The position numbers and the translations under genes are program-made. A DNA stretch of 64,000 bases. Origin: Roseivirga echinicomitans. GTDB lineage: Bacteria > Bacteroidota > Bacteroidia > Cytophagales > Cyclobacteriaceae. Under the pieces are notes generated by a model. That model was not told the origin of the DNA. It saw nothing but the letters and a program-made list of their open reading frames with translations, and did no database searches. Where the stretch lies: contig NZ_LRDB01000004.1 of the NCBI RefSeq assembly GCF_001592935.1, positions 62,001 through 126,000 of the forward strand. The letters run 5' to 3'. This document shows, piece by piece, positions 1 to 64,000 of this stretch (position 1 is its first letter; every line of letters starts with the position of its first letter).

Positions 1-637
1 TCTTTTCAATCATACCGTTCGCATCATAATAATAAGTGTCTGTACCAGCGCTTGCCCCAGGCGTCTCAGATGTCCAGTTTATTTTACTCACACGGCCTTG
101 TTGATCATACACGAATGTTCTCTTGGTTTTCCAGCCGCCAGCAGCTGACTCATAAGACTGCGCTTTCCCAAAAAGCTCATCGTCCAGAATGGTGATTTCT
201 ATGCTATCTAAATCACCAGCAACCGCAGTGGTTCCATCAACAATGTTGAATTTAATCGACTTGTGACCAGACAATACATTGTTGTCTTGAGGAATTACAC
301 TGAATTCTGCCACTGTTTGGCCAGCAGAGATTACTAACTCCATCTCGTTTTGATTTAAACTAGGTAATGTTGAGAATAAGCCTTGACCAATGGCTTCTTC
401 CAAGTTCAATACTAGGGTGTAATCCTGTTCGGCTTCGGACGAAAGTTGAATTCGAACGGTCAGGGCTCCATCGTTTTCCTTTAGGTTGACAATACTGTTT
501 TCAAAATTTGCCTTAATCAAAGAAGAAGGCGGTGGTGTAGAATTAGAATCAATGTTAGGCTTAATTCCATCTTCTTCACAGGCGAGCAATCCAGCCATCA
601 CTATGACAGCTATGCTCAGTTTTAGAGTTTTATACAT
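1..637 (-). CDS. Secreted lipoprotein with Calx-beta-like domain (3' part beyond window)
   Basis: The gene starts at 637 and runs off the left edge, so only the N-terminal ~212 residues are visible. Residues 1-20 form a lipoprotein signal peptide ending in the lipobox LLAC, so the mature protein is probably anchored to an envelope membrane. A beta-rich segment at about residues 45-130 resembles a Calx-beta domain, followed by YD/RHS-like text (FVYDQQGRVSKI, TYYYDANG). The substrate or partner is not evident. The true length and C-terminus are unknown. The Calx-beta assignment is by pattern only. Confidence 0.75.
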   Translation of the reverse strand, partial: MYKTLKLSIAVIVMAGLLACEEDGIKPNIDSNSTPPPSSLIKANFENSIVNLKENDGALTVRIQLSSEAEQDYTLVLNLEEAIGQGLFSTLPSLNQNEMELVISAGQTVAEFSVIPQDNNVLSGHKSIKFNIVDGTTAVAGDLDSIEITILDDELFGKAQSYESAAGGWKTKRTFVYDQQGRVSKINWTSETPGASAGTDTYYYDANGMIEK

Positions 638-939
638 AAATTATTTTGAGTTTTTGTGCCTTCCGTTTGCTTGCATGCTTCTTTAAGAATTACATCCCTG
701 AGAGGGTGATGATTTCATTAAACAAATTGAGCATGGCGCTAAACTTCCAACTGATTTCCCATTTACAACTCATGTGCCAATTTTTGTTAAAAAGTAGGCT
801 TGGCAAGAAAAAAAATATTTAAAAACTGAAAATAATTTTCAAAAATCAGCGTGGAGGCATCATAAATGGCTTTTAATGATGAGTTCCTAAATTTGGCTAG
901 GCGTTTAAGCAATCTCCCTTTCCAGTTATCTCGTCCTTA

Positions 940-1610
940 TAGGGCTTCGATTGTGGTACATCCATGATTTCCGAAGGGTTACACCCTTCGTTTTGGTATT
1001 TCGCCCTTTCAGGGCAAAGAGTAGCTGCGCGCTTGTGCAAAACCCAAGCCCCATCGGGGCGGTATATTTGTATAACAAGGAAATATACACCAGTAATTAA
1101 GCCCCGTTGGGGCGACCCATAGCAATTGTGTTATTTGCCTTCTGGTTTTATGAAGGGGTATCGGTTCAAGGACAGAGTCCTTGAATAATAAGGGGCACAG
1201 GTTCGGAAAGCCTGCGACAGGAGGGGAAATGAATACTTGCGCAAAATCCAAGCCCCATCGGGGCGGCATATTTGTAGCATGGAGAAACATATACGGTACA
1301 TTAAGCCCTATCGGGGCGACCCATAGCGATTGTGTTATTTGCATTCTGGTTTTATGAAGGGGTATCGGTTCAAGGACAGAGTCCTTGAATAATAGGGGTC
1401 ACAGGTTCGGAGAACCTGCGACAGGAGGAAAAATGAATGCTTGTGCAAAATCCAAGCCCCGTTGGGGCGACACCTTTGTAGCCCCAACGGGGCGGAATAT
1501 CACAGGAATGGACGCAGCCCGTTCCATGATCATTATAAAGTAAATCCAGCCCTGAAGGGGCGAGATAACGTTGGTTTATTCGTAATAAGGTTAGCTAAAA
1601 TTTCAATAGC
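940..1610. repeat. REP-like palindrome cluster with 204-bp tandem units
   Basis: This spacer (the 638-1878 gap) is built from short palindromes: CGAAGGGTTACACCCTTCG, GCCCCATCGGGGC, GCCCCGTTGGGGC, AGGACAGAGTCCTTG and AGGTTCGGAGAACCTG. The text beginning GCAAAAYCCA recurs at 1037, 1241 and 1445, a 204-bp period. The first two units are near-identical; the third diverges after the first palindrome. Related blocks lie at 5680-5985, 8893-8950, 15407-15450 and 59800-60190. The unit count is small and no transposase is seen. Outside the block, 638-940 holds nothing recognisable and 1676-1715 carries a piece (TTTCTCTGCAAGCTGCGAAA) that recurs near 6007. Confidence 0.8.
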
Positions 1611-1878
1611 CCGCGTTAAGTCACCCTGTTCCGAAGCTTCGGAGGTCTTTTTCAGAAACACAAAGAGGTTTGTTTGTGGTACGTGAAAAGATTTCTCTGC
1701 AAGCTGCGAAATGACTTCGTAGAAAGCAGGAGTGGTAAATGATTCTCTAAGCGAGCTTTATAACCAATTGTTAAAGGAGTTGCCATTTCCTCACCAACCA
1801 CTAATAAAATTCCACCCCACAAAAACTTTGAGATAGCCCTATCTTGAGCCATTGATAAATAACCAAAATCCTTTCTCA

Positions 1879-4800
1879 ATGAAGCTCGGAAATCTATTTA
1901 CACTTTTATTCTTATGCCTCTGTGTCGCTTCGGCCACAGCGCAAACCGACCTTTCCTTATTCAAAACCATGGAACCACGTTCTATCGGTCCGGCAGGAAT
2001 GTCGGGTAGGGTCACTTCAATCGATGTAGTTCGGTCGAACAAAAACATTATTTATGCAGGAACTGCCTCTGGTGGTTTATGGAAATCTACCAGTCAAGGC
2101 ACCTTATGGGAGCCGATTTTCGATGATCAGGACGTAGCCTCTATCGGAGTGGTGACTATCGATCCATCCAACCCTAGCGTAATTTGGGTAGGTACGGGCG
2201 AAGGAAATCCACGTAACTCTCTCAATTCTGGTTATGGCGTGTACCGCAGTTTAGATGCAGGCCGCACGTGGGAGCACATGGGCTTGGAGAAAACCAGCAA
2301 TATCCATCGCCTTATTGTTCACCCTAACGACCCAAATACCATTTGGGTAGGTGCAATTGGTTCCCCTTGGGGCGAACACGAAGAACGCGGTGTTTTTAAA
2401 TCTACCGATGGCGGAAAAAACTGGAAGAAAGTACTTTATGGAGGTCCGGGTGCGGGTATTGCCGATATGGTCATCGACCCCACCAATCCTAATAAAATTG
2501 TAGCGGCCATGTGGGAACACAGAAGGTGGCCTTATTTCTTTAACTCTGGCGGTCCAGCTTCGGGTATTTACATTACCTATGATGGTGGCGAAACCTGGAA
2601 AAGAAAAACCGCTGAAAACGGTTTGCCAAAAGGCGATTTAGGCCGAATAGGTTTGGCCATTGCGCCTTCTATGCCCGACAGAATTTATGCTTGGGTAGAA
2701 TCAGCAGAAAACGCCATTTATCGATCAGACGATGGGGGAGAAAAATGGTATAGAATTTCGAATAAGAATGACAGAGGCATTGGTAGCCGTCCGTTTTACT
2801 ATGCCGATATCTATGTAGACCCAAAAAACGAAAACAGAGTTTACTCGCTGCATACGCAAGTAACAGCCAGTGAAGATGGCGGTAAGAGCTTCCAAAACTT
2901 TGTGAACTCAGGCATTATCCATGTCGATCACCATGCTTGGTATGTTCATCCAGACGATCCTGATTTCTTGGTTTTAGGAAACGATGGTGGTTTAGTATTA
3001 AGCACTGACCGTGGTGGCAGATGGCAATATTCTGAGAACTTACCGATTGGGCAGTTCTACCATGTGAATTACGATATGGAATACCCATACAATGTAATGG
3101 GCGGAATGCAGGACAATGGCGCATGGTTAGGGCCAAGCCAATTGTTGAAAAACGGAGGCATTAGAAATGGTTATTGGGAAAGAATTGTAGGTGGCGATGG
3201 CTTCGATGTGGTGCCAGACCCTACTGATTTCCGCTATGGTTATTCATTGAGTCAGGGTGCCAACATTCAGCGTTACGATAGAGTAACAGGTGAAATGGTA
3301 GGCATTAGACCTGAGCATCCTGATGGCGTACAATTACGCTGGAACTGGAATGCAGGGGTGAATGTGAATCCGATTGATAAAAAGACAGTGTACATAGGAG
3401 CACAATTCCTTTTCAAGTCTACCGACAATGGTAGAAACTGGGATATCATTTCTCCAGATTTAACGACCAACAATCCTGAAAAGCAGAAACAAATTGATAC
3501 GGGTGGCTTGAACTTCGATAATACGGGTGCAGAAATGCATACTACTATTACCGTAATTGAGCCGAGTCCATTGAAGCAAGGCGTGATTTGGGTAGGAACC
3601 GATGACGGTAATGTTCAGTTGACGCAAGATGGCGGTGGAAAATGGGAGAATAGCGCAGGAAAGTTCGAAGGTTTGCCAGACGCCACTTGGGTGCAGCAAA
3701 TCAAGCCAAGTACTTACGATGCCGCTACAGCTGTAGTGGTGTTTGACGACCACAGAAGAAACAACTGGGAACCTTATGTATATCAAACTACCAATTACGG
3801 AAAATCGTGGAAGCGTATTGTGAAGAAGGATGCTGTATTCGGTTTTGCGCTTTCGTTTGTGCAAGACCCAATTGAGCCGAACTTGATGTTTTTAGGCACT
3901 GAAGGCGGACTTTACGTGAGTATGGATGGCTCGGCCACTTGGGCCAAATGGACGCACGGTTACCCAACCGTACCGACCATGGACCTTCAAATTCATCCAA
4001 GAGAGCATGATTTGATCATCGGTACTTTTGGTAGAGCATTATGGATTTTGGACGATATCCGTCCGCTGCGCGAAGCGACTAAAATGGGCATGAAAAAACT
4101 GATGGCTGAAAACCTTCACGTTTTCCCAATTCCTGATGCGACCAATGCGATCATTGGTCAGTATATGGGGTATAGAAGTACGGGTGATGGTCTTTTCATG
4201 GGCGAAAACAAGCCGTTTAGTGCAGGAATAAGCTACTATGCTAAAGAGGCAGGTCGTGTGAAAGTTGAAATTTCTGATGCACAGGGCAAAGTGGCAAGAA
4301 CACTTTATGAGTCTGCGGACAAAGGTTTGAACCGTATGTACTGGGGTTTTGAAGGCGATGGTGTTCGTCAGCCAGGTTCAGGTCCGAGCAGAGAAGGCGC
4401 TGCACCACCACGCGGTTACGATGTATTGCCGGGCACTTATACCGTTAAAATGACTAAGGGGAATGCTTCGAGCAGCCAAACGATTAAGGTCATGAAAGAT
4501 CCTCGTTCACCAGAATGGGACATGAACGAGATTGAGGCAAAACAGAAATTCATTCAAGAATACTATGATTTCTTAGCACCTGTTACCGAAGCGATTGATC
4601 GTTTGCAAGCCGCTACGAAAAGCGTTGGTTTGATAGATGGTTTTGCGGATGATAATGCAGCCTTGAAAGCGAAGAATGCTGAAATCAAGAAAAAGCTAAC
4701 GGCTTTGAATCGACTGATTTATGCTGAAAGCACGCAAGGTTCACGAAATGACAAGAGCGTTCTCTCAAGTTATTTAGGAACTATTAGAGGTAAAATGGGT

Positions 4801-4965
4801 GGAAGTTATGATCCAGTAACGCAGGGCATGCGCTTTGCTTTGGCCAATGCAGAAAAGAAAGCCAACGAGGTAATTGGAGAAATCAATACTTTCTTCAAAA
4901 CCGATTGGCCAGCCTATAAAGCTTATGTAGATGGACTGAAAATAGAGATACTACCAGGCTTTTAA
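1879..4965 (+). CDS. Secreted VPS10/sortilin-type BNR-repeat beta-propeller protein
   Basis: A 1028-residue exported protein. I chose the ATG at 1879 because it begins a clean Sec signal peptide (MKLGNLFTLLFLCLCVASA, then TAQ); an in-frame ATG at 1852 would put a polar extension in front of it. Repeated Asp-box motifs of the S/T-x-D-G-G-x-x-W type (for example STDGGKNW, TYDGGETW, RSDDGGEKW) mark BNR blades through roughly residues 30-720. The last ~300 residues are a separate alpha/beta region. Proteins of this family are often annotated as glycosyl hydrolases, but no catalytic residues can be assigned, so enzymatic activity is unproven. The gene is single, followed by a strong terminator. 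Confidence 0.85.
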   Translation: MKLGNLFTLLFLCLCVASATAQTDLSLFKTMEPRSIGPAGMSGRVTSIDVVRSNKNIIYAGTASGGLWKSTSQGTLWEPIFDDQDVASIGVVTIDPSNPSVIWVGTGEGNPRNSLNSGYGVYRSLDAGRTWEHMGLEKTSNIHRLIVHPNDPNTIWVGAIGSPWGEHEERGVFKSTDGGKNWKKVLYGGPGAGIADMVIDPTNPNKIVAAMWEHRRWPYFFNSGGPASGIYITYDGGETWKRKTAENGLPKGDLGRIGLAIAPSMPDRIYAWVESAENAIYRSDDGGEKWYRISNKNDRGIGSRPFYYADIYVDPKNENRVYSLHTQVTASEDGGKSFQNFVNSGIIHVDHHAWYVHPDDPDFLVLGNDGGLVLSTDRGGRWQYSENLPIGQFYHVNYDMEYPYNVMGGMQDNGAWLGPSQLLKNGGIRNGYWERIVGGDGFDVVPDPTDFRYGYSLSQGANIQRYDRVTGEMVGIRPEHPDGVQLRWNWNAGVNVNPIDKKTVYIGAQFLFKSTDNGRNWDIISPDLTTNNPEKQKQIDTGGLNFDNTGAEMHTTITVIEPSPLKQGVIWVGTDDGNVQLTQDGGGKWENSAGKFEGLPDATWVQQIKPSTYDAATAVVVFDDHRRNNWEPYVYQTTNYGKSWKRIVKKDAVFGFALSFVQDPIEPNLMFLGTEGGLYVSMDGSATWAKWTHGYPTVPTMDLQIHPREHDLIIGTFGRALWILDDIRPLREATKMGMKKLMAENLHVFPIPDATNAIIGQYMGYRSTGDGLFMGENKPFSAGISYYAKEAGRVKVEISDAQGKVARTLYESADKGLNRMYWGFEGDGVRQPGSGPSREGAAPPRGYDVLPGTYTVKMTKGNASSSQTIKVMKDPRSPEWDMNEIEAKQKFIQEYYDFLAPVTEAIDRLQAATKSVGLIDGFADDNAALKAKNAEIKKKLTALNRLIYAESTQGSRNDKSVLSSYLGTIRGKMGGSYDPVTQGMRFALANAEKKANEVIGEINTFFKTDWPAYKAYVDGLKIEILPGF

Positions 4966-4987
4966 GCTTAAAAGTACCTTAAGAACA

Positions 4988-5020
4988 AAAAACCCAAAGC
5001 AGTAATGCTTTGGGTTTTTT
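4988..5020 (+). terminator. Rho-independent terminator after VPS10/BNR gene
   Basis: AACCCAAAGCA and TGCTTTGGGTT form an 11-bp stem around a GTAA loop, followed by a run of T. It lies about 25 bases after the stop codon at 4965. The A-run on the other side could let it also serve the minus-strand direction. Confidence 0.9.
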
Positions 5021-5073
5021 GTTGGTTAGTGTTGAGTGTAAAAGGTTGTTTATACTGTGTTGAGTATAGTCTT

Positions 5074-5463
5074 TTAATATCTCATTCGGATTTCCAGAAC
5101 TTGGTCAGGGTCACGATAATTACCCATTTTGATAAATTTTTCGCAAGAACCAGTTACACCCCTAGTATCAGCCATAGTCACAGTGTAATTTAGTTTTTCT
5201 ATTAATTTGCCTTCATGAAAAAATAGAGCTAAGAATTCATCTGCACCATAACCTGTTTTACAATAATGCCATTCTTCAACATTTTGTTTAAAGTCACTTT
5301 TTGCTGGGGGACCCATAATTTCTTCAACTTGTACTTTAGTCATGGCAGGGCTCAACTTATAAGAAACACTTAGGTTTTGTTGCATTTTGGAAGAAGCACA
5401 AGAAGTCAGGAAAGCAATTAAAATAATACCTACAGGGTATTTGAGTTTTGGAAATGCATTCAT
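5074..5463 (-). CDS. Small lipoprotein, SmpA/OmlA (BamE)-like fold
   Basis: A 129-residue protein with a signal peptide and the lipobox LTSC (Cys at about residue 22). The segment LSPAMTKVQVEEIMGPP followed by a W-H-Y-C-K strand matches the first helix and strand of the SmpA/OmlA fold found in BamE and many small envelope lipoproteins. In BamE the fold helps beta-barrel assembly; here the resemblance is to the fold only and no role can be claimed. It has no operon partners: the convergent VPS10 gene ends at 4965, and a repeat-filled spacer lies upstream. Confidence 0.7.
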   Translation of the reverse strand: MNAFPKLKYPVGIILIAFLTSCASSKMQQNLSVSYKLSPAMTKVQVEEIMGPPAKSDFKQNVEEWHYCKTGYGADEFLALFFHEGKLIEKLNYTVTMADTRGVTGSCEKFIKMGNYRDPDQVLEIRMRY

Positions 5464-5520
5464 CTATCTATTTGTTTTAAAATTTACCCACATGATATAC
5501 CTGCCACGTTTATGGCATAT

Positions 5521-5590
5521 ATATCTCATGTAATTTATTAAAACTTCCTTATATGATACTAATAGTGGTCGCTATGAGGAAGTTTTCTCC
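5521..5590. repeat. 70-bp repeat with long inverted arms, copy 1
   Basis: The text from ATCTCATGTAATTTAT to AAAACTTCCTTA, a ~22-base centre, then TAxTGAGGAAGTTTTCT occurs here and again at 9844-9912 with conserved ends and a variable centre. The arms (AAAACTTCCT / AGGAAGTTTT) form a 10-bp hairpin stem. Confidence 0.75.
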
Positions 5591-5679
5591 TTTCTTAAGA
5601 TTGCTTCACGTAAACACTATCACTTCGATGTACACTTGCAGGTTCGCAATGACAGTCCGAAATGGCATTTACATATTTT

Positions 5680-5985
5680 ATTACCTCGTCCTTACAGGAC
5701 TTATGTGAGTCGTAGTCTTGACTACCGAAGGGCTGCACCCTTCGGTTTGATATCACGCCCTTACAGGGCTAAGAGAAGTAGAATGCTTGTGCAAAAGCAA
5801 AGCCCCATCGGGGCGGCCCCTTTGTAGCATAAAGAAATATCCACCCTACATTAAGCCCCAGTGGGGCGACACCTTTGTAGCCCCAACGGGGCGTAATATC
5901 ATAGGAATGGGCACAGCCCATTCCATGTCAGTATAAAAATTAATCAAGCCCTGAAGGGGCGCAATAACCTTTTGGCACAGTTAAA
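5680..5985. repeat. REP-like palindrome cluster, second block
   Basis: Within the 5464-6085 gap. It carries the same ordered palindromes as the 940-1610 block: TCGTCCTTACAGGACT, CGAAGGGCTGCACCCTTCG, GCCCCATCGGGGC, GCCCCAGTGGGGC, a GCCCCAACGGGGC piece, ATGGGCACAGCCCAT, then GCCCTGAAGGGGC. It is followed near 6001 by GTGAAAAGATTTCTCCGCAA, which is also found near 1682. No gene is supported here. Confidence 0.8.
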
Positions 5986-6085
5986 CTTGATCTATGGAAC
6001 GTGAAAAGATTTCTCCGCAAGCTGCGAAATGACGGCTCGAAATAGGGTGGAGGTTTAAGTAATCAGTGAGGTTGCTTCAAGTGTG

Positions 6086-8539
6086 CTAATTCACTTCAAG
6101 TGAACTTACAGGGCTACTGACCACCGTTTTCCAGCATTGTTTCAGAATGATGACAATGCAAATCATAAGCATCATAAGGATGGGAAAAAGCACTAAGGTG
6201 GGGCTCAAGTTGATTCGTACGGCATAATTGGCCAGCCATTCTCTTGCACCATAGATTACAACAGGTAATGTCAATATACTTGCATAGAAAATGAGCACTA
6301 GAAAATCGTATAACAATAGCACCAATATCTGACCTGCATGGGCGCCCAAAACTTTGCGAATTCCGATTTCCTTGGTTCGTTTATATGCGGTAAATGAAGA
6401 TAGGCCGAACATTCCCAAACTGGCAATCAGAATGGCGATCAACGAAAAGAAGAAGAACAAGCTAAGTATGTTTTCTTCCATGGCCAATTGGTCGTTGTAT
6501 TGACGGTCCAAAAAATAGAAGTTGGGAAATTGAGAAGCCCAAGTAGATTCTAGGTGGTCTAAAGTGGCCATTATTTTTTCACTTGAACTTCCTTCCGATT
6601 TCACCGTCATCTGGAAAAAGGTAGGGTGGTTGATACCTGTAACATAGGCCTTAGGCGGCTCCATTGCCGAGTTGTTTTTAATCACCCCCGAAACATTCAA
6701 ATATCCATTGTACTGACCCACTTGTTTCCCTAAAAGACTGTCAGGTTCTGTGAAACCAAGAGCCTGCATTGCTGATTCATTGATGATCACTTTGTCAAAG
6801 TCCACAGAAAACTGCGGGCTGAAGTTTCTTCCAGCCAGAAAAATTTGAACGGAATCTTTCCAATATTGATGGTCAATCACATAAAGCTGATAGTTGGCTT
6901 GGGTGGTGTCTTGCTGATGATCAACCAAATAGAAGGGCTTTACGCGTTGTGTCTTTTTGATCTGTCCATTGTAAAGGTTTGTCAAATTCACCTCCTTGAT
7001 GCTATCACTGGATTGGGCTTGAATAAAGCGCTTAAACTTATCAATATAGGCCTGATTGGTGCCGCCAACTCCTGGGAACTTGGCCGTTACTTTTAGTTCT
7101 ATGGATTGACTGTCGTGTGATTTGAGGAATTCTAATTGCTGATGAACAATATAAACGGCCGAAAGAAAGCCAATCCCCATGGCAATTTGGAAAACGAGCA
7201 GAAACCTAATGACTTTTGACCCTTTGGAAGAAAGCTTGGAATTAAGTACCTGAGCTTTCCCCCTTAAGGCCTCGATTGGTTTAAGGGCGGAAAGAAAAGT
7301 AGCAGGGTAGATTCCTGAAAGAATGGTACTGACTATGACCAAAACGAGCACAAAGACCAATCCTATTTTCAGCGTTTCCCATTCCATTGGTACTGGGTAA
7401 TCTACCTTGGTATAGAGTTTCATCAAACGCAGTCCCACTATAAAATTGAAAAAGGCCAAAACTCCCGCTAAGAGATTAATCATGAAAGCTTCCCCTAAAA
7501 AGCTAAGCATTAACTGTTTCGGTGCAATGCCAAGTAGTTTTCTTACGCCTACTTCCTTCGCTCTATCAATGGAGTTGATAATGGCGCTATTTACATAGTT
7601 GGTGCAGGAAAGAATGAGAATGATGAGGCCAACCAGGCCTAAAAAAGTAAGAAATACAATATTGGCCCTGGGTGAAGGTTCGTTGGAACTTGTGGAGTTT
7701 AAATGAATTTCTTGAATGGGGAGAAAAGAAATCCGGCTCTCCAAAGTGTCTGTAATCAGGGGTGGGTAAACATGGTTGCTGGCCTTGGTTTGAATAGATT
7801 GTACACTGCTGTTGGGTTTCTCTAACAGGTAAGTATAAAGGATTGGGCTCTTTATTCCTGATGAAAAGCTGAGTCCTGATTCTGGTGAAGAAAGAGAGAC
7901 GAGCATATTGGCTTGTAAATGACTTTTAATGGGGAAGTCTTTAAAAATTCCTGTGATGGTATACACGTTCTCATCAATTCCTTTACGCCCTGTTTTTAAG
8001 GTTTTACCCAAAATGGAAATACCTTTTTCCGAATCTTCCCTAAATAGCTTTTGCGCTCCCGATTCTGACACTAAAATGGTGTTTGGGTCAGAAAGTGCTT
8101 CTTTTCTATCGCCTTCAATCAGTTCAATAGAAAAGAGCTCAAGTAGGGAGTTCTCTGCAAAATAAACCCTTTCAACATAGAGAGGGTGAGAAGAACCGTC
8201 CGTTTGGGTTTGGCTAAAGAAGGCTGTTCCATTATCAGAAAAGGGCATTAAACGTGTGGTATTCTCTATTTCATTAAAGGTTTTTTCTAATTCCGGTCCG
8301 ATAAAAGGGGCGGTAAGGGCATCTTTCTTTTCTAAAGAATTAAACCCGTAGGTATCCGTTTCAATCCGATATACATGATTTGAATTAGAGAAGCTATCGA
8401 AGGTATATTCAAAGTAGAGGTATTGAAAAATAAACAGGCAGGCCGCCATGCCTAAAGAGAGGCTCAAAATATTGAGGAAGGAAGCTCCTTTGTTCTCGCG
8501 AAGATTACGGTAGGAAACCAAAAGGAAATTCTTGAGCAT
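6086..8539 (-). CDS. ABC-type permease, MacB/FtsX family
   Basis: An 817-residue inner-membrane protein. The N-terminus (YRNLRENKGASFLNILSLSL) is the usual start of the MacB-like permeases that are abundant in Bacteroidota. After the first membrane helix comes a periplasmic domain (about residues 50-280), three helices (about 290-430), a second periplasmic domain and three more helices near the C-terminus: two tandem MacB_PCD/FtsX modules. The FtsX signature regions include RAKEVGVRKLLG and RTKEIGIRKVLG. Such proteins work with a separate ATPase in transport or mechanotransmission; no ATPase gene is next to it, so its partner and substrate are unknown. Confidence 0.88.
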   Translation of the reverse strand: MLKNFLLVSYRNLRENKGASFLNILSLSLGMAACLFIFQYLYFEYTFDSFSNSNHVYRIETDTYGFNSLEKKDALTAPFIGPELEKTFNEIENTTRLMPFSDNGTAFFSQTQTDGSSHPLYVERVYFAENSLLELFSIELIEGDRKEALSDPNTILVSESGAQKLFREDSEKGISILGKTLKTGRKGIDENVYTITGIFKDFPIKSHLQANMLVSLSSPESGLSFSSGIKSPILYTYLLEKPNSSVQSIQTKASNHVYPPLITDTLESRISFLPIQEIHLNSTSSNEPSPRANIVFLTFLGLVGLIILILSCTNYVNSAIINSIDRAKEVGVRKLLGIAPKQLMLSFLGEAFMINLLAGVLAFFNFIVGLRLMKLYTKVDYPVPMEWETLKIGLVFVLVLVIVSTILSGIYPATFLSALKPIEALRGKAQVLNSKLSSKGSKVIRFLLVFQIAMGIGFLSAVYIVHQQLEFLKSHDSQSIELKVTAKFPGVGGTNQAYIDKFKRFIQAQSSDSIKEVNLTNLYNGQIKKTQRVKPFYLVDHQQDTTQANYQLYVIDHQYWKDSVQIFLAGRNFSPQFSVDFDKVIINESAMQALGFTEPDSLLGKQVGQYNGYLNVSGVIKNNSAMEPPKAYVTGINHPTFFQMTVKSEGSSSEKIMATLDHLESTWASQFPNFYFLDRQYNDQLAMEENILSLFFFFSLIAILIASLGMFGLSSFTAYKRTKEIGIRKVLGAHAGQILVLLLYDFLVLIFYASILTLPVVIYGAREWLANYAVRINLSPTLVLFPILMMLMICIVIILKQCWKTVVSSPVSSLEVN

Positions 8540-8717
8540 AGTCTAAACTGAAGGTTTGCATGCTGATTTACAACATACATGCCATGAACGGAAACTTTAT
8601 ATGCATTGACTGAGAGCTGTTTACGAAAGATAGATACGGTCAGATACGAACAGGTGGTGTTCTATTTTGAGCACTCTTTATGAAAATTATAGTGCGGGGG
8701 GTGGAATCTATTATGGT

Positions 8718-8757
8718 CAGTGCCTTCAGCGTTCGTTTCCCTCTGGATTTAAAACTG
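8718..8757 (-). pseudogene. Remnant resembling the 3' end of the HEAT-repeat gene
   Basis: Read on the minus strand, this stretch encodes FKSRGKRTLKAL, identical to the C-terminal motif of the HEAT-repeat gene at 9930-10454, with about 35 of 40 bases alike. It is embedded in the 8540-9011 gap, which has no intact gene. Too short to prove a former gene; it may be a small duplicated fragment. Confidence 0.4.
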
Positions 8758-8892
8758 TTGAAACGGTTGGTGTTGATTTAGCATTCCATAGCCCTATTTG
8801 TGTAAATGGCACCTTTCCTTCCTTGAGCCTGCCTGCCACCGGCAGGGCACGAAAGATCTAAAATATCAAGGTTGGGTGTAAATATGGTCTAC

Positions 8893-8950
8893 CCAAGGAC
8901 AGAGTCCTTGTTGAATAGTAGTCACAGGTTCGGAGAACCTGCGACAGTGA
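8893..8950. repeat. REP-like unit (AGGACAGAGTCCTTG / AGGTTCGGAGAACCTG)
   Basis: An isolated copy of the two-hairpin module that also occurs at about 1175-1220 and 1379-1424. The rest of the 8540-9011 gap shows only a GCCTGCCACCGGCAGGGC palindrome near 8829. Confidence 0.75.
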
Positions 8951-9011
8951 TTGGCCAGATTATACACGTTGTTGTGTGCTGGTTTTCACTAAACTTTTTT
9001 CTTAACTTCAA

Positions 9012-9809
9012 ATGAAATTATTTCTTACAAGGATGAAAATTTTTTGTTTTTTACTAATACTATTTTCAACTCACATTGTGTTCTCCCAGACAAATGATAC
9101 CATTACAACGAAAACAGGATTAAAGTACTTTTTAACAAAACAAGGAAATGGAAAGGCGATTGATTCAGGATTAGTTGTTGTTCAACACTACACTGTTTGG
9201 TTATCCAATGGTGAAAAGCTTCAATCATCTAGAGATAAAAATACACCCGCGGGATCTGTATATCCTTCGGATAAAATAATAAAAGGAGCGAATGAAGCGA
9301 TTTCACTTATGAAAGTAGGTGATAGAGGTAAGTTTATAATGCCCTACTATTTAGCATACGGTGAGAAGGGAAACTCTCTGGTTCCACCAAAAGAGACCTT
9401 GATATTTGATATAGAGGTTTTGGAAACGAAAAAAAGTTCTATTTCTAAGGAGCTTTTAGATGTGCTATATGATGATTCGTTTAAAGTAGATAGTATCCCA
9501 AAAACTCATGAAGCTATCGAAAAATACAAGTCTCTAAAACGAGATGGCTTTACAGATCTTTACATAGGCCCAAATGATATATACATTATTGGGTTTGGTT
9601 TATTAGAAAAATTCCCTAAAGATGCTCTGGAATTATTTAAATTTTGGGTTGAAGAAAACCCGAAGTCTTCGGATGCATATCTGCATTTGGGAAATGCATT
9701 TAATTATTCTGGAGAGCAAAAATTAGCTATTGAAAATTTTAAAAAATCTCTTGAGTTAAACCCTGATAATCTTGTTGCTCTTGAACAATTGAAAAAACTG
9801 GGAAATTGA
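9012..9809 (+). CDS. Secreted FKBP-type prolyl isomerase with TPR tail
   Basis: A 265-residue exported protein. Residues 1-25 are a Sec signal peptide ending near VFS; an in-frame ATG at 9033 is an equally good start. Residues ~30-135 are an FKBP peptidyl-prolyl isomerase domain (VVVQHYTVWLSNGEKLQSS, and LMKVGDRGKFIMPYYLAYGE, with PPKETLIFDIEVL at its end). The last ~70 residues contain TPR-like helices (AYLHLGNAFNYSGEQKLAIE, SLELNPDNLVALEQL). The likely role is folding of envelope proteins. The gene is AT-rich relative to its neighbours and stands alone. Confidence 0.85.
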   Translation: MKLFLTRMKIFCFLLILFSTHIVFSQTNDTITTKTGLKYFLTKQGNGKAIDSGLVVVQHYTVWLSNGEKLQSSRDKNTPAGSVYPSDKIIKGANEAISLMKVGDRGKFIMPYYLAYGEKGNSLVPPKETLIFDIEVLETKKSSISKELLDVLYDDSFKVDSIPKTHEAIEKYKSLKRDGFTDLYIGPNDIYIIGFGLLEKFPKDALELFKFWVEENPKSSDAYLHLGNAFNYSGEQKLAIENFKKSLELNPDNLVALEQLKKLGN

Positions 9810-9843
9810 TGTAAATTTTTTTGAGTAATGTTTCAACTTGTAT

Positions 9844-9912
9844 GCATCTCATGTGATTTATAAAAACTTCCTTATAGCGTCCAAATAATGCTAGCTATGA
9901 GGAAGTTTTCTG
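9844..9912. repeat. 70-bp repeat with inverted arms, copy 2; probable bidirectional terminator
   Basis: Second copy of the element at 5521-5590, sharing the ATCTCATGTRATTTAT lead and the AAACTTCCTTA / TGAGGAAGTTT arms. It sits between two convergent genes (ends at 9809 and 9930), where a hairpin could terminate both. The first copy is not at gene ends, so terminator function is not general. Confidence 0.7.
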
Positions 9913-9929
9913 TGAGCCATCGGTTACCA

Positions 9930-10454
9930 TTATTTCAGCTTCTCAAGCGCTTTCAGCGTTCGTTTTCCTCTGGACTTAAAGCCAGCTGAGCCATAGGGCA
10001 TTTGATCTTCAATAAGGATTTGAAGTTCGCTCTTCAGTTCGGGTACCTTTTTGGTAATATTCAAAAGCACTGTCATGGAAAAGCACTTAATAGCAATGGC
10101 TTCACTTTTTGAGGCCAAATAGCCAAAGCAAATGTCGGCTACTTCGCCCCACAGGCTTTCTGGAATCTCCAGTTCCTGAAGCACACGGACGGTATTGCGC
10201 TTAATGGAGTCATGTAAATTGGCTTGCTTAAGGTTGAATATCATCGCTTTCAAATGAGGTTTAAGCATCTCAACCTTCTTTCTACCAATTTCGCCAACTA
10301 CCCAAGCCGCTCTTTGAGTTACACGATATTCATCGTTAAGAAATAGATTCATCAGCGCATCAAACCGTTCCTGTTGTTCTGCGACATATGAAACGATCAG
10401 GTTCGTATTCTCTTTGGTGTGTTCTTTTAGAAGTTGTTTTCGAATGTCTATCAT
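9930..10454 (-). CDS. HEAT-repeat protein
   Basis: A 174-residue soluble protein without signal peptide. It consists of repeated amphipathic helix pairs: a HEAT-like unit around RVTQRAAWVVGEIGRKK, a second around LHDSIKRNTVRVLQEL, and further helices to the end, with a basic tail (FKSRGKRTLKALEKLK). HEAT solenoids bind protein or nucleic acid partners. No catalytic motif is visible and the role is unknown. Upstream, the divergent DUF456 gene starts 51 bases away. Confidence 0.75.
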   Translation of the reverse strand: MIDIRKQLLKEHTKENTNLIVSYVAEQQERFDALMNLFLNDEYRVTQRAAWVVGEIGRKKVEMLKPHLKAMIFNLKQANLHDSIKRNTVRVLQELEIPESLWGEVADICFGYLASKSEAIAIKCFSMTVLLNITKKVPELKSELQILIEDQMPYGSAGFKSRGKRTLKALEKLK

Positions 10455-10505
10455 GACTTATACACCAAAATTAATCATCTTTAAATATTATTCACTTTTT
10501 TTACC

Positions 10506-10982
10506 ATGGATATACTACTTATTGTTTTAGGTATCGTTTTTATGCTTGTGGGGATTGCAGGTTGTGTTTTGCCCATTCTTCCAGGCCCACCCATTAGTTT
10601 TTTAGGTTTACTTTTTCTCCATTTTACTGAACGTACTGATATTCCAGAAGACACTTTATGGACTTTGGCGTTAATTACTGTAGCAGTAACAGTACTCGAT
10701 TATATTGTTCCCATTTATGGAACAAAACGGTTTGGGGGAACCAAAAAAGGAGTGTGGGGGAGTACAATAGGCTTGATTATAGGCATGTTCCTTTTTCCAC
10801 CTTTTGGTATAATTATCGGCCCGCTGGTTGGTGCATTTGTGGGAGAAATGAGCGCTGGTCAAGATACAAACAAGGCCATGCGTTCGGCCTTAGGGTCATT
10901 TTTAGGTTTTCTAGCAGGGACATTGCTTAAGTTTATCGCCTGTTTTGTGATGGCTTACTACTTCATCATCTATCTGTTTTAA
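10506..10982 (+). CDS. DUF456 integral membrane protein
   Basis: A 158-residue protein with about four to five membrane helices: residues 1-25, ~55-70, ~85-115 (GSTIGLIIGMFLFPPFGIII) and ~130-158. The LPILPGPPISFLGLL segment and the glycine-rich GGTKKGVWGSTIGLIIG loop are typical of DUF456 proteins, whose function is unknown. It is a single gene, divergent from the HEAT-repeat gene. Confidence 0.85.
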   Translation: MDILLIVLGIVFMLVGIAGCVLPILPGPPISFLGLLFLHFTERTDIPEDTLWTLALITVAVTVLDYIVPIYGTKRFGGTKKGVWGSTIGLIIGMFLFPPFGIIIGPLVGAFVGEMSAGQDTNKAMRSALGSFLGFLAGTLLKFIACFVMAYYFIIYLF

Positions 10983-11034
10983 ATCGTCCAAATTCTACCC
11001 CATTCATCGAAGAAGCGAAAAAACAGCCAAAAAC

Positions 11035-11448
11035 TTATTTGGGCAGCCTTACCGTATTTTGCCAGTAGTCTCTAATGACTTCTGCGACCTTGTCGAGTCC
11101 AGTAATATCATTTGGCTTGATTATATAGGAGTTAGAATGTGCTTTATAAGACTTGATGATGTCTTCCTTTCTGGATGAAGTAGTCAACATTATTACAGGG
11201 ATTTGCTTAATGCTGTCGTTCGCTTTTATCTTTTCTAGAGCTTCTAGTCCATCCATTACAGGCATGTTGATGTCGAGTAAAATTAGGTCAGGCAATATGG
11301 TATCCTCTTTTGTTAAATATTGAAGAGCCTCATGTCCATTATTAACTGCCGTTAGTGATCGTACTATTTCTACGTCTTCTAGCGCCAGTCGGATTAGCAT
11401 TATATCAGACTCATTGTCTTCAACTAGAAGTATGTTCAGGCTATTCAT
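11035..11448 (-). CDS. CheY-like response regulator (Rcp1-type single domain)
   Basis: A 137-residue receiver with no output domain. The acidic pocket is in LLVEDNESD, phospho-acceptor D59 in LILLDINMP, the conserved Thr is in VIMLTTSS (about T89) and Lys is K111 in YIIKP. It lies 38 bases downstream of the large PAS kinase at 11487-15353, in the same direction, and is very likely its partner. Single-domain regulators of this type usually accept phosphate from PAS or phytochrome-type kinases and act by protein contact. Confidence 0.92.
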   Translation of the reverse strand: MNSLNILLVEDNESDIMLIRLALEDVEIVRSLTAVNNGHEALQYLTKEDTILPDLILLDINMPVMDGLEALEKIKANDSIKQIPVIMLTTSSRKEDIIKSYKAHSNSYIIKPNDITGLDKVAEVIRDYWQNTVRLPK

Positions 11449-11486
11449 TGAACTTGTCTTTGGTGTTAATAATGCTTCAATATATT

Positions 11487-14400
11487 TTATTTTTTTAAAG
11501 TAAACATAAAAATTGTTCCTTCTTTTATGTTTGGCTTAATCCAAATGTCCCCACCATATTTATTCACAATTTTTTTACAAGTGGCCAGCCCAATACCCGT
11601 TCCTGCATATTCTGAAGTAGAATGAAGCCTTTTAAAGACGGCAAATACTTTTTCGTAATGTTTGGGGGCAATTCCCAATCCATTGTCCGATATTATAAAT
11701 AACCATTGGTCGGCCTCTTCTTTTGAATCAATTTTAATAATTGGATTATTTCCTTCTGGTTGGTACTTTAATCCATTGCTAATAAGGTTGGAAAACAGCT
11801 GAATCATTGCTGTTTCATCTGCTTTTATTACTGGCAGGGGTTGTACGTCAAATATGGCATCTCGGTACTTTTCTTCACTTTTTAATGAGAAAACAATTTC
11901 GTTAACCAGGGTCTCAAGATTAACCTCGTCTTGTTTGACGTTTCCAGCTTTTGAGAAATCGAGTATGCCTTCAATAAGCGCTTTCATTCGTAAGGCACCA
12001 TCAACAGAAAATTGGATATACTGTTTTGCTTTATCATCCAGTTCATTGGCATATTTCTTTTTAAGGAGGGAAAGGAAGCTTGAAATGGTTCTAAGGGGCT
12101 CTTGTAAGTCATGGGCAGCTATGTAGGCAAACTGCTCCAATTCTTCATTTTTTAGGGCCAGTTCTTTTTGAGTGGCCTTTATTTGGCTAATGTCAACCCC
12201 CACCCCTAAATAGCCTATTGTTTTGTCATTTTCAGTAACGGCAGTAACCGATAATAGGACCGCGTAAGTACTGCCATCTTTCCGTTTATAGGTCCATTCT
12301 CTTGTTTCTGTTGCACCTCTTTTGGCCATTTCCACGAAAACGTCAAAACCTGCTATATTGCCTCCAAACTCCGATGAAAGTTCTTCACCACGTTGAACAA
12401 TCTCATCCTCGATATGAATGATGGCTGGCGTTTGCTTTCCTACCATTTCCTCAGCTGAATATTGAAGAAACTCCTCAGCACCCTTATTGAAATGTGTTAT
12501 AAGTCCCTTTGGGTCAGTGCCAATTATTGAAACAGATTGGGTGTTAAATATGGCCTTTAGTTCTTCATTGGCTTTGTTTAAGGTGTTTTCGACTGTTTTG
12601 ATTTCATTAATGTCCTGAAAAATGCCATAGAGCCTTATGCACTTTCCTTTCTCAAACTCGGCCTGTCCAATAGAACGCACCCATACTGCATTTCCCTTGG
12701 CCGTAACAAGCTCAAATTCAGCATCGAAAGGAGTCCCTTTTTCTATCGCTTCACCAACTACTTTCTCTATCTTTTTTCTGCTTGCACCTAGTTTGTAAAA
12801 ATTGATACCTGTGGTCAGGTCCGGAACAAAGTTGGGGGAGACTTCATGAATTTCCTTCGTGATTCGGCTCCATGAAACACTGTTGGTGACTAAGTCCACC
12901 TCCCATGTTCCAATGCGCGCTACTTCGTTGGTTTTGTCTAAGATTTCTTCAATTTTCCGTTTCTCTATTTCTTTTTGTTTTAAATGGGTAATGTCCGCTG
13001 TATAAATGATTAATCCGCCAATGGTGTCTTTGGTAACATACCAAGGACGAATATCCCATGTGATCCATTGTTTACTTCCATCTTCGCGTTCAAAAACGGC
13101 TTCGTCACATTGATTAGTGGCGCCTTTTAGGCATTCCTGATGATGCTTTTTCCAATCGTCACCAATTTCTGGGAAAATTTCATAATGCGATTTTCCAATA
13201 ATTTTCTTCTCTGTAATGTTGTAGTCTTTGATCCATTGCTTTGATGCGGCCATATAACACATGTTCTTGTCAAACATAGCCAAAGCACTAGGGGCTTGTT
13301 CTACAAAGATTTGGTTACGTTGATTACTTCTTTCCATTTCTTCTTGGGCAAGCCTTTGAGCGGTAACATCCCAATTAGTACCCAGCATTCGGATTGGGTT
13401 TCCCGAATCGTCATGGTACACTTGACCTTTTGCTCTAATAAAATGAATAGATTGATCAGAAGGCCAGATGATTCGAAATTCGGTATCGAATTCCTTTTCA
13501 CCAGCTATGGCCATTTGCATTTCTCTTATTGCTTGCTCAATATCATCCGGATGAACAACGCTTTCCCATGCATCTAGATCGGCTGAAAAGACATCTTTTT
13601 CTATACCGAAGACTTTGAACATAATCTCATCCCATATCAAAGAATTATTGACTAGATCATAATCCCAAATACCTATTGATGAATTATTAGTGGCCAGCTT
13701 TAAACGATTTGATAATTCCTTGAATTTAGACTCTGCCACTAGTCTTTCAGTAATGTCGACCATTGAAGAGATGAGGTATTCGGTTCCGCTAATGTTGACT
13801 TTTTCAATAGAAACAATAACGCTTACGGGGTTACCAAACTTATCATTTAATCTCGTTTCAAACCCCTTAAGTTTCATTTTATTTTCATTCAGGAGTGTTC
13901 TTAATACGTCACGATCTTCCTGAGTCATGAGGTTCAGCTCATAACTTGTTTTGCCAATTATACTTTTGTCGAAGTGGAATAAATTGAGAAAAGCGTCATT
14001 GGCATACCATATTTTACTGTCATGAAAAGTGGCAATGCTGGTGGCCACAGGGCTCATGTTGAAAAAGGTCATAAATTGTTCACGGGATTTCCGAATGTCT
14101 TCCTGAAGCTTTTGTTGTTTAGTTATGTCTCGGATGGCAGCAGAAACCCAAACCTTGTTTTGCATTTTGACCGGATTTAGCGATACCTCTACTGGTATTT
14201 CTGTGCCGTCTTTCTTTAATGCAAACAAACTCATTCCCGACCCCATGCTTCTTGCCTTTGGAGCATTATTGAAATCCTTTCGATGATTTACATGACCTCC
14301 TTGAAATCGTTTAGGCAAGAGCTTTTCAACGGGCTGATTAATTAGCTCTTCCTTTTTGTAGCCAAAAACTGTCTCTGTCTGTTCATTCACTACCTGAATG

Positions 14401-15353
14401 ATTCCATTTTCATTGACGATGACAATGGGGTCGGGGGTGGCGTTTAAGAAAGCACTTACTTTTAACAAATCACCTTCAATCGCATACTTATTTGATTCAA
14501 GACGGTTGAGCATCCGCGAGGTTCTCCAAATTAAGAAAAGACTGATGAGTATAAAGGAAAGAGCGAAGAGTAGTGTGCCAAAATCTACAGAAATCGCTTG
14601 ATTTCGATGGCTCTGTAGTCGTATATAGGTGAGCACGAGAATAATAATGGTCAATTGGGAAAAAAGGCTAATGGCCATTTTATTACCTAACTTTTTTCCT
14701 GTGAAGAGGTTTGTTATCCCAAGAGATGGATTGAGAAAAGACGCAGTAACAGACAAAATAAAAAAGATTAAAGCCGTGTGTATGGCCATTGAAGTAAGGA
14801 AGGACAACTTATATAAGTTTGGGACGCTGTATAGATAGCCCATGATTGCTATGAATGAGAGGAGCGTGACTATGTCTAACAGTACCTGCCCAATGATTCT
14901 TTGAGTTCTACTCCTTTTTTTTATAAGTAGAAACGATGAACTCAATAGAATAAAGCAAACCGCAGATAGCTGAGACATTCTCCCCGGGACTGGGTGGTTA
15001 GCAGCAATGGAGTCTAGGTCACTCACAAAGAGTTGGTCTATCCCTAAATTCACTTTAAACAACCCCTCTAGAAACGTTAGCCCTCCAATAACAAATACAG
15101 ATAAAGCAAAAATGCTGGATAGGCTTACCCTTGCTTTATTCTTGCTTTGGGATATTAGGTATAAGGAAAACCCTGATAGGGCTAACCCCAGCGCTGTATT
15201 GAATTTCATCGTGGCATAGCTGGGTATTATGCTTTTTAGGATTTCAATATCTAAAAACCACCCGAGAATTACACTCGCAGCCATTAAAACAACAATGATG
15301 CTGATTGTAGCAATGATTTTCGTAGTCTTATTTGTTATGATGTTCATAGTCAA
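11487..15353 (-). CDS. Membrane-bound multi-PAS hybrid-sensor histidine kinase
   Basis: A 1288-residue kinase. Residues 1-~285 contain about eight hydrophobic helices forming an N-terminal membrane domain. A chain of PAS/PAC modules follows (about residues 300-415, 420-540, 545-670, 675-790, 795-920 and 925-1050; for example AFLNATPDPIVIVNENGIIQ and YAAIRDITKQ-like PAC ends). The HisKA dimerisation helix has phospho-acceptor H1081 in YIAAHDLQEPLR, and the ATPase shows the N box (LISNGLKYQ), SDNGLGIAP and GTGIGLATCKKIV. No receiver domain is fused; the regulator at 11035-11448 probably supplies it. Ligands of the PAS domains cannot be predicted. Confidence 0.93.
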   Translation of the reverse strand: MTMNIITNKTTKIIATISIIVVLMAASVILGWFLDIEILKSIIPSYATMKFNTALGLALSGFSLYLISQSKNKARVSLSSIFALSVFVIGGLTFLEGLFKVNLGIDQLFVSDLDSIAANHPVPGRMSQLSAVCFILLSSSFLLIKKRSRTQRIIGQVLLDIVTLLSFIAIMGYLYSVPNLYKLSFLTSMAIHTALIFFILSVTASFLNPSLGITNLFTGKKLGNKMAISLFSQLTIIILVLTYIRLQSHRNQAISVDFGTLLFALSFILISLFLIWRTSRMLNRLESNKYAIEGDLLKVSAFLNATPDPIVIVNENGIIQVVNEQTETVFGYKKEELINQPVEKLLPKRFQGGHVNHRKDFNNAPKARSMGSGMSLFALKKDGTEIPVEVSLNPVKMQNKVWVSAAIRDITKQQKLQEDIRKSREQFMTFFNMSPVATSIATFHDSKIWYANDAFLNLFHFDKSIIGKTSYELNLMTQEDRDVLRTLLNENKMKLKGFETRLNDKFGNPVSVIVSIEKVNISGTEYLISSMVDITERLVAESKFKELSNRLKLATNNSSIGIWDYDLVNNSLIWDEIMFKVFGIEKDVFSADLDAWESVVHPDDIEQAIREMQMAIAGEKEFDTEFRIIWPSDQSIHFIRAKGQVYHDDSGNPIRMLGTNWDVTAQRLAQEEMERSNQRNQIFVEQAPSALAMFDKNMCYMAASKQWIKDYNITEKKIIGKSHYEIFPEIGDDWKKHHQECLKGATNQCDEAVFEREDGSKQWITWDIRPWYVTKDTIGGLIIYTADITHLKQKEIEKRKIEEILDKTNEVARIGTWEVDLVTNSVSWSRITKEIHEVSPNFVPDLTTGINFYKLGASRKKIEKVVGEAIEKGTPFDAEFELVTAKGNAVWVRSIGQAEFEKGKCIRLYGIFQDINEIKTVENTLNKANEELKAIFNTQSVSIIGTDPKGLITHFNKGAEEFLQYSAEEMVGKQTPAIIHIEDEIVQRGEELSSEFGGNIAGFDVFVEMAKRGATETREWTYKRKDGSTYAVLLSVTAVTENDKTIGYLGVGVDISQIKATQKELALKNEELEQFAYIAAHDLQEPLRTISSFLSLLKKKYANELDDKAKQYIQFSVDGALRMKALIEGILDFSKAGNVKQDEVNLETLVNEIVFSLKSEEKYRDAIFDVQPLPVIKADETAMIQLFSNLISNGLKYQPEGNNPIIKIDSKEEADQWLFIISDNGLGIAPKHYEKVFAVFKRLHSTSEYAGTGIGLATCKKIVNKYGGDIWIKPNIKEGTIFMFTLKK

Positions 15354-15406
15354 GTGTGTGTTAATACTACTATTACGTCTTTAAAAGGCTTCTGTAAAGA
15401 TTAAGC

Positions 15407-15450
15407 ACTTTATCCTAAAAGGGTTGCACCCTTTCAGGGCCTAGAGAGGG
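15407..15450. repeat. Truncated REP-like unit
   Basis: AAGGGTTGCACCCTTTCAGGGC is a fused fragment of the palindromes seen in the larger blocks. The rest of the 15354-15728 gap shows no gene or other structure. Confidence 0.6.
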
Positions 15451-15728
15451 CGAGTGTTTTGTGTTTTTGATTCCAAAAGAGCATAATATCATAAGAGTAT
15501 ATAACTCATTCCTAGTTCAATATAAGTTTAATTAAGATACGTGTAATGTCGAGATGGCTTTATTTCCTCTGCTGTCACTCGGGGAGCACCTGTGTTTGAT
15601 TTTACTTCGTTATGTAGTGTTTTATGGATGAGAGGTGATGAGGTTGTATTGACACTAGTTCCGCATTGCATGCTTAGAAGTAGAATTAATAAGTTTATGT
15701 GGGTTAATAGTTAAAGATGGGAGAAACA

Positions 15729-15766
15729 TAAACAGCCCTAAAATCAATTGATTTTAGGGCTGTTTA
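15729..15766 (-). terminator. Terminator: perfect 38-bp palindrome
   Basis: The stretch from TAAACAGCCCTAAAATCA to TGATTTTAGGGCTGTTTA reads identically on both strands over 38 bases. It lies about 35 bases past the stop of the M14 peptidase gene and would form a long stem. The flanking T-run is short, so termination may rely on the A/T outer arms. Confidence 0.75.
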
Positions 15767-15800
15767 TTGAATCGTGTTTCTCCTTAGAGAATGGCTTTAA

Positions 15801-17720
15801 TTACTTCTCAGGAGTTCCTATAGTCACTTCAGTTTCAATGTAGCCACCACGTGTAGAAAGGATTTTCACCTTCGCTTTAGCACCTTTGATTTTGTTCAGC
15901 TTAATTTCAAAAGTAGCCTCTTGGGTTTGTCCAGGTAGCGTTCTGTCCATGTACTGAGTTTTGTCGGATAGGCTAGGACTGATGATTTGCACCTGAGCGT
16001 CATCTCCGCCTTTGGTCAGTTTCGAGTCGAACTGCAACTGAACGCGGTCTTCACGAACGATTTTCACCAATTGTGCTTGCTTAAGTGCGGTTGGTAGTTC
16101 ACCTGTATTGGTGAATTTCACCTTTACTACATAGGTGTCTTTGCCTTTGCTTTCCACACTTACATCGTCCAAAGTGATTTGAGGTAAATCCATGGCCATG
16201 GCCAAGTTGAAGAGCGCTTGCTTCTTCGCCCAGTTTTCTAGCTGCCACGGTGGCCCGTTTTGACCAAAGAATTTAGGGTGAAAACCACCAATTTCGGCTT
16301 TGCCCAAAGTAGGGTGATCGAATGGCTCCCATTCTTTAAAGCCACGACCTCCGTTTTCTTCATCGTCCCAGCGAAGCCCGTCATAATCGTCATAAATACC
16401 ATCGTTGTCGTAATCCTTCATGGCGCCATTATTCCACAGCTCATCGCCATACCAAATGGATCCATAATAGAAATAACCGAAATCAGGGCCGTGTCCGAAT
16501 AGGGGACTTGGTTTTAAAGGATCACCAGTAGAGGGGTTTACTTTGTAGCGTGTAGCATAAGTTTCAAAAACATCGCCCGCCCAAGGGTAGCCAGTAATGT
16601 CCATTCCAACTTGATCATACTTTAAATAGATATCTAAATCTTCAGGGTACATTCTCTCTTCACTTTTTGAAGTAGAAGGGGCCCTCAAGTGCATCGGTAC
16701 TCTGGTGTCCATAGAGTTGGCTACCGAAATATTAGGGTGAGTTAGCATCCACATCACAATAGAGCGTGATTCAGGTTCAGACATTGGGAAAGCACCTGCT
16801 CCGTTTTGTGTATAGCCTCTGCCTGTTTCATCTTCACCTGTATCAGGTCGCCAGTTTTCAGGATAGTTTCTGTGTAAATCAAGTCCGCCTATGCCATCTT
16901 CATTGAAGCGTCCATCGCCATCGTTGTCAATGCCTTCACTGTAAACGAAGTAATCACCGTTTTGCGAACGCTTCATCAAACGTCCTTTCGGGTCTCTTGG
17001 GTCGATGATATGCGTGCCTATTTCGCCCTTTTTGGCTTTTACACGCACTTGGTACATGATACCATCACCGTCTAAATCTTCTTCGTCATCTTCATCAAGC
17101 AAACCATCGCGGTCGTTATCATGAGGTCTTACGGTAGAACGGTTTCTTTGGGCAGTGTTCAAATATAGATTCGAACCATCAGGGTTGTTTTGCGGTCTTA
17201 AGTAAATCGCCTTGGTATCAATTAATTTTGTAATTGCTGCATCACTACCGTAGCCTTCTAATAAATGATTGGTTAGCCAAAGAATGGATTCACTACTGGT
17301 GATTTCTCCACTGTGACGGCCACCTTCAAAATAGGCAGCAGGCTTATCGGTGTCTTTGCCAGTTTTCTTATTGGTCAGGGTCATTTGTAAAATTGGACGA
17401 CCTTCAAAGCTGGTGCCTACTTGATATAAATCCACAATGTCTGGGTACTTTTCAGCCCATACCTTATACCAGTGATACATCACATTTACAGTATGGTAAG
17501 TGTCGAAGGTGAGCTGGCTTGTGGGTTCATATTGCACTTCAGCATGGCGAAACTGTTTGAAAAAGCTGACGCCATGCCTTTCACCTTTTATGGTGTATGT
17601 GGCGGTGTCTTTATCAGATTCTGGCCAGGTGACGGGGTTCAGCACTCTCACTTCTTGCGCAAAAAGCATGGGAGAGTAGAGTAATAAAAATAGCAGCGTG
17701 TGTTTCCTATTCATCTTCAA
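15801..17720 (-). CDS. Secreted M14-family zinc carboxypeptidase
   Basis: A 639-residue exported peptidase. The signal peptide ends near LFA-Q (residue ~22). Residues ~75-400 form the M14 domain: EGGRHSGEI carries the zinc ligands H136 and E139, and NNPDGSNLYLNTAQRNRS and DLHRNYPENW are substrate-pocket and core motifs. The domain is interrupted by Asp-rich loops (HDNDRDGLLDEDDEEDLDGD and GIDNDGDGRFNEDG, then DYDNDGIYDDYDG) that resemble EF-hand/TSP3 calcium loops. Residues ~520-630 are a beta-sandwich tail. The likely role is extracellular peptide processing, perhaps calcium-stabilised. It is a single gene. Confidence 0.88.
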   Translation of the reverse strand: MKMNRKHTLLFLLLYSPMLFAQEVRVLNPVTWPESDKDTATYTIKGERHGVSFFKQFRHAEVQYEPTSQLTFDTYHTVNVMYHWYKVWAEKYPDIVDLYQVGTSFEGRPILQMTLTNKKTGKDTDKPAAYFEGGRHSGEITSSESILWLTNHLLEGYGSDAAITKLIDTKAIYLRPQNNPDGSNLYLNTAQRNRSTVRPHDNDRDGLLDEDDEEDLDGDGIMYQVRVKAKKGEIGTHIIDPRDPKGRLMKRSQNGDYFVYSEGIDNDGDGRFNEDGIGGLDLHRNYPENWRPDTGEDETGRGYTQNGAGAFPMSEPESRSIVMWMLTHPNISVANSMDTRVPMHLRAPSTSKSEERMYPEDLDIYLKYDQVGMDITGYPWAGDVFETYATRYKVNPSTGDPLKPSPLFGHGPDFGYFYYGSIWYGDELWNNGAMKDYDNDGIYDDYDGLRWDDEENGGRGFKEWEPFDHPTLGKAEIGGFHPKFFGQNGPPWQLENWAKKQALFNLAMAMDLPQITLDDVSVESKGKDTYVVKVKFTNTGELPTALKQAQLVKIVREDRVQLQFDSKLTKGGDDAQVQIISPSLSDKTQYMDRTLPGQTQEATFEIKLNKIKGAKAKVKILSTRGGYIETEVTIGTPEK

Positions 17721-17794
17721 AAAGGTTGTTTGATTCGGAAGATAGAAAGAAAACCAAAGGGATGAGAATGCTTTTATTGGAGTGGCTACATTGT

Positions 17795-18091
17795 TTAGCC
17801 TTCAATTTTCAGTTTCAAGCCTCTTTTTCTAAGCTCTTTACTGATTTCTCTAAAGATTTTTGTCCCCATATTTTTGGCCTTTTTAATCTCGTTTTCGGAG
17901 AAGTCTTCTAATTGTGGCCAAGAATCAATTTCTAAGCCGAGTAAGAAATCCTTACAGCGAATAGAAACATCTGACTCCTTGATCTCAGTAGGTAACTTAC
18001 TTTCTCGCTGTGTTTTTATCCTTTCGATATAGGATTTCAGCTTAGTGAGCTCTTCCATTGTAAAACGTTTAAAGAAAATGTCGTCAATCAT
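17795..18091 (-). CDS. RNA polymerase alpha-CTD-like small protein
   Basis: A 98-residue protein, last gene of the chaperone/usher-like operon (17 bases after the previous stop). Residues ~40-95 align by eye with the helix-hairpin-helix C-terminal domain of RNA polymerase alpha: DVSIRCKDFL corresponds to the LSVRxxNCL helix, FSENEIKKAKNMGTKI to the SEEDLxKxxNxGxKS hairpin, and EISKELRKRGLKLK to the last helix. Several DNA-contact positions are kept (Arg, Gly, Lys) but the Asn and Ser equivalents are changed. It may bind DNA or polymerase partners; being co-transcribed with surface genes, a regulatory role is possible but inferred. Confidence 0.65.
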   Translation of the reverse strand: MIDDIFFKRFTMEELTKLKSYIERIKTQRESKLPTEIKESDVSIRCKDFLLGLEIDSWPQLEDFSENEIKKAKNMGTKIFREISKELRKRGLKLKIEG

Positions 18092-18108
18092 GGTTCAGAA
18101 TTTAAGAG

Positions 18109-18711
18109 TTAAAGAATGCTTCCAATAACTGTGTAGAAAATATCGAAATTGCTGGCTCCAGAGATGGCTAAAGCACTAGCTTTTACCTTGAATTGAATGG
18201 GGATATCTTGACGACAGCCGACAAATTCAAATACTTTAATGGCTGCATTTCCATTGTTGGGAATAGTAATATAACCGCCTCCGTTCTCAGGAGTTAGATC
18301 TCTAGGGCCTAAAGGCCGTACAAGTAGGTTGTCGTATAAAATGTTAACGGGGAATCTTACTCCACTATTCATAGTTGTTTTGGCCTGTATTTCTACATTT
18401 TGAGGCGCGTTTTGAGTGTGCATGTAGACTGAATATCGAAATATATTCAATGAACAGTTTAGTGCTGAGCTGGTTAAGGGGATGCCAAGGATAGGTGCCA
18501 CCGTAGGGTCTAAAGTGAAAGAAATTAAACTGGCGTCTATATTTGATTCAAAACCAACAGTATTGGCGTCCTCACCAGCCTCCATCACCAAGTCATTGAT
18601 GCTTTCTACGATATTAGGAAAACCGCTAACGTCTAAGGTGCCAGGTAAAAGCTGACCAAAAGACAAGCTAGAAAATGACAATAAAAGTATGATTGTATAT
18701 ATGTTTTTCAT
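18109..18711 (-). CDS. Secreted subunit-like protein B of usher-like operon
   Basis: A 200-residue exported protein with signal peptide MKNIYTIILLLSFSSLSFG. The mature part is beta-rich with two cysteines (in ALNCSLNIF and FVGCRQDIP) that could form a disulfide. The C-terminus (FDIFYTVIGSIL) is an amphipathic strand with a Tyr near the end, like the last strand of chaperone-usher pilins. It follows the 189-residue gene by 11 bases. I do not recognise a named family. Pilin-like status is inferred from size, export, beta content and neighbours. Confidence 0.6.
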   Translation of the reverse strand: MKNIYTIILLLSFSSLSFGQLLPGTLDVSGFPNIVESINDLVMEAGEDANTVGFESNIDASLISFTLDPTVAPILGIPLTSSALNCSLNIFRYSVYMHTQNAPQNVEIQAKTTMNSGVRFPVNILYDNLLVRPLGPRDLTPENGGGYITIPNNGNAAIKVFEFVGCRQDIPIQFKVKASALAISGASNFDIFYTVIGSIL

Positions 18712-18722
18712 GATCCATTGAT

Positions 18723-19292
18723 TTATTGAATACGATAGATTACTTCAAATCCCGCAGGAAGTGTTTTTGAATTACTAATGGTATAAGTGATGTGATAGCC
18801 TCTGTTTAAACCATCGCCTGTATAGCCATTTGCAAAGTCATACACAATAACCTGCTCGGTTTGACTAAGCCGGATTTTATTGGTGTTTGGGTTCTTAGGG
18901 TAATTCCCCCCAGTTCCTGTTTGTGTTATTTGAACTTCTATTTTCATTCCATTCGGAATGGGTTGATTGGTAGAGACATAGATCCTGGCCGGTTGATAAT
19001 TTTGAGCTCGATGCGTAAAATTGATCCAAAGGTTGGACAGATCAGCACCACCACTGCTTGGTGGGGGAAGTCCTGCTTCCGTACCTGCACCAGCACCACC
19101 TCCAGCACCTGCTAAGGTTTCAGGCTCAATGTCAATGATGGCGATGGGCAACAATTCAATAGAGGCTCCAGTAGACTTTTGATCGCCACCGAGAACAATA
19201 AGATTGAGAATGTTAGTGTTTATCGTTTCTTGTGCCCAAGCCATTGATGAACTTAGGAGTAGAATGAATAGGATATGTATAGTACGTTTCAT
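18723..19292 (-). CDS. Secreted subunit-like protein A of usher-like operon
   Basis: A 189-residue exported protein; the signal peptide ends at SSMAWA-Q. The segment ELLPIAIIDIEPE near residue 50 resembles VNVPEVAIIDIFD of the duplicated 212-residue proteins at 25-27 kb, so all three probably share an N-terminal strand. It is followed by a glycine-rich linker (AGAGGGAGAGTEAG) and a beta-rich remainder ending in FEVIYRIQ. It starts 2 bases after the usher-like gene, indicating translational coupling. No named family is recognised; a structural subunit of the surface assembly is inferred. Confidence 0.6.
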   Translation of the reverse strand: MKRTIHILFILLLSSSMAWAQETINTNILNLIVLGGDQKSTGASIELLPIAIIDIEPETLAGAGGGAGAGTEAGLPPPSSGGADLSNLWINFTHRAQNYQPARIYVSTNQPIPNGMKIEVQITQTGTGGNYPKNPNTNKIRLSQTEQVIVYDFANGYTGDGLNRGYHITYTISNSKTLPAGFEVIYRIQ

Positions 19293-19294
19293 GA

Positions 19295-22078
19295 TTAGTT
19301 TCCAATTTTAAAGTTGTTACTCTTGAATTTGATGTTACGTTCCTTCGCTTTCAAAGCAAATTCTACATTTGTCAATTCATCGTTTGTCGTTTGTATGGTT
19401 AGCTCTTTAGATACCGCTTCTAGTGTACCTTCAGACGTTAGTCTTACTAATGATAGTTTGTATGTACCGGGTACAATTTTTGAAAATTTAAAGTTTCCAG
19501 CTTTATCAGATTCAATATAGTAAGTGAAGTTGTTGTTTTCTAGTTTAAGATAACCATCCAATTGATATTCTTGATTGGCATTGGTTACTACCAACTTTCC
19601 TTTCAATTGCTTGGCCTTAACAAGGGTGATGTTGATCGCAGTTGTAATTTTCTCTGCAACATTTACCTCAATTGGTTTCTGTGCCAATGCTACAACTCCT
19701 AATGGCAGTGTAGACTCATCGATCAGTAGGTAGTTAAGCCCAACAGGAAGGTTGTTCAATTCAAACTCACCTTTTGAACTCGATCTTACTGAATTTCCAG
19801 CAGCTACTACTTGAATACCCTTAAGGTTTATCGAAGGGTCATTTGACTTAATGAATCCTTTAACTCCACCTTGCTTAAGTGTCTTTTTAAGTGGCGCACC
19901 AAACCTAAAAGTGTACTTAACAAAAGCAAAAAGCTCTTTTTGTGTTTCCGAGTTAGGGTTCATGTAATAGTTTACCCTGGCTTCAATTTGGTGATGCTTT
20001 CCAATACTTGCCAATACGTTGGCATTAATAAAGTCTCTTTTTCTGTAGCTTTCTTCAGGGCTAAAACCGCTGTTGTAACTCGCTCCAAATCTTAAATCTC
20101 TGCTTGCTCTGTAGTTAAACGCTCCTCCAAAAAGGTAGTAATCAGATACACTATTGTTAATGTTATACCTGTTTGTGCGGTTATGACTTACGTTAGTACG
20201 TAGCGATAATTTAGAAGTGGCCTTATAATTTACATTTAAAAACTCACCGTAAGTATCTCTCGCTTGCATGTTGTCGCTTATTAAGTTCTGCGTTTTCGCA
20301 ATTCTACCGTTGAAATTCACGGTTAAATAGTTTCCAGTGTACTTGTATCTATAATCAATTCCTTTTTCTCTGTAATCGAAGCTTTGACGTTCGCTTTCAT
20401 CTTTTCTCATTCTTTGTACTGCACGTAAGTTCACAAAGTGTTTGCTGTTGATTCGGTAACCGGCAGAAGCATAGTAGTTCTCGAAGGTAGGACGCACACC
20501 ATAAAGGGTAGTGTCAACTCTTTCGTGCACTTTAGAATAACCCTGTCCAACACCCAAACTCCATTTTGATAAGTTGTAGCTTAATGAGTTAGCATACCTT
20601 AAGCTATTGTTCAAGGTACCGAAGTAGTTTTCGCCAGCCATGGTGGTGCTTCCATTGTAAAAAAGGTTTCCCATTTTATGAGATATGGCTACATCAGTAG
20701 CGTAATCCATAGTTTCACTGTTCATGCTTGTGGCCAATTCCATGCGTACTTGAGTTTTACTATCCTGGTAGTCCGCTTCAAATACGGCTATTGTACCATT
20801 GCCTTCGGCAGTATTGGCCACTTGCTGGTTGTAATACTGAGGCACTTCTTTAGAGCTTGAAAAAGACAATCCTAGTTTTAAGAATTCAGAAGCATTATAC
20901 ACTGCTTTACCACCGAAGATTGGCTCTTTTGTGTTGAATACTAATCTTGGCTTGGTGTAAAAGGCACTTAATACCCAGTTGTTAACTTTCTGATCTATAC
21001 GGGCTCCAAAACCAAATCTTCCTAGTAAGCCTAACTGGTTGATGTTGAAAACATGATCTCCAATAAAAACAGTTGTGTTTTTGCGGTTGCGGTATATCAG
21101 GCTGTACTGATCGTTGATTCCAAAACGGCTTAAATGATTTTGATTAGGGCCACGGACAATGAAGTTTAAGTAATGATTTTGCTTTTGATCCAGAAAACCA
21201 TTTCCTCTTAATTCTACATAGGCACTACTAAAACCTACATTCTTGTTTGAATAATTATTGTAGTAAAGACTGGCTTCCATTGGGTACCTTAAGTAGGCAT
21301 CTTGCTTCGCTATTTTAGTAGGGAATACCTTAGTAGTAGCATAGGCTGTTTTAGAAACTTCAGTGGCTTTATTCAATACTTTCAAATCAGAAAGTAAGGA
21401 CTGCACCGCATAAGTTTTGGCGTTTGTTTTTTGGTTCACCTTGATTACTATAGATGAATTAGCAGGGATTTCACGTATTAGGTCACCCTCTATATTGTTT
21501 CTAGAAGAAAGCTCTATTTTTTCATTCACATTACCCTTGTTCTTGATTTCGAAAGAAACCTCGATCAATTCGCCTGCTTGAGTGTATTGTGGAGTGGTTA
21601 AGCTTGTTACTTGTATGTCGTGATTTACACCTACTTTAAAGTCAATTTCTGTTCTTTCCGAATCCGATAAATCTTCGTTAAATAACTCTAAGTATGCTTT
21701 TTTCAATCCAGGTACTTCGTTTGTTGGAATAGAAAAGCTGTATAGTATGAAGCTCTTTTCCTGACTTTTAAGTTGTACTACTGAAGGTTGTGTTATTACA
21801 TTCCAGTTGGCAGGTAATTCTAATTTTGAACTTAGGCTTGAAGTGGCACTGGTTAGGTTGGTGATTTCGAAAGCCAAAGTATGACGAGTTCCTGCCTTAT
21901 AAGCTTCTGTTTTGTGCATTGCCTTGGCTTGAAATTTAGACTGGGCCATGCCTTGTAAAGAGCTTATCAATAAAGCCATTATAAAGAGCACTCTTGTCAC
22001 GCGTTCTGAGGCTTCACCCAAAGTGTTTTTTAGATCATTTGAAGAATACATATTGAATGGGTTATGAGTGTTGAACAT
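19295..22078 (-). CDS. Usher-like outer-membrane beta-barrel protein
   Basis: A 927-residue protein. A signal peptide ends at LQGMAQ (residue ~46); an in-frame ATG at 22051 gives a shorter, equally good leader. Residues ~50-250 look like two Ig-like (NEW3/COG1470-type) domains. Residues ~260-745 are dense alternating beta strands rich in Tyr, Asn and Arg, as in a large outer-membrane barrel. Residues ~755-900 hold two carboxypeptidase-regulatory/SdrD-B-like domains (SKGEFELNNLPVGLNYLL; DKAGNFKFSKIVPGTYKLSL). Barrel plus flanking Ig-like domains next to a chaperone-like and subunit-like genes recalls chaperone-usher systems, but the canonical usher N-domain is not seen. Confidence 0.65.
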   Translation of the reverse strand: MFNTHNPFNMYSSNDLKNTLGEASERVTRVLFIMALLISSLQGMAQSKFQAKAMHKTEAYKAGTRHTLAFEITNLTSATSSLSSKLELPANWNVITQPSVVQLKSQEKSFILYSFSIPTNEVPGLKKAYLELFNEDLSDSERTEIDFKVGVNHDIQVTSLTTPQYTQAGELIEVSFEIKNKGNVNEKIELSSRNNIEGDLIREIPANSSIVIKVNQKTNAKTYAVQSLLSDLKVLNKATEVSKTAYATTKVFPTKIAKQDAYLRYPMEASLYYNNYSNKNVGFSSAYVELRGNGFLDQKQNHYLNFIVRGPNQNHLSRFGINDQYSLIYRNRKNTTVFIGDHVFNINQLGLLGRFGFGARIDQKVNNWVLSAFYTKPRLVFNTKEPIFGGKAVYNASEFLKLGLSFSSSKEVPQYYNQQVANTAEGNGTIAVFEADYQDSKTQVRMELATSMNSETMDYATDVAISHKMGNLFYNGSTTMAGENYFGTLNNSLRYANSLSYNLSKWSLGVGQGYSKVHERVDTTLYGVRPTFENYYASAGYRINSKHFVNLRAVQRMRKDESERQSFDYREKGIDYRYKYTGNYLTVNFNGRIAKTQNLISDNMQARDTYGEFLNVNYKATSKLSLRTNVSHNRTNRYNINNSVSDYYLFGGAFNYRASRDLRFGASYNSGFSPEESYRKRDFINANVLASIGKHHQIEARVNYYMNPNSETQKELFAFVKYTFRFGAPLKKTLKQGGVKGFIKSNDPSINLKGIQVVAAGNSVRSSSKGEFELNNLPVGLNYLLIDESTLPLGVVALAQKPIEVNVAEKITTAINITLVKAKQLKGKLVVTNANQEYQLDGYLKLENNNFTYYIESDKAGNFKFSKIVPGTYKLSLVRLTSEGTLEAVSKELTIQTTNDELTNVEFALKAKERNIKFKSNNFKIGN

Positions 22079-22120
22079 GACTGTAGTGTCTTTAAATTGG
22101 AGTTGATTTTTGGACTGGTC

Positions 22121-22909
22121 TTATTTTAAGTTTAAGGCCAAGTTGGTTCCTGTATAGTCTTCGCGGGCTTCAGCCAGCAGTAGACATTTGTAATCGCCAG
22201 GAGGTAGAGAGGAAATATCCACTACATATGTTTTGCAAACACCTGGGAAAACCATGTTTCGATCCGTTTCAAAAACTGACACTTTGTTTCCTGCAGCATC
22301 ATAAACTTCTAGTGTTAAAAGCACACCTTCTATAAAGGCACCATCGTTTTTAACATTGATTTCTAATTTTTTAGGAGTGTCTTCAGTTTGGTTGAAGTTC
22401 ACTTTTGAAAAGTCAATGTTTACATCATCAAAACCATTTACGTGAGTCAATAGGCCAATTGCATACCTTACTTTGGTGTCGAGGCCGATGTTGTTAGTTA
22501 ATCTTTCTTTCTTCACTGGGTTTTCTACATAGACCATCAATACGCTCCAGTATGAACCTTTTAGTGTTTGGTTGGCTGGGATTCTGATGGTATAGCGATA
22601 GGTGTATTTTTCGTTTGGCGCTAACACCTTTTCCATTACCTCGCTTTCAAACCAATCGCTTGAAGACTGTGCGTGAGGAGCTTTTTCAGTAAACTTTCTA
22701 TTGGCATCACAAGAAAAGAGCGCTTCGTTAATAGAGAATGTAACTCTTTGATCGATGGCTGATGAATTGAAAAGGATCACTTCGCCAGAAATGATGTCGC
22801 CAGAGTTACCAGTGTAGAAATGGGTCAAACCATTAATTACTGTTACACTGGCTGTTGCTAGCTGACTGCTGAATAAAAGTATTGCGAATATTGTAAGTAG
22901 CTTTTTCAT
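22121..22909 (-). CDS. Periplasmic Ig-fold chaperone-like protein
   Basis: A 262-residue exported protein (signal peptide to about ATA at residue 20). It reads as two Ig-like domains. The first (~25-150) has a strand pattern seen in pilus chaperones and DUF916-type proteins: an opening ISGEVILFNSS strand, then VLAPNEKYTYRYTIRIPANQ and GSYWSVLMVYVE. The second (~160-262) has KKLEINVKNDGAFIEGVLLT and ends with VVDISSLPPGDYKCLLLAEA. It opens the operon that encodes the usher-like barrel 42 bases later. The chaperone role for the exported subunits is inferred from architecture and context; key cleft residues of FimC/PapD cannot be placed. Confidence 0.6.
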   Translation of the reverse strand: MKKLLTIFAILLFSSQLATASVTVINGLTHFYTGNSGDIISGEVILFNSSAIDQRVTFSINEALFSCDANRKFTEKAPHAQSSSDWFESEVMEKVLAPNEKYTYRYTIRIPANQTLKGSYWSVLMVYVENPVKKERLTNNIGLDTKVRYAIGLLTHVNGFDDVNIDFSKVNFNQTEDTPKKLEINVKNDGAFIEGVLLTLEVYDAAGNKVSVFETDRNMVFPGVCKTYVVDISSLPPGDYKCLLLAEAREDYTGTNLALNLK

Positions 22910-22941
22910 GTTTTTCTAGTTCTGTGTTATTGTTTATGAAC

Positions 22942-23005
22942 CAAAATTGCAGCTTCTGAGCTGTAAAAAACGCCAAGTGTCGGTCAATGGGAGATTGGTG
23001 TCGGT
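22942..23005 (-). promoter_or_regulatory. Promoter P1 with LytTR-type direct repeats (chaperone/usher operon)
   Basis: In plus-strand reading: -7 box CAAAATTG (22942-22949), proximal half-site GTGTCGGT (22977-22984) and an identical distal half-site (22998-23005), a perfect 8-bp direct repeat with 21-bp period. The gap from -7 box end to proximal start is 28, the same as at four other promoters in this block. The start codon is at 22909. Confidence 0.75.
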
Positions 23006-23181
23006 AAAATGCGAGAATGCATCTTTTAAGCTTTGCTCGAGGTTTTGGGGACTCTCGAAGGGGGTGTTTTATGTTGGTCTTTAAACCATTTTGCCTTTCA
23101 TGTTATTGAAAGGTGCGCTGAATGGGGAAGGGGCTTTACACACCACCGATGCATTGATGGTGGATGTTATACGGTGTACGT

Positions 23182-23583
23182 TTATGCCGCCTTCGCTTTA
23201 TTGAATAGCACATCCAGTTTTCCCATGGTCAAGGGCTTACTGATATAACCTGTTACATCGGTATGGGCCTTAGATTTATTGATGTCTGTATCATCTACCG
23301 AGGAAGAGAGCATGTAGATCTCAAACTTATCTTTCACTTCCTGGCTAAATGTGGCGAAGGCGTCTAGAAATTCCCACCCGCTCATTTCGGGCATATTAAT
23401 ATCCAATAGAAGTGTGGTTTTAGCGGGAAGTTCAGCTTGATTCGATATGAAGTCTAAAGCGTCTTGCGCAAAGTTGAATTCACTTACTACTGCTCCGTCA
23501 ATTACTTTCGAAATAATGATTTTTGAAAGTAAGTTGTTTACTGGGTCGTCATCTATGGTGATAAAAGTGTTCTTGATTTCCAT
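23182..23583 (-). CDS. CheY-like single-domain response regulator
   Basis: A 133-residue receiver: TIDDDPVNN acidic pocket, phospho-acceptor D61 in LLLDINMP, YMLSSSVDD switch region, and Lys in YISKPL. It is 21 bases after the PAS kinase gene at 23605-25245, which probably phosphorylates it. It is a close paralog of the regulator at 35356-35757 (shared ITxDDDPxN start, LLLDINMP and L-x-SSS segments). The two regulators thus flank the block. No output domain. Confidence 0.92.
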   Translation of the reverse strand: MEIKNTFITIDDDPVNNLLSKIIISKVIDGAVVSEFNFAQDALDFISNQAELPAKTTLLLDINMPEMSGWEFLDAFATFSQEVKDKFEIYMLSSSVDDTDINKSKAHTDVTGYISKPLTMGKLDVLFNKAKAA

Positions 23584-23604
23584 AATGTTTGATTTTAATA
23601 GTGA

Positions 23605-25245
23605 TTATTGAGGTAGGCTGATGGTAAAAGTGGTTCCCATATTGGGTGCACTATCAATCTCTATCGAGCCTCCCATGGCTTCTATTTGAGCGTTAATCAT
23701 ATATAGGCCAATGCCTCTGCCTTCCACGTCTTGATGGAATCTTTTGTATAAACTGAAGATGTGCTCTCCATGCTTTTCCATATCTATCCCTCGTCCGTTG
23801 TCCTTAAATTCTAGTACTATGTTCCCCTTTTTTATGGAAGACCTTATTGATAATTTTAAAGCTTCACCTGGTTTTTTGTACTTAATACTATTGGTCAATA
23901 GGTTGGTGAATATGCTCACCATGTATGGCTTTATGGTAGTGATTTTATCTACCTCAGCGAAGTCTCCATCTATAAATTCAGTCTGCTTGGCTTCAACATT
24001 AGAAAGGTTTGCTTTGGTGTCTTCTAGTAAACTGGTGAATGACATTTCTACCTTTCCTTCATCTTGATCAGTTTTGATTTTCAGAATTGAATTAAGGTCC
24101 AATACCACACTGTCTAAATTATCGGCAGATTTCTTTAAGCCCTTTAGGTATTGATCATAACCCTCCATTGTGGGATCTAATTCTGGAATTAGGGTCGAAA
24201 GCCCAATAATGTTGGTTAAAGGAGCTCTTAAGTTATGTGACACAATAAATGCGAACTGCTCCAATGCTTTATTTCGTTGAATAAGGCTATTGGTCATGGC
24301 TTCTTTTTCAAGCATCCATTTTCTCTGTTCGGTAATGTCGTCTGCGGCTATCGTAATCCCGGTAACTACTTGGTCACTATTGATGATTGGAAACATTCTG
24401 AGTTTTAACCATCTGTCAGTACCATCCTTAAGCGGGAAATGTGTTTCGTAGCTCAAAGGTTTTTGTGTGGCCATTATTTCTTCGATAGCCTCCTTTACTA
24501 TCGAGACTCTAGTGGCTGGGATAAGGTCAAAATAGCTGGCCCCGACTTTAATCGAGTTGTCTGAAGCCGAAACTATAAATTCATTGGCTTGATCGTTGAA
24601 GCTTACAATGTTAAACTCCTTGTTGATTAGCACATAACCAGTGTCTGTGTTTTCTAGAATGTTTCTAAAATTGGCTTGCGCCTGTTGAAGTTTTTTGAAG
24701 CTTTCTTTCTTTTCGCTTAAGTCTTGTGTGATGCCTATCATTCCAATAGGAGTGCCTTCCTGACCATATATGAATTCGCCATGCTGGTTTACGTACTTTA
24801 CTTCTCCAGACTTGCAAACTACTCGGTGACCAACATTAAAACATTGTTTAGTCTCCAAGCCCTCAGCTATTGCTAGAGTCATCTGATCCAAATCTTCTGG
24901 ATGAACATGGGCATAGAAAAAATCAATATTAGGTTTAACCTCGCCTGGCTCATAACCGTAGATTCTAAATACTTGATCGGACCATTCAACTGAATCGCTG
25001 ATGAATTCTCCATTCAATGCGTACTTTACTTCCCAACAACCAGTTTTGGCCATGTTTTGTAAGGCAGACATTCTTTGAATGACTTTACTGGCCAGTTGTT
25101 GATCCATGGCTGATAGGTCTTCAGTATTCTTATTTCGTGCCAAAGAATTCATTGGGTGCTCAGTAGCTCCTTGCAATGACAACTGGCAATTCAGTAAATT
25201 CTGATTGCCCGCTTTATCGTTTGTTTCTACTGTGAGTGTTTCCAT
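23605..25245 (-). CDS. Soluble PAS-sensor histidine kinase
   Basis: A 546-residue cytoplasmic kinase without membrane segments. Two PAS/PAC modules: about 60-180 (YGYEPGEVKPNIDFFYAHVH, IGITQDLSEKK) and 185-310 (NTDTGYVLINKEFNIVSF, ITIAADDITEQRK). The HisKA domain has H337 in FIVSHNLRAPL; the ATPase shows LLTNSIKYKKPG, FKDNGRGID and GRGIGLYMI. It forms a pair with the regulator downstream. It has its own promoter with the shared repeat architecture (25284-25347), so it belongs to the same regulon as the surface genes. The PAS ligand is unknown. Confidence 0.92.
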   Translation of the reverse strand: METLTVETNDKAGNQNLLNCQLSLQGATEHPMNSLARNKNTEDLSAMDQQLASKVIQRMSALQNMAKTGCWEVKYALNGEFISDSVEWSDQVFRIYGYEPGEVKPNIDFFYAHVHPEDLDQMTLAIAEGLETKQCFNVGHRVVCKSGEVKYVNQHGEFIYGQEGTPIGMIGITQDLSEKKESFKKLQQAQANFRNILENTDTGYVLINKEFNIVSFNDQANEFIVSASDNSIKVGASYFDLIPATRVSIVKEAIEEIMATQKPLSYETHFPLKDGTDRWLKLRMFPIINSDQVVTGITIAADDITEQRKWMLEKEAMTNSLIQRNKALEQFAFIVSHNLRAPLTNIIGLSTLIPELDPTMEGYDQYLKGLKKSADNLDSVVLDLNSILKIKTDQDEGKVEMSFTSLLEDTKANLSNVEAKQTEFIDGDFAEVDKITTIKPYMVSIFTNLLTNSIKYKKPGEALKLSIRSSIKKGNIVLEFKDNGRGIDMEKHGEHIFSLYKRFHQDVEGRGIGLYMINAQIEAMGGSIEIDSAPNMGTTFTISLPQ

Positions 25246-25283
25246 GTTTTATTCTTTTGAAGTTAGAATGATTAACTAATGAT

Positions 25284-25347
25284 CAAATGTGGGACAGTGG
25301 GCAGACTATTATTGAGCATTGACGATCAATGGCAGTTTTGTGTAGAT
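25284..25347 (-). promoter_or_regulatory. Promoter P5 with LytTR-type repeats (PAS kinase/regulator pair)
   Basis: Plus-strand reading: -7 box CAAATGTG (25284-25291), proximal half-site TTGACGAT (25319-25326, followed by CAATG), distal half-site GTGTAGAT (25340-25347). Spacings of 28 and 21 match the other four promoters exactly. The half-sites match the GTGTCGGT consensus at 5/8 and 6/8 positions. Confidence 0.6.
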
Positions 25348-25424
25348 GAATTGTGTTAAACATCCTTTGAACACTTTTGGCATGTAAAAGCCTTTTTTGA
25401 AGCGTATATGGTTATTAATCAGAC

Positions 25425-25457
25425 AAAAAGCCTCACAACAGTTAAGTCATGAGGCCT
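25425..25457 (-). terminator. Terminator of downstream 212-residue gene copy
   Basis: On the minus strand GGCCTCATGAC ... GTTGTGAGGC forms a stem (two G-U pairs) around TTAACT, followed by TTTTT. The same hairpin follows the paralogous gene at 26407-26442. Confidence 0.85.
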
Positions 25458-25480
25458 TGAGTAGAGCGTATTTTTAGTTC

Positions 25481-26119
25481 TTACAAATCAGAAAGTGTGT
25501 ATCTGATAGTCGCTTGGTAAAGACCAGCTTTGTAACCAGAGAAGTTTCCGTTTTGCTCTAAAGTGTAAGTTAGTTTCACACCATAGTTTTGGTCACCAGT
25601 GTAAACACTTTCAATGCTGCTTACCAATAAAGCGTCAGTTCCAATTGGAGTAGAAGTGCCCAAAGCAACACCGGCAGTTACAACAGATCCTGCTGAATTG
25701 GCGTCACCACCATTTGCAATGATTACTGGAGTCTGTGGAGTAATTCTAAGATCAAGGCTACCAGGGAAAGTGCTTCCGTTTTCGAATTGGACATCAATTT
25801 GTCTCGTAACATCAAAACCAGAAGCAGCCTGTCCAACTACACTAGTGTAATTCAAGAACATGTTTCCATAACTCATGTCTTGAAAAGCATAAAGACCAGC
25901 TTCAGCATTTGTACCTACAAGGGTTACGTTTGACATGTCCATCATAATTGGTCCAGCTTCAGTGCCAGTGTTGGCATCAAAAATATCGATGATCGCCACT
26001 TCGGGAACGTTAACCTCCAATTGGTGTGAAGCAATCTTGGTGTCATTGTTGTCCTGAGCCATTAGACCTTGAGAGAACAGTGTTAGGGCAAGTGCAATTA
26101 CTAAATTTGATTTTTTCAT
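25481..26119 (-). CDS. Secreted 212-residue subunit-like protein, copy 2
   Basis: An exported protein (signal peptide MKKSNLVIALALTLFSQGLMA). The mature N-terminus has an alternating-hydrophobic strand, HQLEVNVPEVAIIDIFD, also seen in the 189-residue protein at 18723-19292. The rest is beta-rich, low in cysteine, and ends with GLYQATIRYTLSDL, a pilin-like last strand. About 90% identical to the product of 26462-27100. It is a stand-alone gene with its own promoter and terminator, which would allow high expression as a major subunit. No named family is recognised. Alternatives are a secreted matrix or S-layer-like protein. Confidence 0.65.
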   Translation of the reverse strand: MKKSNLVIALALTLFSQGLMAQDNNDTKIASHQLEVNVPEVAIIDIFDANTGTEAGPIMMDMSNVTLVGTNAEAGLYAFQDMSYGNMFLNYTSVVGQAASGFDVTRQIDVQFENGSTFPGSLDLRITPQTPVIIANGGDANSAGSVVTAGVALGTSTPIGTDALLVSSIESVYTGDQNYGVKLTYTLEQNGNFSGYKAGLYQATIRYTLSDL

Positions 26120-26165
26120 AATGTGTGTTTTTTATAAATGAATGTTTGTTTGATTAATTATGATT

Positions 26166-26229
26166 CAAACTTAGGGCAATGTGGCCAGTGGATTCTTTGT
26201 TTTAAGGCCAATGACAGGGGAGTGTCGGT
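26166..26229 (-). promoter_or_regulatory. Promoter P2 with LytTR-type repeats (212-residue gene, copy 2)
   Basis: Plus-strand reading: -7 box CAAACTTA (26166-26173, reverse complement TAAGTTTG, a perfect TAnnTTTG), proximal half-site TTTAAGGC (26201-26208) followed by CAATG, distal half-site GTGTCGGT (26222-26229). Gaps of 28 and 21. This lies in the 342-bp spacer 26120-26461, which otherwise holds only the upstream copy's terminator. Confidence 0.75.
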
Positions 26230-26406
26230 GAAATGTAGGTATGAGGCTTTGGAATATTATTGGCTTTTAAGCAAAGTGCTTTGGCTGAGAATAAGTGTCC
26301 TGATTGTCGTAGGCCAAAACACTTGAATCCCGAAGGGTTAAGACTCCTGAGGCTATGGTTTGGGTTACAGGATTCTCTTAGAAGTAGATAAGAGACTGTT
26401 GCGCAG

Positions 26407-26442
26407 AAAAAAGGCCTCACAACAGTTAAGTCATGAGGCCTT
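26407..26442 (-). terminator. Terminator of upstream 212-residue gene copy
   Basis: Same hairpin as at 25425-25457, with a longer T-run (six) on the minus strand. It isolates the two tandem genes transcriptionally. Confidence 0.87.
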
Positions 26443-26461
26443 GAAGAGGATGTTAGTCTTT

Positions 26462-27100
26462 TTATAGATCGGAAAGTGTGTATTTGATAGTCGCAAAATA
26501 AAGGCCCGCTTTGTAAGCTGAGAAGTTTCCGTTTTGCTCTAAAGTATAAGTTAATTTAACACCATAGTTTTGGTCTCCGGTGTAAACACTTTCAATGCTG
26601 CTTACTAGCAAAGCGTCAGTTCCAATTGGAGTAGAGGCACCTAGCGCTACACCACCCGCTACTACAGAACCAGCAGAATTAGCATCACCACCGTTGGCAA
26701 TGATCACTGGAGTTTCAGGAGTAATTCTGAGGTCCATGCTGGCAGGGAATGTACTTCCGTTTTCGAATTGAACATCGATTTGTCTTGTAACATCGAAGCC
26801 TGAGGCAGCTTGTCCAACTACGCTTGTGTAATTCAAAAATATGTTTCTATAACTCAACTCTTGAAAAGCGTAAAGACCGGCTTCGGCATTTGTTCCAACA
26901 AGCGATACGTTGGTCATGTCTATCAAAAGGGGCCCCACTTCTGCTCCGGTGTTGGCATCAAAAATATCGAGGATTGCCACTTCGGGAACGTTAACCTCCA
27001 ATTGGTGTGAAGCAATGTTTGTGTCATTGTTGTCCTGAGCCATCAGGCCTTGAGAGAATAATGTTAGTGCAAATGCAATTACTAAGTTTGACTTTTTCAT
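26462..27100 (-). CDS. Secreted 212-residue subunit-like protein, copy 1
   Basis: Paralog of 25481-26119, offset by exactly 981 bases with no indels in the coding region. Signal peptide MKKSNLVIAFALTLFSQGLMA, then the shared strand VNVPEVAILDIFD and the C-terminal FATIKYTLSDL. Most amino-acid changes are conservative (Ile/Leu, Gly/Ala). Together with the copy it is the best candidate for a major surface subunit that is handled by the chaperone-like and usher-like proteins. The upstream gene is the LytTR regulator, separated by a terminator. Confidence 0.65.
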   Translation of the reverse strand: MKKSNLVIAFALTLFSQGLMAQDNNDTNIASHQLEVNVPEVAILDIFDANTGAEVGPLLIDMTNVSLVGTNAEAGLYAFQELSYRNIFLNYTSVVGQAASGFDVTRQIDVQFENGSTFPASMDLRITPETPVIIANGGDANSAGSVVAGGVALGASTPIGTDALLVSSIESVYTGDQNYGVKLTYTLEQNGNFSAYKAGLYFATIKYTLSDL

Positions 27101-27146
27101 AATGTTTGTTTTTTATAAATGAATATTTGTTTGATTAATTATGATT

Positions 27147-27210
27147 CAAACTTAGGGCAATGAGGCGGGTGAATTCTTTGTTTTAAGGCCAATGGCAGGG
27201 GAGTGTCGGT
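27147..27210 (-). promoter_or_regulatory. Promoter P3 with LytTR-type repeats (212-residue gene, copy 1)
   Basis: Plus-strand reading: -7 box CAAACTTA (27147-27154), proximal half-site TTTAAGGC (27182-27189), distal half-site GTGTCGGT (27203-27210). Geometry and sequence are those of P2, as expected from the 981-bp duplication. Confidence 0.75.
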
Positions 27211-27292
27211 GAAATGCAGGACAAAGGCTTTGGAGTATTATTGGCTTTTAGTTTCCATAAGCCTAGAAGTATTGGGTAGGCTAGGGGGAATT

Positions 27293-27329
27293 AAAAAAGC
27301 TTCTGAACAAATGAATTGGACAGAAGCTT
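27293..27329 (-). terminator. Terminator of the signalling operon
   Basis: On the minus strand AAGCTTCTG ... CAGAAGCTT forms a 9-bp stem, followed by TTTTTTAA. It lies 30 bases past the stop of the LytTR gene and ends the eight-gene cluster before promoter P3. Confidence 0.85.
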
Positions 27330-27358
27330 GATGAATATTTTATTAGTTAATAAGCGCT

Positions 27359-28081
27359 TTAGAGTAAGTTGAGTCTTCTCATTAATTCTGGTCTCTTAGA
27401 CCTACTGATTGGAATCACATTTTTCTCAATTAGAATGGTGTTGTCTTCAATGTCGACAATTCGTGAAAGATTAATGATGTAAGATCTATGCACATGGAAG
27501 AAAGGATCATTCGGTAGCTTGTCCACAATCTTCTTCAAAGTTGAATGCACTTTATATTCTTTTTCATGAGTTTTAATCAATATATAGTCTCCTTCAGCCT
27601 TTATGACGTTGATGGAATCCGTTTCGATTTTGATCAAAGTTCGGTCAATATTGACATACAAGGTTTTTGCCGAATCACCCTGCTTTTCATTGTTTGAACT
27701 TTCTGTCGAAGCAACAGCTTTGGGGGCGGCAACAAATGATTTGGCTTTTACTATTGCCTTCTCAAAGCGGGGTCTTTCAATTGGTTTTACCAAATAGTCG
27801 ATTACACTGTCATATTCAAATGCGGTAAGGGCTAGGCTTTGATCTGAAGTGGTAAGGATAATTCTTGGAGGGTTTTTTAGGGTTTGAATAAAATCGAATC
27901 CAGAAAAATCAGGCATGTGTATATCCAAGAATATGAGGTCAATATCGTTTTTGTTCAAGAATTTGATTGCACTCATGGCATTCGAAAATTGCTCGATCAT
28001 ATCTAAGTCAGGAACTTCAGAACAAAGCTGATTCAGAATCACTCTGGATGTCTCTTCGTCATCAATAATAATACAGGTCAT
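27359..28081 (-). CDS. LytTR-family response regulator
   Basis: A 240-residue DNA-binding regulator. The receiver occupies residues 1-~120 with acidic IIIDDEE, D53 in IFLDIHMP, and YLVKPIERP carrying the conserved Lys. The LytTR domain spans ~140-240 (LYVNIDRTLIKIETDSINVI; FFHVHRSYIINLSRIVDIED; VIPISRSKRPELMRRL). Its start overlaps the HPt stop by 4 bases (ATGA). It ends the relay operon and is the only DNA-binding output in the block apart from the alpha-CTD-like protein, so it is the prime candidate to bind the 21-bp-spaced repeats at promoters P1-P5. Confidence 0.95.
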   Translation of the reverse strand: MTCIIIDDEETSRVILNQLCSEVPDLDMIEQFSNAMSAIKFLNKNDIDLIFLDIHMPDFSGFDFIQTLKNPPRIILTTSDQSLALTAFEYDSVIDYLVKPIERPRFEKAIVKAKSFVAAPKAVASTESSNNEKQGDSAKTLYVNIDRTLIKIETDSINVIKAEGDYILIKTHEKEYKVHSTLKKIVDKLPNDPFFHVHRSYIINLSRIVDIEDNTILIEKNVIPISRSKRPELMRRLNLL

Positions 28082-28410
28082 ATTCGGTGGTTCTCAATGT
28101 GATTTAAAAAAGTAATCATTTTTTTTAGAATTTGAACGAAAACCTTGTGTAAGTCTGTGCGATTATTTTTTAAGTTTTCCTCAAAGTCTTGTGCTATCAA
28201 GTAGCTTTCCTGCATTCCGAGCAGGCTAATTTTATGTTTGAGCTTATGAACGTTACTAGCCGCATCAGTCAATTTACCTGAGGTGATATTGTTTTCAAAT
28301 TCCTTGATTTCAATGGGTAATTCTCTGGCTAAAACTTCCAAAAGTTTGTTCTCAAAAGCTAAATCACCATTCGAGAGTTGCTTAATATAGTTGAAGTTAG
28401 GTTTAGGCAT
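28078..28410 (-). CDS. Histidine phosphotransfer (HPt) protein
   Basis: A 110-residue all-helical protein. The motif VHKLKHKISLLGM matches the HPt signature AHxLKGxxxxxG, with H55 as phospho-acceptor; the usual Gly after Lys is His here. It overlaps the kinase gene upstream (8 bases) and the LytTR gene downstream (4 bases), so the three are translationally coupled. It likely carries phosphate from a receiver to the LytTR regulator or drains it in the opposite direction. Confidence 0.85.
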   Translation of the reverse strand: MPKPNFNYIKQLSNGDLAFENKLLEVLARELPIEIKEFENNITSGKLTDAASNVHKLKHKISLLGMQESYLIAQDFEENLKNNRTDLHKVFVQILKKMITFLNHIENHRI

Positions 28411-29569
28411 CGTTTTTTAATGTAAAGTAAAATGTGGTTCCTTCATTTAATTTAGATTCTAACCAAATGTCTCCAGCATAGTAGCTTACGATTTTCTTTA
28501 CTACCGAAAGCCCAATTCCTGTCGATTTTTGGTCTTCGTCTAAGCTTTGAAACACTTGAAAAATCTTGTCATAGTGAGTCTTGTCAATTCCTTTTCCGTT
28601 GTCCCTTACAAAAAACTCAAATCCATCTTCAATTTCTCGCGAACCAATTTCAACCAATGGGGCAGGCTTATCATTGTATTTTAGAGCATTTTCAATCAAG
28701 TTTTGAAATAGCTGTTGCAGCCTAAAGGCGTCACCATTGATCACGGGTAGATCACATATGATTTTGACTACCGAATGCTCTGGTAATACAATAGTTTCGA
28801 TTGTTTTTGCCACCAAGTCATTGAGGTTGATGGGGTGCTTCTCATCAACTGTTTTATCTATGGTAGAATACCTCAGAATACCATCAATCAGGTTGTCCAT
28901 TTTTTCAAGGTTGTCACCAATTAGATTGAAGGTTTCTATACCTGATGAATCTATAACTGATTTATAATCTTCTTTGATCCAGCTGGTTAAAGCTTCGATG
29001 TTTCGGATGGGCGACTTTAGGTCATGTGAAACTATATGGGCATAGTCGCTTAACTCTTGATTTTGTTTTTCTAAGCTGACCAGTAGTTCTTCTCTTTTAG
29101 AAAATATGAGAGCACCCTGTAAGGACAAGGTGAACTTATCGATAATTGGGCTCAGCTGATTAAGTTCAATTTGTGAGAATTCTTGCTTTCTTGAACTGTA
29201 TAGGAATAGGAGGCCTTGGTCTTTAAGGTTAAATATGGCTACCGAGCCACCTTTTAATTTTAGTGGCGCTATCAGTTGAATGTCTTGGGTTATTGGGTGC
29301 GATATGTGTTTGTTTTGATAATGAATATCCTTTAAAATTACTTTGTCGCACTCTAAAAGTTTTGGGGTACGTGTAGTAGGAATGGAGTAGGAAACACGAC
29401 AATGTTCCTCTGAATAAGAATAAATCCAACAGGCTTCCAGGTCTTTTCTCGACATAATCAGCTTGAGTAGGCTGTCACAGTTCTCCTTATAGTTAAAGGA
29501 CTTGCCTATGGCCATAGAGAACTCATACAGCTGGAGAATATCGATGATGTTTTTATTGATGGGTACCAT
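28403..29569 (-). CDS. Histidine kinase with N-terminal GAF-like sensor
   Basis: A 388-residue soluble kinase. Residues 1-~150 look like a GAF-type domain (helix LYEFSMAIGKSFNYKENCDS, then strands LEACWIYSY and VAIFNLKDQGLLFLYSS). The HisKA helix has H182 in YAHIVSHDLKSPIRN; the ATPase shows LIENALKYNDKP, VRDNGKGID and STGIGLSVVKKIV. The catalytic half closely resembles that of the 30684-32651 kinase, suggesting duplication. The gene starts 5 bases after the FIST gene, which likely supplies a ligand signal to it. Confidence 0.9.
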   Translation of the reverse strand: MVPINKNIIDILQLYEFSMAIGKSFNYKENCDSLLKLIMSRKDLEACWIYSYSEEHCRVSYSIPTTRTPKLLECDKVILKDIHYQNKHISHPITQDIQLIAPLKLKGGSVAIFNLKDQGLLFLYSSRKQEFSQIELNQLSPIIDKFTLSLQGALIFSKREELLVSLEKQNQELSDYAHIVSHDLKSPIRNIEALTSWIKEDYKSVIDSSGIETFNLIGDNLEKMDNLIDGILRYSTIDKTVDEKHPINLNDLVAKTIETIVLPEHSVVKIICDLPVINGDAFRLQQLFQNLIENALKYNDKPAPLVEIGSREIEDGFEFFVRDNGKGIDKTHYDKIFQVFQSLDEDQKSTGIGLSVVKKIVSYYAGDIWLESKLNEGTTFYFTLKNDA

Positions 29570-29574
29570 ATCTT

Positions 29575-30672
29575 CTATTCAAACAAACCTATAACCACTG
29601 TTTTATTAAATAACTGAAGATAGCTATCTCCAAAAGAGGATATTTCACCTAAGGTAAGTGCCCCCTCTACCGGAATAGGCTGATTGTTTTTTACCAGTTT
29701 TTTAGAAATAGCTTTAAGTTCTAAATGATAATCGTCTTCCAAAAAGAGGATACGTGATATGCAATTACTGATATAAGCTTGCTTTGGAGATTCGAGCTGA
29801 GTGATTACCTGAGATGCAGCAGCTTCAGCAGCTTGTATTAATGTTTCGTTATCTCCATTGAGAACATCAAGAACAGTGTTTTCCATCACCTCACCGATAC
29901 AAACAATTTCCCCCTTGTCGTTTAAGGTAAGCGGATCGCGAACCACATATTCGGAGTTGTCTTTTAGAATACCAAAAGGGTATGCTTTAGCAATTGATGG
30001 GAAGTTTTCACAACTGATCTCCTTTTGACTGTGCTCTTTGATGATGTTTTTATACACCTCAAAAGCGGGCTGCCAGTTAATTTCTTGGATTGTGTTTTTA
30101 TCTGTTTTTGTGGCTACATATGGGCCCGCTATTCTCTTCCAGCCATGCTTTACACCCAAGGCAATTTTGGATTTGGCAATAAGACCAACTGCCGCATCTT
30201 GATGAATTCCTGATTTATCGAAGACACAGGGGATCTGTAGTAGACTTAAACTTCCTGTTCCAGCTCCAATGTAAGAGACTTTGTTACCATACGAGGTATA
30301 CAATTCTGATAAATAAAGGGATAAGTAGGAGGTGAGACCATCGGCAAAAGTAAATAGGAAGTAGTTGTCATCTTCTTCCAAATCAATTTTTGGGATGTTG
30401 AAAGATTCCGTGTTTAAGTCCTTCACCAAATAGGTTTCCACTACATTAGAAAAGCCTGTCAGTATCATTCCTTCATCGTACACTTCTGTTCCAGAGATTA
30501 CTTTTGGGAAGATTCCCCCAATGAACGGAATATCATGTTCAACCAAACAGCCGATCAAGGCATTAATGTCAATTGCAGAATGTTCGGCAACCGAAATAAC
30601 AACGGTTTGTTGACCGAAGTTATTTATGATGCTTTCTGCAACTACTTTAGGATCAATTGTTTTTATATACAT
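29575..30672 (-). CDS. FIST-domain sensor protein
   Basis: A 365-residue soluble protein. Residues ~10-200 fit FIST_N (PFIGGIFPKVISGTEVYDEG; NYFLFTFADGLTSYLSLYL; VSYIGAGTGSLSL) and ~210-350 fit FIST_C (YPFGILKDNSEYVVRDPLTL; ALTLGEISSFGDSYLQLFNK). FIST domains are signal-input modules proposed to bind small ligands such as amino acids. It is a stand-alone protein placed 5-11 bases from two kinases, so it probably delivers its signal by protein contact. Confidence 0.9.
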   Translation of the reverse strand: MYIKTIDPKVVAESIINNFGQQTVVISVAEHSAIDINALIGCLVEHDIPFIGGIFPKVISGTEVYDEGMILTGFSNVVETYLVKDLNTESFNIPKIDLEEDDNYFLFTFADGLTSYLSLYLSELYTSYGNKVSYIGAGTGSLSLLQIPCVFDKSGIHQDAAVGLIAKSKIALGVKHGWKRIAGPYVATKTDKNTIQEINWQPAFEVYKNIIKEHSQKEISCENFPSIAKAYPFGILKDNSEYVVRDPLTLNDKGEIVCIGEVMENTVLDVLNGDNETLIQAAEAAASQVITQLESPKQAYISNCISRILFLEDDYHLELKAISKKLVKNNQPIPVEGALTLGEISSFGDSYLQLFNKTVVIGLFE

Positions 30673-30683
30673 GTTGGGTTTTT

Positions 30684-32651
30684 CTATTTTTTGAACTTCA
30701 GGAAAAAGGTAGTTCCAACTCCTTCTTCGCTTTCTAAATATATTTCTCCTTCATATTGCTCCACTATTTTCTTTACAATGGATAAGCCAATGCCAGTAGA
30801 ACCTTTTTTTGGATCAGTATTAAGGGATTGAAATATTCCAAAGATCTTTTCGTGATACTCCTTTGCTATACCCACTCCATTGTCTTTGATGGAATAAATC
30901 CAATACTTGCCAGCGTCTTGGTAGTCTATCTCCACGGTGCCCACTTCTTTATCGATGTAATTGATAGCGTTGCCTATTAAGTTCTGAAAGAGCTGCTGCA
31001 CACGGGTAGGATCTGCATAAATACTCGGAAGGGGTTTGTTAACTGTCACAGTGATGTGATCTGGGATATAGAGTAGGGCGACTATATTCTCGATGGTTTC
31101 ATCGATTGAAACAACCCTTTCTTCGTCTTTTGCTCGTTCAATGGCGGAATAGGTAAGGATTCCATTGATAAGGCTTTCCATCTTTTCCACTGTGAGTTCG
31201 ATCAAATCTAGGTTTCGATGTCCTTGATCATGCATTATATCGTTGCAATCTTCTTTGATCCAACTGACCAATGCCGAAATGCTTCGGAGGGGAGATTTTA
31301 AGTCATGAGAAACCACGTGGGCATATTCCTGTAATTCGTTATTGCTTTTTTCTAGCCTTTTTAAAAGGTTTTCCTTTTGTTGCTCCGCCCTTTCTTGTTC
31401 CGAAATGTCTTCGATTACGATGACATGGTATTTTATTTTTCCTGTGCTATCTCTCACTACACTCAAATTCGATTTTGCAGAAATTGTGGTGCCGTCTTTT
31501 TTGATGTACCTTTTTTTAAGAATTACAGTATCCTGTTCTCCATTCTGAATTTTTTGCATTAAGCCTTTGGATGCTGCTAAGTCACCGGCATGTGTTATGT
31601 CTTCAAATCTAAGCGATTTTGACTCTTCATGGGTGTAACCTAATAAGTCTAGTAGGGCTTGGTTTACTTTGGTAAGCGCCCCATTATCAGACAATACAAT
31701 CCCTAGTGGGGAGTTGTCAAAAATAACTTCGAGCTGTTCCCTTTGGTCTTCTATAAGCGCATTCCTACGCGCTTCTTCCGTAATGTTTTCTAAAATTGAT
31801 AGTCGATATTTTGGCTTGCCGTGGTCATCAAAAATGGTGGTAATATTTACCCTTACTTTGATTAGCTCACCTTTTTTCGTTTTAATTTCTTGTGTGAAAT
31901 CTATTCGATTTTTCTCACCAGAGTTCATCTGGGCTTGTATTTCCTGAATTTTCGAAACATCCTGAGGGAGAATGAATTCAATAGGGTCAATGTGTTGCAG
32001 TTCATTGACAGTGAAGCCCATCATGTCTTGAAATGCCTTGTTCGATTTAATGATTGTACCATTTTCTGTCAATACAATTCCAAAAGGTGAACTGTTAACG
32101 ATTGTTGATAGTTCTGCCCTTTGTTCTTCTATCAGCACTCGGGCTTTATTTTCCTCAGTAATATCTCGGATAATGCCCTCGGCTGCTATGGCTACTTTTT
32201 TGTCATTATAAACTAAATTGGCATTTATGTGTACTAATTTGTAGGGTCCTTCTTTGGTATATACCCGTGCCACATAATCAGTAAAAGCTCCGTTTTTAAT
32301 CAGGTCTTTGTAGCAATTCATTGCATAGGTGAAGTCGTCTCTGTAAATAAGATTTACAATGTTCAAAGACTCATTTTGAAGATCATAACCAAAGAGTTCA
32401 ATGGCGGCTTCATTCATTTCTAGCGCATTTCCTGCCAAATCCATTTTTAAGTAGGCATCAGCTAAGCTGGAATAAACGCCATTCTCTTTCTTAGTAGGTT
32501 TGGGAGTTGAGGTAGTATTGGCAATTTTGAGTTTTTGGTTCAATTCATACAACTCAAGGGACTTTTCCTCAAGAATTTTTTCTGCTTCTTTTCTGGCTAG
32601 TTTTTCTCGACCTAAAGCTCTTTCCAATAAGGCTATTTGCTCATCAATCAT
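30684..32651 (-). CDS. Multi-PAS histidine kinase partner of H-NOX
   Basis: A 655-residue cytoplasmic kinase. It starts with a charged coiled coil (residues ~1-45, RALGREKLARKEAEKILEEK), then three PAS/PAC modules (~60-175, 180-300, 305-425; FGIVLTENGTIIKSNKAFQD and LGIVLSDNGALTKVNQALLD are internal repeats). HisKA H449 is in YAHVVSHDLKSPLRS; the ATPase has LIGNAINYI, IKDNGVGIA and STGIGLSIVKKIV. The start overlaps the H-NOX stop by 8 bases. H-NOX proteins often regulate a co-encoded kinase, so NO control of this enzyme is likely by family precedent. Confidence 0.92.
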   Translation of the reverse strand: MIDEQIALLERALGREKLARKEAEKILEEKSLELYELNQKLKIANTTSTPKPTKKENGVYSSLADAYLKMDLAGNALEMNEAAIELFGYDLQNESLNIVNLIYRDDFTYAMNCYKDLIKNGAFTDYVARVYTKEGPYKLVHINANLVYNDKKVAIAAEGIIRDITEENKARVLIEEQRAELSTIVNSSPFGIVLTENGTIIKSNKAFQDMMGFTVNELQHIDPIEFILPQDVSKIQEIQAQMNSGEKNRIDFTQEIKTKKGELIKVRVNITTIFDDHGKPKYRLSILENITEEARRNALIEDQREQLEVIFDNSPLGIVLSDNGALTKVNQALLDLLGYTHEESKSLRFEDITHAGDLAASKGLMQKIQNGEQDTVILKKRYIKKDGTTISAKSNLSVVRDSTGKIKYHVIVIEDISEQERAEQQKENLLKRLEKSNNELQEYAHVVSHDLKSPLRSISALVSWIKEDCNDIMHDQGHRNLDLIELTVEKMESLINGILTYSAIERAKDEERVVSIDETIENIVALLYIPDHITVTVNKPLPSIYADPTRVQQLFQNLIGNAINYIDKEVGTVEIDYQDAGKYWIYSIKDNGVGIAKEYHEKIFGIFQSLNTDPKKGSTGIGLSIVKKIVEQYEGEIYLESEEGVGTTFFLKFKK

Positions 32652-33186
32652 TATGAATAATATAGAATTTTACTCTGGTTCCTTCTGGGTTTAGCTTCTC
32701 ATAGGTAATGGTGCATTCTTGATGAAAATGCTCGAAAGTTTTCATCATTAAGGCCTCTGCTAATTTATATAGTGCACGCTGAGAAGAGTAAATCATTTCC
32801 ATGGAGTTCGGGCTCGTCTTAGTAACCTCAAAGGTGGGTAATTCAGCACCTGGATATATTTTCCGTACTTGAACATGAATATGACCCTCTACAGAATTGA
32901 GGAAGTCCATGGGGGATTTATAAAGCTCAAAGATGTTGGGGTGTGCTTTTTTTAAGTGGTTGAAAAAATGAACTCCGAAAGCATGAATTAGATCATCAAC
33001 AGGGATGTCTACTTCATCGCTTAGGTTTAAAATGAGTTGAAGCATTTCGTTAAAATCATAGGTGCCAATTGCAGTATATGCACCACCTGTTTTTAACTCA
33101 GCCCTTTCTATGATTTTATCCACGGTTGCAAGACCAAACTTGCTCTCCACCATTTCGAGGAATTCTGTAAATACTATGCCTTTCAT
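32644..33186 (-). CDS. H-NOX haem nitric-oxide sensor
   Basis: A 180-residue haem protein (HNOB family). It shows the start MKGIVFTEFLEMVESKFG, GGAYTAIGTYDFNEM, and the propionate-binding YxSxR motif as Y133-S-S-Q-R137. The proximal haem ligand should be H104 in GHIHVQVRKIYPG. The protein is soluble and full length. H-NOX proteins sense NO (facultative aerobes) or O2; I could not place a distal-pocket Tyr, so NO is the likelier ligand, but this needs alignment. It is coupled to the PAS kinase downstream (overlap) and follows a CheY-like regulator by one base. Confidence 0.93.
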   Translation of the reverse strand: MKGIVFTEFLEMVESKFGLATVDKIIERAELKTGGAYTAIGTYDFNEMLQLILNLSDEVDIPVDDLIHAFGVHFFNHLKKAHPNIFELYKSPMDFLNSVEGHIHVQVRKIYPGAELPTFEVTKTSPNSMEMIYSSQRALYKLAEALMMKTFEHFHQECTITYEKLNPEGTRVKFYIIHND

Positions 33187-33187
33187 A

Positions 33188-33607
33188 TTATGTAGTTATG
33201 AGTTGATTTATTTCCCAATAAGACAATAACTTAGCTATTTTATCAACGTAATCATCGTATTTCAATGGTTTTAAAATATAGCCAGCAATTCCAATTCGGT
33301 AACATTCGAGCAGATCTTTTTGATTGTTTGAGGTAGTGAGTACAATAGTAGGAATGTACCTGAGCCTGTCGTCATCTTTTAAACGTTTCAAGAATTCAAT
33401 TCCACTTATCCTTGGCATGTTGAGGTCTAGTAGAATGATTTGCGGAAGGAGGTCGGTGCCTTCTAGAATTTTCAAAGCTTCCTCTCCATTGTTGGCTTCT
33501 ATAATTTTGTTTTCATAATCTAGTTTAGAAACAGTTCTGTTGAACTTCATTCTTTCAATCATGTCGTCCTCAATAAAAAGAATAGAAGGGGAGGTTTTTT
33601 TGGTCAT
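33188..33607 (-). CDS. CheY-like response regulator of the relay operon
   Basis: A 139-residue receiver with LFIEDDMIE, phospho-acceptor D61 in IILLDLNMP, IVLTTSNN and YILKPL. I chose ATG 33607 because the sequence upstream to 33742 shows no receiver features and includes a possible promoter-like repeat (CCTTCGGTGAAATG at 33694). It lies one base before the H-NOX gene. With HPt and LytTR proteins in the same operon it may be the intermediate receiver of a His-Asp-His-Asp relay. Confidence 0.9.
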   Translation of the reverse strand: MTKKTSPSILFIEDDMIERMKFNRTVSKLDYENKIIEANNGEEALKILEGTDLLPQIILLDLNMPRISGIEFLKRLKDDDRLRYIPTIVLTTSNNQKDLLECYRIGIAGYILKPLKYDDYVDKIAKLLSYWEINQLITT

Positions 33608-33746
33608 TTTATTAAATGGTTTGATGCTTTTGTCTACGAATATCCTCAATAATTGCTTATTATTATCTTGGCTGCCGTTGAACGGGCGGGCTTCCTTCGG
33701 TGAAATGCACTTAACTATAGACGAATGGAAATAAGTGAGCAACCAC

Positions 33747-35072
33747 TTATTTCTTGATTTTTATCTCGACCCTTCTGTTTAAGGCCCTTCCATCTTTAGT
33801 AATATTACTGGCCAAAGCTTTTTCTTCTCCATATCCAATCACTATGGCCCTACTTACATCTACACCTTTAGAAAGCAGGTAGTCACGTACTGCTTCAGCT
33901 CTTTTTTGTGATAGGGCGTAGTTCTTGTCCTGTTGACCTATGTTATCTGTATGGCCATGAATTGCCACTTTGAAAATTTTTAATTCGGACATTAGTTCAG
34001 CCAGCTCATCTAGCTTGGCTTGGGTTGGCATATTTATTTCTGCTTTGTTAAAGTCGAAATACACCTGGTAGAGCGGTAGTTTTATTTCTGGGCAACCACC
34101 TTCTTCCAATGATCCAGCATTGTTAGGGCATTTATCCAGTTTATCAATCAGTCCGTCTTTATCAGTGTCGGGGCAACCATTAATAGTACCGGCAATGTTA
34201 GGACAAGCATCTTCTGAATCTTTCACACCGTCACCATCGGTATCTGGGCAGCCTTCCATTTCAATTTTACCAGCTAGCATAGGGCAATTGTCATCTTTGT
34301 CTGGAACTTTGTCTCCATCCATGTCAGGACATCCGTTGATTGTACCAGCAATTAATGGGCATGCGTCAAAGCGATCTTCTACACCATCTTTATCCGTATC
34401 TTCATATGGGCAGCCTTGGTTTTCCATTGGGCCATAAACAGAGGGACATGCGTCTTCTTTGTCTATGATGCCATCCTTATCAGTGTCGGTATTGTTTTTT
34501 AGAGAGAAAGAGAAACCTGCCGAGAACCTTCTATGGCTTACCTTATTGCTTTCAATATTAGCAACCTTTACCATGAACTGCATGTTTTTTGTAAAACGGT
34601 ATTTCAATCCCGCGGCCAATGGAAATACAACTCCAGCACCAGATTCTTTTTCAACTGCCGCTTCATTAAAATTGGCAATCCCAAAGCCCGCTTCAATAAA
34701 AGGAGTGAGTTTGGATTTTGTAGGTAATATGAAACCGTTGTTGAGTTTGAAGATTGCAGTAGCTTCTAAAGCAGCAATATTTACACGTATGTTGTTCATA
34801 TTGCTCAAATCCAGAAGGCCATTATTATGGTCTGTAATTTTACCTACCGCTATTTTTCCTGAAAAATTAAAGCTTTTTGAAAGGTAATGTTCAATTCCGA
34901 TACTGAAGGATGGTTTCTTGATTCTTAAGGCATCATCAAATGACTTCTTAAAAAAAGAGCCATACTGATTGTTGTCTGCAGTAATCACTAACCAAGCTTT
35001 GTCGCTTTCAAACTGCGCTTTGGTGGTGAATGAGATGAATAAAAATGTGAGTATAATGAGTATCCTGTTCAT
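33747..35072 (-). CDS. OmpA-family protein with TSP3 calcium repeats
   Basis: A 441-residue outer-membrane protein. Signal peptide to about TKA-Q (residue 20); residues ~25-195 form a small beta-barrel (Phe/Lys-rich strands such as YRFTKNMQFMVKV). Residues ~200-320 contain five thrombospondin type 3 units (DTDKDGIIDKEDACP and relatives) that bind calcium. Residues ~330-441 are the OmpA C-terminal peptidoglycan-binding domain (VYFDFNKAEIN; AIHGHTDNIGQ; LSQKRAEAVRDYLLSKGV; GRALNRRVEI). It heads the signalling operon under P4, suggesting that the regulon includes an envelope anchor or rigid spacer. Confidence 0.93.
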   Translation of the reverse strand: MNRILIILTFLFISFTTKAQFESDKAWLVITADNNQYGSFFKKSFDDALRIKKPSFSIGIEHYLSKSFNFSGKIAVGKITDHNNGLLDLSNMNNIRVNIAALEATAIFKLNNGFILPTKSKLTPFIEAGFGIANFNEAAVEKESGAGVVFPLAAGLKYRFTKNMQFMVKVANIESNKVSHRRFSAGFSFSLKNNTDTDKDGIIDKEDACPSVYGPMENQGCPYEDTDKDGVEDRFDACPLIAGTINGCPDMDGDKVPDKDDNCPMLAGKIEMEGCPDTDGDGVKDSEDACPNIAGTINGCPDTDKDGLIDKLDKCPNNAGSLEEGGCPEIKLPLYQVYFDFNKAEINMPTQAKLDELAELMSELKIFKVAIHGHTDNIGQQDKNYALSQKRAEAVRDYLLSKGVDVSRAIVIGYGEEKALASNITKDGRALNRRVEIKIKK

Positions 35073-35094
35073 AGCTTTGGATTGATAATGTTCT

Positions 35095-35158
35095 CAAACT
35101 TAGGGCATATAAAAAGGCTCTGAAATCCACTTTAGATGAATTGCACTTAAGCTTCGGT
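35095..35158 (-). promoter_or_regulatory. Promoter P4 with LytTR-type repeats (OmpA/signalling operon)
   Basis: Plus-strand reading: -7 box CAAACTTA (35095-35102), proximal half-site CTTTAGAT (35130-35137), distal half-site GCTTCGGT (35151-35158). Gaps of 28 and 21 as in the others. It precedes the OmpA gene start at 35072 and, through it, the LytTR gene, implying autoregulation. Confidence 0.65.
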
Positions 35159-35208
35159 GAAATTGATTTAAAGGTAGGTAAGGCTAAAAGTGAATTTTCA
35201 AATTTCTA

Positions 35209-35245
35209 TTAAAAAAATAGCCTCGTCTTATTACAGACGAGGCCT
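35209..35245 (-). terminator. Terminator of the CheY-like gene at 35356
   Basis: On the minus strand GGCCTCGTCT ... AGACGAGGCT forms a stem around GTAATA, followed by ATTTTTTT. It lies about 110 bases past the stop codon. Confidence 0.85.
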
Positions 35246-35355
35246 TAGGTAGAGTGACACACAAACACACACGTTTTTCACCTACCTATATTTTTATTTC
35301 TTGGTTTTAGTATTGAATGAGTGATTTGCTTCCGTTTAAGGATAGGTTTTTTTGT

Positions 35356-35757
35356 TCATGCCGCTTTTAATCGTTTGAAAACGATGTCAAGGGAATTGCT
35401 GGTAAGGGGCTTTGCAATAAAATCAATTACAAAAGGGTAGAATTTAGCTTTATTTAAATCAGCCTTGTCGGTAGAGGAAGACAATAAATAGATGTCGAAT
35501 TTTTGTTTGAGCTCAACGTTTAACTCATCGAATTGATCCAAGAAGTCCCATCCATCAAATTGAGGCATGTTAATATCCAGTAGTAGAATAATTTTCTGAA
35601 ATCCAATACCTTCTTTGGTAATGTAGCTTATAGCATCCTGTACATTACCGAATGTAATCACTTCGGCATTATTCACGTTTTTAGTGATAATGACCTTTGA
35701 GAGGAATTGGTTGATAGGGTCGTCATCAACCGTGATAAATACGTTGTTGTTCTGCAT
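35356..35757 (-). CDS. CheY-like single-domain response regulator
   Basis: A 133-residue receiver. I chose ATG 35757 (MQNNNVFITVDDDP) since the 42 codons before it are not receiver-like and the paralog at 23182-23583 starts at the same point. It has acidic VDDDP, the phospho-acceptor in ILLLDINMPQFDGWDF, LLSSSTDK and FIAKPL. It is a single gene with no kinase beside it, so it may take phosphate from a kinase in the block. Confidence 0.9.
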   Translation of the reverse strand: MQNNNVFITVDDDPINQFLSKVIITKNVNNAEVITFGNVQDAISYITKEGIGFQKIILLLDINMPQFDGWDFLDQFDELNVELKQKFDIYLLSSSTDKADLNKAKFYPFVIDFIAKPLTSNSLDIVFKRLKAA

Positions 35758-36035
35758 CTTAATAATTATCCAAATTTTGGAATGGGCATAAATCCCTATT
35801 AGAAGTACAGCACAAAGTGTTTTTGGTAGTTTGGGGCGAGCGTTATAAACCTGAAGCCCTTGGTGTTTTTGTAACGAAAGCAAGTGTATCTTTCGTACAG
35901 TACAAAAGTACGTTAATAAATTTTTTAACCCATCTCTTTTTGATAATTATTATTGTAAGCTTAATAACATCGCTGGAGTGGCTGATTGTAAAAGGGATTG
36001 ATAAGATGGTAAAGAACACCAACTAAGCGGTAGCC

Positions 36036-36407
36036 CTAAACATGCTGATCAATGAGTACGGCATTGCCATCAGGGTCGACAACCATCATACTGGCTGGAC
36101 CAGAGGTACTCTCATCTGCTGCGCTTTGAAGTGTAATGCCTTTGCTTTTCAGCGCTTTTTGTATTTCGCGCACATCATCAAATGTCTCGAGTTTTTGCGC
36201 ATTCTCATCCCAGCCTGGATTGAAAGTAAGAATATTGTTGGGGAACATGCCCTGGAAAAGCCCCACCAAAGCGTTACCATTTTTCATGATCAGGTAATTT
36301 TTCTCCATATCTCCAGCAAATACTGTAAAGCCAAGGGCTTCATAAAAATCTTTGGAAGCTTTAAGGTCTTTAACGCTAAGGCTGATAGAAAATGCACCAA
36401 GTTTCAT
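36036..36407 (-). CDS. VOC-superfamily (glyoxalase/bleomycin-resistance-like) protein
   Basis: A 123-residue protein with the paired beta-alpha-beta-beta-beta fold of the VOC family: FSISLSVKDLKASKDFYEAL at the start and MMVVDPDGNAVLID at the end. This subfamily typically binds a metal, but ligand residues are not certain here and the substrate cannot be predicted. It is a single gene. Confidence 0.88.
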   Translation of the reverse strand: MKLGAFSISLSVKDLKASKDFYEALGFTVFAGDMEKNYLIMKNGNALVGLFQGMFPNNILTFNPGWDENAQKLETFDDVREIQKALKSKGITLQSAADESTSGPASMMVVDPDGNAVLIDQHV

Positions 36408-36552
36408 AGTTGTAGGGTTTGTTGATTAATGAAGATAAGAGTTTTGGTTGGGATATGTGCAGAATCGGATATACTGTTTATAACCATTGAGTCGACTAGA
36501 AGAACATTTGGTGGCTTGTTGGTGAAGAACAGCAAAAGGGCGAATTAGAATA

Positions 36553-39072
36553 CTAATCGATTTCGATGCTGGGAGTATTCCTTTTTAACCTTGCTTTTAT
36601 TTTTACCAACTCATACCACATTACAGATATAAACCCTATTCCAATACAAATGGCCAGCTGAGAAAAGCTGAGTGTCTTAAATTCAAAGAAATTGGTCAAA
36701 GGAGATACAAAGAGTAGTAACCCCGTAATCACAATTGTGATGGAGATGATCAATAAAACTAAATTGTTTTTGTATTTCAACGTAGTCAAGACCGAATAGT
36801 AAAAAGATCGATTGACGAGTGTCAAAAAGATGTTTGCGGCTATTAATCCTGTAAAAACCATTGTTCTTGTGTGGGCCTCGTCAAAAGCCATATAAACCGA
36901 ATACTGATAGACCACCAATGTTCCTACTGTAATTGCCAATCCTTGAATAATACTTGTCGTAAGTTCTTTCCAACTGAAGAAAGTAGTAGTGAATGGTCGT
37001 GGTTTTTGAGACATGGTATTCTTCTCCATAGGCTCATTTTCAAATATGATAGAGCAGGTGGGCCCCATGATTAACTCTAAGAATATGATGTGCACGGGGG
37101 AGAGGATATTAGGGTAGATCCACCCCAAAGCAAGCGGAATAAAAACAGTGAGGATAATCGGAATGTGAATGGATATAACGTATTGAATGGCCTTTTTTAG
37201 GTTGGTATAGATTTTTCTACCCATGGCTACAGCATCCACCATTTTTGATAAATCGTCTTCAATTAATATGAGTGAAGCTGCTTGTTTGGCAATTTCTGTT
37301 CCCTTTTTACCCATGGCAATACCAATATGGGCGGCTTTTAAAGCTGGTCCATCATTGACACCGTCTCCAGTCATGGCCACAATCTGATTATTGCTTTTTA
37401 AGGCATTGATGATCCTCAATTTAGCTTCTGGAAACATTCGAGTGAAGATATTCGTGTTCTTGACACTTTTTCCTAACTCTTCCTCAGATAGCTTCATCAA
37501 TTCATCACCAGTAAGACTATGCTCATAACCTCTAAATGCTACTTGTTTTGCAATGGCTGTGGTGGTTGCGGCATTATCGCCAGTAATGATCTTGACTGAA
37601 ATTCCAGCTTTGTAAAAGTCTTCGAATACTTTATTGATGTTCTTTTTTGGAGGGTCATAAAAAGCCACGATTCCTTTAAAGCTGAACTTAAGTTCTTGTT
37701 GAGTTTTGGGGTAATTGCTCCCTTTAAAATCACTTTGGCCAACCCCTAATACTCTGTAGCCTTCGTGCGTGATGGCCTGAATGGCTTTATCAATTTGACT
37801 TTTTTCTTCTGCTGTTAGATTAGATAAAGCCATTAATGCTTCTGGAGCCCCTTTGGCTGCTATAATTCTTTTGCCTAAGCTATTTTCAAAAACATGGGTC
37901 ATCATCGGTGGTTTTCCACCCAATGGGTATTCGTGCACTAACTTAAAGTTTTGACGCTCATCTTCTTTATGCAGGTCTTCATATGCTTGGTGCAATGACA
38001 CTTCCATAGCATCGAATGGAATAGGCTCACTGGCCCACATCGCTATTCTTATCAGTACTTTTTCGTCCTCATTAGCATGGTCTGGAAAGGAGATTCTTTG
38101 TGAATTCAGCGTAAATACCTTTGCCAAACTCATTTTGTTTTCGGTAATGGTTCCTGTTTTGTCAGTGCAGATGACAGTAGCGCTACCTAATGTCTCAACT
38201 GTTTTCATCTGCTTTACCACAATGCCCATTTTCATTAGTCGCCAAGCGCCAATGGCCATAAAGGTGGTAAAGGCCATTGGAATTTCTTCCGGTAAAATAC
38301 TCATGGCCAAAGTCAGGGCCTTGAGTAGGCTATCTAATAAGTCGTATGAACGAAAATAATTGATTGCCCAGACCACCATGAAAACGATTACTCCGGCAAT
38401 AACCATGTTTTTCACAAAGTTCGTTATCTGTAATTCCAGAGGCGTTTTTTCTTCTTTGATGCTTTCTAGGCTTTTGCCTATTTTACCTAATTTGGTTTCA
38501 TTACCAATGTGGGTGATGGTAGCAATGGCTAAACCGCTAGCTACAGTCGTCCCCTTAAAAATCAGATTATCAGCTTTGCCTTTGTCTTTGAAAACGGACA
38601 GCGATTCTCCGGTAAGTATAGATTCATTAACAGAGAAATCATTGGAGTGAACAATGATTCCATCGGCTGTAATCGAGGTTCCTTCTTCTACTATTAAACT
38701 ATCGCCCACCACCAGATCTTCACTTTCAATTTCTATTACCTCCCCATTTCTGATGACTTTACAATGGGGTTGTGAGAGCTTCTTTAACTTTTGTAATGCA
38801 TTTCTACTTCTGGAATCTTGAAATAGCGAAATCACGGAAACTATAATGATGGCAGATGCAAGAAAGATGGCATCACCAGTTTTTCCACTAATCAAATAAA
38901 TGAGGGATGCCGCAAACAGGAGGACAACCATTGGCTCTTTTACCAATTTCTTAATGGCATCAAAGACATTGTTTTCTTGCTTGTAGTCTAGTGTGTTTCC
39001 CCCAAAACTCTCCCTTGAACGAGCTACCTGCTCAGTAGTCAATCCTTCTATGTTGAAATTGTTTGCAGGCAT
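36553..39072 (-). CDS. P-type cation-transporting ATPase (P2-like)
   Basis: An 839-residue membrane pump. I chose ATG 39072 (MPANNFNIEGLTTEQVARS) over one 66 bases upstream because a cation-ATPase N-domain starts there. TGES in the actuator is near residue 170; the phosphorylation motif is ICTDKTGT with D304; the hinge is MTGDGVNDGPALKAA. Helix M4 carries PEEIP instead of the PEGLP of SERCA pumps. Six C-terminal helices follow, with LELIMGPTCSIIFENEP in M6. The substrate is probably a cation such as Ca2+, but the altered M4 motif makes this uncertain. No neighbour indicates a substrate. Confidence 0.9.
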   Translation of the reverse strand: MPANNFNIEGLTTEQVARSRESFGGNTLDYKQENNVFDAIKKLVKEPMVVLLFAASLIYLISGKTGDAIFLASAIIIVSVISLFQDSRSRNALQKLKKLSQPHCKVIRNGEVIEIESEDLVVGDSLIVEEGTSITADGIIVHSNDFSVNESILTGESLSVFKDKGKADNLIFKGTTVASGLAIATITHIGNETKLGKIGKSLESIKEEKTPLELQITNFVKNMVIAGVIVFMVVWAINYFRSYDLLDSLLKALTLAMSILPEEIPMAFTTFMAIGAWRLMKMGIVVKQMKTVETLGSATVICTDKTGTITENKMSLAKVFTLNSQRISFPDHANEDEKVLIRIAMWASEPIPFDAMEVSLHQAYEDLHKEDERQNFKLVHEYPLGGKPPMMTHVFENSLGKRIIAAKGAPEALMALSNLTAEEKSQIDKAIQAITHEGYRVLGVGQSDFKGSNYPKTQQELKFSFKGIVAFYDPPKKNINKVFEDFYKAGISVKIITGDNAATTTAIAKQVAFRGYEHSLTGDELMKLSEEELGKSVKNTNIFTRMFPEAKLRIINALKSNNQIVAMTGDGVNDGPALKAAHIGIAMGKKGTEIAKQAASLILIEDDLSKMVDAVAMGRKIYTNLKKAIQYVISIHIPIILTVFIPLALGWIYPNILSPVHIIFLELIMGPTCSIIFENEPMEKNTMSQKPRPFTTTFFSWKELTTSIIQGLAITVGTLVVYQYSVYMAFDEAHTRTMVFTGLIAANIFLTLVNRSFYYSVLTTLKYKNNLVLLIISITIVITGLLLFVSPLTNFFEFKTLSFSQLAICIGIGFISVMWYELVKIKARLKRNTPSIEID

Positions 39073-39313
39073 CGTGATGTATTTTTGACTACTACGGGGC
39101 AGTTTTAGCGTTTGTGCGAACGTTAGGTAATGAAACAAAAAGTGGCATTATATTCTAATCCTTAACTGTAAATGTTTCTCACTAAGACAAAATAAAAACC
39201 CCGACATTTTATTGTAGAGGCTTGGATAGTGAATTTCATAATTCCCACACAACACTCTATCGCTGGACATATATCGCATAAGTTGACTATCTTCCTTTTT
39301 CAACTTTAAGTCT

Positions 39314-40888
39314 ATGATCAAGAAAATATTTTTTACTGCCCTCGTGCTTTGTTTCATTGTTTCCTGCGGCTCCCCTGAATCTTACGATATCATTATAGAA
39401 AACGGAACTGTCTATGACGGCACCACCAACCAAGCCCAAAAGGCGGATGTGGGGATTAATGGAGATCAAATTGTGAAGATTGGCGATTTAAGCAAAGCCA
39501 AAGCCGCCAAACGCATTGATGCAACAGGTTTAGCCGTGTCGCCCGGTTTTATCGATATGCATGCCCATGTAGAAGCCATCATGCGTTTGCCCGCAGCGGA
39601 GAGCGCCATCAAACAAGGGGTAACCACCGTTTTGGGTGGTCCGGATGGTCGTGGTCCTTCGCCCATGAAGGATTACCTAGACAGTTTAGATGGATATGAG
39701 TTGGGCGTGAATGCTGCTTATTTGGTGGGGCATAATTCCATCAGAAGAGCGGTGATGCAAACCGAAAACCGTGAACCAACTCCTGAAGAGCTGGAAGAAA
39801 TGAAGGGTAAAGTACAGGAGGCCATGGACAATGGGGCTTTTGGAATTTCTACAGGACTTAAATATGTACCGGGATCTTTCTCTAAAGTAGATGAAGTAAT
39901 AGCACTGTCTAAAGTGGCGGGCGCAGCAGGTGGGATCTATACTTCACATTTGAGAGAAGAAGGTTTGGGATTGCTCGATGCCGTGCAAGAAGCAATTATG
40001 ATTAGCCGCGAGGCCGATATTCCTGTGATTCTTACCCACCACAAAGCCATTGGCCGACCGATGTGGGGCGCCAGTGTAAAGACTTTAGCCATGATTGACT
40101 CTGCTCGAAGTATTGGGTTAGATATTATGGCCGATCAGTATCCATATACTGCCAGTTCAACAGGTATTTCAGTACTTATTCCTACCTGGGCAATGGCAGG
40201 AGGAACCTCGGCCTTGAAGAAAAGGCTAGAAGACCCTAAAACGAAAGAGAAAATCATTGAAGAAATCATGTTTAATATTGAGTTCGATAGAGGAGGAGCA
40301 CAGTTGGATGTGGTGCAGTTTGCTTCTTTTAAATACAAACCAGAATTGAACGGAAAGACTTTAAAGGACTGGGCCATTGAAAGGGGTATGGAACCCACTT
40401 TTAGAAACGGTGCTGAATTGGTGATTGAAGCACAATTGAACGGTGGAGCTTCTTGCGTTTTCCATGCCATTAATGAAGAAGATGTAAAACGCATTATGCA
40501 GCATCCAATGGTGATGGTAGCTTCAGATGGCTCACTGTTAGAGCCCGGAGTTGGACATCCACATCCAAGAGGTTACGGAACATTTCCACGTGTTTTAGGC
40601 TACTATGTTAGAGAAGAAGGAGTGATTGACTTGCAGACGGCTTTACGTAAAATGACTTCGATGCCTGCCGATAGGCTAGGCCTAACAGACCGTGGTTATA
40701 TCAAAGAAGGCATGAAAGCCGATATTACTGTTTTCAATCCTAAAACAGTAATCGACAAAGGCACTTTCGAAGATCCCCATCATTACCCTGAGGGGATTGA
40801 TTATGTGATTGTGAACGGAAGGCTTACCATCGATCAAGGCGAACTGACCAATGAAAGAGCAGGCCGAGTAATCAGAAAAAACCAATAA
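39314..40888 (+). CDS. Lipoprotein amidohydrolase, N-acyl-D-amino-acid deacylase-like
   Basis: A 524-residue lipoprotein: lipobox IVSC with C18. The metal-dependent amidohydrolase core shows GFIDMHAH (H83 and H85), a later TSHLREE strand and VILTHHKAIG, and near the end MVASDGSLLEPGVGHPHPRG. Residues 24-75 and 470-524 form the flanking composite beta domain (IIIENGTVYDG; ADITVFNPKTVID). Closest to D-aminoacylases by pattern, which remove the acyl group from N-acyl-D-amino acids; a dihydropyrimidinase-like role is an alternative. The serine hydrolase follows after 3 bases, so both probably act on peptides or peptidoglycan fragments in the envelope. Confidence 0.88.
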   Translation: MIKKIFFTALVLCFIVSCGSPESYDIIIENGTVYDGTTNQAQKADVGINGDQIVKIGDLSKAKAAKRIDATGLAVSPGFIDMHAHVEAIMRLPAAESAIKQGVTTVLGGPDGRGPSPMKDYLDSLDGYELGVNAAYLVGHNSIRRAVMQTENREPTPEELEEMKGKVQEAMDNGAFGISTGLKYVPGSFSKVDEVIALSKVAGAAGGIYTSHLREEGLGLLDAVQEAIMISREADIPVILTHHKAIGRPMWGASVKTLAMIDSARSIGLDIMADQYPYTASSTGISVLIPTWAMAGGTSALKKRLEDPKTKEKIIEEIMFNIEFDRGGAQLDVVQFASFKYKPELNGKTLKDWAIERGMEPTFRNGAELVIEAQLNGGASCVFHAINEEDVKRIMQHPMVMVASDGSLLEPGVGHPHPRGYGTFPRVLGYYVREEGVIDLQTALRKMTSMPADRLGLTDRGYIKEGMKADITVFNPKTVIDKGTFEDPHHYPEGIDYVIVNGRLTIDQGELTNERAGRVIRKNQ

Positions 40889-40891
40889 ACG

Positions 40892-42001
40892 ATGAAACAA
40901 ATTCAAACTTCCATATGGCGTAAATCAGCTTGGATGCTCTTAACGCTCTTTCTTTGGGTAAGCGTTTCCGCCCAAAGCCTTCAAGAACAAGCAGACCAGA
41001 AACTCAAGGCTTTTGTAGAAGCGACTCAAGTTCCGGGTTTAAGCATTTCTATTTCTCAAAAAGGGCTATTGGTGTTTTCTAAAGGCTATGGCTATTCTGA
41101 CTTAGAGAATAAAACGCCTGTCGATCCTTCCAAAACTAAGTTCCGAATTGGGAGTGTTTCTAAAACACTCACGGCAGCTGGTTTGGCTTTGCTTTATCAA
41201 GATGGAAAAGTGGATTTAGATGTACCGATTCAAAAGTATGTTCCTGTTTGGCCAGAGAAGAAATATGAAATCACATTAAGACAACTGGGAGGGCACGTGG
41301 CTGGAATCCGTCATTACAAAGGCAACGAGTTTTTAAGTACAAAAAACTATCCGACTGTTACCGATGGCTTGGCCATTTTCATGAATGACCCGTTGATCAG
41401 CAAGCCCGGTACCACCTATTCTTATTCAAGTTATGGTTGGAACCTGATTTCTGCTGCCATGGAAACCGCCAATGCGGGCGAATTCTCTTTTCAAACTTCT
41501 GATTTTCTACAATTTATGCAGCAGCAAGTGTTCGACAAGTTAGGAATGGACAATACCGTGGCTGAATATGCCGACCGCCAAACCGCCAACCTGACCAAGT
41601 TCTATCAATTCAAAGATGGAAAGGTTGTGGCTGCACCTTATGTAGACAATAGCTACAAATGGGCCGGGGGAGGTTTTGTTGGGGCCACAGAAGACCTTTG
41701 CGTTTTCGGCCAAGCCCATATGGCAGCTGGATTCTTAAAACAAGAAGTGCTTGACGAGTTTATGACTTCGCAGAAAACTGCTAATGGAAAGGCAACCAAT
41801 TACGGAATAGGCTGGTCCACTTATGCGCGTAACAGCGGCAATACATTTTATGGACACAGCGGAGGTTCAGTAGGTGGAATTACCTTTTTTATGATTCATA
41901 AGGAAACCCAAACCGTATTGGCCATTACTGGCAATATGGACCCGCTCAACTATAATGGTTTACAGTTCGAACTGATGGAAATGTTTGTGGAGGGGAAGTA
42001 G
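40892..42001 (+). CDS. Secreted serine hydrolase, beta-lactamase/class C-like family
   Basis: A 369-residue exported protein (signal peptide to about VSAQ). The SxxK nucleophile is S88-V-S-K91 in RIGSVSKTL. The second motif is YSS in YSYSSYGWNL, where most relatives have YxN. The third is HSGG in YGHSGGSVGG. These proteins include DD-peptidases, esterases and D-aminopeptidases. It is coupled to the amidohydrolase before it and the small gene after it (one-base overlap with an alternative GTG). Confidence 0.88.
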   Translation: MKQIQTSIWRKSAWMLLTLFLWVSVSAQSLQEQADQKLKAFVEATQVPGLSISISQKGLLVFSKGYGYSDLENKTPVDPSKTKFRIGSVSKTLTAAGLALLYQDGKVDLDVPIQKYVPVWPEKKYEITLRQLGGHVAGIRHYKGNEFLSTKNYPTVTDGLAIFMNDPLISKPGTTYSYSSYGWNLISAAMETANAGEFSFQTSDFLQFMQQQVFDKLGMDNTVAEYADRQTANLTKFYQFKDGKVVAAPYVDNSYKWAGGGFVGATEDLCVFGQAHMAAGFLKQEVLDEFMTSQKTANGKATNYGIGWSTYARNSGNTFYGHSGGSVGGITFFMIHKETQTVLAITGNMDPLNYNGLQFELMEMFVEGK

Positions 42002-42003
42002 TG

Positions 42004-42600
42004 ATGAAGCATTTTTTTAGTTTAATAGCTTCATTGATTATTTTTCAAGGTTCCGTATTTGGGCAATCGAATGATTTAGTTCAGCGTACTAATTTTGATG
42101 AGTTAATACATGAAAGAATCTATACGATAGAGATAAATGACAGACAATTACTGGAGTTGGTTAAAAGTATGAATCACAGCTATGAGGGTGTGTTGATCAA
42201 TTCAGTTTTAAAGGTTAATAGAAAAGGAGAACCCATTAAATACATTAGGCAACGATTAGCTATTCCAGGCGATGATGTTGAGAAGATAATGAATGAGGCT
42301 TTCAAGCAAGGGGTTGAATCGATCCCTTCTTGCAGTGAGGTGGAAGGTTGTATTACGGGTTTTGATGGAACGAGCATTTCCTTTCATATTAAAACTACTG
42401 ATGTGGATCGTGAATTCTCTTACTGGGAACCGGAGAATGATTATTATCAAAATCCAGATTTAAAAGAAATAGCTAAAATCCGTGGAATTTTGGAAACCAT
42501 AAAAATGAAAATTGATCTTAATTATCTTTTTGATCAATTTATAGATTCTCTTCCGATCGGAATTTACCGCCATGGTGGAATTGTAGTGACTAAACGATAA
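42004..42600 (+). CDS. Secreted protein of unknown function
   Basis: A 198-residue exported protein. I chose ATG 42004 (MKHFFSLIASLIIFQGSVFGQ) over GTG 42001, which overlaps the preceding stop. The mature part is alpha/beta with two cysteines in SIPSCSEVEGC, probably a disulfide. No named family is recognised. As third gene after the amidohydrolase and serine hydrolase it may belong to that operon. Codon use is more AT-rich than that of its neighbours. Confidence 0.7.
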   Translation: MKHFFSLIASLIIFQGSVFGQSNDLVQRTNFDELIHERIYTIEINDRQLLELVKSMNHSYEGVLINSVLKVNRKGEPIKYIRQRLAIPGDDVEKIMNEAFKQGVESIPSCSEVEGCITGFDGTSISFHIKTTDVDREFSYWEPENDYYQNPDLKEIAKIRGILETIKMKIDLNYLFDQFIDSLPIGIYRHGGIVVTKR

Positions 42601-42682
42601 TTAGTACCCAAACTACTCCCTCAGAATACCATCGAATCCGCCATTCTTATCTAAAACATTAAAACCGATAGGTCGATTGGTG

Positions 42683-42727
42683 TGTAACAATGGTTACCAA
42701 CTGCCATCCAGCGTCCACCTACCTTTG
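42683..42727 (+). promoter_or_regulatory. Crp/Fnr-type operator and promoter of the tolC operon
   Basis: TGTAACAATGGTTACCAA (42683-42700) contains the palindrome GTAAC-AATG-GTTAC. Twenty positions later begins TACCTTTG (42720-42727), a perfect TAnnTTTG -7 box, 22 bases before the ATG at 42750. The operator centre falls near -41, the class II activator position. The same arrangement is found at 49955-49999. Confidence 0.65.
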
Positions 42728-42749
42728 ATCCAAATAAGGACAAAGCGTA

Positions 42750-44063
42750 ATGAACAAAAAGGTTTTAATACTTCTCATAGCGGGTCAACTGATGGCTTTT
42801 ACGGCCAAAAGTCAAGACACGCTACTCATATCAAAGGATGATCTGGTACAGCGTGTATTTCAGAATAATCTTCAATCAAAAATTGCCGAACAACAAACGG
42901 CCATGGCGAAAGGCGATTTGAATCAGTCGAAAGCACTGTTTCTGCCATCAATTTCTGCTACACAAACCTCCATGATGACCAACAATCCGCTCATGGCTTT
43001 CGGTTCTAAACTGAACCAAGAAAGGCTTACTGCTGCGGATTTCGATCCAAACCGATTGAATGATCCAGACAGGATTGAAAACTATTCGGTAGAGGTGCAG
43101 GTATTGCAGCCGCTACTCAATTTGGATGGCGTTTATCAGCGTCAGGCCGCGCAAATTCAAGTTGAAGCCTATGAATCGCAGGCTGCTCGAATTCAGGAAC
43201 ATATGGAAATGGAAGCCACTAAAGCTTATATGCAATTGCAATTGGCTTATGAGGCAGTGTCGGTTTTAGAACGCGCCAAATATACTGCCGACCAAGGGTT
43301 GAAGCTGATGAACGATTACTTCGATCAGGGCATGGCAAAGAGGGCCGATGTATTGGATGTGGCGGTCAGACAAATTGAGGTAGAAAACCAATTACGATAC
43401 GCCAAAAGCAACATTAGAAATACTTCCGATGGACTGGCAACTCTGCTAGGAGCTGATATTGATGGAACGGTATACAAGCCGCAATCTACTATTTCTAGCC
43501 GTCTACAAACCGAAGACTTTTCCAACCTTTTATCGCAAGACAGAAAGGATTTGATAGCCATGAACAAAGCGCTTTTAGGGCATGAGAAAATGCTCAAATC
43601 GAATAAAATGAGCGCATTGCCTAGAATCAATGCATTTGGCAATTACCAAGTGTACGACAATAACGCTTTTGGTTTTGGTGCCGATGGTTATTTGGTAGGA
43701 CTACAGATTTCATGGAATATTTTCGATGGAAACAAGAATGTGGGCAAAATTCAGAAAGCTCAAGCCATGGTGGAAAAAGCCAAGGTCGAAAAAGAAAATT
43801 ACACACAGCAAGCCCAGTTCGAACTGAACAAAACGAATCGTCAATTGACGGATGCTGAAAACAAGGTGGAGCTATCACAAAAAGCTTTTGAGCAGAAAGC
43901 CGAAGCCTATCGCATCAGAAAAGACCGATTTATGGAAGGCTTGGAGAAAACAGCCGACTTGTTGATGGCCGAAACACAGATGTTTCAGAAGGAACTGGAG
44001 CACTTACAAGCCCTATTTGAATACAACTTAACGAAAGAATACTTAAGGTTTTTAACTAGATAA
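42750..44063 (+). CDS. TolC-family outer-membrane efflux channel
   Basis: A 437-residue exported protein (signal peptide MNKKVLILLIAGQLMAFTA). It has the long coiled-coil helices of the TolC family in two repeats (~residues 25-225 and 235-437), with strands between such as VGLQISWNIFDGNKNVGKIQ. It is the first gene of the efflux operon; the adaptor follows 3 bases on. It probably forms the outer-membrane exit for the RND pump. Confidence 0.93.
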   Translation: MNKKVLILLIAGQLMAFTAKSQDTLLISKDDLVQRVFQNNLQSKIAEQQTAMAKGDLNQSKALFLPSISATQTSMMTNNPLMAFGSKLNQERLTAADFDPNRLNDPDRIENYSVEVQVLQPLLNLDGVYQRQAAQIQVEAYESQAARIQEHMEMEATKAYMQLQLAYEAVSVLERAKYTADQGLKLMNDYFDQGMAKRADVLDVAVRQIEVENQLRYAKSNIRNTSDGLATLLGADIDGTVYKPQSTISSRLQTEDFSNLLSQDRKDLIAMNKALLGHEKMLKSNKMSALPRINAFGNYQVYDNNAFGFGADGYLVGLQISWNIFDGNKNVGKIQKAQAMVEKAKVEKENYTQQAQFELNKTNRQLTDAENKVELSQKAFEQKAEAYRIRKDRFMEGLEKTADLLMAETQMFQKELEHLQALFEYNLTKEYLRFLTR

Positions 44064-44066
44064 ACG

Positions 44067-45140
44067 ATGAAAACATACCAATATATACTTCTAACATTTG
44101 CGGCATTCCTAACGGTAGGTTGTGGCACAACGGAACAAAAAGAAATCACGGAACTTCCTTCAGTGCCTGTAAAAGTGGCCCAAGTAAATGCTTCTGAAGC
44201 GGCAGGTTATATAGCTGCCAGCGGAAAAATTGAAGCAGGTCAAAATGCAAACCTAAGCACCCGAATGATGGGTAATATTACTAAGATTCATGTAAAAGTG
44301 GGTGATAAAGTAAGCAAAGGGCAAACGCTCATTAATATTAGTAATGCCGATTTAATCGCCCAAAGAGCCCAAGTGGAAGCCTCAATCATTCAGGCTAAAA
44401 GTGGTTTAAAGAATGCAGAAACAGACTTCCAACGCTTTAAATCACTATTCGAAAAGGGGAGTGCTTCGCAGAAGGAATTAGACGACATGACTACGCGATT
44501 TGAAGTAGCTAAAGCCAATGTAGAAGCTGCTGAGCAAATGAAAAAAGGAGTGGAGGCACAATTTGCTTATACCAATATCAAAGCACCTTTCTCTGGTGTT
44601 GTGGTCAACTCATTTATCAAGGAAGGCATGATGGCCAACCCCGGTATGCCACTTATAGCTTTGGAAGATGCTGAAAACTATCAAGTAGTCGCTTCTATTT
44701 CTGAATCGGATATCTCGGGCATTACTGAAGACACAAAAGCAAAGATTTATGTGAAGTCGATTGAACAGGAATTCGAAGGGAAGATTATTGAGCTAAGTCC
44801 TTCGGCACAAAATACGGGTGGGCAGTACATGGTGAAAATTGCCATAAAGGAAGCTGACAAAGCACTCCGTTCGGGTATGTTCGTGAACGTGAAATTCGCT
44901 ACAAATTCAACGGAAACCGAGCCTTCTCAAATTATGATACCAACCAGCGCATTGATCCAGAAAGGACAATTGACTGGGGTTTATGTAGTGACGGATGACA
45001 AAATCGCCATTCTAAGGTGGTTAAGATTGGGAAGAACCTACAACGATAAAGTAGAGGTGATTTCTGGACTTGGAGAAAACGAGCGCTTTATACTAAGCCA
45101 TGAAGGCAAGCTGTACAACGGAGCTAAAGTTACATTTTAA
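44067..45140 (+). CDS. RND efflux membrane-fusion (adaptor) lipoprotein
   Basis: A 357-residue periplasmic adaptor, lipid-anchored at the Cys of TVGCGTTEQ. It has a barrel-sandwich/biotinyl-like half (TRMMGNITKIHVKVGDKVSK), an alpha hairpin (~100-165), the second lipoyl half (APFSGVVVNSFIKEGMMANP), and a beta-barrel plus membrane-proximal domain to the end. It links the TolC channel and the RND pump encoded on either side. Confidence 0.93.
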   Translation: MKTYQYILLTFAAFLTVGCGTTEQKEITELPSVPVKVAQVNASEAAGYIAASGKIEAGQNANLSTRMMGNITKIHVKVGDKVSKGQTLINISNADLIAQRAQVEASIIQAKSGLKNAETDFQRFKSLFEKGSASQKELDDMTTRFEVAKANVEAAEQMKKGVEAQFAYTNIKAPFSGVVVNSFIKEGMMANPGMPLIALEDAENYQVVASISESDISGITEDTKAKIYVKSIEQEFEGKIIELSPSAQNTGGQYMVKIAIKEADKALRSGMFVNVKFATNSTETEPSQIMIPTSALIQKGQLTGVYVVTDDKIAILRWLRLGRTYNDKVEVISGLGENERFILSHEGKLYNGAKVTF

Positions 45141-45180
45141 GGCTTTTGAGTCCGATTGAAAACCATTTAACGAGACAGAA

Positions 45181-48100
45181 ATGCAAGAAGGAATTTCAGG
45201 AAAAATAGCCAATCTATTCATCAACTCTAAGCTGACTGTACTGCTTATGGTGGCGCTGATGATCATTGGTGTATACAGTTCGTTTCTTATTCCGCGAGAA
45301 GAAGAACCGCAAATAATCGTACCCATGGCCGATATTATGATTGGCTACCCAGGGGCAAATCCTACGGAAATTGAAAACCGTGTAGTGAGGCCTTTGGAGA
45401 AAATCATCTCCAATATCAAAGGAGTAGAGCATGTTCACAGTATGTCGATGAATGGCCAGGCGGTGCTTATCGTTCAATTTTTTGTTGGCGAAGATGTAGA
45501 GCGTTCCTATGTGAAGCTTTACGATGAGCTCGAAAAAAACAAAGGCATGTTCCCAGAAGGCGTTTATCAGCCTTTGGTGAAAACAAGGTCCATTGACGAT
45601 GTGCCGATGTTGGGCATCACACTCTGGAGTGAAAGCTACAGTGATTTTCAACTTAGACAAATGGCCGAAGAGCTAACCACTGAGATTGAAAAAGTGAATG
45701 ATGTAGCCATAACCAGAGTAATTGGCGGACGAACCAGGCAATTAAAGATTGTGCTGGACAAAGATAAGATGGCTGAAAATGGTGTAGATCCATTGGGGAT
45801 TATCCAGATTATTCAGGCCAGTAACAGCAGTGCTCAGTCGGGCAGTTTTGTTCAAAACGATCAAGAATTTCTGATTACAACGGGTAAGTTCCTTTCTTCT
45901 GTAGAAGAGGTAGAGCGTTTGGTAGTAGGGGTGAATAAAAACTTACCCGTTTATTTAAGTCAGGTGGCCGAAATCGTAGATGGGCCTTCATCATCTAGTA
46001 ATTATGTGTCGTTTGGTTATGGTAAAGCCAACGAGGAATATGCTTCATTTCCTTCAGAATACCCAGCTATTACTATCTCTGTAGCCAAAGTGAAAGGTGC
46101 TGATGCCATGAAAGTAGCAGACAAAATCCTTAGTCAGGTGGAAGGCTTGAAAAAGAACTTGATTCCTAGCGATGTTGAAGTAGCGGTTACTAGGAACTAC
46201 GGAGAAACAGCTTCGCACAAAGTAGGCGAACTACTGTTGCACTTGGGCGTAGCCATTATAGCCGTCACGGTGTTGGTAATGCTATCCATGGGCTGGAGAG
46301 GTGGATTGGTCGTGTTTTTGTCTGTTCCACTCACTTTTGCACTTACGCTTTTCAGTTACTACATGCTGGGCTACACGCTAAACCGAATCACGCTTTTCGC
46401 CTTGGTTTTTGTGGTGGGTATTGTGGTAGATGATAGTATTATCATTGCTGAAAACATGCACAGGCACTTTAAAGCGAAGAAACTACCGTTTAAGCAAGCG
46501 GCTATTTATGCCATCAATGAAGTAGGGAACCCTACCATTTTGGCCACATTCACAGTAATTGCCGCCATTTTACCAATGGCCTTTGTGTCGGGAATGATGG
46601 GGCCGTACATGAGTCCAATGCCAATTGGAGCGTCAATTGCCATGATTCTTTCATTGTTTATTGCCTTAACCATTACTCCATATTTAGGCTACCATTTTCT
46701 TCGTGAAAAAGAAAGCGGAGAAGAGAAGGAAGAAAAAGCATACGAAACTACCTTTATTTATAAGGCCTATAAAGCCATAGAATTTCCATTCTTAGAGAGT
46801 AAAACAAAAAGATGGACACTTTTGAGTGCCACGGTGGTATTACTCTTGGGTTCAATGTACTTGTTCTACAACCAGTCGGTAGTCGTTAAAATGCTGCCTT
46901 TCGATAATAAGAATGAGTTCCAAGTGGTAGTCGATATGCCAGAAGGCACCACCTTGGAGCGTACCGCGGCAGTTACCCAAGAAATTGCACAATACTTATC
47001 GGGTGTGCCCGAAGTGATCAGTTACCAGAACTACATTGGTAGCTCGGCACCCATCACTTTTAATGGTTTGGTGAGGCATTACGATTTACGCGGGGGAAGC
47101 AATATGGCCGACATCCAAGTAAATCTGTTGCATAAAGCTGATCGTGACTTGTCTAGTCATGACATTACCAAAATGCTTCGACCAGATATTCAGGCCATAG
47201 CCGCCAAGCATAATGCAAATGTGAAACTCGTAGAAGTGCCACCTGGCCCACCAGTACTTTCAACCTTAGTGACGGAGATTTATGGGCCTGATTATAATGA
47301 ACAAATCAAGCTGGCTGCGCAGGTAAAAAACCTTCTGTTGAATACACAAGATGTGGTGGATGTGGATTGGAATGTGGAGGAAGGACAGACAGAATATAAC
47401 CTAGTGGTGGACAGCGAAAAAGCCATGATGCATGGTGTAGTTCCTCAGCAAGTTGTGGGGAGTATCACTTACCTCATGCAAGAATATCCGGTGTCGAATT
47501 TCTATGACCAAGATTCCAATAACCCTGTGGGTATTGTACTTGCCTTAGATGATAAAGATAAATCTAGTCTGCAAGATATTCAGGGCCTTAAAATCAAAGG
47601 TCAGCAAGGAGACTTGGTTACTGTTGGCGATTTAGTCACGGTAAGAAAAGACACCCTCCAACCTACAATTTATCACAAAGACCAGAAGCGCGTGGTGTAT
47701 GTGTTGGCCGATATGGCTGGAGACTTAGAGAGTCCTGCATACGCCATTTTAGGCATGACCGAGCAGATTCAAAACTTGACTGTGCCGAAAGGCTACTCTG
47801 TTAACGAAATGTACATGGGCCAACCTGAGGATGAATCAGACTATACTGTGAAATGGGATGGAGAATGGCAAATCACCATGGAAGTCTTTAGAGACTTAGG
47901 AACTGCCTTTTTGGTCGTGATAGTGATCATTTACATGCTGATTGTTGGCTGGTTCCAAAACTTTAAAACACCAATTGTAATGATGATCGCCATACCGCTT
48001 TCGTTGGTGGGGATTGTATTAGGTCACTGGGTGCTTGGGGCGTTCTTCACCGCTACATCATTTATCGGAATGATTGCTTTGGCTGGAATCATGGTAAGAA

Positions 48101-48387
48101 ATTCGGTGCTGTTGATCGACTTTATAGAGATTAGATTGAACGAAGGAGCTTCTATAAAACAAGCCATCGTGGATGCCGGTGCGGTACGTACCAAACCCAT
48201 TCTACTCACCACTGGTGCGGTAGTGATTGGTGCATCCATCATCCTGTTCGATCCTATATTTCAGGGACTGGCCATTTCATTGGTAGCAGGGGCAATTGTT
48301 TCCACTTTACTTACCCTGATTGTTGTTCCGCTCATTTACTATATGACCGAACGAAAAAAGTGGGAAGGTAAATCATCAAACCATTAA
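45181..48387 (+). CDS. RND-superfamily efflux pump (AcrB/HAE-like)
   Basis: A 1068-residue inner-membrane pump with 12 predicted helices, two large periplasmic loops, and the proton-relay aspartates D417/D418 in FVVGIVVDDSIIIAEN in helix 4. A PGANPTEIENRVVRPLEKII motif at the start is typical of AcrB-type proteins. It exports small molecules with the adaptor and TolC genes before it. Substrates cannot be predicted, but the genes for a Crp/Fnr regulator and rhodaneses nearby suggest a redox or sulfur-related stress setting. Confidence 0.93.
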   Translation: MQEGISGKIANLFINSKLTVLLMVALMIIGVYSSFLIPREEEPQIIVPMADIMIGYPGANPTEIENRVVRPLEKIISNIKGVEHVHSMSMNGQAVLIVQFFVGEDVERSYVKLYDELEKNKGMFPEGVYQPLVKTRSIDDVPMLGITLWSESYSDFQLRQMAEELTTEIEKVNDVAITRVIGGRTRQLKIVLDKDKMAENGVDPLGIIQIIQASNSSAQSGSFVQNDQEFLITTGKFLSSVEEVERLVVGVNKNLPVYLSQVAEIVDGPSSSSNYVSFGYGKANEEYASFPSEYPAITISVAKVKGADAMKVADKILSQVEGLKKNLIPSDVEVAVTRNYGETASHKVGELLLHLGVAIIAVTVLVMLSMGWRGGLVVFLSVPLTFALTLFSYYMLGYTLNRITLFALVFVVGIVVDDSIIIAENMHRHFKAKKLPFKQAAIYAINEVGNPTILATFTVIAAILPMAFVSGMMGPYMSPMPIGASIAMILSLFIALTITPYLGYHFLREKESGEEKEEKAYETTFIYKAYKAIEFPFLESKTKRWTLLSATVVLLLGSMYLFYNQSVVVKMLPFDNKNEFQVVVDMPEGTTLERTAAVTQEIAQYLSGVPEVISYQNYIGSSAPITFNGLVRHYDLRGGSNMADIQVNLLHKADRDLSSHDITKMLRPDIQAIAAKHNANVKLVEVPPGPPVLSTLVTEIYGPDYNEQIKLAAQVKNLLLNTQDVVDVDWNVEEGQTEYNLVVDSEKAMMHGVVPQQVVGSITYLMQEYPVSNFYDQDSNNPVGIVLALDDKDKSSLQDIQGLKIKGQQGDLVTVGDLVTVRKDTLQPTIYHKDQKRVVYVLADMAGDLESPAYAILGMTEQIQNLTVPKGYSVNEMYMGQPEDESDYTVKWDGEWQITMEVFRDLGTAFLVVIVIIYMLIVGWFQNFKTPIVMMIAIPLSLVGIVLGHWVLGAFFTATSFIGMIALAGIMVRNSVLLIDFIEIRLNEGASIKQAIVDAGAVRTKPILLTTGAVVIGASIILFDPIFQGLAISLVAGAIVSTLLTLIVVPLIYYMTERKKWEGKSSNH

Positions 48388-48397
48388 CCATACGATC

Positions 48398-48709
48398 ATG
48401 GAATTATTAATTATAACAGCTGCTAGGGCTTTTGAAAAAGACATCAAAGGCTTATTGAAAAAATCGGGAGTAAAAACCTTCTCTTATATGGATGTAACTG
48501 GTTATAAAGACCAGGAAGGTGAATCCATGTCTGCCAATTGGTTTGCTTCAAGCATTGGAGAACGGCAATCTGTTTTGTTCTATGCCTTTGTTCCAACATT
48601 TACGGTGGACGAGGTCATGTTGCAGATCAGAAACCTAAATGAAAGCCAAGAATCAGAGTCGAAAATTCATGTGGCGGTAATGGACATTAAAAGAATGAAT
48701 AACATTTAA
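48398..48709 (+). CDS. PII-like (ferredoxin-fold) small protein of efflux operon
   Basis: A 103-residue soluble protein. The strand order and the ending ESKIHVAVMDIKRMNNI fit the PII/GlnB-like fold, but the T-loop lacks the GlnB uridylylation pattern. Similar PII-like proteins occur beside RND or heavy-metal pumps. It may bind a small ligand or metal and act on the pump; this is inferred from position (10 bases after the pump gene). Confidence 0.65.
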   Translation: MELLIITAARAFEKDIKGLLKKSGVKTFSYMDVTGYKDQEGESMSANWFASSIGERQSVLFYAFVPTFTVDEVMLQIRNLNESQESESKIHVAVMDIKRMNNI

Positions 48710-48720
48710 TACGGAAGACT

Positions 48721-48924
48721 ATGATAACAAAAGTAAAACATGGCATTGCAGGTGCCTTCATCTTAATAAGCCTATTACTATCCATTTATGTGAATCAAAA
48801 TTGGTTGTGGTTTACTGCTTTCGTAGGTGCTAATTTGCTTCAATCATCATTGACCAATTGGTGTTTGATGGACATTATTCTGAAGAAGTTTGGTTTAAGA
48901 GACTCAGCAAAAACTTGCTGCTAA
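48721..48924 (+). CDS. DUF2892-family small membrane protein
   Basis: A 67-residue protein with two helices (GIAGAFILISLLLSIYVN and WLWFTAFVGANLLQSS) and the pattern LTNWCLMDIILKKFG typical of the YgaP-type membrane module, plus a terminal CC. In other bacteria the same module is fused to rhodanese; here separate rhodanese genes lie 1.1 kb downstream. It is probably the inner-membrane part of a persulfide-handling system. Confidence 0.8.
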   Translation: MITKVKHGIAGAFILISLLLSIYVNQNWLWFTAFVGANLLQSSLTNWCLMDIILKKFGLRDSAKTCC

Positions 48925-49035
48925 AAACAGTAATTTTTATTGAAAACGAGTTGATTCATTTGTCTTATGCCTCACAATTTTCGGGTTTTCGCCTTATCTT
49001 TAAATCAGCAGATAGCTGATTTATTGAATGACGAT

Positions 49036-49665
49036 ATGAATGAACTTTTAGATAAGATGTTGGCCAATTCTGGTCTTGAAGAGAAGCTTGCAGATGAAAT
49101 TAGGACTGCAGGCAGACTAAAGAAAGTAAAGGCTGGAGAACTGATCTTTGGTTCTGACGAACGTGGTGGAGGAATGCCCATCGTTTTGCAAGGTTTGCTT
49201 AAGGTGATGCGCCAAGACGAACACCATAATGAAGTATTTCTTTACTATTTAGAAGGAGGAGAGACTTGTGCAATGTCCATTGCTTGCTGCTTGGAGGGTC
49301 GGAATACAGGCTTTCATGTAATGGCCGAAGAAGACTCCATCGTTTGGATGATTCCGAATAGCTATTTAGATGCATGGATGGTGAAATATTTGAGTTTTAG
49401 AAAGTTTGTTTTTAGCTCTTATCAAACTCGTTTTGATGAATTGCTTACCACTATCGATAGTGTAGTTTTTCATAACATGGATGAAAGGCTTTTGAAATAT
49501 TTATTAGATACACAGCAGGCCACGGGCACTTTCAAAATTCAGAAAACGCACCAGCAAATTGCCAATGAGTTAAACACCTCCAGGGTAGTGGTATCTAGGT
49601 TGTTGAAAGGTTTGGAGGCTGATGGTAAGATTGAGCTGCATAGAAACTGTATAGAAATATTGTAA
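49036..49665 (+). CDS. Crp/Fnr-family transcription regulator
   Basis: A 209-residue regulator. I chose ATG 49036 (MNELLDKMLANSG) because a TATCTTTA -7-like box lies at about 48994; an ATG at 48967 would add 23 residues. Residues ~20-130 are the cyclic-nucleotide-type beta barrel (GELIFGSDERGGGMPIVLQG; EGGETCAMSIACCLEGRN with three Cys); ~135-209 is the Crp winged helix (HQQIANELNTSRVVVSRLLK). The cysteine-rich barrel loop could sense redox or sulfur species. It probably activates the TGTAACAA promoters at 42683 and 49955. Confidence 0.9.
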   Translation: MNELLDKMLANSGLEEKLADEIRTAGRLKKVKAGELIFGSDERGGGMPIVLQGLLKVMRQDEHHNEVFLYYLEGGETCAMSIACCLEGRNTGFHVMAEEDSIVWMIPNSYLDAWMVKYLSFRKFVFSSYQTRFDELLTTIDSVVFHNMDERLLKYLLDTQQATGTFKIQKTHQQIANELNTSRVVVSRLLKGLEADGKIELHRNCIEIL

Positions 49666-49679
49666 ACGAAGGTTTATTC

Positions 49680-49931
49680 ATGGGAAAAGGTCAGCACAAC
49701 GGAACAGAAAAAAGTGGGAAAGGGAATCTTAAGTTGGCCATTCTTTTGGCGCTAACCCTCGGCTTAGCACCTTTCACGCCAGAACCTCATATCTTGGGTA
49801 AAATAAAATGGGTAATGGGGGGCGCCAATGGAATGCAAGTCATGGATTACTTTGATTTGGTTTTGCATGGTACCCCTTGGGTGTATTTGATCTTTGAGTT
49901 GATCAGGTATTTTAGAAAAATACCGCGGTAA
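49680..49931 (+). CDS. Small membrane-associated protein with conserved PEPH/WVxGGAxGM motif
   Basis: An 83-residue protein, 14 bases after the Crp/Fnr gene. It has one hydrophobic helix (LKLAILLALTLGLAPF), then PEPHILGKIKWVMGGANGM and a short second helix-like stretch. I recall no named family, but the pattern (GLAPFxPEPH, WVxGGAxGM) looks strongly conserved and not like a random frame. The role is unknown; the operon context suggests work with DUF2892 and rhodanese. Confidence 0.65.
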   Translation: MGKGQHNGTEKSGKGNLKLAILLALTLGLAPFTPEPHILGKIKWVMGGANGMQVMDYFDLVLHGTPWVYLIFELIRYFRKIPR

Positions 49932-49954
49932 ATTTCACCATTGCCTTCCCGTTC

Positions 49955-49999
49955 TGTAACAAATGTAACTAAGCCCAAGGGCTAAAGATTGTACATTTG
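49955..49999 (+). promoter_or_regulatory. Crp/Fnr-type operator and promoter of the rhodanese operon
   Basis: TGTAACAAATGTAACTAA (49955-49972) matches the tolC operator at 12-13 of 18 positions, with arms GTAAC-N4-GTAAC. Twenty positions later begins TACATTTG (49992-49999), a perfect TAnnTTTG box, before the ATG at 50037. Confidence 0.65.
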
Positions 50000-50036
50000 T
50001 TTCATTGAGAATAAGCGTTAGATAAAACAAGAAGAA

Positions 50037-50321
50037 ATGAATATTGAAGAATTAGTAAACCAGGGCAAAGCTAGTATAGTGGATGTACGTTCACCAGAAG
50101 AATTTAGGGGAGGACACGTAGCCAATTCGGTGAATATTCCTTTGCAGGAAATACCGCAACGCATTGAAGAACTTAAAGCCATGAAAATGCCTTTGGTATT
50201 GTGTTGTGCGTCTGGAAACCGTAGCGGACAAGCAGAGCAGTTTCTGTCGGGTTATGGCATTCAATGTTATAATGGAGGAAGTTGGTTGGATGTGAATTAT
50301 GTTCAGTCTAAAACCGTTTAA
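50037..50321 (+). CDS. Single-domain rhodanese
   Basis: A 94-residue cytoplasmic sulfurtransferase. The sequence has the usual IVDVRSPEEFRGGHVAN and the active loop C57-A-S-G-N-R62 in VLCCASGNRSG. It transfers or relays sulfane sulfur. The second rhodanese starts 5 bases later; the operon lies under a Crp/Fnr-type promoter. Confidence 0.93.
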   Translation: MNIEELVNQGKASIVDVRSPEEFRGGHVANSVNIPLQEIPQRIEELKAMKMPLVLCCASGNRSGQAEQFLSGYGIQCYNGGSWLDVNYVQSKTV

Positions 50322-50326
50322 GCCTT

Positions 50327-50644
50327 ATGTTAGATAGTTTAAAAAGATTGTTCGGTTTAGGACCAAAAGTCGATTTTAAGGAACTTGTTCAGCAGGGAGC
50401 TGTTGTTTTAGATGTACGCTCGAAGGGCGAATACACAGGTGGTCATATCAAGGGGTCGATGAATATTTCAGTCGATGCTTTGGGTTCGAATTTAAGCAGG
50501 TTGAAGAACAAAGATAAGCCTATAATTACCTGTTGTGCTTCGGGAATGAGAAGTGCTTCGGCCAAGAATATGTTGAAAGCCAATGGTTATACGCAAGTGT
50601 ATAATGGAGGTGGCTGGGCGAGCCTTCAGCAAAAAATTAGATAG
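50327..50644 (+). CDS. Single-domain rhodanese, second copy
   Basis: A 105-residue sulfurtransferase with a 15-residue N-terminal extension (MLDSLKRLFGLGPKV). VLDVRSKGEYTGGHIKGSMN and active loop C70-A-S-G-M-R75. The two rhodaneses are clearly related and coupled; Dps follows after 18 bases. Confidence 0.93.
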   Translation: MLDSLKRLFGLGPKVDFKELVQQGAVVLDVRSKGEYTGGHIKGSMNISVDALGSNLSRLKNKDKPIITCCASGMRSASAKNMLKANGYTQVYNGGGWASLQQKIR

Positions 50645-50662
50645 ATATAAAACCTAGAAATT

Positions 50663-51139
50663 ATGGACAACACAAACGCAATTGGAATTGAAAGTGTTAA
50701 GGCTGAAAAACTGGCTGAAAAGCTAAATGAGTTATTGGCCAATTACTCAATTTTTTATCAAAATACACGTGGTGCGCATTGGAACATCAAAGGCGAGAAG
50801 TTCTTTGAGCTTCATGTGAAATTCGAAGAGCTTTACAACGATTTAATACTTAAGATTGATGAGTTGGCAGAAAGAATCTTAACTTTGGGATTTACACCCG
50901 AACACAATTATTCAAAGTATGCGGCTGGCTCATCCATTAAAGAAAGTAGCGAAGTAACCAATGGGATAAGGGCAGTGGAGAATATTTTAAACTCCTTTAA
51001 AATGGTTATCATGCTTCAGCGCGAAATTCTTGTTTTGTCGGCTGACGCAGATGATGAAGGAACAAACGCTTTAATGAGTGATTATATCCGTGAACAAGAA
51101 AAATTAGTTTGGATGTACTCTTCTTTCTTGAACCGTTAA
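50663..51139 (+). CDS. dps: Dps-type ferritin-like protein
   Basis: A 158-residue four-helix protein. The Dps ferroxidase pattern is complete: H39 in GAHWNIKG, H51, D66 and E70 in KIDELAERI. It stores iron and protects DNA from peroxide. It ends the rhodanese operon, before a strong terminator, in line with an oxidative-stress theme. Confidence 0.9.
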   Translation: MDNTNAIGIESVKAEKLAEKLNELLANYSIFYQNTRGAHWNIKGEKFFELHVKFEELYNDLILKIDELAERILTLGFTPEHNYSKYAAGSSIKESSEVTNGIRAVENILNSFKMVIMLQREILVLSADADDEGTNALMSDYIREQEKLVWMYSSFLNR

Positions 51140-51161
51140 GAATGGTATAGAACGAAAAAGC

Positions 51162-51204
51162 AAAAGACTCCCTGATATCAAACGCTTTCAGGGAGTCTTT
51201 TTTT
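51162..51204 (+). terminator. Terminator after the rhodanese-dps operon
   Basis: AAAAGACTCCCTG ... CAGGGAGTCTTTT forms a 13-bp stem around ~14 loop bases, followed by T's. It lies 23 bases past the dps stop and may also serve the convergent gene at 51222. Confidence 0.9.
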
Positions 51205-51221
51205 GTGCCACACTGACAGTG

Positions 51222-51851
51222 TTACTTATTGCTAAGGAGCGTCACTTTTCTGATCTCAAGCTTTCTCAACTTGTCCTGAATAAAAGTCGTAAACTCAAAT
51301 TGAGTAATAGGGTCAACTTGTAGTTCCATCGTTACTTGACTTGGTTCAACGCCCTTGTCTTTCAATCGATTGATTTCATCAAATAATACAGTATCAAAAC
51401 TTGCCATTGGTAAATGTTCACCTTTAAAATCTACGGTTCTATTTGCCTTAATATGCAGCTTGATTTTGGTGTATTCTTCAGAAAATAGTTGATAGTAGGT
51501 GAACAAAGCAATATTGGCTTGGTCGTCTATAGAGGCGTCTAGAATTTTTTGCTGTGCCTTCCAGTTTTTTATCGTTTTTGCATCTACATACTTGTCAATC
51601 CCAAATTCCGCAGGGCTCACATTCTCTAAGGCTGAAAGCTTATCGTAAATCAAGTCTGGCTTCGATAAATCAGCTGTTATTAGAATCCCTTTCTGCACCA
51701 ATAGGGCTGAGAAGTTTTTGATAACTTCAGGTACATTAACCGACTTATCCTTATAAACTTCATTCAGTTTAAAAGTTAATGGAATTGACTTTTGAGCAAT
51801 TACAAATACGAGAAGGATAGCTAGGAGGCTTAGGAGAATCGACTTTTTCAT
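51222..51851 (-). CDS. Membrane-anchored protein, weakly ExbD-like
   Basis: A 209-residue protein with a single N-terminal hydrophobic helix (MKKSILLSLLAILLVFVIA), so it is either exported or membrane-anchored. The last ~70 residues (IKANRTVDFKGEHLPMASFD; TTFIQDKLRKLEIRKVTLLS) resemble the periplasmic domain of ExbD/TolR in strand-helix order, but the key ExbD membrane Asp is missing and no ExbB is near. Function unknown. Confidence 0.55.
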   Translation of the reverse strand: MKKSILLSLLAILLVFVIAQKSIPLTFKLNEVYKDKSVNVPEVIKNFSALLVQKGILITADLSKPDLIYDKLSALENVSPAEFGIDKYVDAKTIKNWKAQQKILDASIDDQANIALFTYYQLFSEEYTKIKLHIKANRTVDFKGEHLPMASFDTVLFDEINRLKDKGVEPSQVTMELQVDPITQFEFTTFIQDKLRKLEIRKVTLLSNK

Positions 51852-51963
51852 TATAAGGTTAGTTAATTAACTATTTTAATAGTTGAAAGTAGTGAATATT
51901 CTTAATCTTCCAAAGCATTAAAAAGATGCAATATCAATCTCTTCCATTCTTAATGAAGTTGAT

Positions 51964-52998
51964 TTAGTAATATTTCTTCTTCAGCCAAAAGGAAACCCGA
52001 ACCAATAGAATCAGTGCAGGCACTTCCACCAAAGGGCCAACAACTCCAGCAAATGCTTGTCCTGAGTTCAGTCCGAAGACAGCAATGGCTACTGCTATGG
52101 CCAGCTCGAAATTATTACCAGCTGCCGTAAACGAAATGGCTGCATTCTTATCGTATTCGGCTCCCATGGCTTTACTGAAGAAGAAACCGATAATAAACAT
52201 GAGAGTAAAATAGATCAGTAATGGAACAGCAATCACCAAAACGTCCATAGGAATCTCAACGATCAATTCACCTTTGAGCGAGAACATTACCACGATGGTA
52301 AAGAGCAAGGCAATTAAGGTCAATGGCGAAATGGTTGGGATAAACTTGGTAGTATACCAATGCTCACCTTTGAGCTTTACCAAAATCAACCGACTTAACA
52401 TTCCAGCTAAAAAGGGGATGCCCAAATAGATGGCAACACTTTCTGCAATGGTCACAATCGAGATGTCGACAATCGCACCTTCGAAACCAAAGTAGGGTGG
52501 AAGCACGGTAATGAAGAGCCATGCGTAAAAGCTATAAGCAAACACTTGGAAGATACTGTTCAATGCCACCAAACCAGCTCCGTATTCGCTACTGCCTTCG
52601 GCCAAATCGTTCCAAACTAACACCATGGCAATACATCGTGCTAAGCCAATCAAAATCAAACCAACCATGTATTCAGGGTAATCCTGAAGGAAGGTAATGG
52701 CCAAAATGAACATTAAAACAGGACCTACAATCCAGTTCAAAATCAAGGATATTGAAAGGATTTTTACATTCTTAAAAACCTTGGGTAGTAATCCATAATT
52801 CACTTTCGCCAATGGCGGGTACATCATCAAAATCAGTCCGATCGCAATTGGGATATTGGTCGATCCGCTGCTGTAGGAATTAATGACTTCCGGAATTGAG
52901 GGAACAAAATAACCCATTGCTACGCCTATCCCCATGGCAATAAAAATCCAGAGGGTGAGGTAGCTGTCTAGAAAGCCTAGTTTTTTTGGTTGACTCAT
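51964..52998 (-). CDS. acr3: Acr3-family arsenite efflux permease
   Basis: A 344-residue inner-membrane protein with 10 predicted helices. It matches Acr3: [19 protein letters not shown] at the start, [14 protein letters not shown] with the conserved Cys of helix 4, and [20 protein letters not shown] in helix 9. It extrudes As(III). The start overlaps the reductase stop by 4 bases. Last gene of the ars operon. Confidence 0.95.
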
Positions 52999-53627
52999 GA
53001 TTTTTCGATTTGTGAGAAAATGTAAAACATCTCGGTGGCTATTTGTCGACTGCGCTCTGCGTATTTAGCGGCTTCTTCCGAAGTGCCATCGTACAGTTTG
53101 GGGTCGTCATACTTCACTGGAATACGCTTTTCTGCTCCAGCAATAAACGGACAGTTGGCATCGGCATCTGAGCAAGTCATAATCGCTGCGAAGCCTTCAG
53201 TTGGATTAATGGCCTCGTCAAATTTTTTGGAGAACATCTCCAATGGCGCATGGTTTTCAGAAAAAGTAAGACTCACCTTAGGATTGCTTTCTCCTTCCAA
53301 TTCGGCTTTAAAACCATTGTTGATCAACGCATTGATCGCGCTTTCATTAAAGGCGGTAACTTCTACACCACCAGAAAAACTGTCAATATCAATTTCAAAA
53401 TAAACCGACATGGCTTTTGCCCAAGCTTGCGTTAGTTGACTCCTGCGCGAGTTGTGGGTGCAAATAAAATTGAGTTTTGCCACTTCATTATTGTCATGTT
53501 TACCCTGAATGTAGTTAATCAAGGGTTGAAGAACAGCTTTGCGTTCTGGTGAAATAAGATCTACCGAAATTGAAGAAGTGAAGTCTTCAAGAATCGGTAG
53601 AAGTTGTGTGATGGGATTCTTTGTCAT
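52995..53627 (-). CDS. arsC: Low-molecular-weight phosphatase-type arsenate reductase
   Basis: A 210-residue cytoplasmic enzyme. The P-loop is C56-T-H-N-S-R-R62 (CX5R) in [17 protein letters not shown], the LMW-PTP fold used by thioredoxin-type ArsC. Other cysteines that could carry the disulfide relay sit in [12 protein letters not shown]. An N-terminal ~45-residue extension is unlike B. subtilis ArsC but common in Bacteroidota. Reduces As(V) to As(III) for Acr3, encoded next. Confidence 0.9.
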
Positions 53628-53646
53628 GATTAGGTTGATTTATGGA

Positions 53647-54114
53647 TTAGCAGCATCCACCACCCGGTGTGCATGCTCCAGCAGTTTGAACTTCGCTTAG
53701 TTTGACTTTTGGCTTTTCAGCAGGAATACCACATTTGTCCATTGCCAAGCAAGCAGTTTGTTTTGTAGTCAAAAGGAAGTTAGTGCCATTGAAGTCTAAG
53801 CCATACTTGCCAATAGTAGCACCTTGATATTCCACCTCAATTTCTAAATCCTTCAAGCCAAGAATTCTCTCTGAAAGCTCAATAATATGAACTAGTTTTT
53901 CTGGGTGAAGTCTGTGATCATAGTCATTGGCTTCCCAAAGTTGAAAATTGGCTACTTCTTCAGTTCTTACTGTGCCACCACAATCAATGAAATGTTTGCT
54001 GACTTGTCCGACCTCTGTTACGTGAAAGTGACTCGGAACTAAGCTGCCATCAGGCAATTCAAAAGCGATTTGATCTAAGGCGCTGAGGTGATTTTTGATT
54101 TCTGAGATTTTCAT
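53647..54114 (-). CDS. DUF6428-family protein of ars operon
   Basis: A 155-residue cytoplasmic protein, common in Bacteroidota ars operons. It shows DGSLVPSHFHVTEVG and DCGGTVRTEEVANFQLW, and a C-terminal tail with cysteines (AGACTPGGGCC) that could bind As(III). It has its own copy of the TTGCAATRTTACGAT element 12 bases upstream. The function is unknown; a metalloid-binding role is inferred. Confidence 0.75.
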   Translation of the reverse strand: MKISEIKNHLSALDQIAFELPDGSLVPSHFHVTEVGQVSKHFIDCGGTVRTEEVANFQLWEANDYDHRLHPEKLVHIIELSERILGLKDLEIEVEYQGATIGKYGLDFNGTNFLLTTKQTACLAMDKCGIPAEKPKVKLSEVQTAGACTPGGGCC

Positions 54115-54125
54115 AATATTATTTA

Positions 54126-54140
54126 TTGCAATGTTACGAT
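54126..54140 (-). promoter_or_regulatory. Candidate ArsR operator, copy 2
   Basis: TTGCAATGTTACGAT (plus-strand reading) lies 12 bases before the start at 54114 and differs by one base from the copy before arsR (54507-54521). Contains the palindrome ATTGCAAT. Confidence 0.55.
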
Positions 54141-54156
54141 TGATAAAAACTATTTT

Positions 54157-54489
54157 TTAGCAACACCCGTCAGGGGTATCGAAGTTTGGGTTTAAAAACT
54201 GACTGAATAACTCTTGCATGTTTGCCCAAGCTTCTTGGTCAATACAATAGCAAACGCTTGTTCCTTCTACATTTCCTTTGATCAATCCCAAGTTTTTGAG
54301 CTCTTTCAAATGTTGGGAAATGGTAGGTTGCGCCAGACCAATTTCTTCCACTAAATCACCACAAACACAAGTGTTCATTTTAAAAAGGTGTTGAAGAATA
54401 GCGACCCTGGCCGGATGACCAAAGGCTTTCGCAATCATGGAAATCTTGTTTTGCTCTTCAGTAAATATTTCAGACTTAGTAACGCCCAT
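54157..54489 (-). CDS. arsR: ArsR-family metalloregulator
   Basis: A 110-residue winged-helix repressor. The recognition helix is LAQPTISQHLKELKNLG; the As(III)-binding motif CVCGD has C41 and C43, and further cysteines sit in SVCYC and at the extreme C-terminus (C109, C110). First gene of the operon; the element TTGCAATATTACGAT occurs 18 bases before the start and probably is its operator. Confidence 0.93.
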   Translation of the reverse strand: MGVTKSEIFTEEQNKISMIAKAFGHPARVAILQHLFKMNTCVCGDLVEEIGLAQPTISQHLKELKNLGLIKGNVEGTSVCYCIDQEAWANMQELFSQFLNPNFDTPDGCC

Positions 54490-54506
54490 GCTTAATTATT
54501 TATTCA

Positions 54507-54521
54507 TTGCAATATTACGAT
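54507..54521 (-). promoter_or_regulatory. Candidate ArsR operator, copy 1
   Basis: TTGCAATATTACGAT, 18 bases upstream of the arsR start codon at 54489; same element as at 54126-54140. Confidence 0.55.
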
Positions 54522-54584
54522 AGAGTTTTGGTTTCACAATACACTATTGCTTATTTTTTAAACACAGCTCGCTGATTGCACTGA

Positions 54585-54740
54585 TTCCCCCTTAGAAAAA
54601 GGGGGCTAGGGGGATTAGATGGATGTTTTTTGACACTAAAATCAATCCTCCCAACCTCCTTCTCCAAGGAGGAGTGTTCGCACTATTATGCAGCATCTGC
54701 TAGAAATAAGCTTAGAAAAAAGAGGTTAGTGGGATTGGCT
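54585..54740. repeat. CCCCCTTAGAAAAAGGGGG-type repeat and decayed copy
   Basis: CCCCCTTAGAAAAAGGGGGC plus TAGGGGGATTAG at 54587-54618 recurs in decayed form (CTTAGAAAAAAGAGGTTAGT) near 54711, and CTCCTTCTCCAAGGAGGAG lies between. Such blocks are typical of Bacteroidota spacers. The 54490-54811 gap otherwise holds the arsR promoter. Confidence 0.6.
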
Positions 54741-54811
54741 AACTTTTATAATAATTGTTCTTATGGTCGAAAATCTTATTCACCCATAACTCTTAACCAA
54801 TTTACCAATAA

Positions 54812-55816
54812 CTACCTCTCCGCCCATCCCTCTTTCAAATACCTAAATGCATTCTCAAGGGCTTCTTTCGCTGGGGTAGGGTTAAAGCCTAATTCTTTTC
54901 TGGCTTTACTGATGTCATAGTCAACCTTTAAACCATAGAACATATCTAGGTAGTGACGTTGTAATAATGGCTCTTTTCCAGTGATTTTACTTACCAACTC
55001 CATTCCGCCTGCCACCATGTAAAGCAAGAATTTTGGCACTTTCTTGGGGATTCTAAGTTTGAGTTCGGGATAGAGATTTGCTGCAATTTGAACCGATTCT
55101 TTCACTGTAGTATGTTTCTCATTGGCCAGCGTATAACGTTCACCATCTCTGCCTTTTTGCATGGCATTGTAGCTACCCATTGCTACATCTTTCACGTCAA
55201 TCCAGTTGAGCGAAATATTAGTTTCTACAGGCACATCACCTTGAAGAATCTGCCATACCAATCGGTTGCTGTAATTCAAGCGATGCGCCACACTACCAAT
55301 CATGGCAGAAGGAAGCACCAACACCGTTCTGATTCCATATTCTTTCCCCAGCGAAAGTGCCAGTTGGTCAGAGTCGTTTTTTGATTTGTAATACCAGCTA
55401 TTACGGTCGTCATTATAGCCGTTTTTCTCTTGTGCCGGAAGAATGGAATGGTTCAACGCTGCAATTGAACTGATGTACAGAATACTCTTAACGCCTGCTT
55501 CAGCGGCTGCTTCAAATAGGTTTCTGGTGCCAGTGACATTATTCTCATACACGTCCTTTTGTGGATTTTTTGACCACATTTTGAAAGTGGCCCCTACCGC
55601 ATACAGGTGAGTAACACCTTCAAATGCCTTAACTAAGGAAGCTTTGTCCATTAAGTCGGCATGTTGCACTTCGCAGTCTAATTGGTTTAAAGCATCTGCG
55701 TTTTTTAGGTTTCTCAGCGTAGCTCGAACCGTATGTCCTTTAGAAAGTAGAAGACGAGTCAAATTATAGCCCAAATGGCCGTTTGCTCCAGTAACGAGCA
55801 ATATTTCTTTGTTCAT
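54812..55816 (-). CDS. NAD(P)-dependent epimerase/reductase (dihydroflavonol-reductase-like SDR)
   Basis: A 334-residue extended short-chain dehydrogenase. It has the Rossmann motif TGANGHLGYNL, an active-site YxxxK (SWYYKSKND), and ILYISSIAAL with the catalytic Ser. Closest to dihydroflavonol-4-reductase-like proteins common in Bacteroidota; the substrate is unknown. Single gene; the gap 55817-56068 has no obvious structure. Confidence 0.88.
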   Translation of the reverse strand: MNKEILLVTGANGHLGYNLTRLLLSKGHTVRATLRNLKNADALNQLDCEVQHADLMDKASLVKAFEGVTHLYAVGATFKMWSKNPQKDVYENNVTGTRNLFEAAAEAGVKSILYISSIAALNHSILPAQEKNGYNDDRNSWYYKSKNDSDQLALSLGKEYGIRTVLVLPSAMIGSVAHRLNYSNRLVWQILQGDVPVETNISLNWIDVKDVAMGSYNAMQKGRDGERYTLANEKHTTVKESVQIAANLYPELKLRIPKKVPKFLLYMVAGGMELVSKITGKEPLLQRHYLDMFYGLKVDYDISKARKELGFNPTPAKEALENAFRYLKEGWAER

Positions 55817-56068
55817 GCGTGGCTTTCTGAAAGGTGAATATGCAATGCGTCTTTTTGGTAAACCATAGCCCTATAATGCTAAAATACACTGAATTGTTTC
55901 GAACGATATTGATGTCAAAGGGATCAGGTGCTTATTGAATTTTCGCCAAAAGTAGAGATTATAAATTCCGGAATGCGTTTTCTACCTCATTATGGTCTGC
56001 GAGTCTCAATATTTTTATCGAGTTTTACACTGTGCTTTCAGATTGATGGCATACCTTAAGTCAATTGT

Positions 56069-58270
56069 TTGAAAGATCTTCTACTCATTACACCTCCATT
56101 CACCCAGCTGAATACGCCTTATCCAGCAACGGCTTACCTCAAGGGTTTTTTAAATACCAAGTCGATTTCTTCCTTTCAAATGGATTTGGGTATTGAAGTG
56201 ATTTTGGAATTATTCTCGAAGGAAAGTCTTCAATATTTATTCATTTACGCTGAAGAGAACGATCGAATCAATACTGAAAATTCGGAACGAATTTATGCTT
56301 TACGAGAGGAGTACCTGAATACGATAGAAGGCGTAATATCCTTTCTACAAGGCAAAAATCAAACTTTTGCTCGTCAGATTTGCTCTGAATCCTTTTTGCC
56401 TGAAGCAGCAAGGTTCGAACAAGTAGACGATCTGGATTGGGCCTTTGGTGCTATGGGGATGCAAGACCGCGGCAAGCATTTGGCGACTTTGTACCTTGAA
56501 GATATATCTGATTTCATTATTGAATGTATTGACGAGAACTTCGGTTTCAGTCGCTACGCGGAAAGGCTTGGTCAAAGTGCCAATGCCTTCGATGAGCTTT
56601 ATACGCAACTCCAGGCTCCGCTCACTTATATCGATAAAATCACTATTAAAATCTTGGAGCAGAGGCTGAAAATACACAAACCTAAACTGGTTTGTATTTC
56701 GGTCCCTTTCCCCGGTAACCTGTACAGCGCTTTCCGCTGTGCGCAGTTTATCAAGACCAATTACCCCGCGATCAAAGTGTCGATGGGCGGTGGTTTTCCC
56801 AATACCGAATTAAGAACGGTGAAGGATGTACGCGTTTTTGACTTCTTCGATTACATTACCTTGGACGATGGAGAACTACCGATTGCGCTTTTAACTTCGA
56901 ACATACTGAATCCAAAGCCTGAAAATCCAGACTTCAATATCTTTAAAAGAACTTTTCTGAAGGAAAATGGAGAAGTGGTTTACAACGACAGTTCCATTCA
57001 AAACGATTTTCCGCAGAGCCAATTGGGTACACCTGATTATATAGACCTATTGCTCGATCAGTACATTTCAGTGATTGAAATTGCCAATCCAATGCACAGT
57101 CTTTGGAGCGATGGCCGATGGAATAAGCTCACCATGGCGCATGGTTGCTATTGGGGGAAATGTACTTTCTGCGATATTTCCCTTGATTATATCAAGCGTT
57201 ATGAGCCGCTCACCGCCAAGCTTTTGGTAGACAGGGTGGAAGAATTGATTGCGCAAACAGGGGAGAGGGGATTTCATTTTGTGGATGAAGCTGCACCACC
57301 AGCCTTGATGCGAGAAATGGCGATTGAGATCATCAGACGCAAGCTTACCATCACTTGGTGGACAAACATCCGCTTCGAAAAGAGCTTTACAGCCGATCTT
57401 TGCACTTTGCTCAAGGCATCGGGTTGCATTGCGGTTTCTGGTGGTTTAGAAGTTGCTTCCGACCGACTTTTGGCACTGATTGATAAAGGCGTAACGGTGG
57501 AACAAGTAGCCGCAGTCACCAGAAACTTCACAGAAACGGGTATTATGGTGCATTCCTATTTAATGTATGGTTACCCAAGCCAAACCGTGCAAGAAACCAT
57601 CGACAGCCTTGAAATGGTACGCCAGATGTTTGAGTTAGGGATTATTCAGTCTGGTTTTTGGCATCAATTTGCGCTGACTGCCCATAGTCCTGTTGGGCTC
57701 AATCCTTCGGAATACGGAATTACACCCAATTACAAATCCATTTCATTTGCGAATAACGATGTGATGTTCAAGGACAAAACAGGAATTGATCATGAGCAAT
57801 TTAGCTTTGGTTTAAAGAAGTCACTTTTCAACTTTATGCATGGCATTGGTTTCGATATGCCGCTTCAAGAGTGGTTCGAATTTAAAATTCCAAAAACAAA
57901 AATAGCGCACGACTTCATCATCAACAGTTTGGAAAACGAACCGATGCTAGTGACCCGCCCAACAGCCAAAATAGTATGGCTGGGCGGAACCCCTTTGGTT
58001 TCTTTTCAGGCCAAAACCAAAAAAGGAGTAACTCGAGAAAGGGCACAGCTCACCTTTTTCACCAAGCGAGAAAGTTTCGACATCACCACCGAGCGCGAAA
58101 AAGCAGAGTGGCTTATTCACATCCTAGAGCAGTTAAAAATTGGTGCTGAACCTCTGCTGACTTACGCACAAATCAAAGCCGACTACGAAACCCATTTCGA
58201 GGACTTCGAACTCTTTTGGGTATCTAAACCCATTAATACGCTCAGAGAACAGGGTTTATTGGTGTTGTAG
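56069..58270 (+). CDS. B12-binding-domain radical SAM protein
   Basis: A 733-residue enzyme. The start is a TTG (56069), the only plausible start after the in-frame stop at 56057. Residues ~1-290 are a B12-binding-like N-terminal region (LITPPFTQLNTPYPATAYLK; KVSMGGGFPNTELRTV). The radical SAM cluster is C360-x4-C365-x2-C368 in HGCYWGKCTFCD, a wider first spacing than the canonical CX3CX2C. The barrel runs to ~570 and a C-terminal domain to 733. Chemistry and substrate are unknown. The last 241 codons are duplicated, without indels, at 59053-59778. Confidence 0.88.
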   Translation: MKDLLLITPPFTQLNTPYPATAYLKGFLNTKSISSFQMDLGIEVILELFSKESLQYLFIYAEENDRINTENSERIYALREEYLNTIEGVISFLQGKNQTFARQICSESFLPEAARFEQVDDLDWAFGAMGMQDRGKHLATLYLEDISDFIIECIDENFGFSRYAERLGQSANAFDELYTQLQAPLTYIDKITIKILEQRLKIHKPKLVCISVPFPGNLYSAFRCAQFIKTNYPAIKVSMGGGFPNTELRTVKDVRVFDFFDYITLDDGELPIALLTSNILNPKPENPDFNIFKRTFLKENGEVVYNDSSIQNDFPQSQLGTPDYIDLLLDQYISVIEIANPMHSLWSDGRWNKLTMAHGCYWGKCTFCDISLDYIKRYEPLTAKLLVDRVEELIAQTGERGFHFVDEAAPPALMREMAIEIIRRKLTITWWTNIRFEKSFTADLCTLLKASGCIAVSGGLEVASDRLLALIDKGVTVEQVAAVTRNFTETGIMVHSYLMYGYPSQTVQETIDSLEMVRQMFELGIIQSGFWHQFALTAHSPVGLNPSEYGITPNYKSISFANNDVMFKDKTGIDHEQFSFGLKKSLFNFMHGIGFDMPLQEWFEFKIPKTKIAHDFIINSLENEPMLVTRPTAKIVWLGGTPLVSFQAKTKKGVTRERAQLTFFTKRESFDITTEREKAEWLIHILEQLKIGAEPLLTYAQIKADYETHFEDFELFWVSKPINTLREQGLLVL

Positions 58271-58271
58271 T

Positions 58272-58895
58272 TTATCTACCTTTCGTTTTCTTCAAAGCTG
58301 GTAACCACGTCAAGAAGATTTCTCCACAAATGATTGGTACAAATGAAAAGAAGTATTCATTTACAGTTCTACCAAATGTTGGGTCGTCTATTTGCCCGAA
58401 TAAAAAGTCTAATGGAACAATTCCTCCTATTCTTACCGCTATGAATGATAGCACACAGATGTAGCTTCTAACCATGAATTGTTGATGGGCTTTAATGTTT
58501 TTGTTTTTTATACACCACCATGCTGAAAATGTAGTGAAGAGAACCAAAACAGCTAAAATGAGAAGCGAAACCCGACAGGTTACACATGTGCTTATTAATG
58601 ATAATCGAAGGGCAGATAACCCTGCAATGAAAGCTCCAATAATATATATTTTACCTGAAAGCCTGTGAAAGGTCACATATTTGGTTCTAAGCCATTTTGA
58701 AAATTGAAATGGCCCTAACAATAGGGCTAAGGTGCCACCTATTAGGTGTGTACTTACCCAAAGTGGATTACTGGTATAACTGTCACTTCTATATCCTGTG
58801 AAATAAACACCTACATTTTCGATAAAAAAATAGATGGATAAACCTATGATGATTATCCATGAAATGAAGGATAGGAATCGTTCAACTTGTTTCAT
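58272..58895 (-). CDS. DUF2306-family membrane protein
   Basis: A 207-residue membrane protein with six helices. It shows WVSTHLIGGTLALLLGPFQF and FHRLSGKIYIIGAFIAGLSA with the conserved His residues of the DUF2306 group, and AHQQFMVRSYICVLSFIAVR. The function is unknown. It is wedged, convergent, between the radical SAM gene (1 base away) and the decayed copy of that gene's 3' end. Confidence 0.85.
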   Translation of the reverse strand: MKQVERFLSFISWIIIIGLSIYFFIENVGVYFTGYRSDSYTSNPLWVSTHLIGGTLALLLGPFQFSKWLRTKYVTFHRLSGKIYIIGAFIAGLSALRLSLISTCVTCRVSLLILAVLVLFTTFSAWWCIKNKNIKAHQQFMVRSYICVLSFIAVRIGGIVPLDFLFGQIDDPTFGRTVNEYFFSFVPIICGEIFLTWLPALKKTKGR

Positions 58896-59049
58896 TTAGT
58901 ACAAAGGTTTTGGTTGTTTGTCATTAAGCTCCAGCGCTTTGGAAGGCCAGTGAAGTTAAGAATACTTTTTGGCTTATTGATAGCGTAAGTTTATGCTAAG
59001 CGACACGGTAGCCTTGACTTGTGAAGTGTGAAATAACGAAGCCTAGGAA

Positions 59050-59778
59050 TCTATGGTGTATTCCTACCAGATGTATGGTTACCCAAGCCAAACCGTGCAA
59101 GAAACGATTGATAGCCTAGAAATGGTGCGTCAGATGTTCGAATTAGGGATTATTCAGTCTGGGTTTTGGTATCAATTTGCGCTGACTGCCCATAGTCCTG
59201 TTGGGCTTAATCCTTCGGAATATGGAATTACACCCAATTACAAATCGATTTTATTTGCGAATAATGATGTGATGTTCAAGGGCAAAACGGGGTTGGACCA
59301 TGAGCAATTTAGCTTTGGGTTGAAGAAGTCGCTTTTCAACTTTATGCATGGCATTGGTTTCGATATGCCGCTACAAGAGTGATTCGAATTTAAAATTCCA
59401 AAAACGAAAATAGTGCGAGACTTCATTATCAACAGCTTAGAAAATGAGCCCATATTAGTGACCCGATCCACCGCTAAAATTGTATGGTTAGGAGGAACCC
59501 CGTTGGTTTCTTTTCAAGCCAAAACGAAAAAGGGAATTACCCGAGAAAGGGCACAGCTCACCTTTTTCACCAAGCGAGAAAGTTTCGATATCACCACAGA
59601 GGGTGAAAAAGCAGAATGGCTTATTCACATCCTTGAGCAACTAAAAATTGGTGCTGAACCTTTGCTCGCCTACGCACAAATCAAAGCCGATTATGAAACC
59701 CATTTCGAAGATTTCGAACTCTTTTGGGTATCTAAACCTATCAATACGCTCAGAGAACAAGGTTTGCTAGTTTTATAA
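59050..59778 (+). pseudogene. Truncated copy of the radical SAM gene with in-frame stop
   Basis: This matches 57542-58270 base for base in register (constant offset 1508), covering residues ~493-733 of the radical SAM protein. About 13 residues differ, while most base changes are synonymous. A TGG codon of the parent (57872) is TGA here (59380-59382), and the N-terminal two thirds, including the cluster cysteines, are missing. The remnant is therefore non-functional as a radical SAM enzyme. It starts near an internal ATG (59053) by chance. The 5' side (58896-59049) has no similarity to the parent. Confidence 0.9.
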
Positions 59779-59799
59779 AGTTTAACGAAAAGAACGCGG

Positions 59800-59960
59800 A
59801 GTAACGCCCTTTCAGGGCTGAGATCAGCTTAATGCTTGCACAAACTCCAAGCCCCGTTGGGGCGAGACCTTTGTAGCCCCAACGGGGCGAAATATCAAAG
59901 GAATGGGTATAGCCCATTCCTTATCAGTATATAATTATTAAGTCCTGAAAGGGCGGAATA
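59800..59960. repeat. REP-like palindrome cluster, third block
   Basis: Contains CGCCCTTTCAGGGCTGAG, GCCCCGTTGGGGCGA, GCCCCAACGGGGCGAA, AATGGGTATAGCCCATTCC and GTCCTGAAAGGGCGGAA in the same order as the blocks at 1000-1610 and 5750-5970. Confidence 0.8.
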
Positions 59961-60061
59961 GTTTAGTTCCTTCGCTTCTCATCGGCAAAAGATCCTGCGA
60001 ACGGTACCCCTCAGTATGAAAAGGAGAGTGCAAATAGCTTGCTTCTCAGTCATCCCTGTAG

Positions 60062-60190
60062 GCCCCGAGAAGTTCGGGGTTTTTCAGTAACACAATGGCT
60101 TTAACCATTTTGGCGAACAGAGTCTTTGATTAATAGTTTGTCGCAAGTTCTGCCAAAGGACAGATAAATCGGAGAACATGTGACAGGGTC
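60062..60190. repeat. Hairpin plus decayed two-hairpin REP module
   Basis: CCCCGAGAAGTTCGGGGTTTTT (60064-60084) is a terminator-like hairpin on the plus strand. At 60116-60190 a decayed version of the AGGACAGAGTCCTTG / AGGTTCGGAGAACCTG module follows (CAGAGTCTTTGATTAATAG, CGGAGAACATGTGACAGGG). The rest of the 59779-60207 gap is plain. Confidence 0.55.
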
Positions 60191-60207
60191 TATATGGTAA
60201 GACAGCC

Positions 60208-60927
60208 TTAAACACTAAACTCTAAACTCTCCAACATCCTTTTAAACTCACTTTGGTAATCGGCTTTAATCTTAATTTTTTCACCAGAAACCGGATGTTC
60301 AAATTCTATTTCAATGGCATGGAGCAGCATTTCGGTTAAATTCCACTTTTCTAGAAAGAGCTTGTTCTGTTTGTTGCAGCCATGAGGGCGGTCGCCAATA
60401 ATGGGATGAAGGATGTGGGCGAAATGCTTTCGGATCTGGTGCATTCGACCTGTTTCTGGATATACTTCCACCAAAGAATAGCGTGAGGTGGCATGCTTAC
60501 CAAAAGCTACGGGCACTTCCGTGCGTTCTAAGGTTTTGTAGCGGGTAATGGCCTCTTGCGTTTTACCTTTGTCGTTGGTCAGTGGGTAATCAATAAGTCC
60601 TTCATCCTCCGTATAACCCCGAACAATGGCGTGATATGTTTTGTCAACCGTTCTATTTTCAAACTGAGACTGTAAGTGGGTGAGGCTTTCGGGGTTCAGC
60701 GCAAACAAGAGGACGCCAGAAGTCTTTCTATCCAGTCTATGAGCAGGGGAAACCTTCTGCCCAATTTGGTTTCTGAGTTCTTGCACCGCAAAAACATTGG
60801 TATTGGTAGCAATAGGGGATCGATGTACCAGTAAGCCATTGGGTTTATTAATGGCCACCATCACTTCATCTTGATAAAGAATTTCTAGCGGTGTTGAATC
60901 TTGGGGGACTTGAGTAACTTCTTCCAT
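60208..60927 (-). CDS. truC: tRNA pseudouridine synthase TruC-like (RluA family)
   Basis: A 239-residue enzyme without S4 domain. The catalytic Asp is D66 in PAHRLDRKTSGVLLFAL; other family motifs are VAINKPNGLLVHRS, TGRMHQIRKHFAH and PIIGDRPHG. The pattern of these motifs matches TruC, which makes pseudouridine-65 in tRNA, better than RluA/RluD. Single gene. Confidence 0.88.
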   Translation of the reverse strand: MEEVTQVPQDSTPLEILYQDEVMVAINKPNGLLVHRSPIATNTNVFAVQELRNQIGQKVSPAHRLDRKTSGVLLFALNPESLTHLQSQFENRTVDKTYHAIVRGYTEDEGLIDYPLTNDKGKTQEAITRYKTLERTEVPVAFGKHATSRYSLVEVYPETGRMHQIRKHFAHILHPIIGDRPHGCNKQNKLFLEKWNLTEMLLHAIEIEFEHPVSGEKIKIKADYQSEFKRMLESLEFSV

Positions 60928-61019
60928 ATAAAAAAGCCTGAACCTGAATGTAAGTTGGTTTCAAACTGAATGATGGAAAGGTATCTTAAAGCCCATTTAA
61001 TTTCAAGCTTTAAGGCTTT

Positions 61020-61397
61020 CTATTTTGTCGTAGGTTCGTTTCCCTCTTTTCTGGTGAAGATGTACATCCAAAGTATTCGGGAAAATTTGTAGTTGGGGAA
61101 AATTAAAATCAAGATTACAGCGACAATGACACCCATTGTGCCATCAACTGAGAGGTTTAGGTTGAATATTTGTATAATTATAAAAGTTACCAAAGCTTCT
61201 GCCATGGTAATTCCGTAACTCATGAACATGGCACCATAGAAATAACCCGGCTCACGCTCAAACTTATAGTTGCAATGGGGGCAGTTTTCGTGCATTATTG
61301 GCCCTTTTAGTTTGAGAATGTTTCCATTGGTGATAAAAACTTTCCCCGTTTCACATTTTGGGCATTTGCCTTTCCTTAGTGCGGTGAATCTGCTCAT
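61020..61397 (-). CDS. DUF983 zinc-ribbon membrane protein
   Basis: A 125-residue protein with two CxxC pairs (C12/C15 in GKCPKCETG and C39/C42 in NCPHCNYKF), forming a zinc ribbon, then two membrane helices (~55-80 and ~90-110). The segment REPGYFYGAMFMSYGI is typical of DUF983. Function unknown. The divergent AraC gene starts about 100 bases away. Confidence 0.88.
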   Translation of the reverse strand: MSRFTALRKGKCPKCETGKVFITNGNILKLKGPIMHENCPHCNYKFEREPGYFYGAMFMSYGITMAEALVTFIIIQIFNLNLSVDGTMGVIVAVILILIFPNYKFSRILWMYIFTRKEGNEPTTK

Positions 61398-61499
61398 AGG
61401 TTATCAATTATGCCACAAAGGTAAAATGTACTGTTTAAATAAGCTGTTACAAAGAACGCTATTAATAGGACAATCAAGACATTTTTATGAAATTGCACC

Positions 61500-62372
61500 A
61501 TGCCGAATATTCCTGTATTACATCTCGATCAATTTTTGCTCAGTCAAGGAAATGGGGTGTATGTGAATGATTTGAAAAATCATCTTATCGATCACCATAG
61601 CATGATTTTTCTTCCGCATAAGCATGATTTCTACTTAAATGTATTGTTTACTGAAGGGACAGGAGTTCACGAAATAGACTTTCAAAGCTATAATGTGGGG
61701 CCGGGGAGTTTCTTTGTTTTAACCCCGGGCCAAATGCACCAATGGAAACTGTCAGATGATGTGAAAGGCTATGTGTTTTCTCATTCCAAAGAGTTTTACC
61801 TGCTCAGGGACAATCAGTTTGAATTGGACAGATTTCCCTTTTTCTATTCGAATCAAAATACACCTGAAATTATTTTAGATGCTGAAAAGCGGGCTTCTTT
61901 GGCAGAGATTTGTCAAACCATGCTGGAGGAGTTTCATGAGGATAGGGAGCATAAATCTCTTCGAATCCATGCGTTGATTACTTTGATTTATGTGGCTTTA
62001 ACCCGCGCTTATAGCTCTTCCAGCAATAAGGTGGAAGGAGTTTCTCGATATGGCAGCACAATCAAGACTTTCGAACAACTGGTTGAAGCGCAGTTTTTAC
62101 ATCGTAAATCGCCAACGGAATATGCTGAATTACTCAATGTTTCACTAAAACACTTAAACCGAATTTGTAATCAAGTTTTGGGAATCTCCGTCAGTCAAGT
62201 GATTACGGGGCGCGTACTGCTGGAGTCCAAGCGCTTATTGATGATCAAGGATTTGAGTATTGCTGAAATCGCAAATAGGTTGGGTTATAACGACTATTCC
62301 TACTTCTCGAGACTGTTCAAAAAGAACACGGGTCAGACCCCTCAAGAGTTTAGGAAGAGTTATATTATTTAA
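61500..62372 (+). CDS. AraC-family transcription regulator
   Basis: A 290-residue regulator. Residues ~15-150 are a cupin-like sensor domain (FLPHKHDFYLNVLFTEGTG; YNVGPGSFFVLTPGQMHQW). Residues ~190-290 form the AraC double helix-turn-helix (YAELLNVSLKHLNRICNQVL; SIAEIANRLGYNDYSYFSRL; FKKNTGQTPQEFRKSY). No target is evident near it. Confidence 0.92.
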   Translation: MPNIPVLHLDQFLLSQGNGVYVNDLKNHLIDHHSMIFLPHKHDFYLNVLFTEGTGVHEIDFQSYNVGPGSFFVLTPGQMHQWKLSDDVKGYVFSHSKEFYLLRDNQFELDRFPFFYSNQNTPEIILDAEKRASLAEICQTMLEEFHEDREHKSLRIHALITLIYVALTRAYSSSSNKVEGVSRYGSTIKTFEQLVEAQFLHRKSPTEYAELLNVSLKHLNRICNQVLGISVSQVITGRVLLESKRLLMIKDLSIAEIANRLGYNDYSYFSRLFKKNTGQTPQEFRKSYII

Positions 62373-62387
62373 GGGATGAAGGTTAAA

Positions 62388-63164
62388 TTATTCTATTCTC
62401 GCACTTTGTAAAGTAAACTCGGGGGTTTCTACAACGTTGCTGCGGTGCAATGCCCTGTCTTGAATTTGGAAAACTATCTTAATTGTGTCAGTTCTAAAAA
62501 CAGGAAGAAAAAGCCCTGATTTCATATCGTACTTAATTACTCCTTCAATGGGGCCAGCGTTTTTAGATACTGCTGAGCATGGATCATCTTCATTTGAAAG
62601 GCATGGGATTCGACTATCGAAAGGAATTTCTCCACACAAGGTAATTCCATTGGCCGATTCTGGTATTCTTCGAAAATTCAACTCTTCATATGTACCGTTC
62701 TTTTTTACAAAAAAATCAATAAAGAAATTGAAACGGTCTTCATTCAATTCTATTCTTAGGGTATCTGTAACGGTACCATTACCATTCAAATCAAGGCCAT
62801 TGTCTCCTTCTCCAGCTTCTCTAATGTAATCTACGCAGGTAAAGGGAGGGTCTTCTGGCCTTTCACCAAACTTTACGATCTCTCCATTGGGGTAAGTGAC
62901 AAAGTCATAATCGGGCCCAGTATCTCCTCCATCAATGCCGATGTCGCCATCACCATCTGAAATATTGAATGACAAACTCAGTTGGCCAGTTCTAATTTCA
63001 ACGCCAGCAGAACCAATCACTTCAACTATTTCTTTGAACTCTACCTTATTAAAGCCAATTGAAGGCTCTAAGGGTAAATCTGGGGGGCGATTACAGGCCA
63101 GTACAAGCCCAAATAGCGTAATTGAAAGAATGATTTTATAATGTTTTTGAAAACTTAACTCCAT
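62388..63164 (-). CDS. Lipoprotein of unknown function
   Basis: A 258-residue protein with lipobox LVLAC (Cys at about residue 24). The mature domain is beta-rich, with an Asp-rich calcium-loop-like stretch (DGDGDIGIDGGDTGPDYD) and a second (GDNGLDLNGNGT). The segment LSFNISDGDGDIG is common in Bacteroidota cell-surface proteins. Convergent with the AraC gene. Function unknown. Confidence 0.75.
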   Translation of the reverse strand: MELSFQKHYKIILSITLFGLVLACNRPPDLPLEPSIGFNKVEFKEIVEVIGSAGVEIRTGQLSLSFNISDGDGDIGIDGGDTGPDYDFVTYPNGEIVKFGERPEDPPFTCVDYIREAGEGDNGLDLNGNGTVTDTLRIELNEDRFNFFIDFFVKKNGTYEELNFRRIPESANGITLCGEIPFDSRIPCLSNEDDPCSAVSKNAGPIEGVIKYDMKSGLFLPVFRTDTIKIVFQIQDRALHRSNVVETPEFTLQSARIE

Positions 63165-63236
63165 CAGCTTTTATAACTCAATACAATTATAAGCATATTT
63201 GCCCTAATGCTCTATTAAGGGCCGATTGATTAACGA

Positions 63237-64000
63237 ATGGATGCTGTGAAAAGTTTATATGAGCAAGTTTTTTCTGTCGATGAAAACTCATTTGAAGCAT
63301 TGGCCTTGGATATTTTCAGGGCTCAGCACGAAATGAATTCTATTTATCGGGATTTTGTGAATCACTTGGGCGTATCTCCTGAGTTGGTCACTAAGCTTGA
63401 GCAAGTCCCTTTTCTCCCCATTGAGTTTTTCAAAACGCATACGATTAAATCAGGCGATTGGCAATCTGATGTTTGCTATGAAAGTAGTGGGACTACGGGC
63501 CAAATCACCAGTAAACATTGGGTGGCCGATGAAGAATTTTATTTGAAAATAGCTGAACAGATTTTCGCTAAAACCTATGGTGACGTAAAGAATTATACGG
63601 TTTTGGCCTTGCTTCCTTCTTATTTAGAAAGGAGTAATTCTAGCCTTGTAGCGATGGCCAACAGGTTTATTCAAATTTCAAAAGACCCATCTTCTGGCTT
63701 CTTCCTTAATAATTCACAAGAACTTTATGACACACTTCTAAAATGTAAAGCCGAAGGTAGAAAGACGATTTTGTTGGGTGTCACTTTCGGCTTGCTTGAT
63801 TTCGTTGAGCAGTTTCAAATGGATTTCCCTGAACTGATAGTGATGGAAACAGGTGGAATGAAGGGCAGGAGGGAAGAGCTGGTTAGAGACGAGGTGCATG
63901 AATTTTTGAAAGCAGGGTTTGGCGTGGAGAATATCCATTCAGAATATGGAATGACTGAGTTGCTATCGCAAGGCTATTCACAAGGAAAAGGGATTTTTCG
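63237..64000 (+). CDS. LuxE-like acyl-protein synthetase/acyl transferase (3' end beyond window)
   Basis: The start is ATG 63237 (MDAVKSLYEQVFSVDENSFE) and the frame stays open to the edge, giving 254 residues. LPIEFFKTHTIKSGDWQ and the adenylate-forming motif ESSGTTGQ (S83-Q89), followed by TILLGVTFGLLDFVEQ and EYGMTELLSQGYS, fit the acyl-protein synthetase (LuxE) family, which activates fatty acids as acyl-AMP. In Bacteroidota these genes often sit in lipid or surface-polysaccharide clusters; here the context beyond 64000 is not visible. Confidence 0.88.
   Translation, partial: MDAVKSLYEQVFSVDENSFEALALDIFRAQHEMNSIYRDFVNHLGVSPELVTKLEQVPFLPIEFFKTHTIKSGDWQSDVCYESSGTTGQITSKHWVADEEFYLKIAEQIFAKTYGDVKNYTVLALLPSYLERSNSSLVAMANRFIQISKDPSSGFFLNNSQELYDTLLKCKAEGRKTILLGVTFGLLDFVEQFQMDFPELIVMETGGMKGRREELVRDEVHEFLKAGFGVENIHSEYGMTELLSQGYSQGKGIF

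Follow-up and report, generated by a model that had tools for sequence, protein, structure and literature searches.

Tandem operators of fixed promoter geometry accompany a LytTR regulator clade and a predicted gas-sensor relay and fibre gene block in Roseivirga echinicomitans

Introduction

According to the papers cited here, LytTR regulators recognise paired direct repeats of about 9 bp that lie upstream of the core promoter with 10-13 bp between them (PMC11347149). YpdB and AgrA are receiver-LytTR proteins whose target promoters have a pair of direct repeats immediately before the core (PMC4847170; PMC4227749), and those of YpdB comprise a strong and a weak site that are filled cooperatively (PMC4847170). 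RcoM1 has three direct repeats of 8 bp, with 12-13 bp between them (PMC11347149). In Vibrio fischeri, H-NOX and HahK signal to the HPt of SypF, and in other vibrios H-NOX or NosP signals to LuxU (PMC8738867, PMC6769237).

This study examined a block of Roseivirga echinicomitans genes within a window of 64,000 nucleotides (the whole stretch of DNA that was analysed). The block resembles the YpdB and AgrA systems in its receiver-LytTR protein and in the position of its direct-repeat pair next to the core promoter, but differs in the half-site, CATTCAYCGAYAS, in the 27 nt that connect the repeats to a -7 box of Bacteroidota type, in having two or apparently three half-sites, and in the stand-alone receiver and HPt of its operon. 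Its LytTR protein has FFHVHRS, whereas the usual motif is FhRhHRS (PMC4227749). Three direct repeats and a gas-linked LytTR regulation, here a predicted one, recall RcoM1 and CoxC (PMC11347149); however, these carry a CO sensor in the same protein, while here separate gas-sensor proteins lie beside kinases, and the three-site form seems to be found mainly in relatives. The vibrio circuits are similar in the haem NO sensor beside a kinase, the HPt step and the surface or biofilm output (PMC8738867, PMC6769237), but here, in Bacteroidota, the output would be a fibre operon together with a LytTR. Literature searches on LytTR in Bacteroidetes, Bacteroidota, Cytophaga or Flavobacterium listed no paper recognisable as an account of such an operator or promoter rule for a Bacteroidota LytTR clade, and those on H-NOX with fimbriae or Kordia listed nothing on this H-NOX/LytTR/fibre circuit.

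Results

The features of the block are collected in Table 1. The LytTR regulator scored 71.8 bits with the Pfam LytTR model (cutoff 22.6) and 64.1 with Response_reg (30.2), and its protein has 35 matches in its own genome. The H-NOX protein carries an HNOB domain (138.1 bits, cutoff 25.5), and the FIST protein fell short of the NCBIfam equivalog cutoff for NosP (35.1 bits vs 450). RR184 probably starts at the ATG at 33607, because operator P6 sits within the 5' part of the listed frame. Of the 20 window proteins scanned with Pfam, none has a GGDEF or an EAL domain, although one PAS kinase has a match to a sensor domain of the diguanylate-cyclase type.

Table 1. Genes, operators and -7 boxes of the block, in window coordinates
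Feature	Position	Strand	Basis or context
p200, fibre-operon protein	18109..18711	-	
p189, fibre-operon protein	18723..19292	-	
Usher-like outer-membrane barrel with added beta domains	19295..22078	-	fold comparison
Chaperone/WxLIP-like beta protein	22121..22909	-	fold comparison
-7 box of P1, CAATTTTG	22942..22949	-	
Operator P1, two half-sites 21 bp apart	22977..23010	-	before chaperone-like gene
RR133, stand-alone receiver behind PAS kinase	23182..23583	-	receiver-type models
PAS histidine kinase under P5	23605..25245	-	Pfam
-7 box of P5, CACATTTG	25284..25291	-	
Operator P5	25319..25352	-	before PAS histidine kinase
Fibre subunit-like protein A	25481..26119	-	
-7 box of P2, TAAGTTTG	26166..26173	-	
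Operator P2	26201..26234	-	before subunit gene A
Fibre subunit-like protein B, near-copy of A	26462..27100	-	
-7 box of P3, TAAGTTTG	27147..27154	-	
Operator P3	27182..27215	-	before subunit gene B
LytTR response regulator (receiver + LytTR)	27359..28081	-	Pfam; predicted binder of six operators
HPt phosphotransfer protein	28078..28410	-	Pfam
HK388, histidine kinase without receiver	28403..29569	-	Pfam
FIST protein	29575..30672	-	Pfam; NCBIfam: distant from NosP
HK655, multi-PAS histidine kinase without receiver	30684..32651	-	Pfam
H-NOX protein (haem-NO-binding by sequence)	32644..33186	-	Pfam; PDB 6bde, E 2e-60
RR184, stand-alone receiver	33188..33742 (TTG-start ORF)	-	Pfam, receiver from residue 54
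Operator P6	33694..33727	-	before receiver protein and H-NOX; without canonical -7 box
OmpA-family outer-membrane protein with TSP3 repeats	33747..35072	-	Pfam
-7 box of P4, TAAGTTTG	35095..35102	-	
Operator P4	35130..35163	-	before OmpA gene and sensor/relay genes

A sequence-only reading of the window had labelled the fibre genes chaperone/usher-like, and fold comparison strengthened that label. For the chaperone-like protein, WxLIP ranked first and the CsuC, CfaA and YadV chaperones were also high (chaperone TM-scores 0.46-0.59), while the best matches of the usher-like protein were FimD and PapC, with top-usher TM-scores of just 0.26-0.36. No chaperone or usher model of Pfam or NCBIfam, as expected for a classical chaperone-usher system, was matched; the folds point towards chaperone-usher pili and WxLIP proteins, with modest to low TM-scores.

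The same reading proposed that five promoters of the block share one LytTR-type geometry, and all 15 of its elements (five boxes and ten half-sites) proved correct in letters and coordinates, as did the 21-bp direct-repeat spacing, start to start, at all five. The distance from box to half-site was indeed constant, although it amounts to 27 nt between the elements and had been worded as 28 positions. The half-site letters were also right, but a length of 8 bp is too short: the 58 half-sites tabulated give a conserved unit of about 13 bp, CATTCAYCGAYAS, which takes in the (C/G)AATG flank. Overlooked was P6, a sixth operator with two half-sites. P1-P5 lie on the same strand as the genes downstream of each, and their box, YANNTTTG on the minus strand, follows the half-site pair by 27 nt. 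With 8-bp cores that recur every 21 bp, leaving 13 bp between them, and a -7 box downstream, the sites fit the published definition of the LytTR target (PMC11347149). With up to two mismatches allowed, the full pattern matched the window five times, always with none, against 0.13 expected, and none of 100 shuffles reached five, for a pattern defined post hoc from known sites; the out-of-sample scans are free of that flaw.

A matrix built without Roseivirga sites was run over 1.25 of the 4.18 Mb of the genome. Its top four hits were P6, P4, P5 and P1; P3 ranked eighth and P2 scored 10.8 bits. Eight hits had a -7 box at the proper distance, and each of them coincided with one of P1-P5 or lay a period upstream of P5, P2 or P1; outside P1-P5 this portion of the genome had no match above 8 bits with such a box. 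In the portion scanned, the motif was not seen at random positions, and six sites lie in the block before several transcription units, as a local regulon would have them. The whole-genome model scans scored 150 of 904 and 150 of 785 candidates; among the matches listed, P6 is absent with model R1 (built from nine Roseivirga sites) and P2 with model R2. That the repeats are due to chance, or are a by-product of promoter duplication, is hardly credible. P2 and P3 are near-copies and together count as about one observation, the sites were picked by eye, and chance hits inside genes reach 20-27 bits genome-wide; against this, a box at the right distance is found only at the P1-P5 promoters in the 1.25 Mb, and the shuffles and the tests on unseen species contradict such an origin.

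In Roseivirga ehrenbergii the block is rearranged, yet four orthologous promoters still precede the same genes, with sequence and spacing kept at all four. Operators are likewise kept before receiver, subunit and chaperone genes in a member of another genus (G355), so the lack of conservation in gene-retaining relatives that would have spoken against the proposal was not seen. When R1 was run on 18 further loci, all ten matches with E<=0.1 preceded a relay operon, a subunit gene or a chaperone gene, and matches occurred in 9 of 15 orthologue loci vs none of the three loci with distant LytTRs. A matrix of 29 Cytophagales sites, applied to 79 unseen loci at a 19-bit threshold that was set with knowledge of an earlier scan, found an operator in all 11 loci with a LytTR of at least 50% identity vs 2 of the 68 others. 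Since this matrix was built from hand-picked sites, scores on those sites are no test, nor is the recovery by R2 of 16 of the 17 genomes behind them. In Gramella sp. AN32, the relay and fibre genes stand in the same order.

The operators accompany a single LytTR clade across Cytophagales and Flavobacteriales, which the 29 LytTRs labelled as operator-bearing make up. This co-occurrence, together with the conserved sites, supports the regulon reading and suggests that the LytTR of the block very probably binds the operators. It is quite improbable that another factor of the block or genome reads them, the LytTR being a mere neighbour, although LytTR paralogues are many and Flavobacterium sandaracinum retains an operator (26.4 bits) with a best LytTR in the assembly of 38%. 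Leeuwenhoekiella aequorea also counts against the link, with a 60% LytTR and weak sites only (12.5 and 12.4 bits). Against another factor stand, besides the single clade, 13 g23 species in whose 20-kb loci fibre genes were not detected, yet where the operon of the LytTR itself is still preceded by a site (weak in two), and Lutibacter oricola, one of the 2 in 68, which has its fibre operator and a 61% LytTR on separate contigs. The sole other DNA-binding domain among the Pfam-scanned window proteins belongs to a free alpha-CTD-like protein, present in just the two Roseivirga among the loci searched.

Up to E 1, R1 had no match in ten loci of LytTRs 35-41% identical or in seven fibre loci of family f11; LytTRs in general therefore do not share this operator. 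Also weighing against the link, the matrix gave no hit above 19 bits in three fibre loci of Flavobacteriaceae (L174, L179, L184), where a 40-43% LytTR adjoins the fibre genes, and likewise in some Dyadobacter loci (LytTR matches of 23-27%). Among 11 same-genus genomes without a close LytTR orthologue, the best R1 match was a partial one of 20.3 bits (G003), about the same as the accepted R. ehrenbergii receiver-gene site (20.5); it was rejected, as it scores below 7 bits in the operator matrix and overlaps an open frame. Of ten extra R2 hits outside the loci that were re-examined, nine, although they score 13-27 bits in the matrix, were rejected as chance, being inside open frames of 327-893 codons and having no box at the right distance; the tenth, in G553, scores 36.9 bits, has a box at 48 and is the same operon start present a second time. 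R2 also listed further hits of 12-16 bits, for example in G355, G004 and G000.

Across 52 operators, a box [CTG]ANNTTTG lay at 26-27 or 47-48 nt in 42 and nowhere else within 80 nt; the other ten, P6 among them, have no box. The Flavobacteriales part of this table leaves out in-frame hits, one-period shifts of counted sites, the L174 (17.8 bits) and L187 hits, and R1 hits at 6641, 7886 and 9021 in L172, which score below 13 bits in the matrix and precede an HPt gene and two subunit genes. Two weak g23 hits were retained, in G167 (9.1 bits, second of its locus) and G581 (10.4, tied). A promoter appears to hold either two half-sites or three and to place its -7 box about 27 nt past the last. The signal of the third half-site is modest (z 3.2). 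That it is weak in 28 of 28 promoters is to some degree a product of the method, as the two best half-sites both set the frame and trained the matrix. In 11 of 14 two-site promoters the last half-site is weaker than the first, resembling the strong and weak sites reported for YpdB (PMC4847170).

Activation is the likely mode of action. The alternative, that the LytTR is a repressor whose release, e.g. by NO exposure, turns on the fibre and relay genes, seems unlikely. Repressing LytTRs are known, CoxC binding three direct repeats across the -35 box according to PMC11347149, and here the end of the last half-site, 27 nt from the -7 box, is close to the expected -33 position. However, the array lies upstream of the box at a fixed distance in all 42 boxed operators, the 27-nt spacer has no strongly conserved -33-like element (best column 9/14), as activator-dependent promoters predict, and the same paper describes most LytTRs as binding upstream and activating.

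Discussion

The sites, their spacing and conservation, the gene content and the co-occurrence with one LytTR clade rest on sequence, and they make a circuit likely in which a clade-specific LytTR, fed by a gas-sensor relay, activates the six-operator block. H-NOX, and perhaps FIST, would detect a haem ligand and adjust HK655 and HK388. NO would be the ligand, a view that we favour with some reserve: relays without H-NOX or FIST occur in the 20-kb loci of the 13 g23 species, G387 and Lutibacter, and therefore NO cannot be the general input. Phosphate may then pass from kinase to RR184, to HPt and to the LytTR receiver, a route proposed because neither HK655 nor HK388 has a receiver domain, and an order that we regard as reasonably probable. 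The phosphorylated LytTR would bind the tandem 13-bp half-sites at their 21-bp period, occupying the strong outer site or sites first and the weak last one cooperatively, an order of filling for which confidence is evenly divided. At the last half-site, beside the core promoter, it would assist RNA polymerase at promoters that lack an evident -33 element and have their -7 box 27 nt further downstream. The LytTR would thereby raise its own sensor/relay genes from P4 and P6, the fibre subunits from P2 and P3, the chaperone/usher-like operon from P1 and the second PAS-kinase/receiver pair from P5.

More broadly, the block may be an instance of a module that is portable among Bacteroidota. In it, haem NO sensors would act via a split receiver-HPt relay on a dedicated LytTR, which would control the assembly of an unnamed chaperone/usher-like fibre through a counted promoter grammar; we regard this reading as about evenly balanced. 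The promoter rule that forms part of it, and shares that grade, counts 13-bp half-sites, two or three per promoter at a period of 21 bp, and sets the weakest and last of them 27 nt from the -7 box. If the grammar is true, half-site number could set the threshold of each target. Each promoter is a ready test of the effects of half-site number and strength. With these findings, a LytTR clade of Bacteroidota gains an operator sequence together with a promoter rule, and H-NOX of the phylum would be linked to a concrete output, a surface fibre controlled via transcription, which can be tested with reporters.

Results

The sequence-only reading had proposed five promoters (P1-P5) with one LytTR-type layout, and all five were present as drawn, each having, on the minus strand, a distal half-site, 21 bp, a proximal half-site, 27 nt and then YANNTTTG. 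Five full-pattern matches occurred in the window against 0.13 expected, and 0 of 100 shuffles reached five. A matrix from these five and four relative sites also gave a sixth operator, P6 (see table), the next-best window match scoring 15.0 bits.

The nearest carrier of the system was Roseivirga ehrenbergii KMM 6017, in which the block is rearranged relative to the window and matched proteins share 31-78% identity. Its chaperone, subunit (one copy), OmpA and PAS-kinase promoters aligned without gaps to those of the window over 76 columns, taking in the half-sites and -7 box, and its receiver gene has an additional upstream operator (20.5 bits), the counterpart of P6. When 11 other genomes of the genus were searched with the nine-site model (five window and four R. 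ehrenbergii sites), a single match scored about as high; it lies in genome G003 and was not supported as an operator by the operator matrix. The proposed operator sites are real and, judged by their conservation, functional, and they very probably belong to the LytTR of the block, whose binding is predicted.

The source genome comprises 4.18 Mb in 52 contigs, of which 1,249,052 bases were scanned, at every position except joints between stretches, using a 41-site matrix without any Roseivirga site. The best four matches were P6 (31.1 bits), P4 (28.9), P5 (26.8) and P1 (21.7), and the highest score outside the block was 17.4 bits. P3 reached 14.1 bits (rank 8) and P2 10.8 bits, so the duplicated promoters have drifted. 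A correctly spaced -7 box accompanied 8 of the 35 matches above 8 bits, and every one of these eight fell at P1-P5 or, in the case of P5, P2 and P1, also one 21-bp period further upstream. When whole genomes are scanned, matches inside genes score as high as 20-27 bits; score by itself is therefore no proof of an operator, and position and box decide.

Coordinates of features (in the window unless a locus, L, is named)
Feature	Position	Strand	Remarks
Operator P6	33694-33727	minus	20.8 bits (five window and four relative sites); upstream of stand-alone receiver and H-NOX genes
Stand-alone receiver	35356-35883	minus	just upstream of P4; similar to RR133, the receiver behind the PAS kinase
Terminator-like inverted repeats	about 25430-25459 and 26413-26442 (read by eye)		near-identical, 3' of subunit genes A and B; copied along with the duplication
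Chaperone-like gene	22121-22909	minus	relatives A4
Free 98-aa protein	17795-18091	minus	resembles RNA polymerase alpha C-terminal domain; last in fibre operon
Frame in genome G355	L122 14401-14664		87 aa
Operator-like match, control genome G236	L155 (G236:C8) 1499-1532		strong, 27.5 bits
Duplicated LytTR relay operon start	L143 (G553:C10) around 1501		own operator and -7 box; one species
H-NOX, kinase and LytTR, adjoining	L066 (G020) 3911-7610		LytTR 37% identical; without this operator

Among the matches listed, LytTR orthologues of at least 50% identity were present in 17 of 390 family genomes. Of the 15 loci around the newly found orthologues, 9 contained matches to the nine-site model at E<=0.1. 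All 10 such matches precede a relay operon, subunit or chaperone gene, and three loci with distant LytTRs gave none at that threshold. A looser matrix assigned a site in all 15 loci, the weakest being those of genomes G167 and G581. Genome G355 has a single block of receiver, H-NOX, kinase, HPt, LytTR, subunit, PAS kinase and chaperone genes with three operators, and behind its chaperone-like gene, at the expected usher-like position, only the 87-aa frame. The 29 Cytophagales sites form a gapless alignment with the consensus CATTCACCGAnACnTAAnTGCnATTCACCGATAG. The model built from them, R2, matched beside LytTR in 16 of 17 orthologue genomes, partly by construction; among nine control genomes (four without a close LytTR orthologue among the matches listed) its matches were in two, G236 (best E 0.018) and G179, within open frames and without a -7 box. 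The L155 match was taken as chance, lying within an 823-codon frame. In genomes of group g23 (L123, L125, L127, L129, L132-L135), the HPt gene is preceded by a 134-170-aa protein that replaces the relay-operon kinase and in part resembles a kinase ATP-binding region; the single member tested (L123) had no Pfam match.

In a LytTR tree of 79 rows, 29 were labelled operator-bearing, the weak G167 and G581 among them, and the label required one change (support 91/85; 92% of 200 bootstrap trees), a value reached by 0 of 500 label shuffles. These 29 fall in a 32-row clade (100/99), alongside Leeuwenhoekiella aequorea and two Flavobacteriaceae MAG rows. Given the L066 arrangement, H-NOX and LytTR may have been linked before this operator arose.

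Ten chaperone-like query sequences led to 80 named loci, including that of R. ehrenbergii. In Gramella sp. AN32, where the OmpA gene and PAS pair are missing, the genes follow the window order (receiver, H-NOX, kinase, FIST, kinase, HPt, LytTR, subunit, chaperone, usher, p189, p200). The locus of one Flavobacteriaceae MAG has no FIST, and in several Lutibacter fibre genes accompany receiver, kinase and LytTR. At 19 bits (maximum over 40 shuffles of 83 kb, 17.5), the 29-site matrix matched in all 11 loci whose LytTR is at least 50% identical, versus 2 of 68 others. One of the two is that of Lutibacter oricola, whose genome encodes a 61% LytTR at another place; for the other, from Flavobacterium sandaracinum, no close LytTR was found. 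The LytTR of Leeuwenhoekiella aequorea is 60% identical, yet its sites reach just about 12 bits, and fibre loci beside more distant LytTRs (L174, L179, L184, some Dyadobacter) had no match above 19 bits. Members of the chaperone-like family also occur in MAGs that carry the labels Chlorobiota, Planctomycetota and Deltaproteobacteria.

In Bacteroides, the -7 box has the consensus TAnnTTTG. Across 52 operators (29 Cytophagales, 23 Flavobacteriales), [CTG]ANNTTTG followed 42 (background 0.00126 per position), with C or T as first letter in 28 of the 52. Its distance from the 34-nt operator was 26 (1), 27 (13), 47 (11) or 48 (17) nt, with no occurrence at any other position within 80 nt. In promoters with the 47-48-nt box, the two known sites apart, the strongest offset is +42 to +43, where a weak signal stands out (z 3.2, a modest value, as two-site promoters reach z 3.3 at an offset over the -7 box). 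Together with the displacement of the box by exactly one 21-bp period, this signal was read as a third half-site, which would leave the box about 27 nt from the last half-site. Of 14 two-site promoters, 11 had the weaker half-site in last place; in three-site promoters the third was the weakest in 28 of 28, in part because of how the sites were defined. No column of the 27-nt spacer is strongly conserved, the best reaching 9 of 14, and hence no -33 element is evident.

Discussion

A LytTR direct-repeat regulon is a known kind of system. What is new, to the extent that the open-licence literature searched could show, is the half-site, the promoter rule and the wiring of sensor, relay and fibre across two orders.

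On the fibre side, the chaperone-like protein (AlphaFold mean pLDDT 92.8) has WxLIP as best fold match, with pilus chaperones lower, and 8 of 47 family members resemble Gram-positive WxLIP by profile. The usher-like protein (mean pLDDT 85.2) has FimD and PapC as top fold matches, at low TM-scores. The alpha-CTD-like protein, which recurs in R. ehrenbergii only among the loci searched, is possibly a feedback or titration factor.

On the sensor side, Pfam domains in the block are OmpA, receiver, H-NOX, multi-PAS kinase, FIST, kinase, HPt and receiver-LytTR. Both kinases lack a receiver, so the stand-alone receiver and HPt would offer the missing relay steps. The receiver upstream of P4 and RR133 are 47% and 50% identical to one shared R. 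ehrenbergii protein. The FIST protein was rejected as NosP (35.1 bits against an NCBIfam cutoff of 450). The closest PDB entry to the H-NOX is 6bde (E 2e-60), whose molecule was named aldolase by its depositors, subsequent matches being named haem-NO-binding. In vibrios, according to PMC8738867 and PMC6769237, a kinase feeding an HPt step is inhibited by NO-bound H-NOX or NosP and, by analogy with this inhibition, NO may switch the fibre off.
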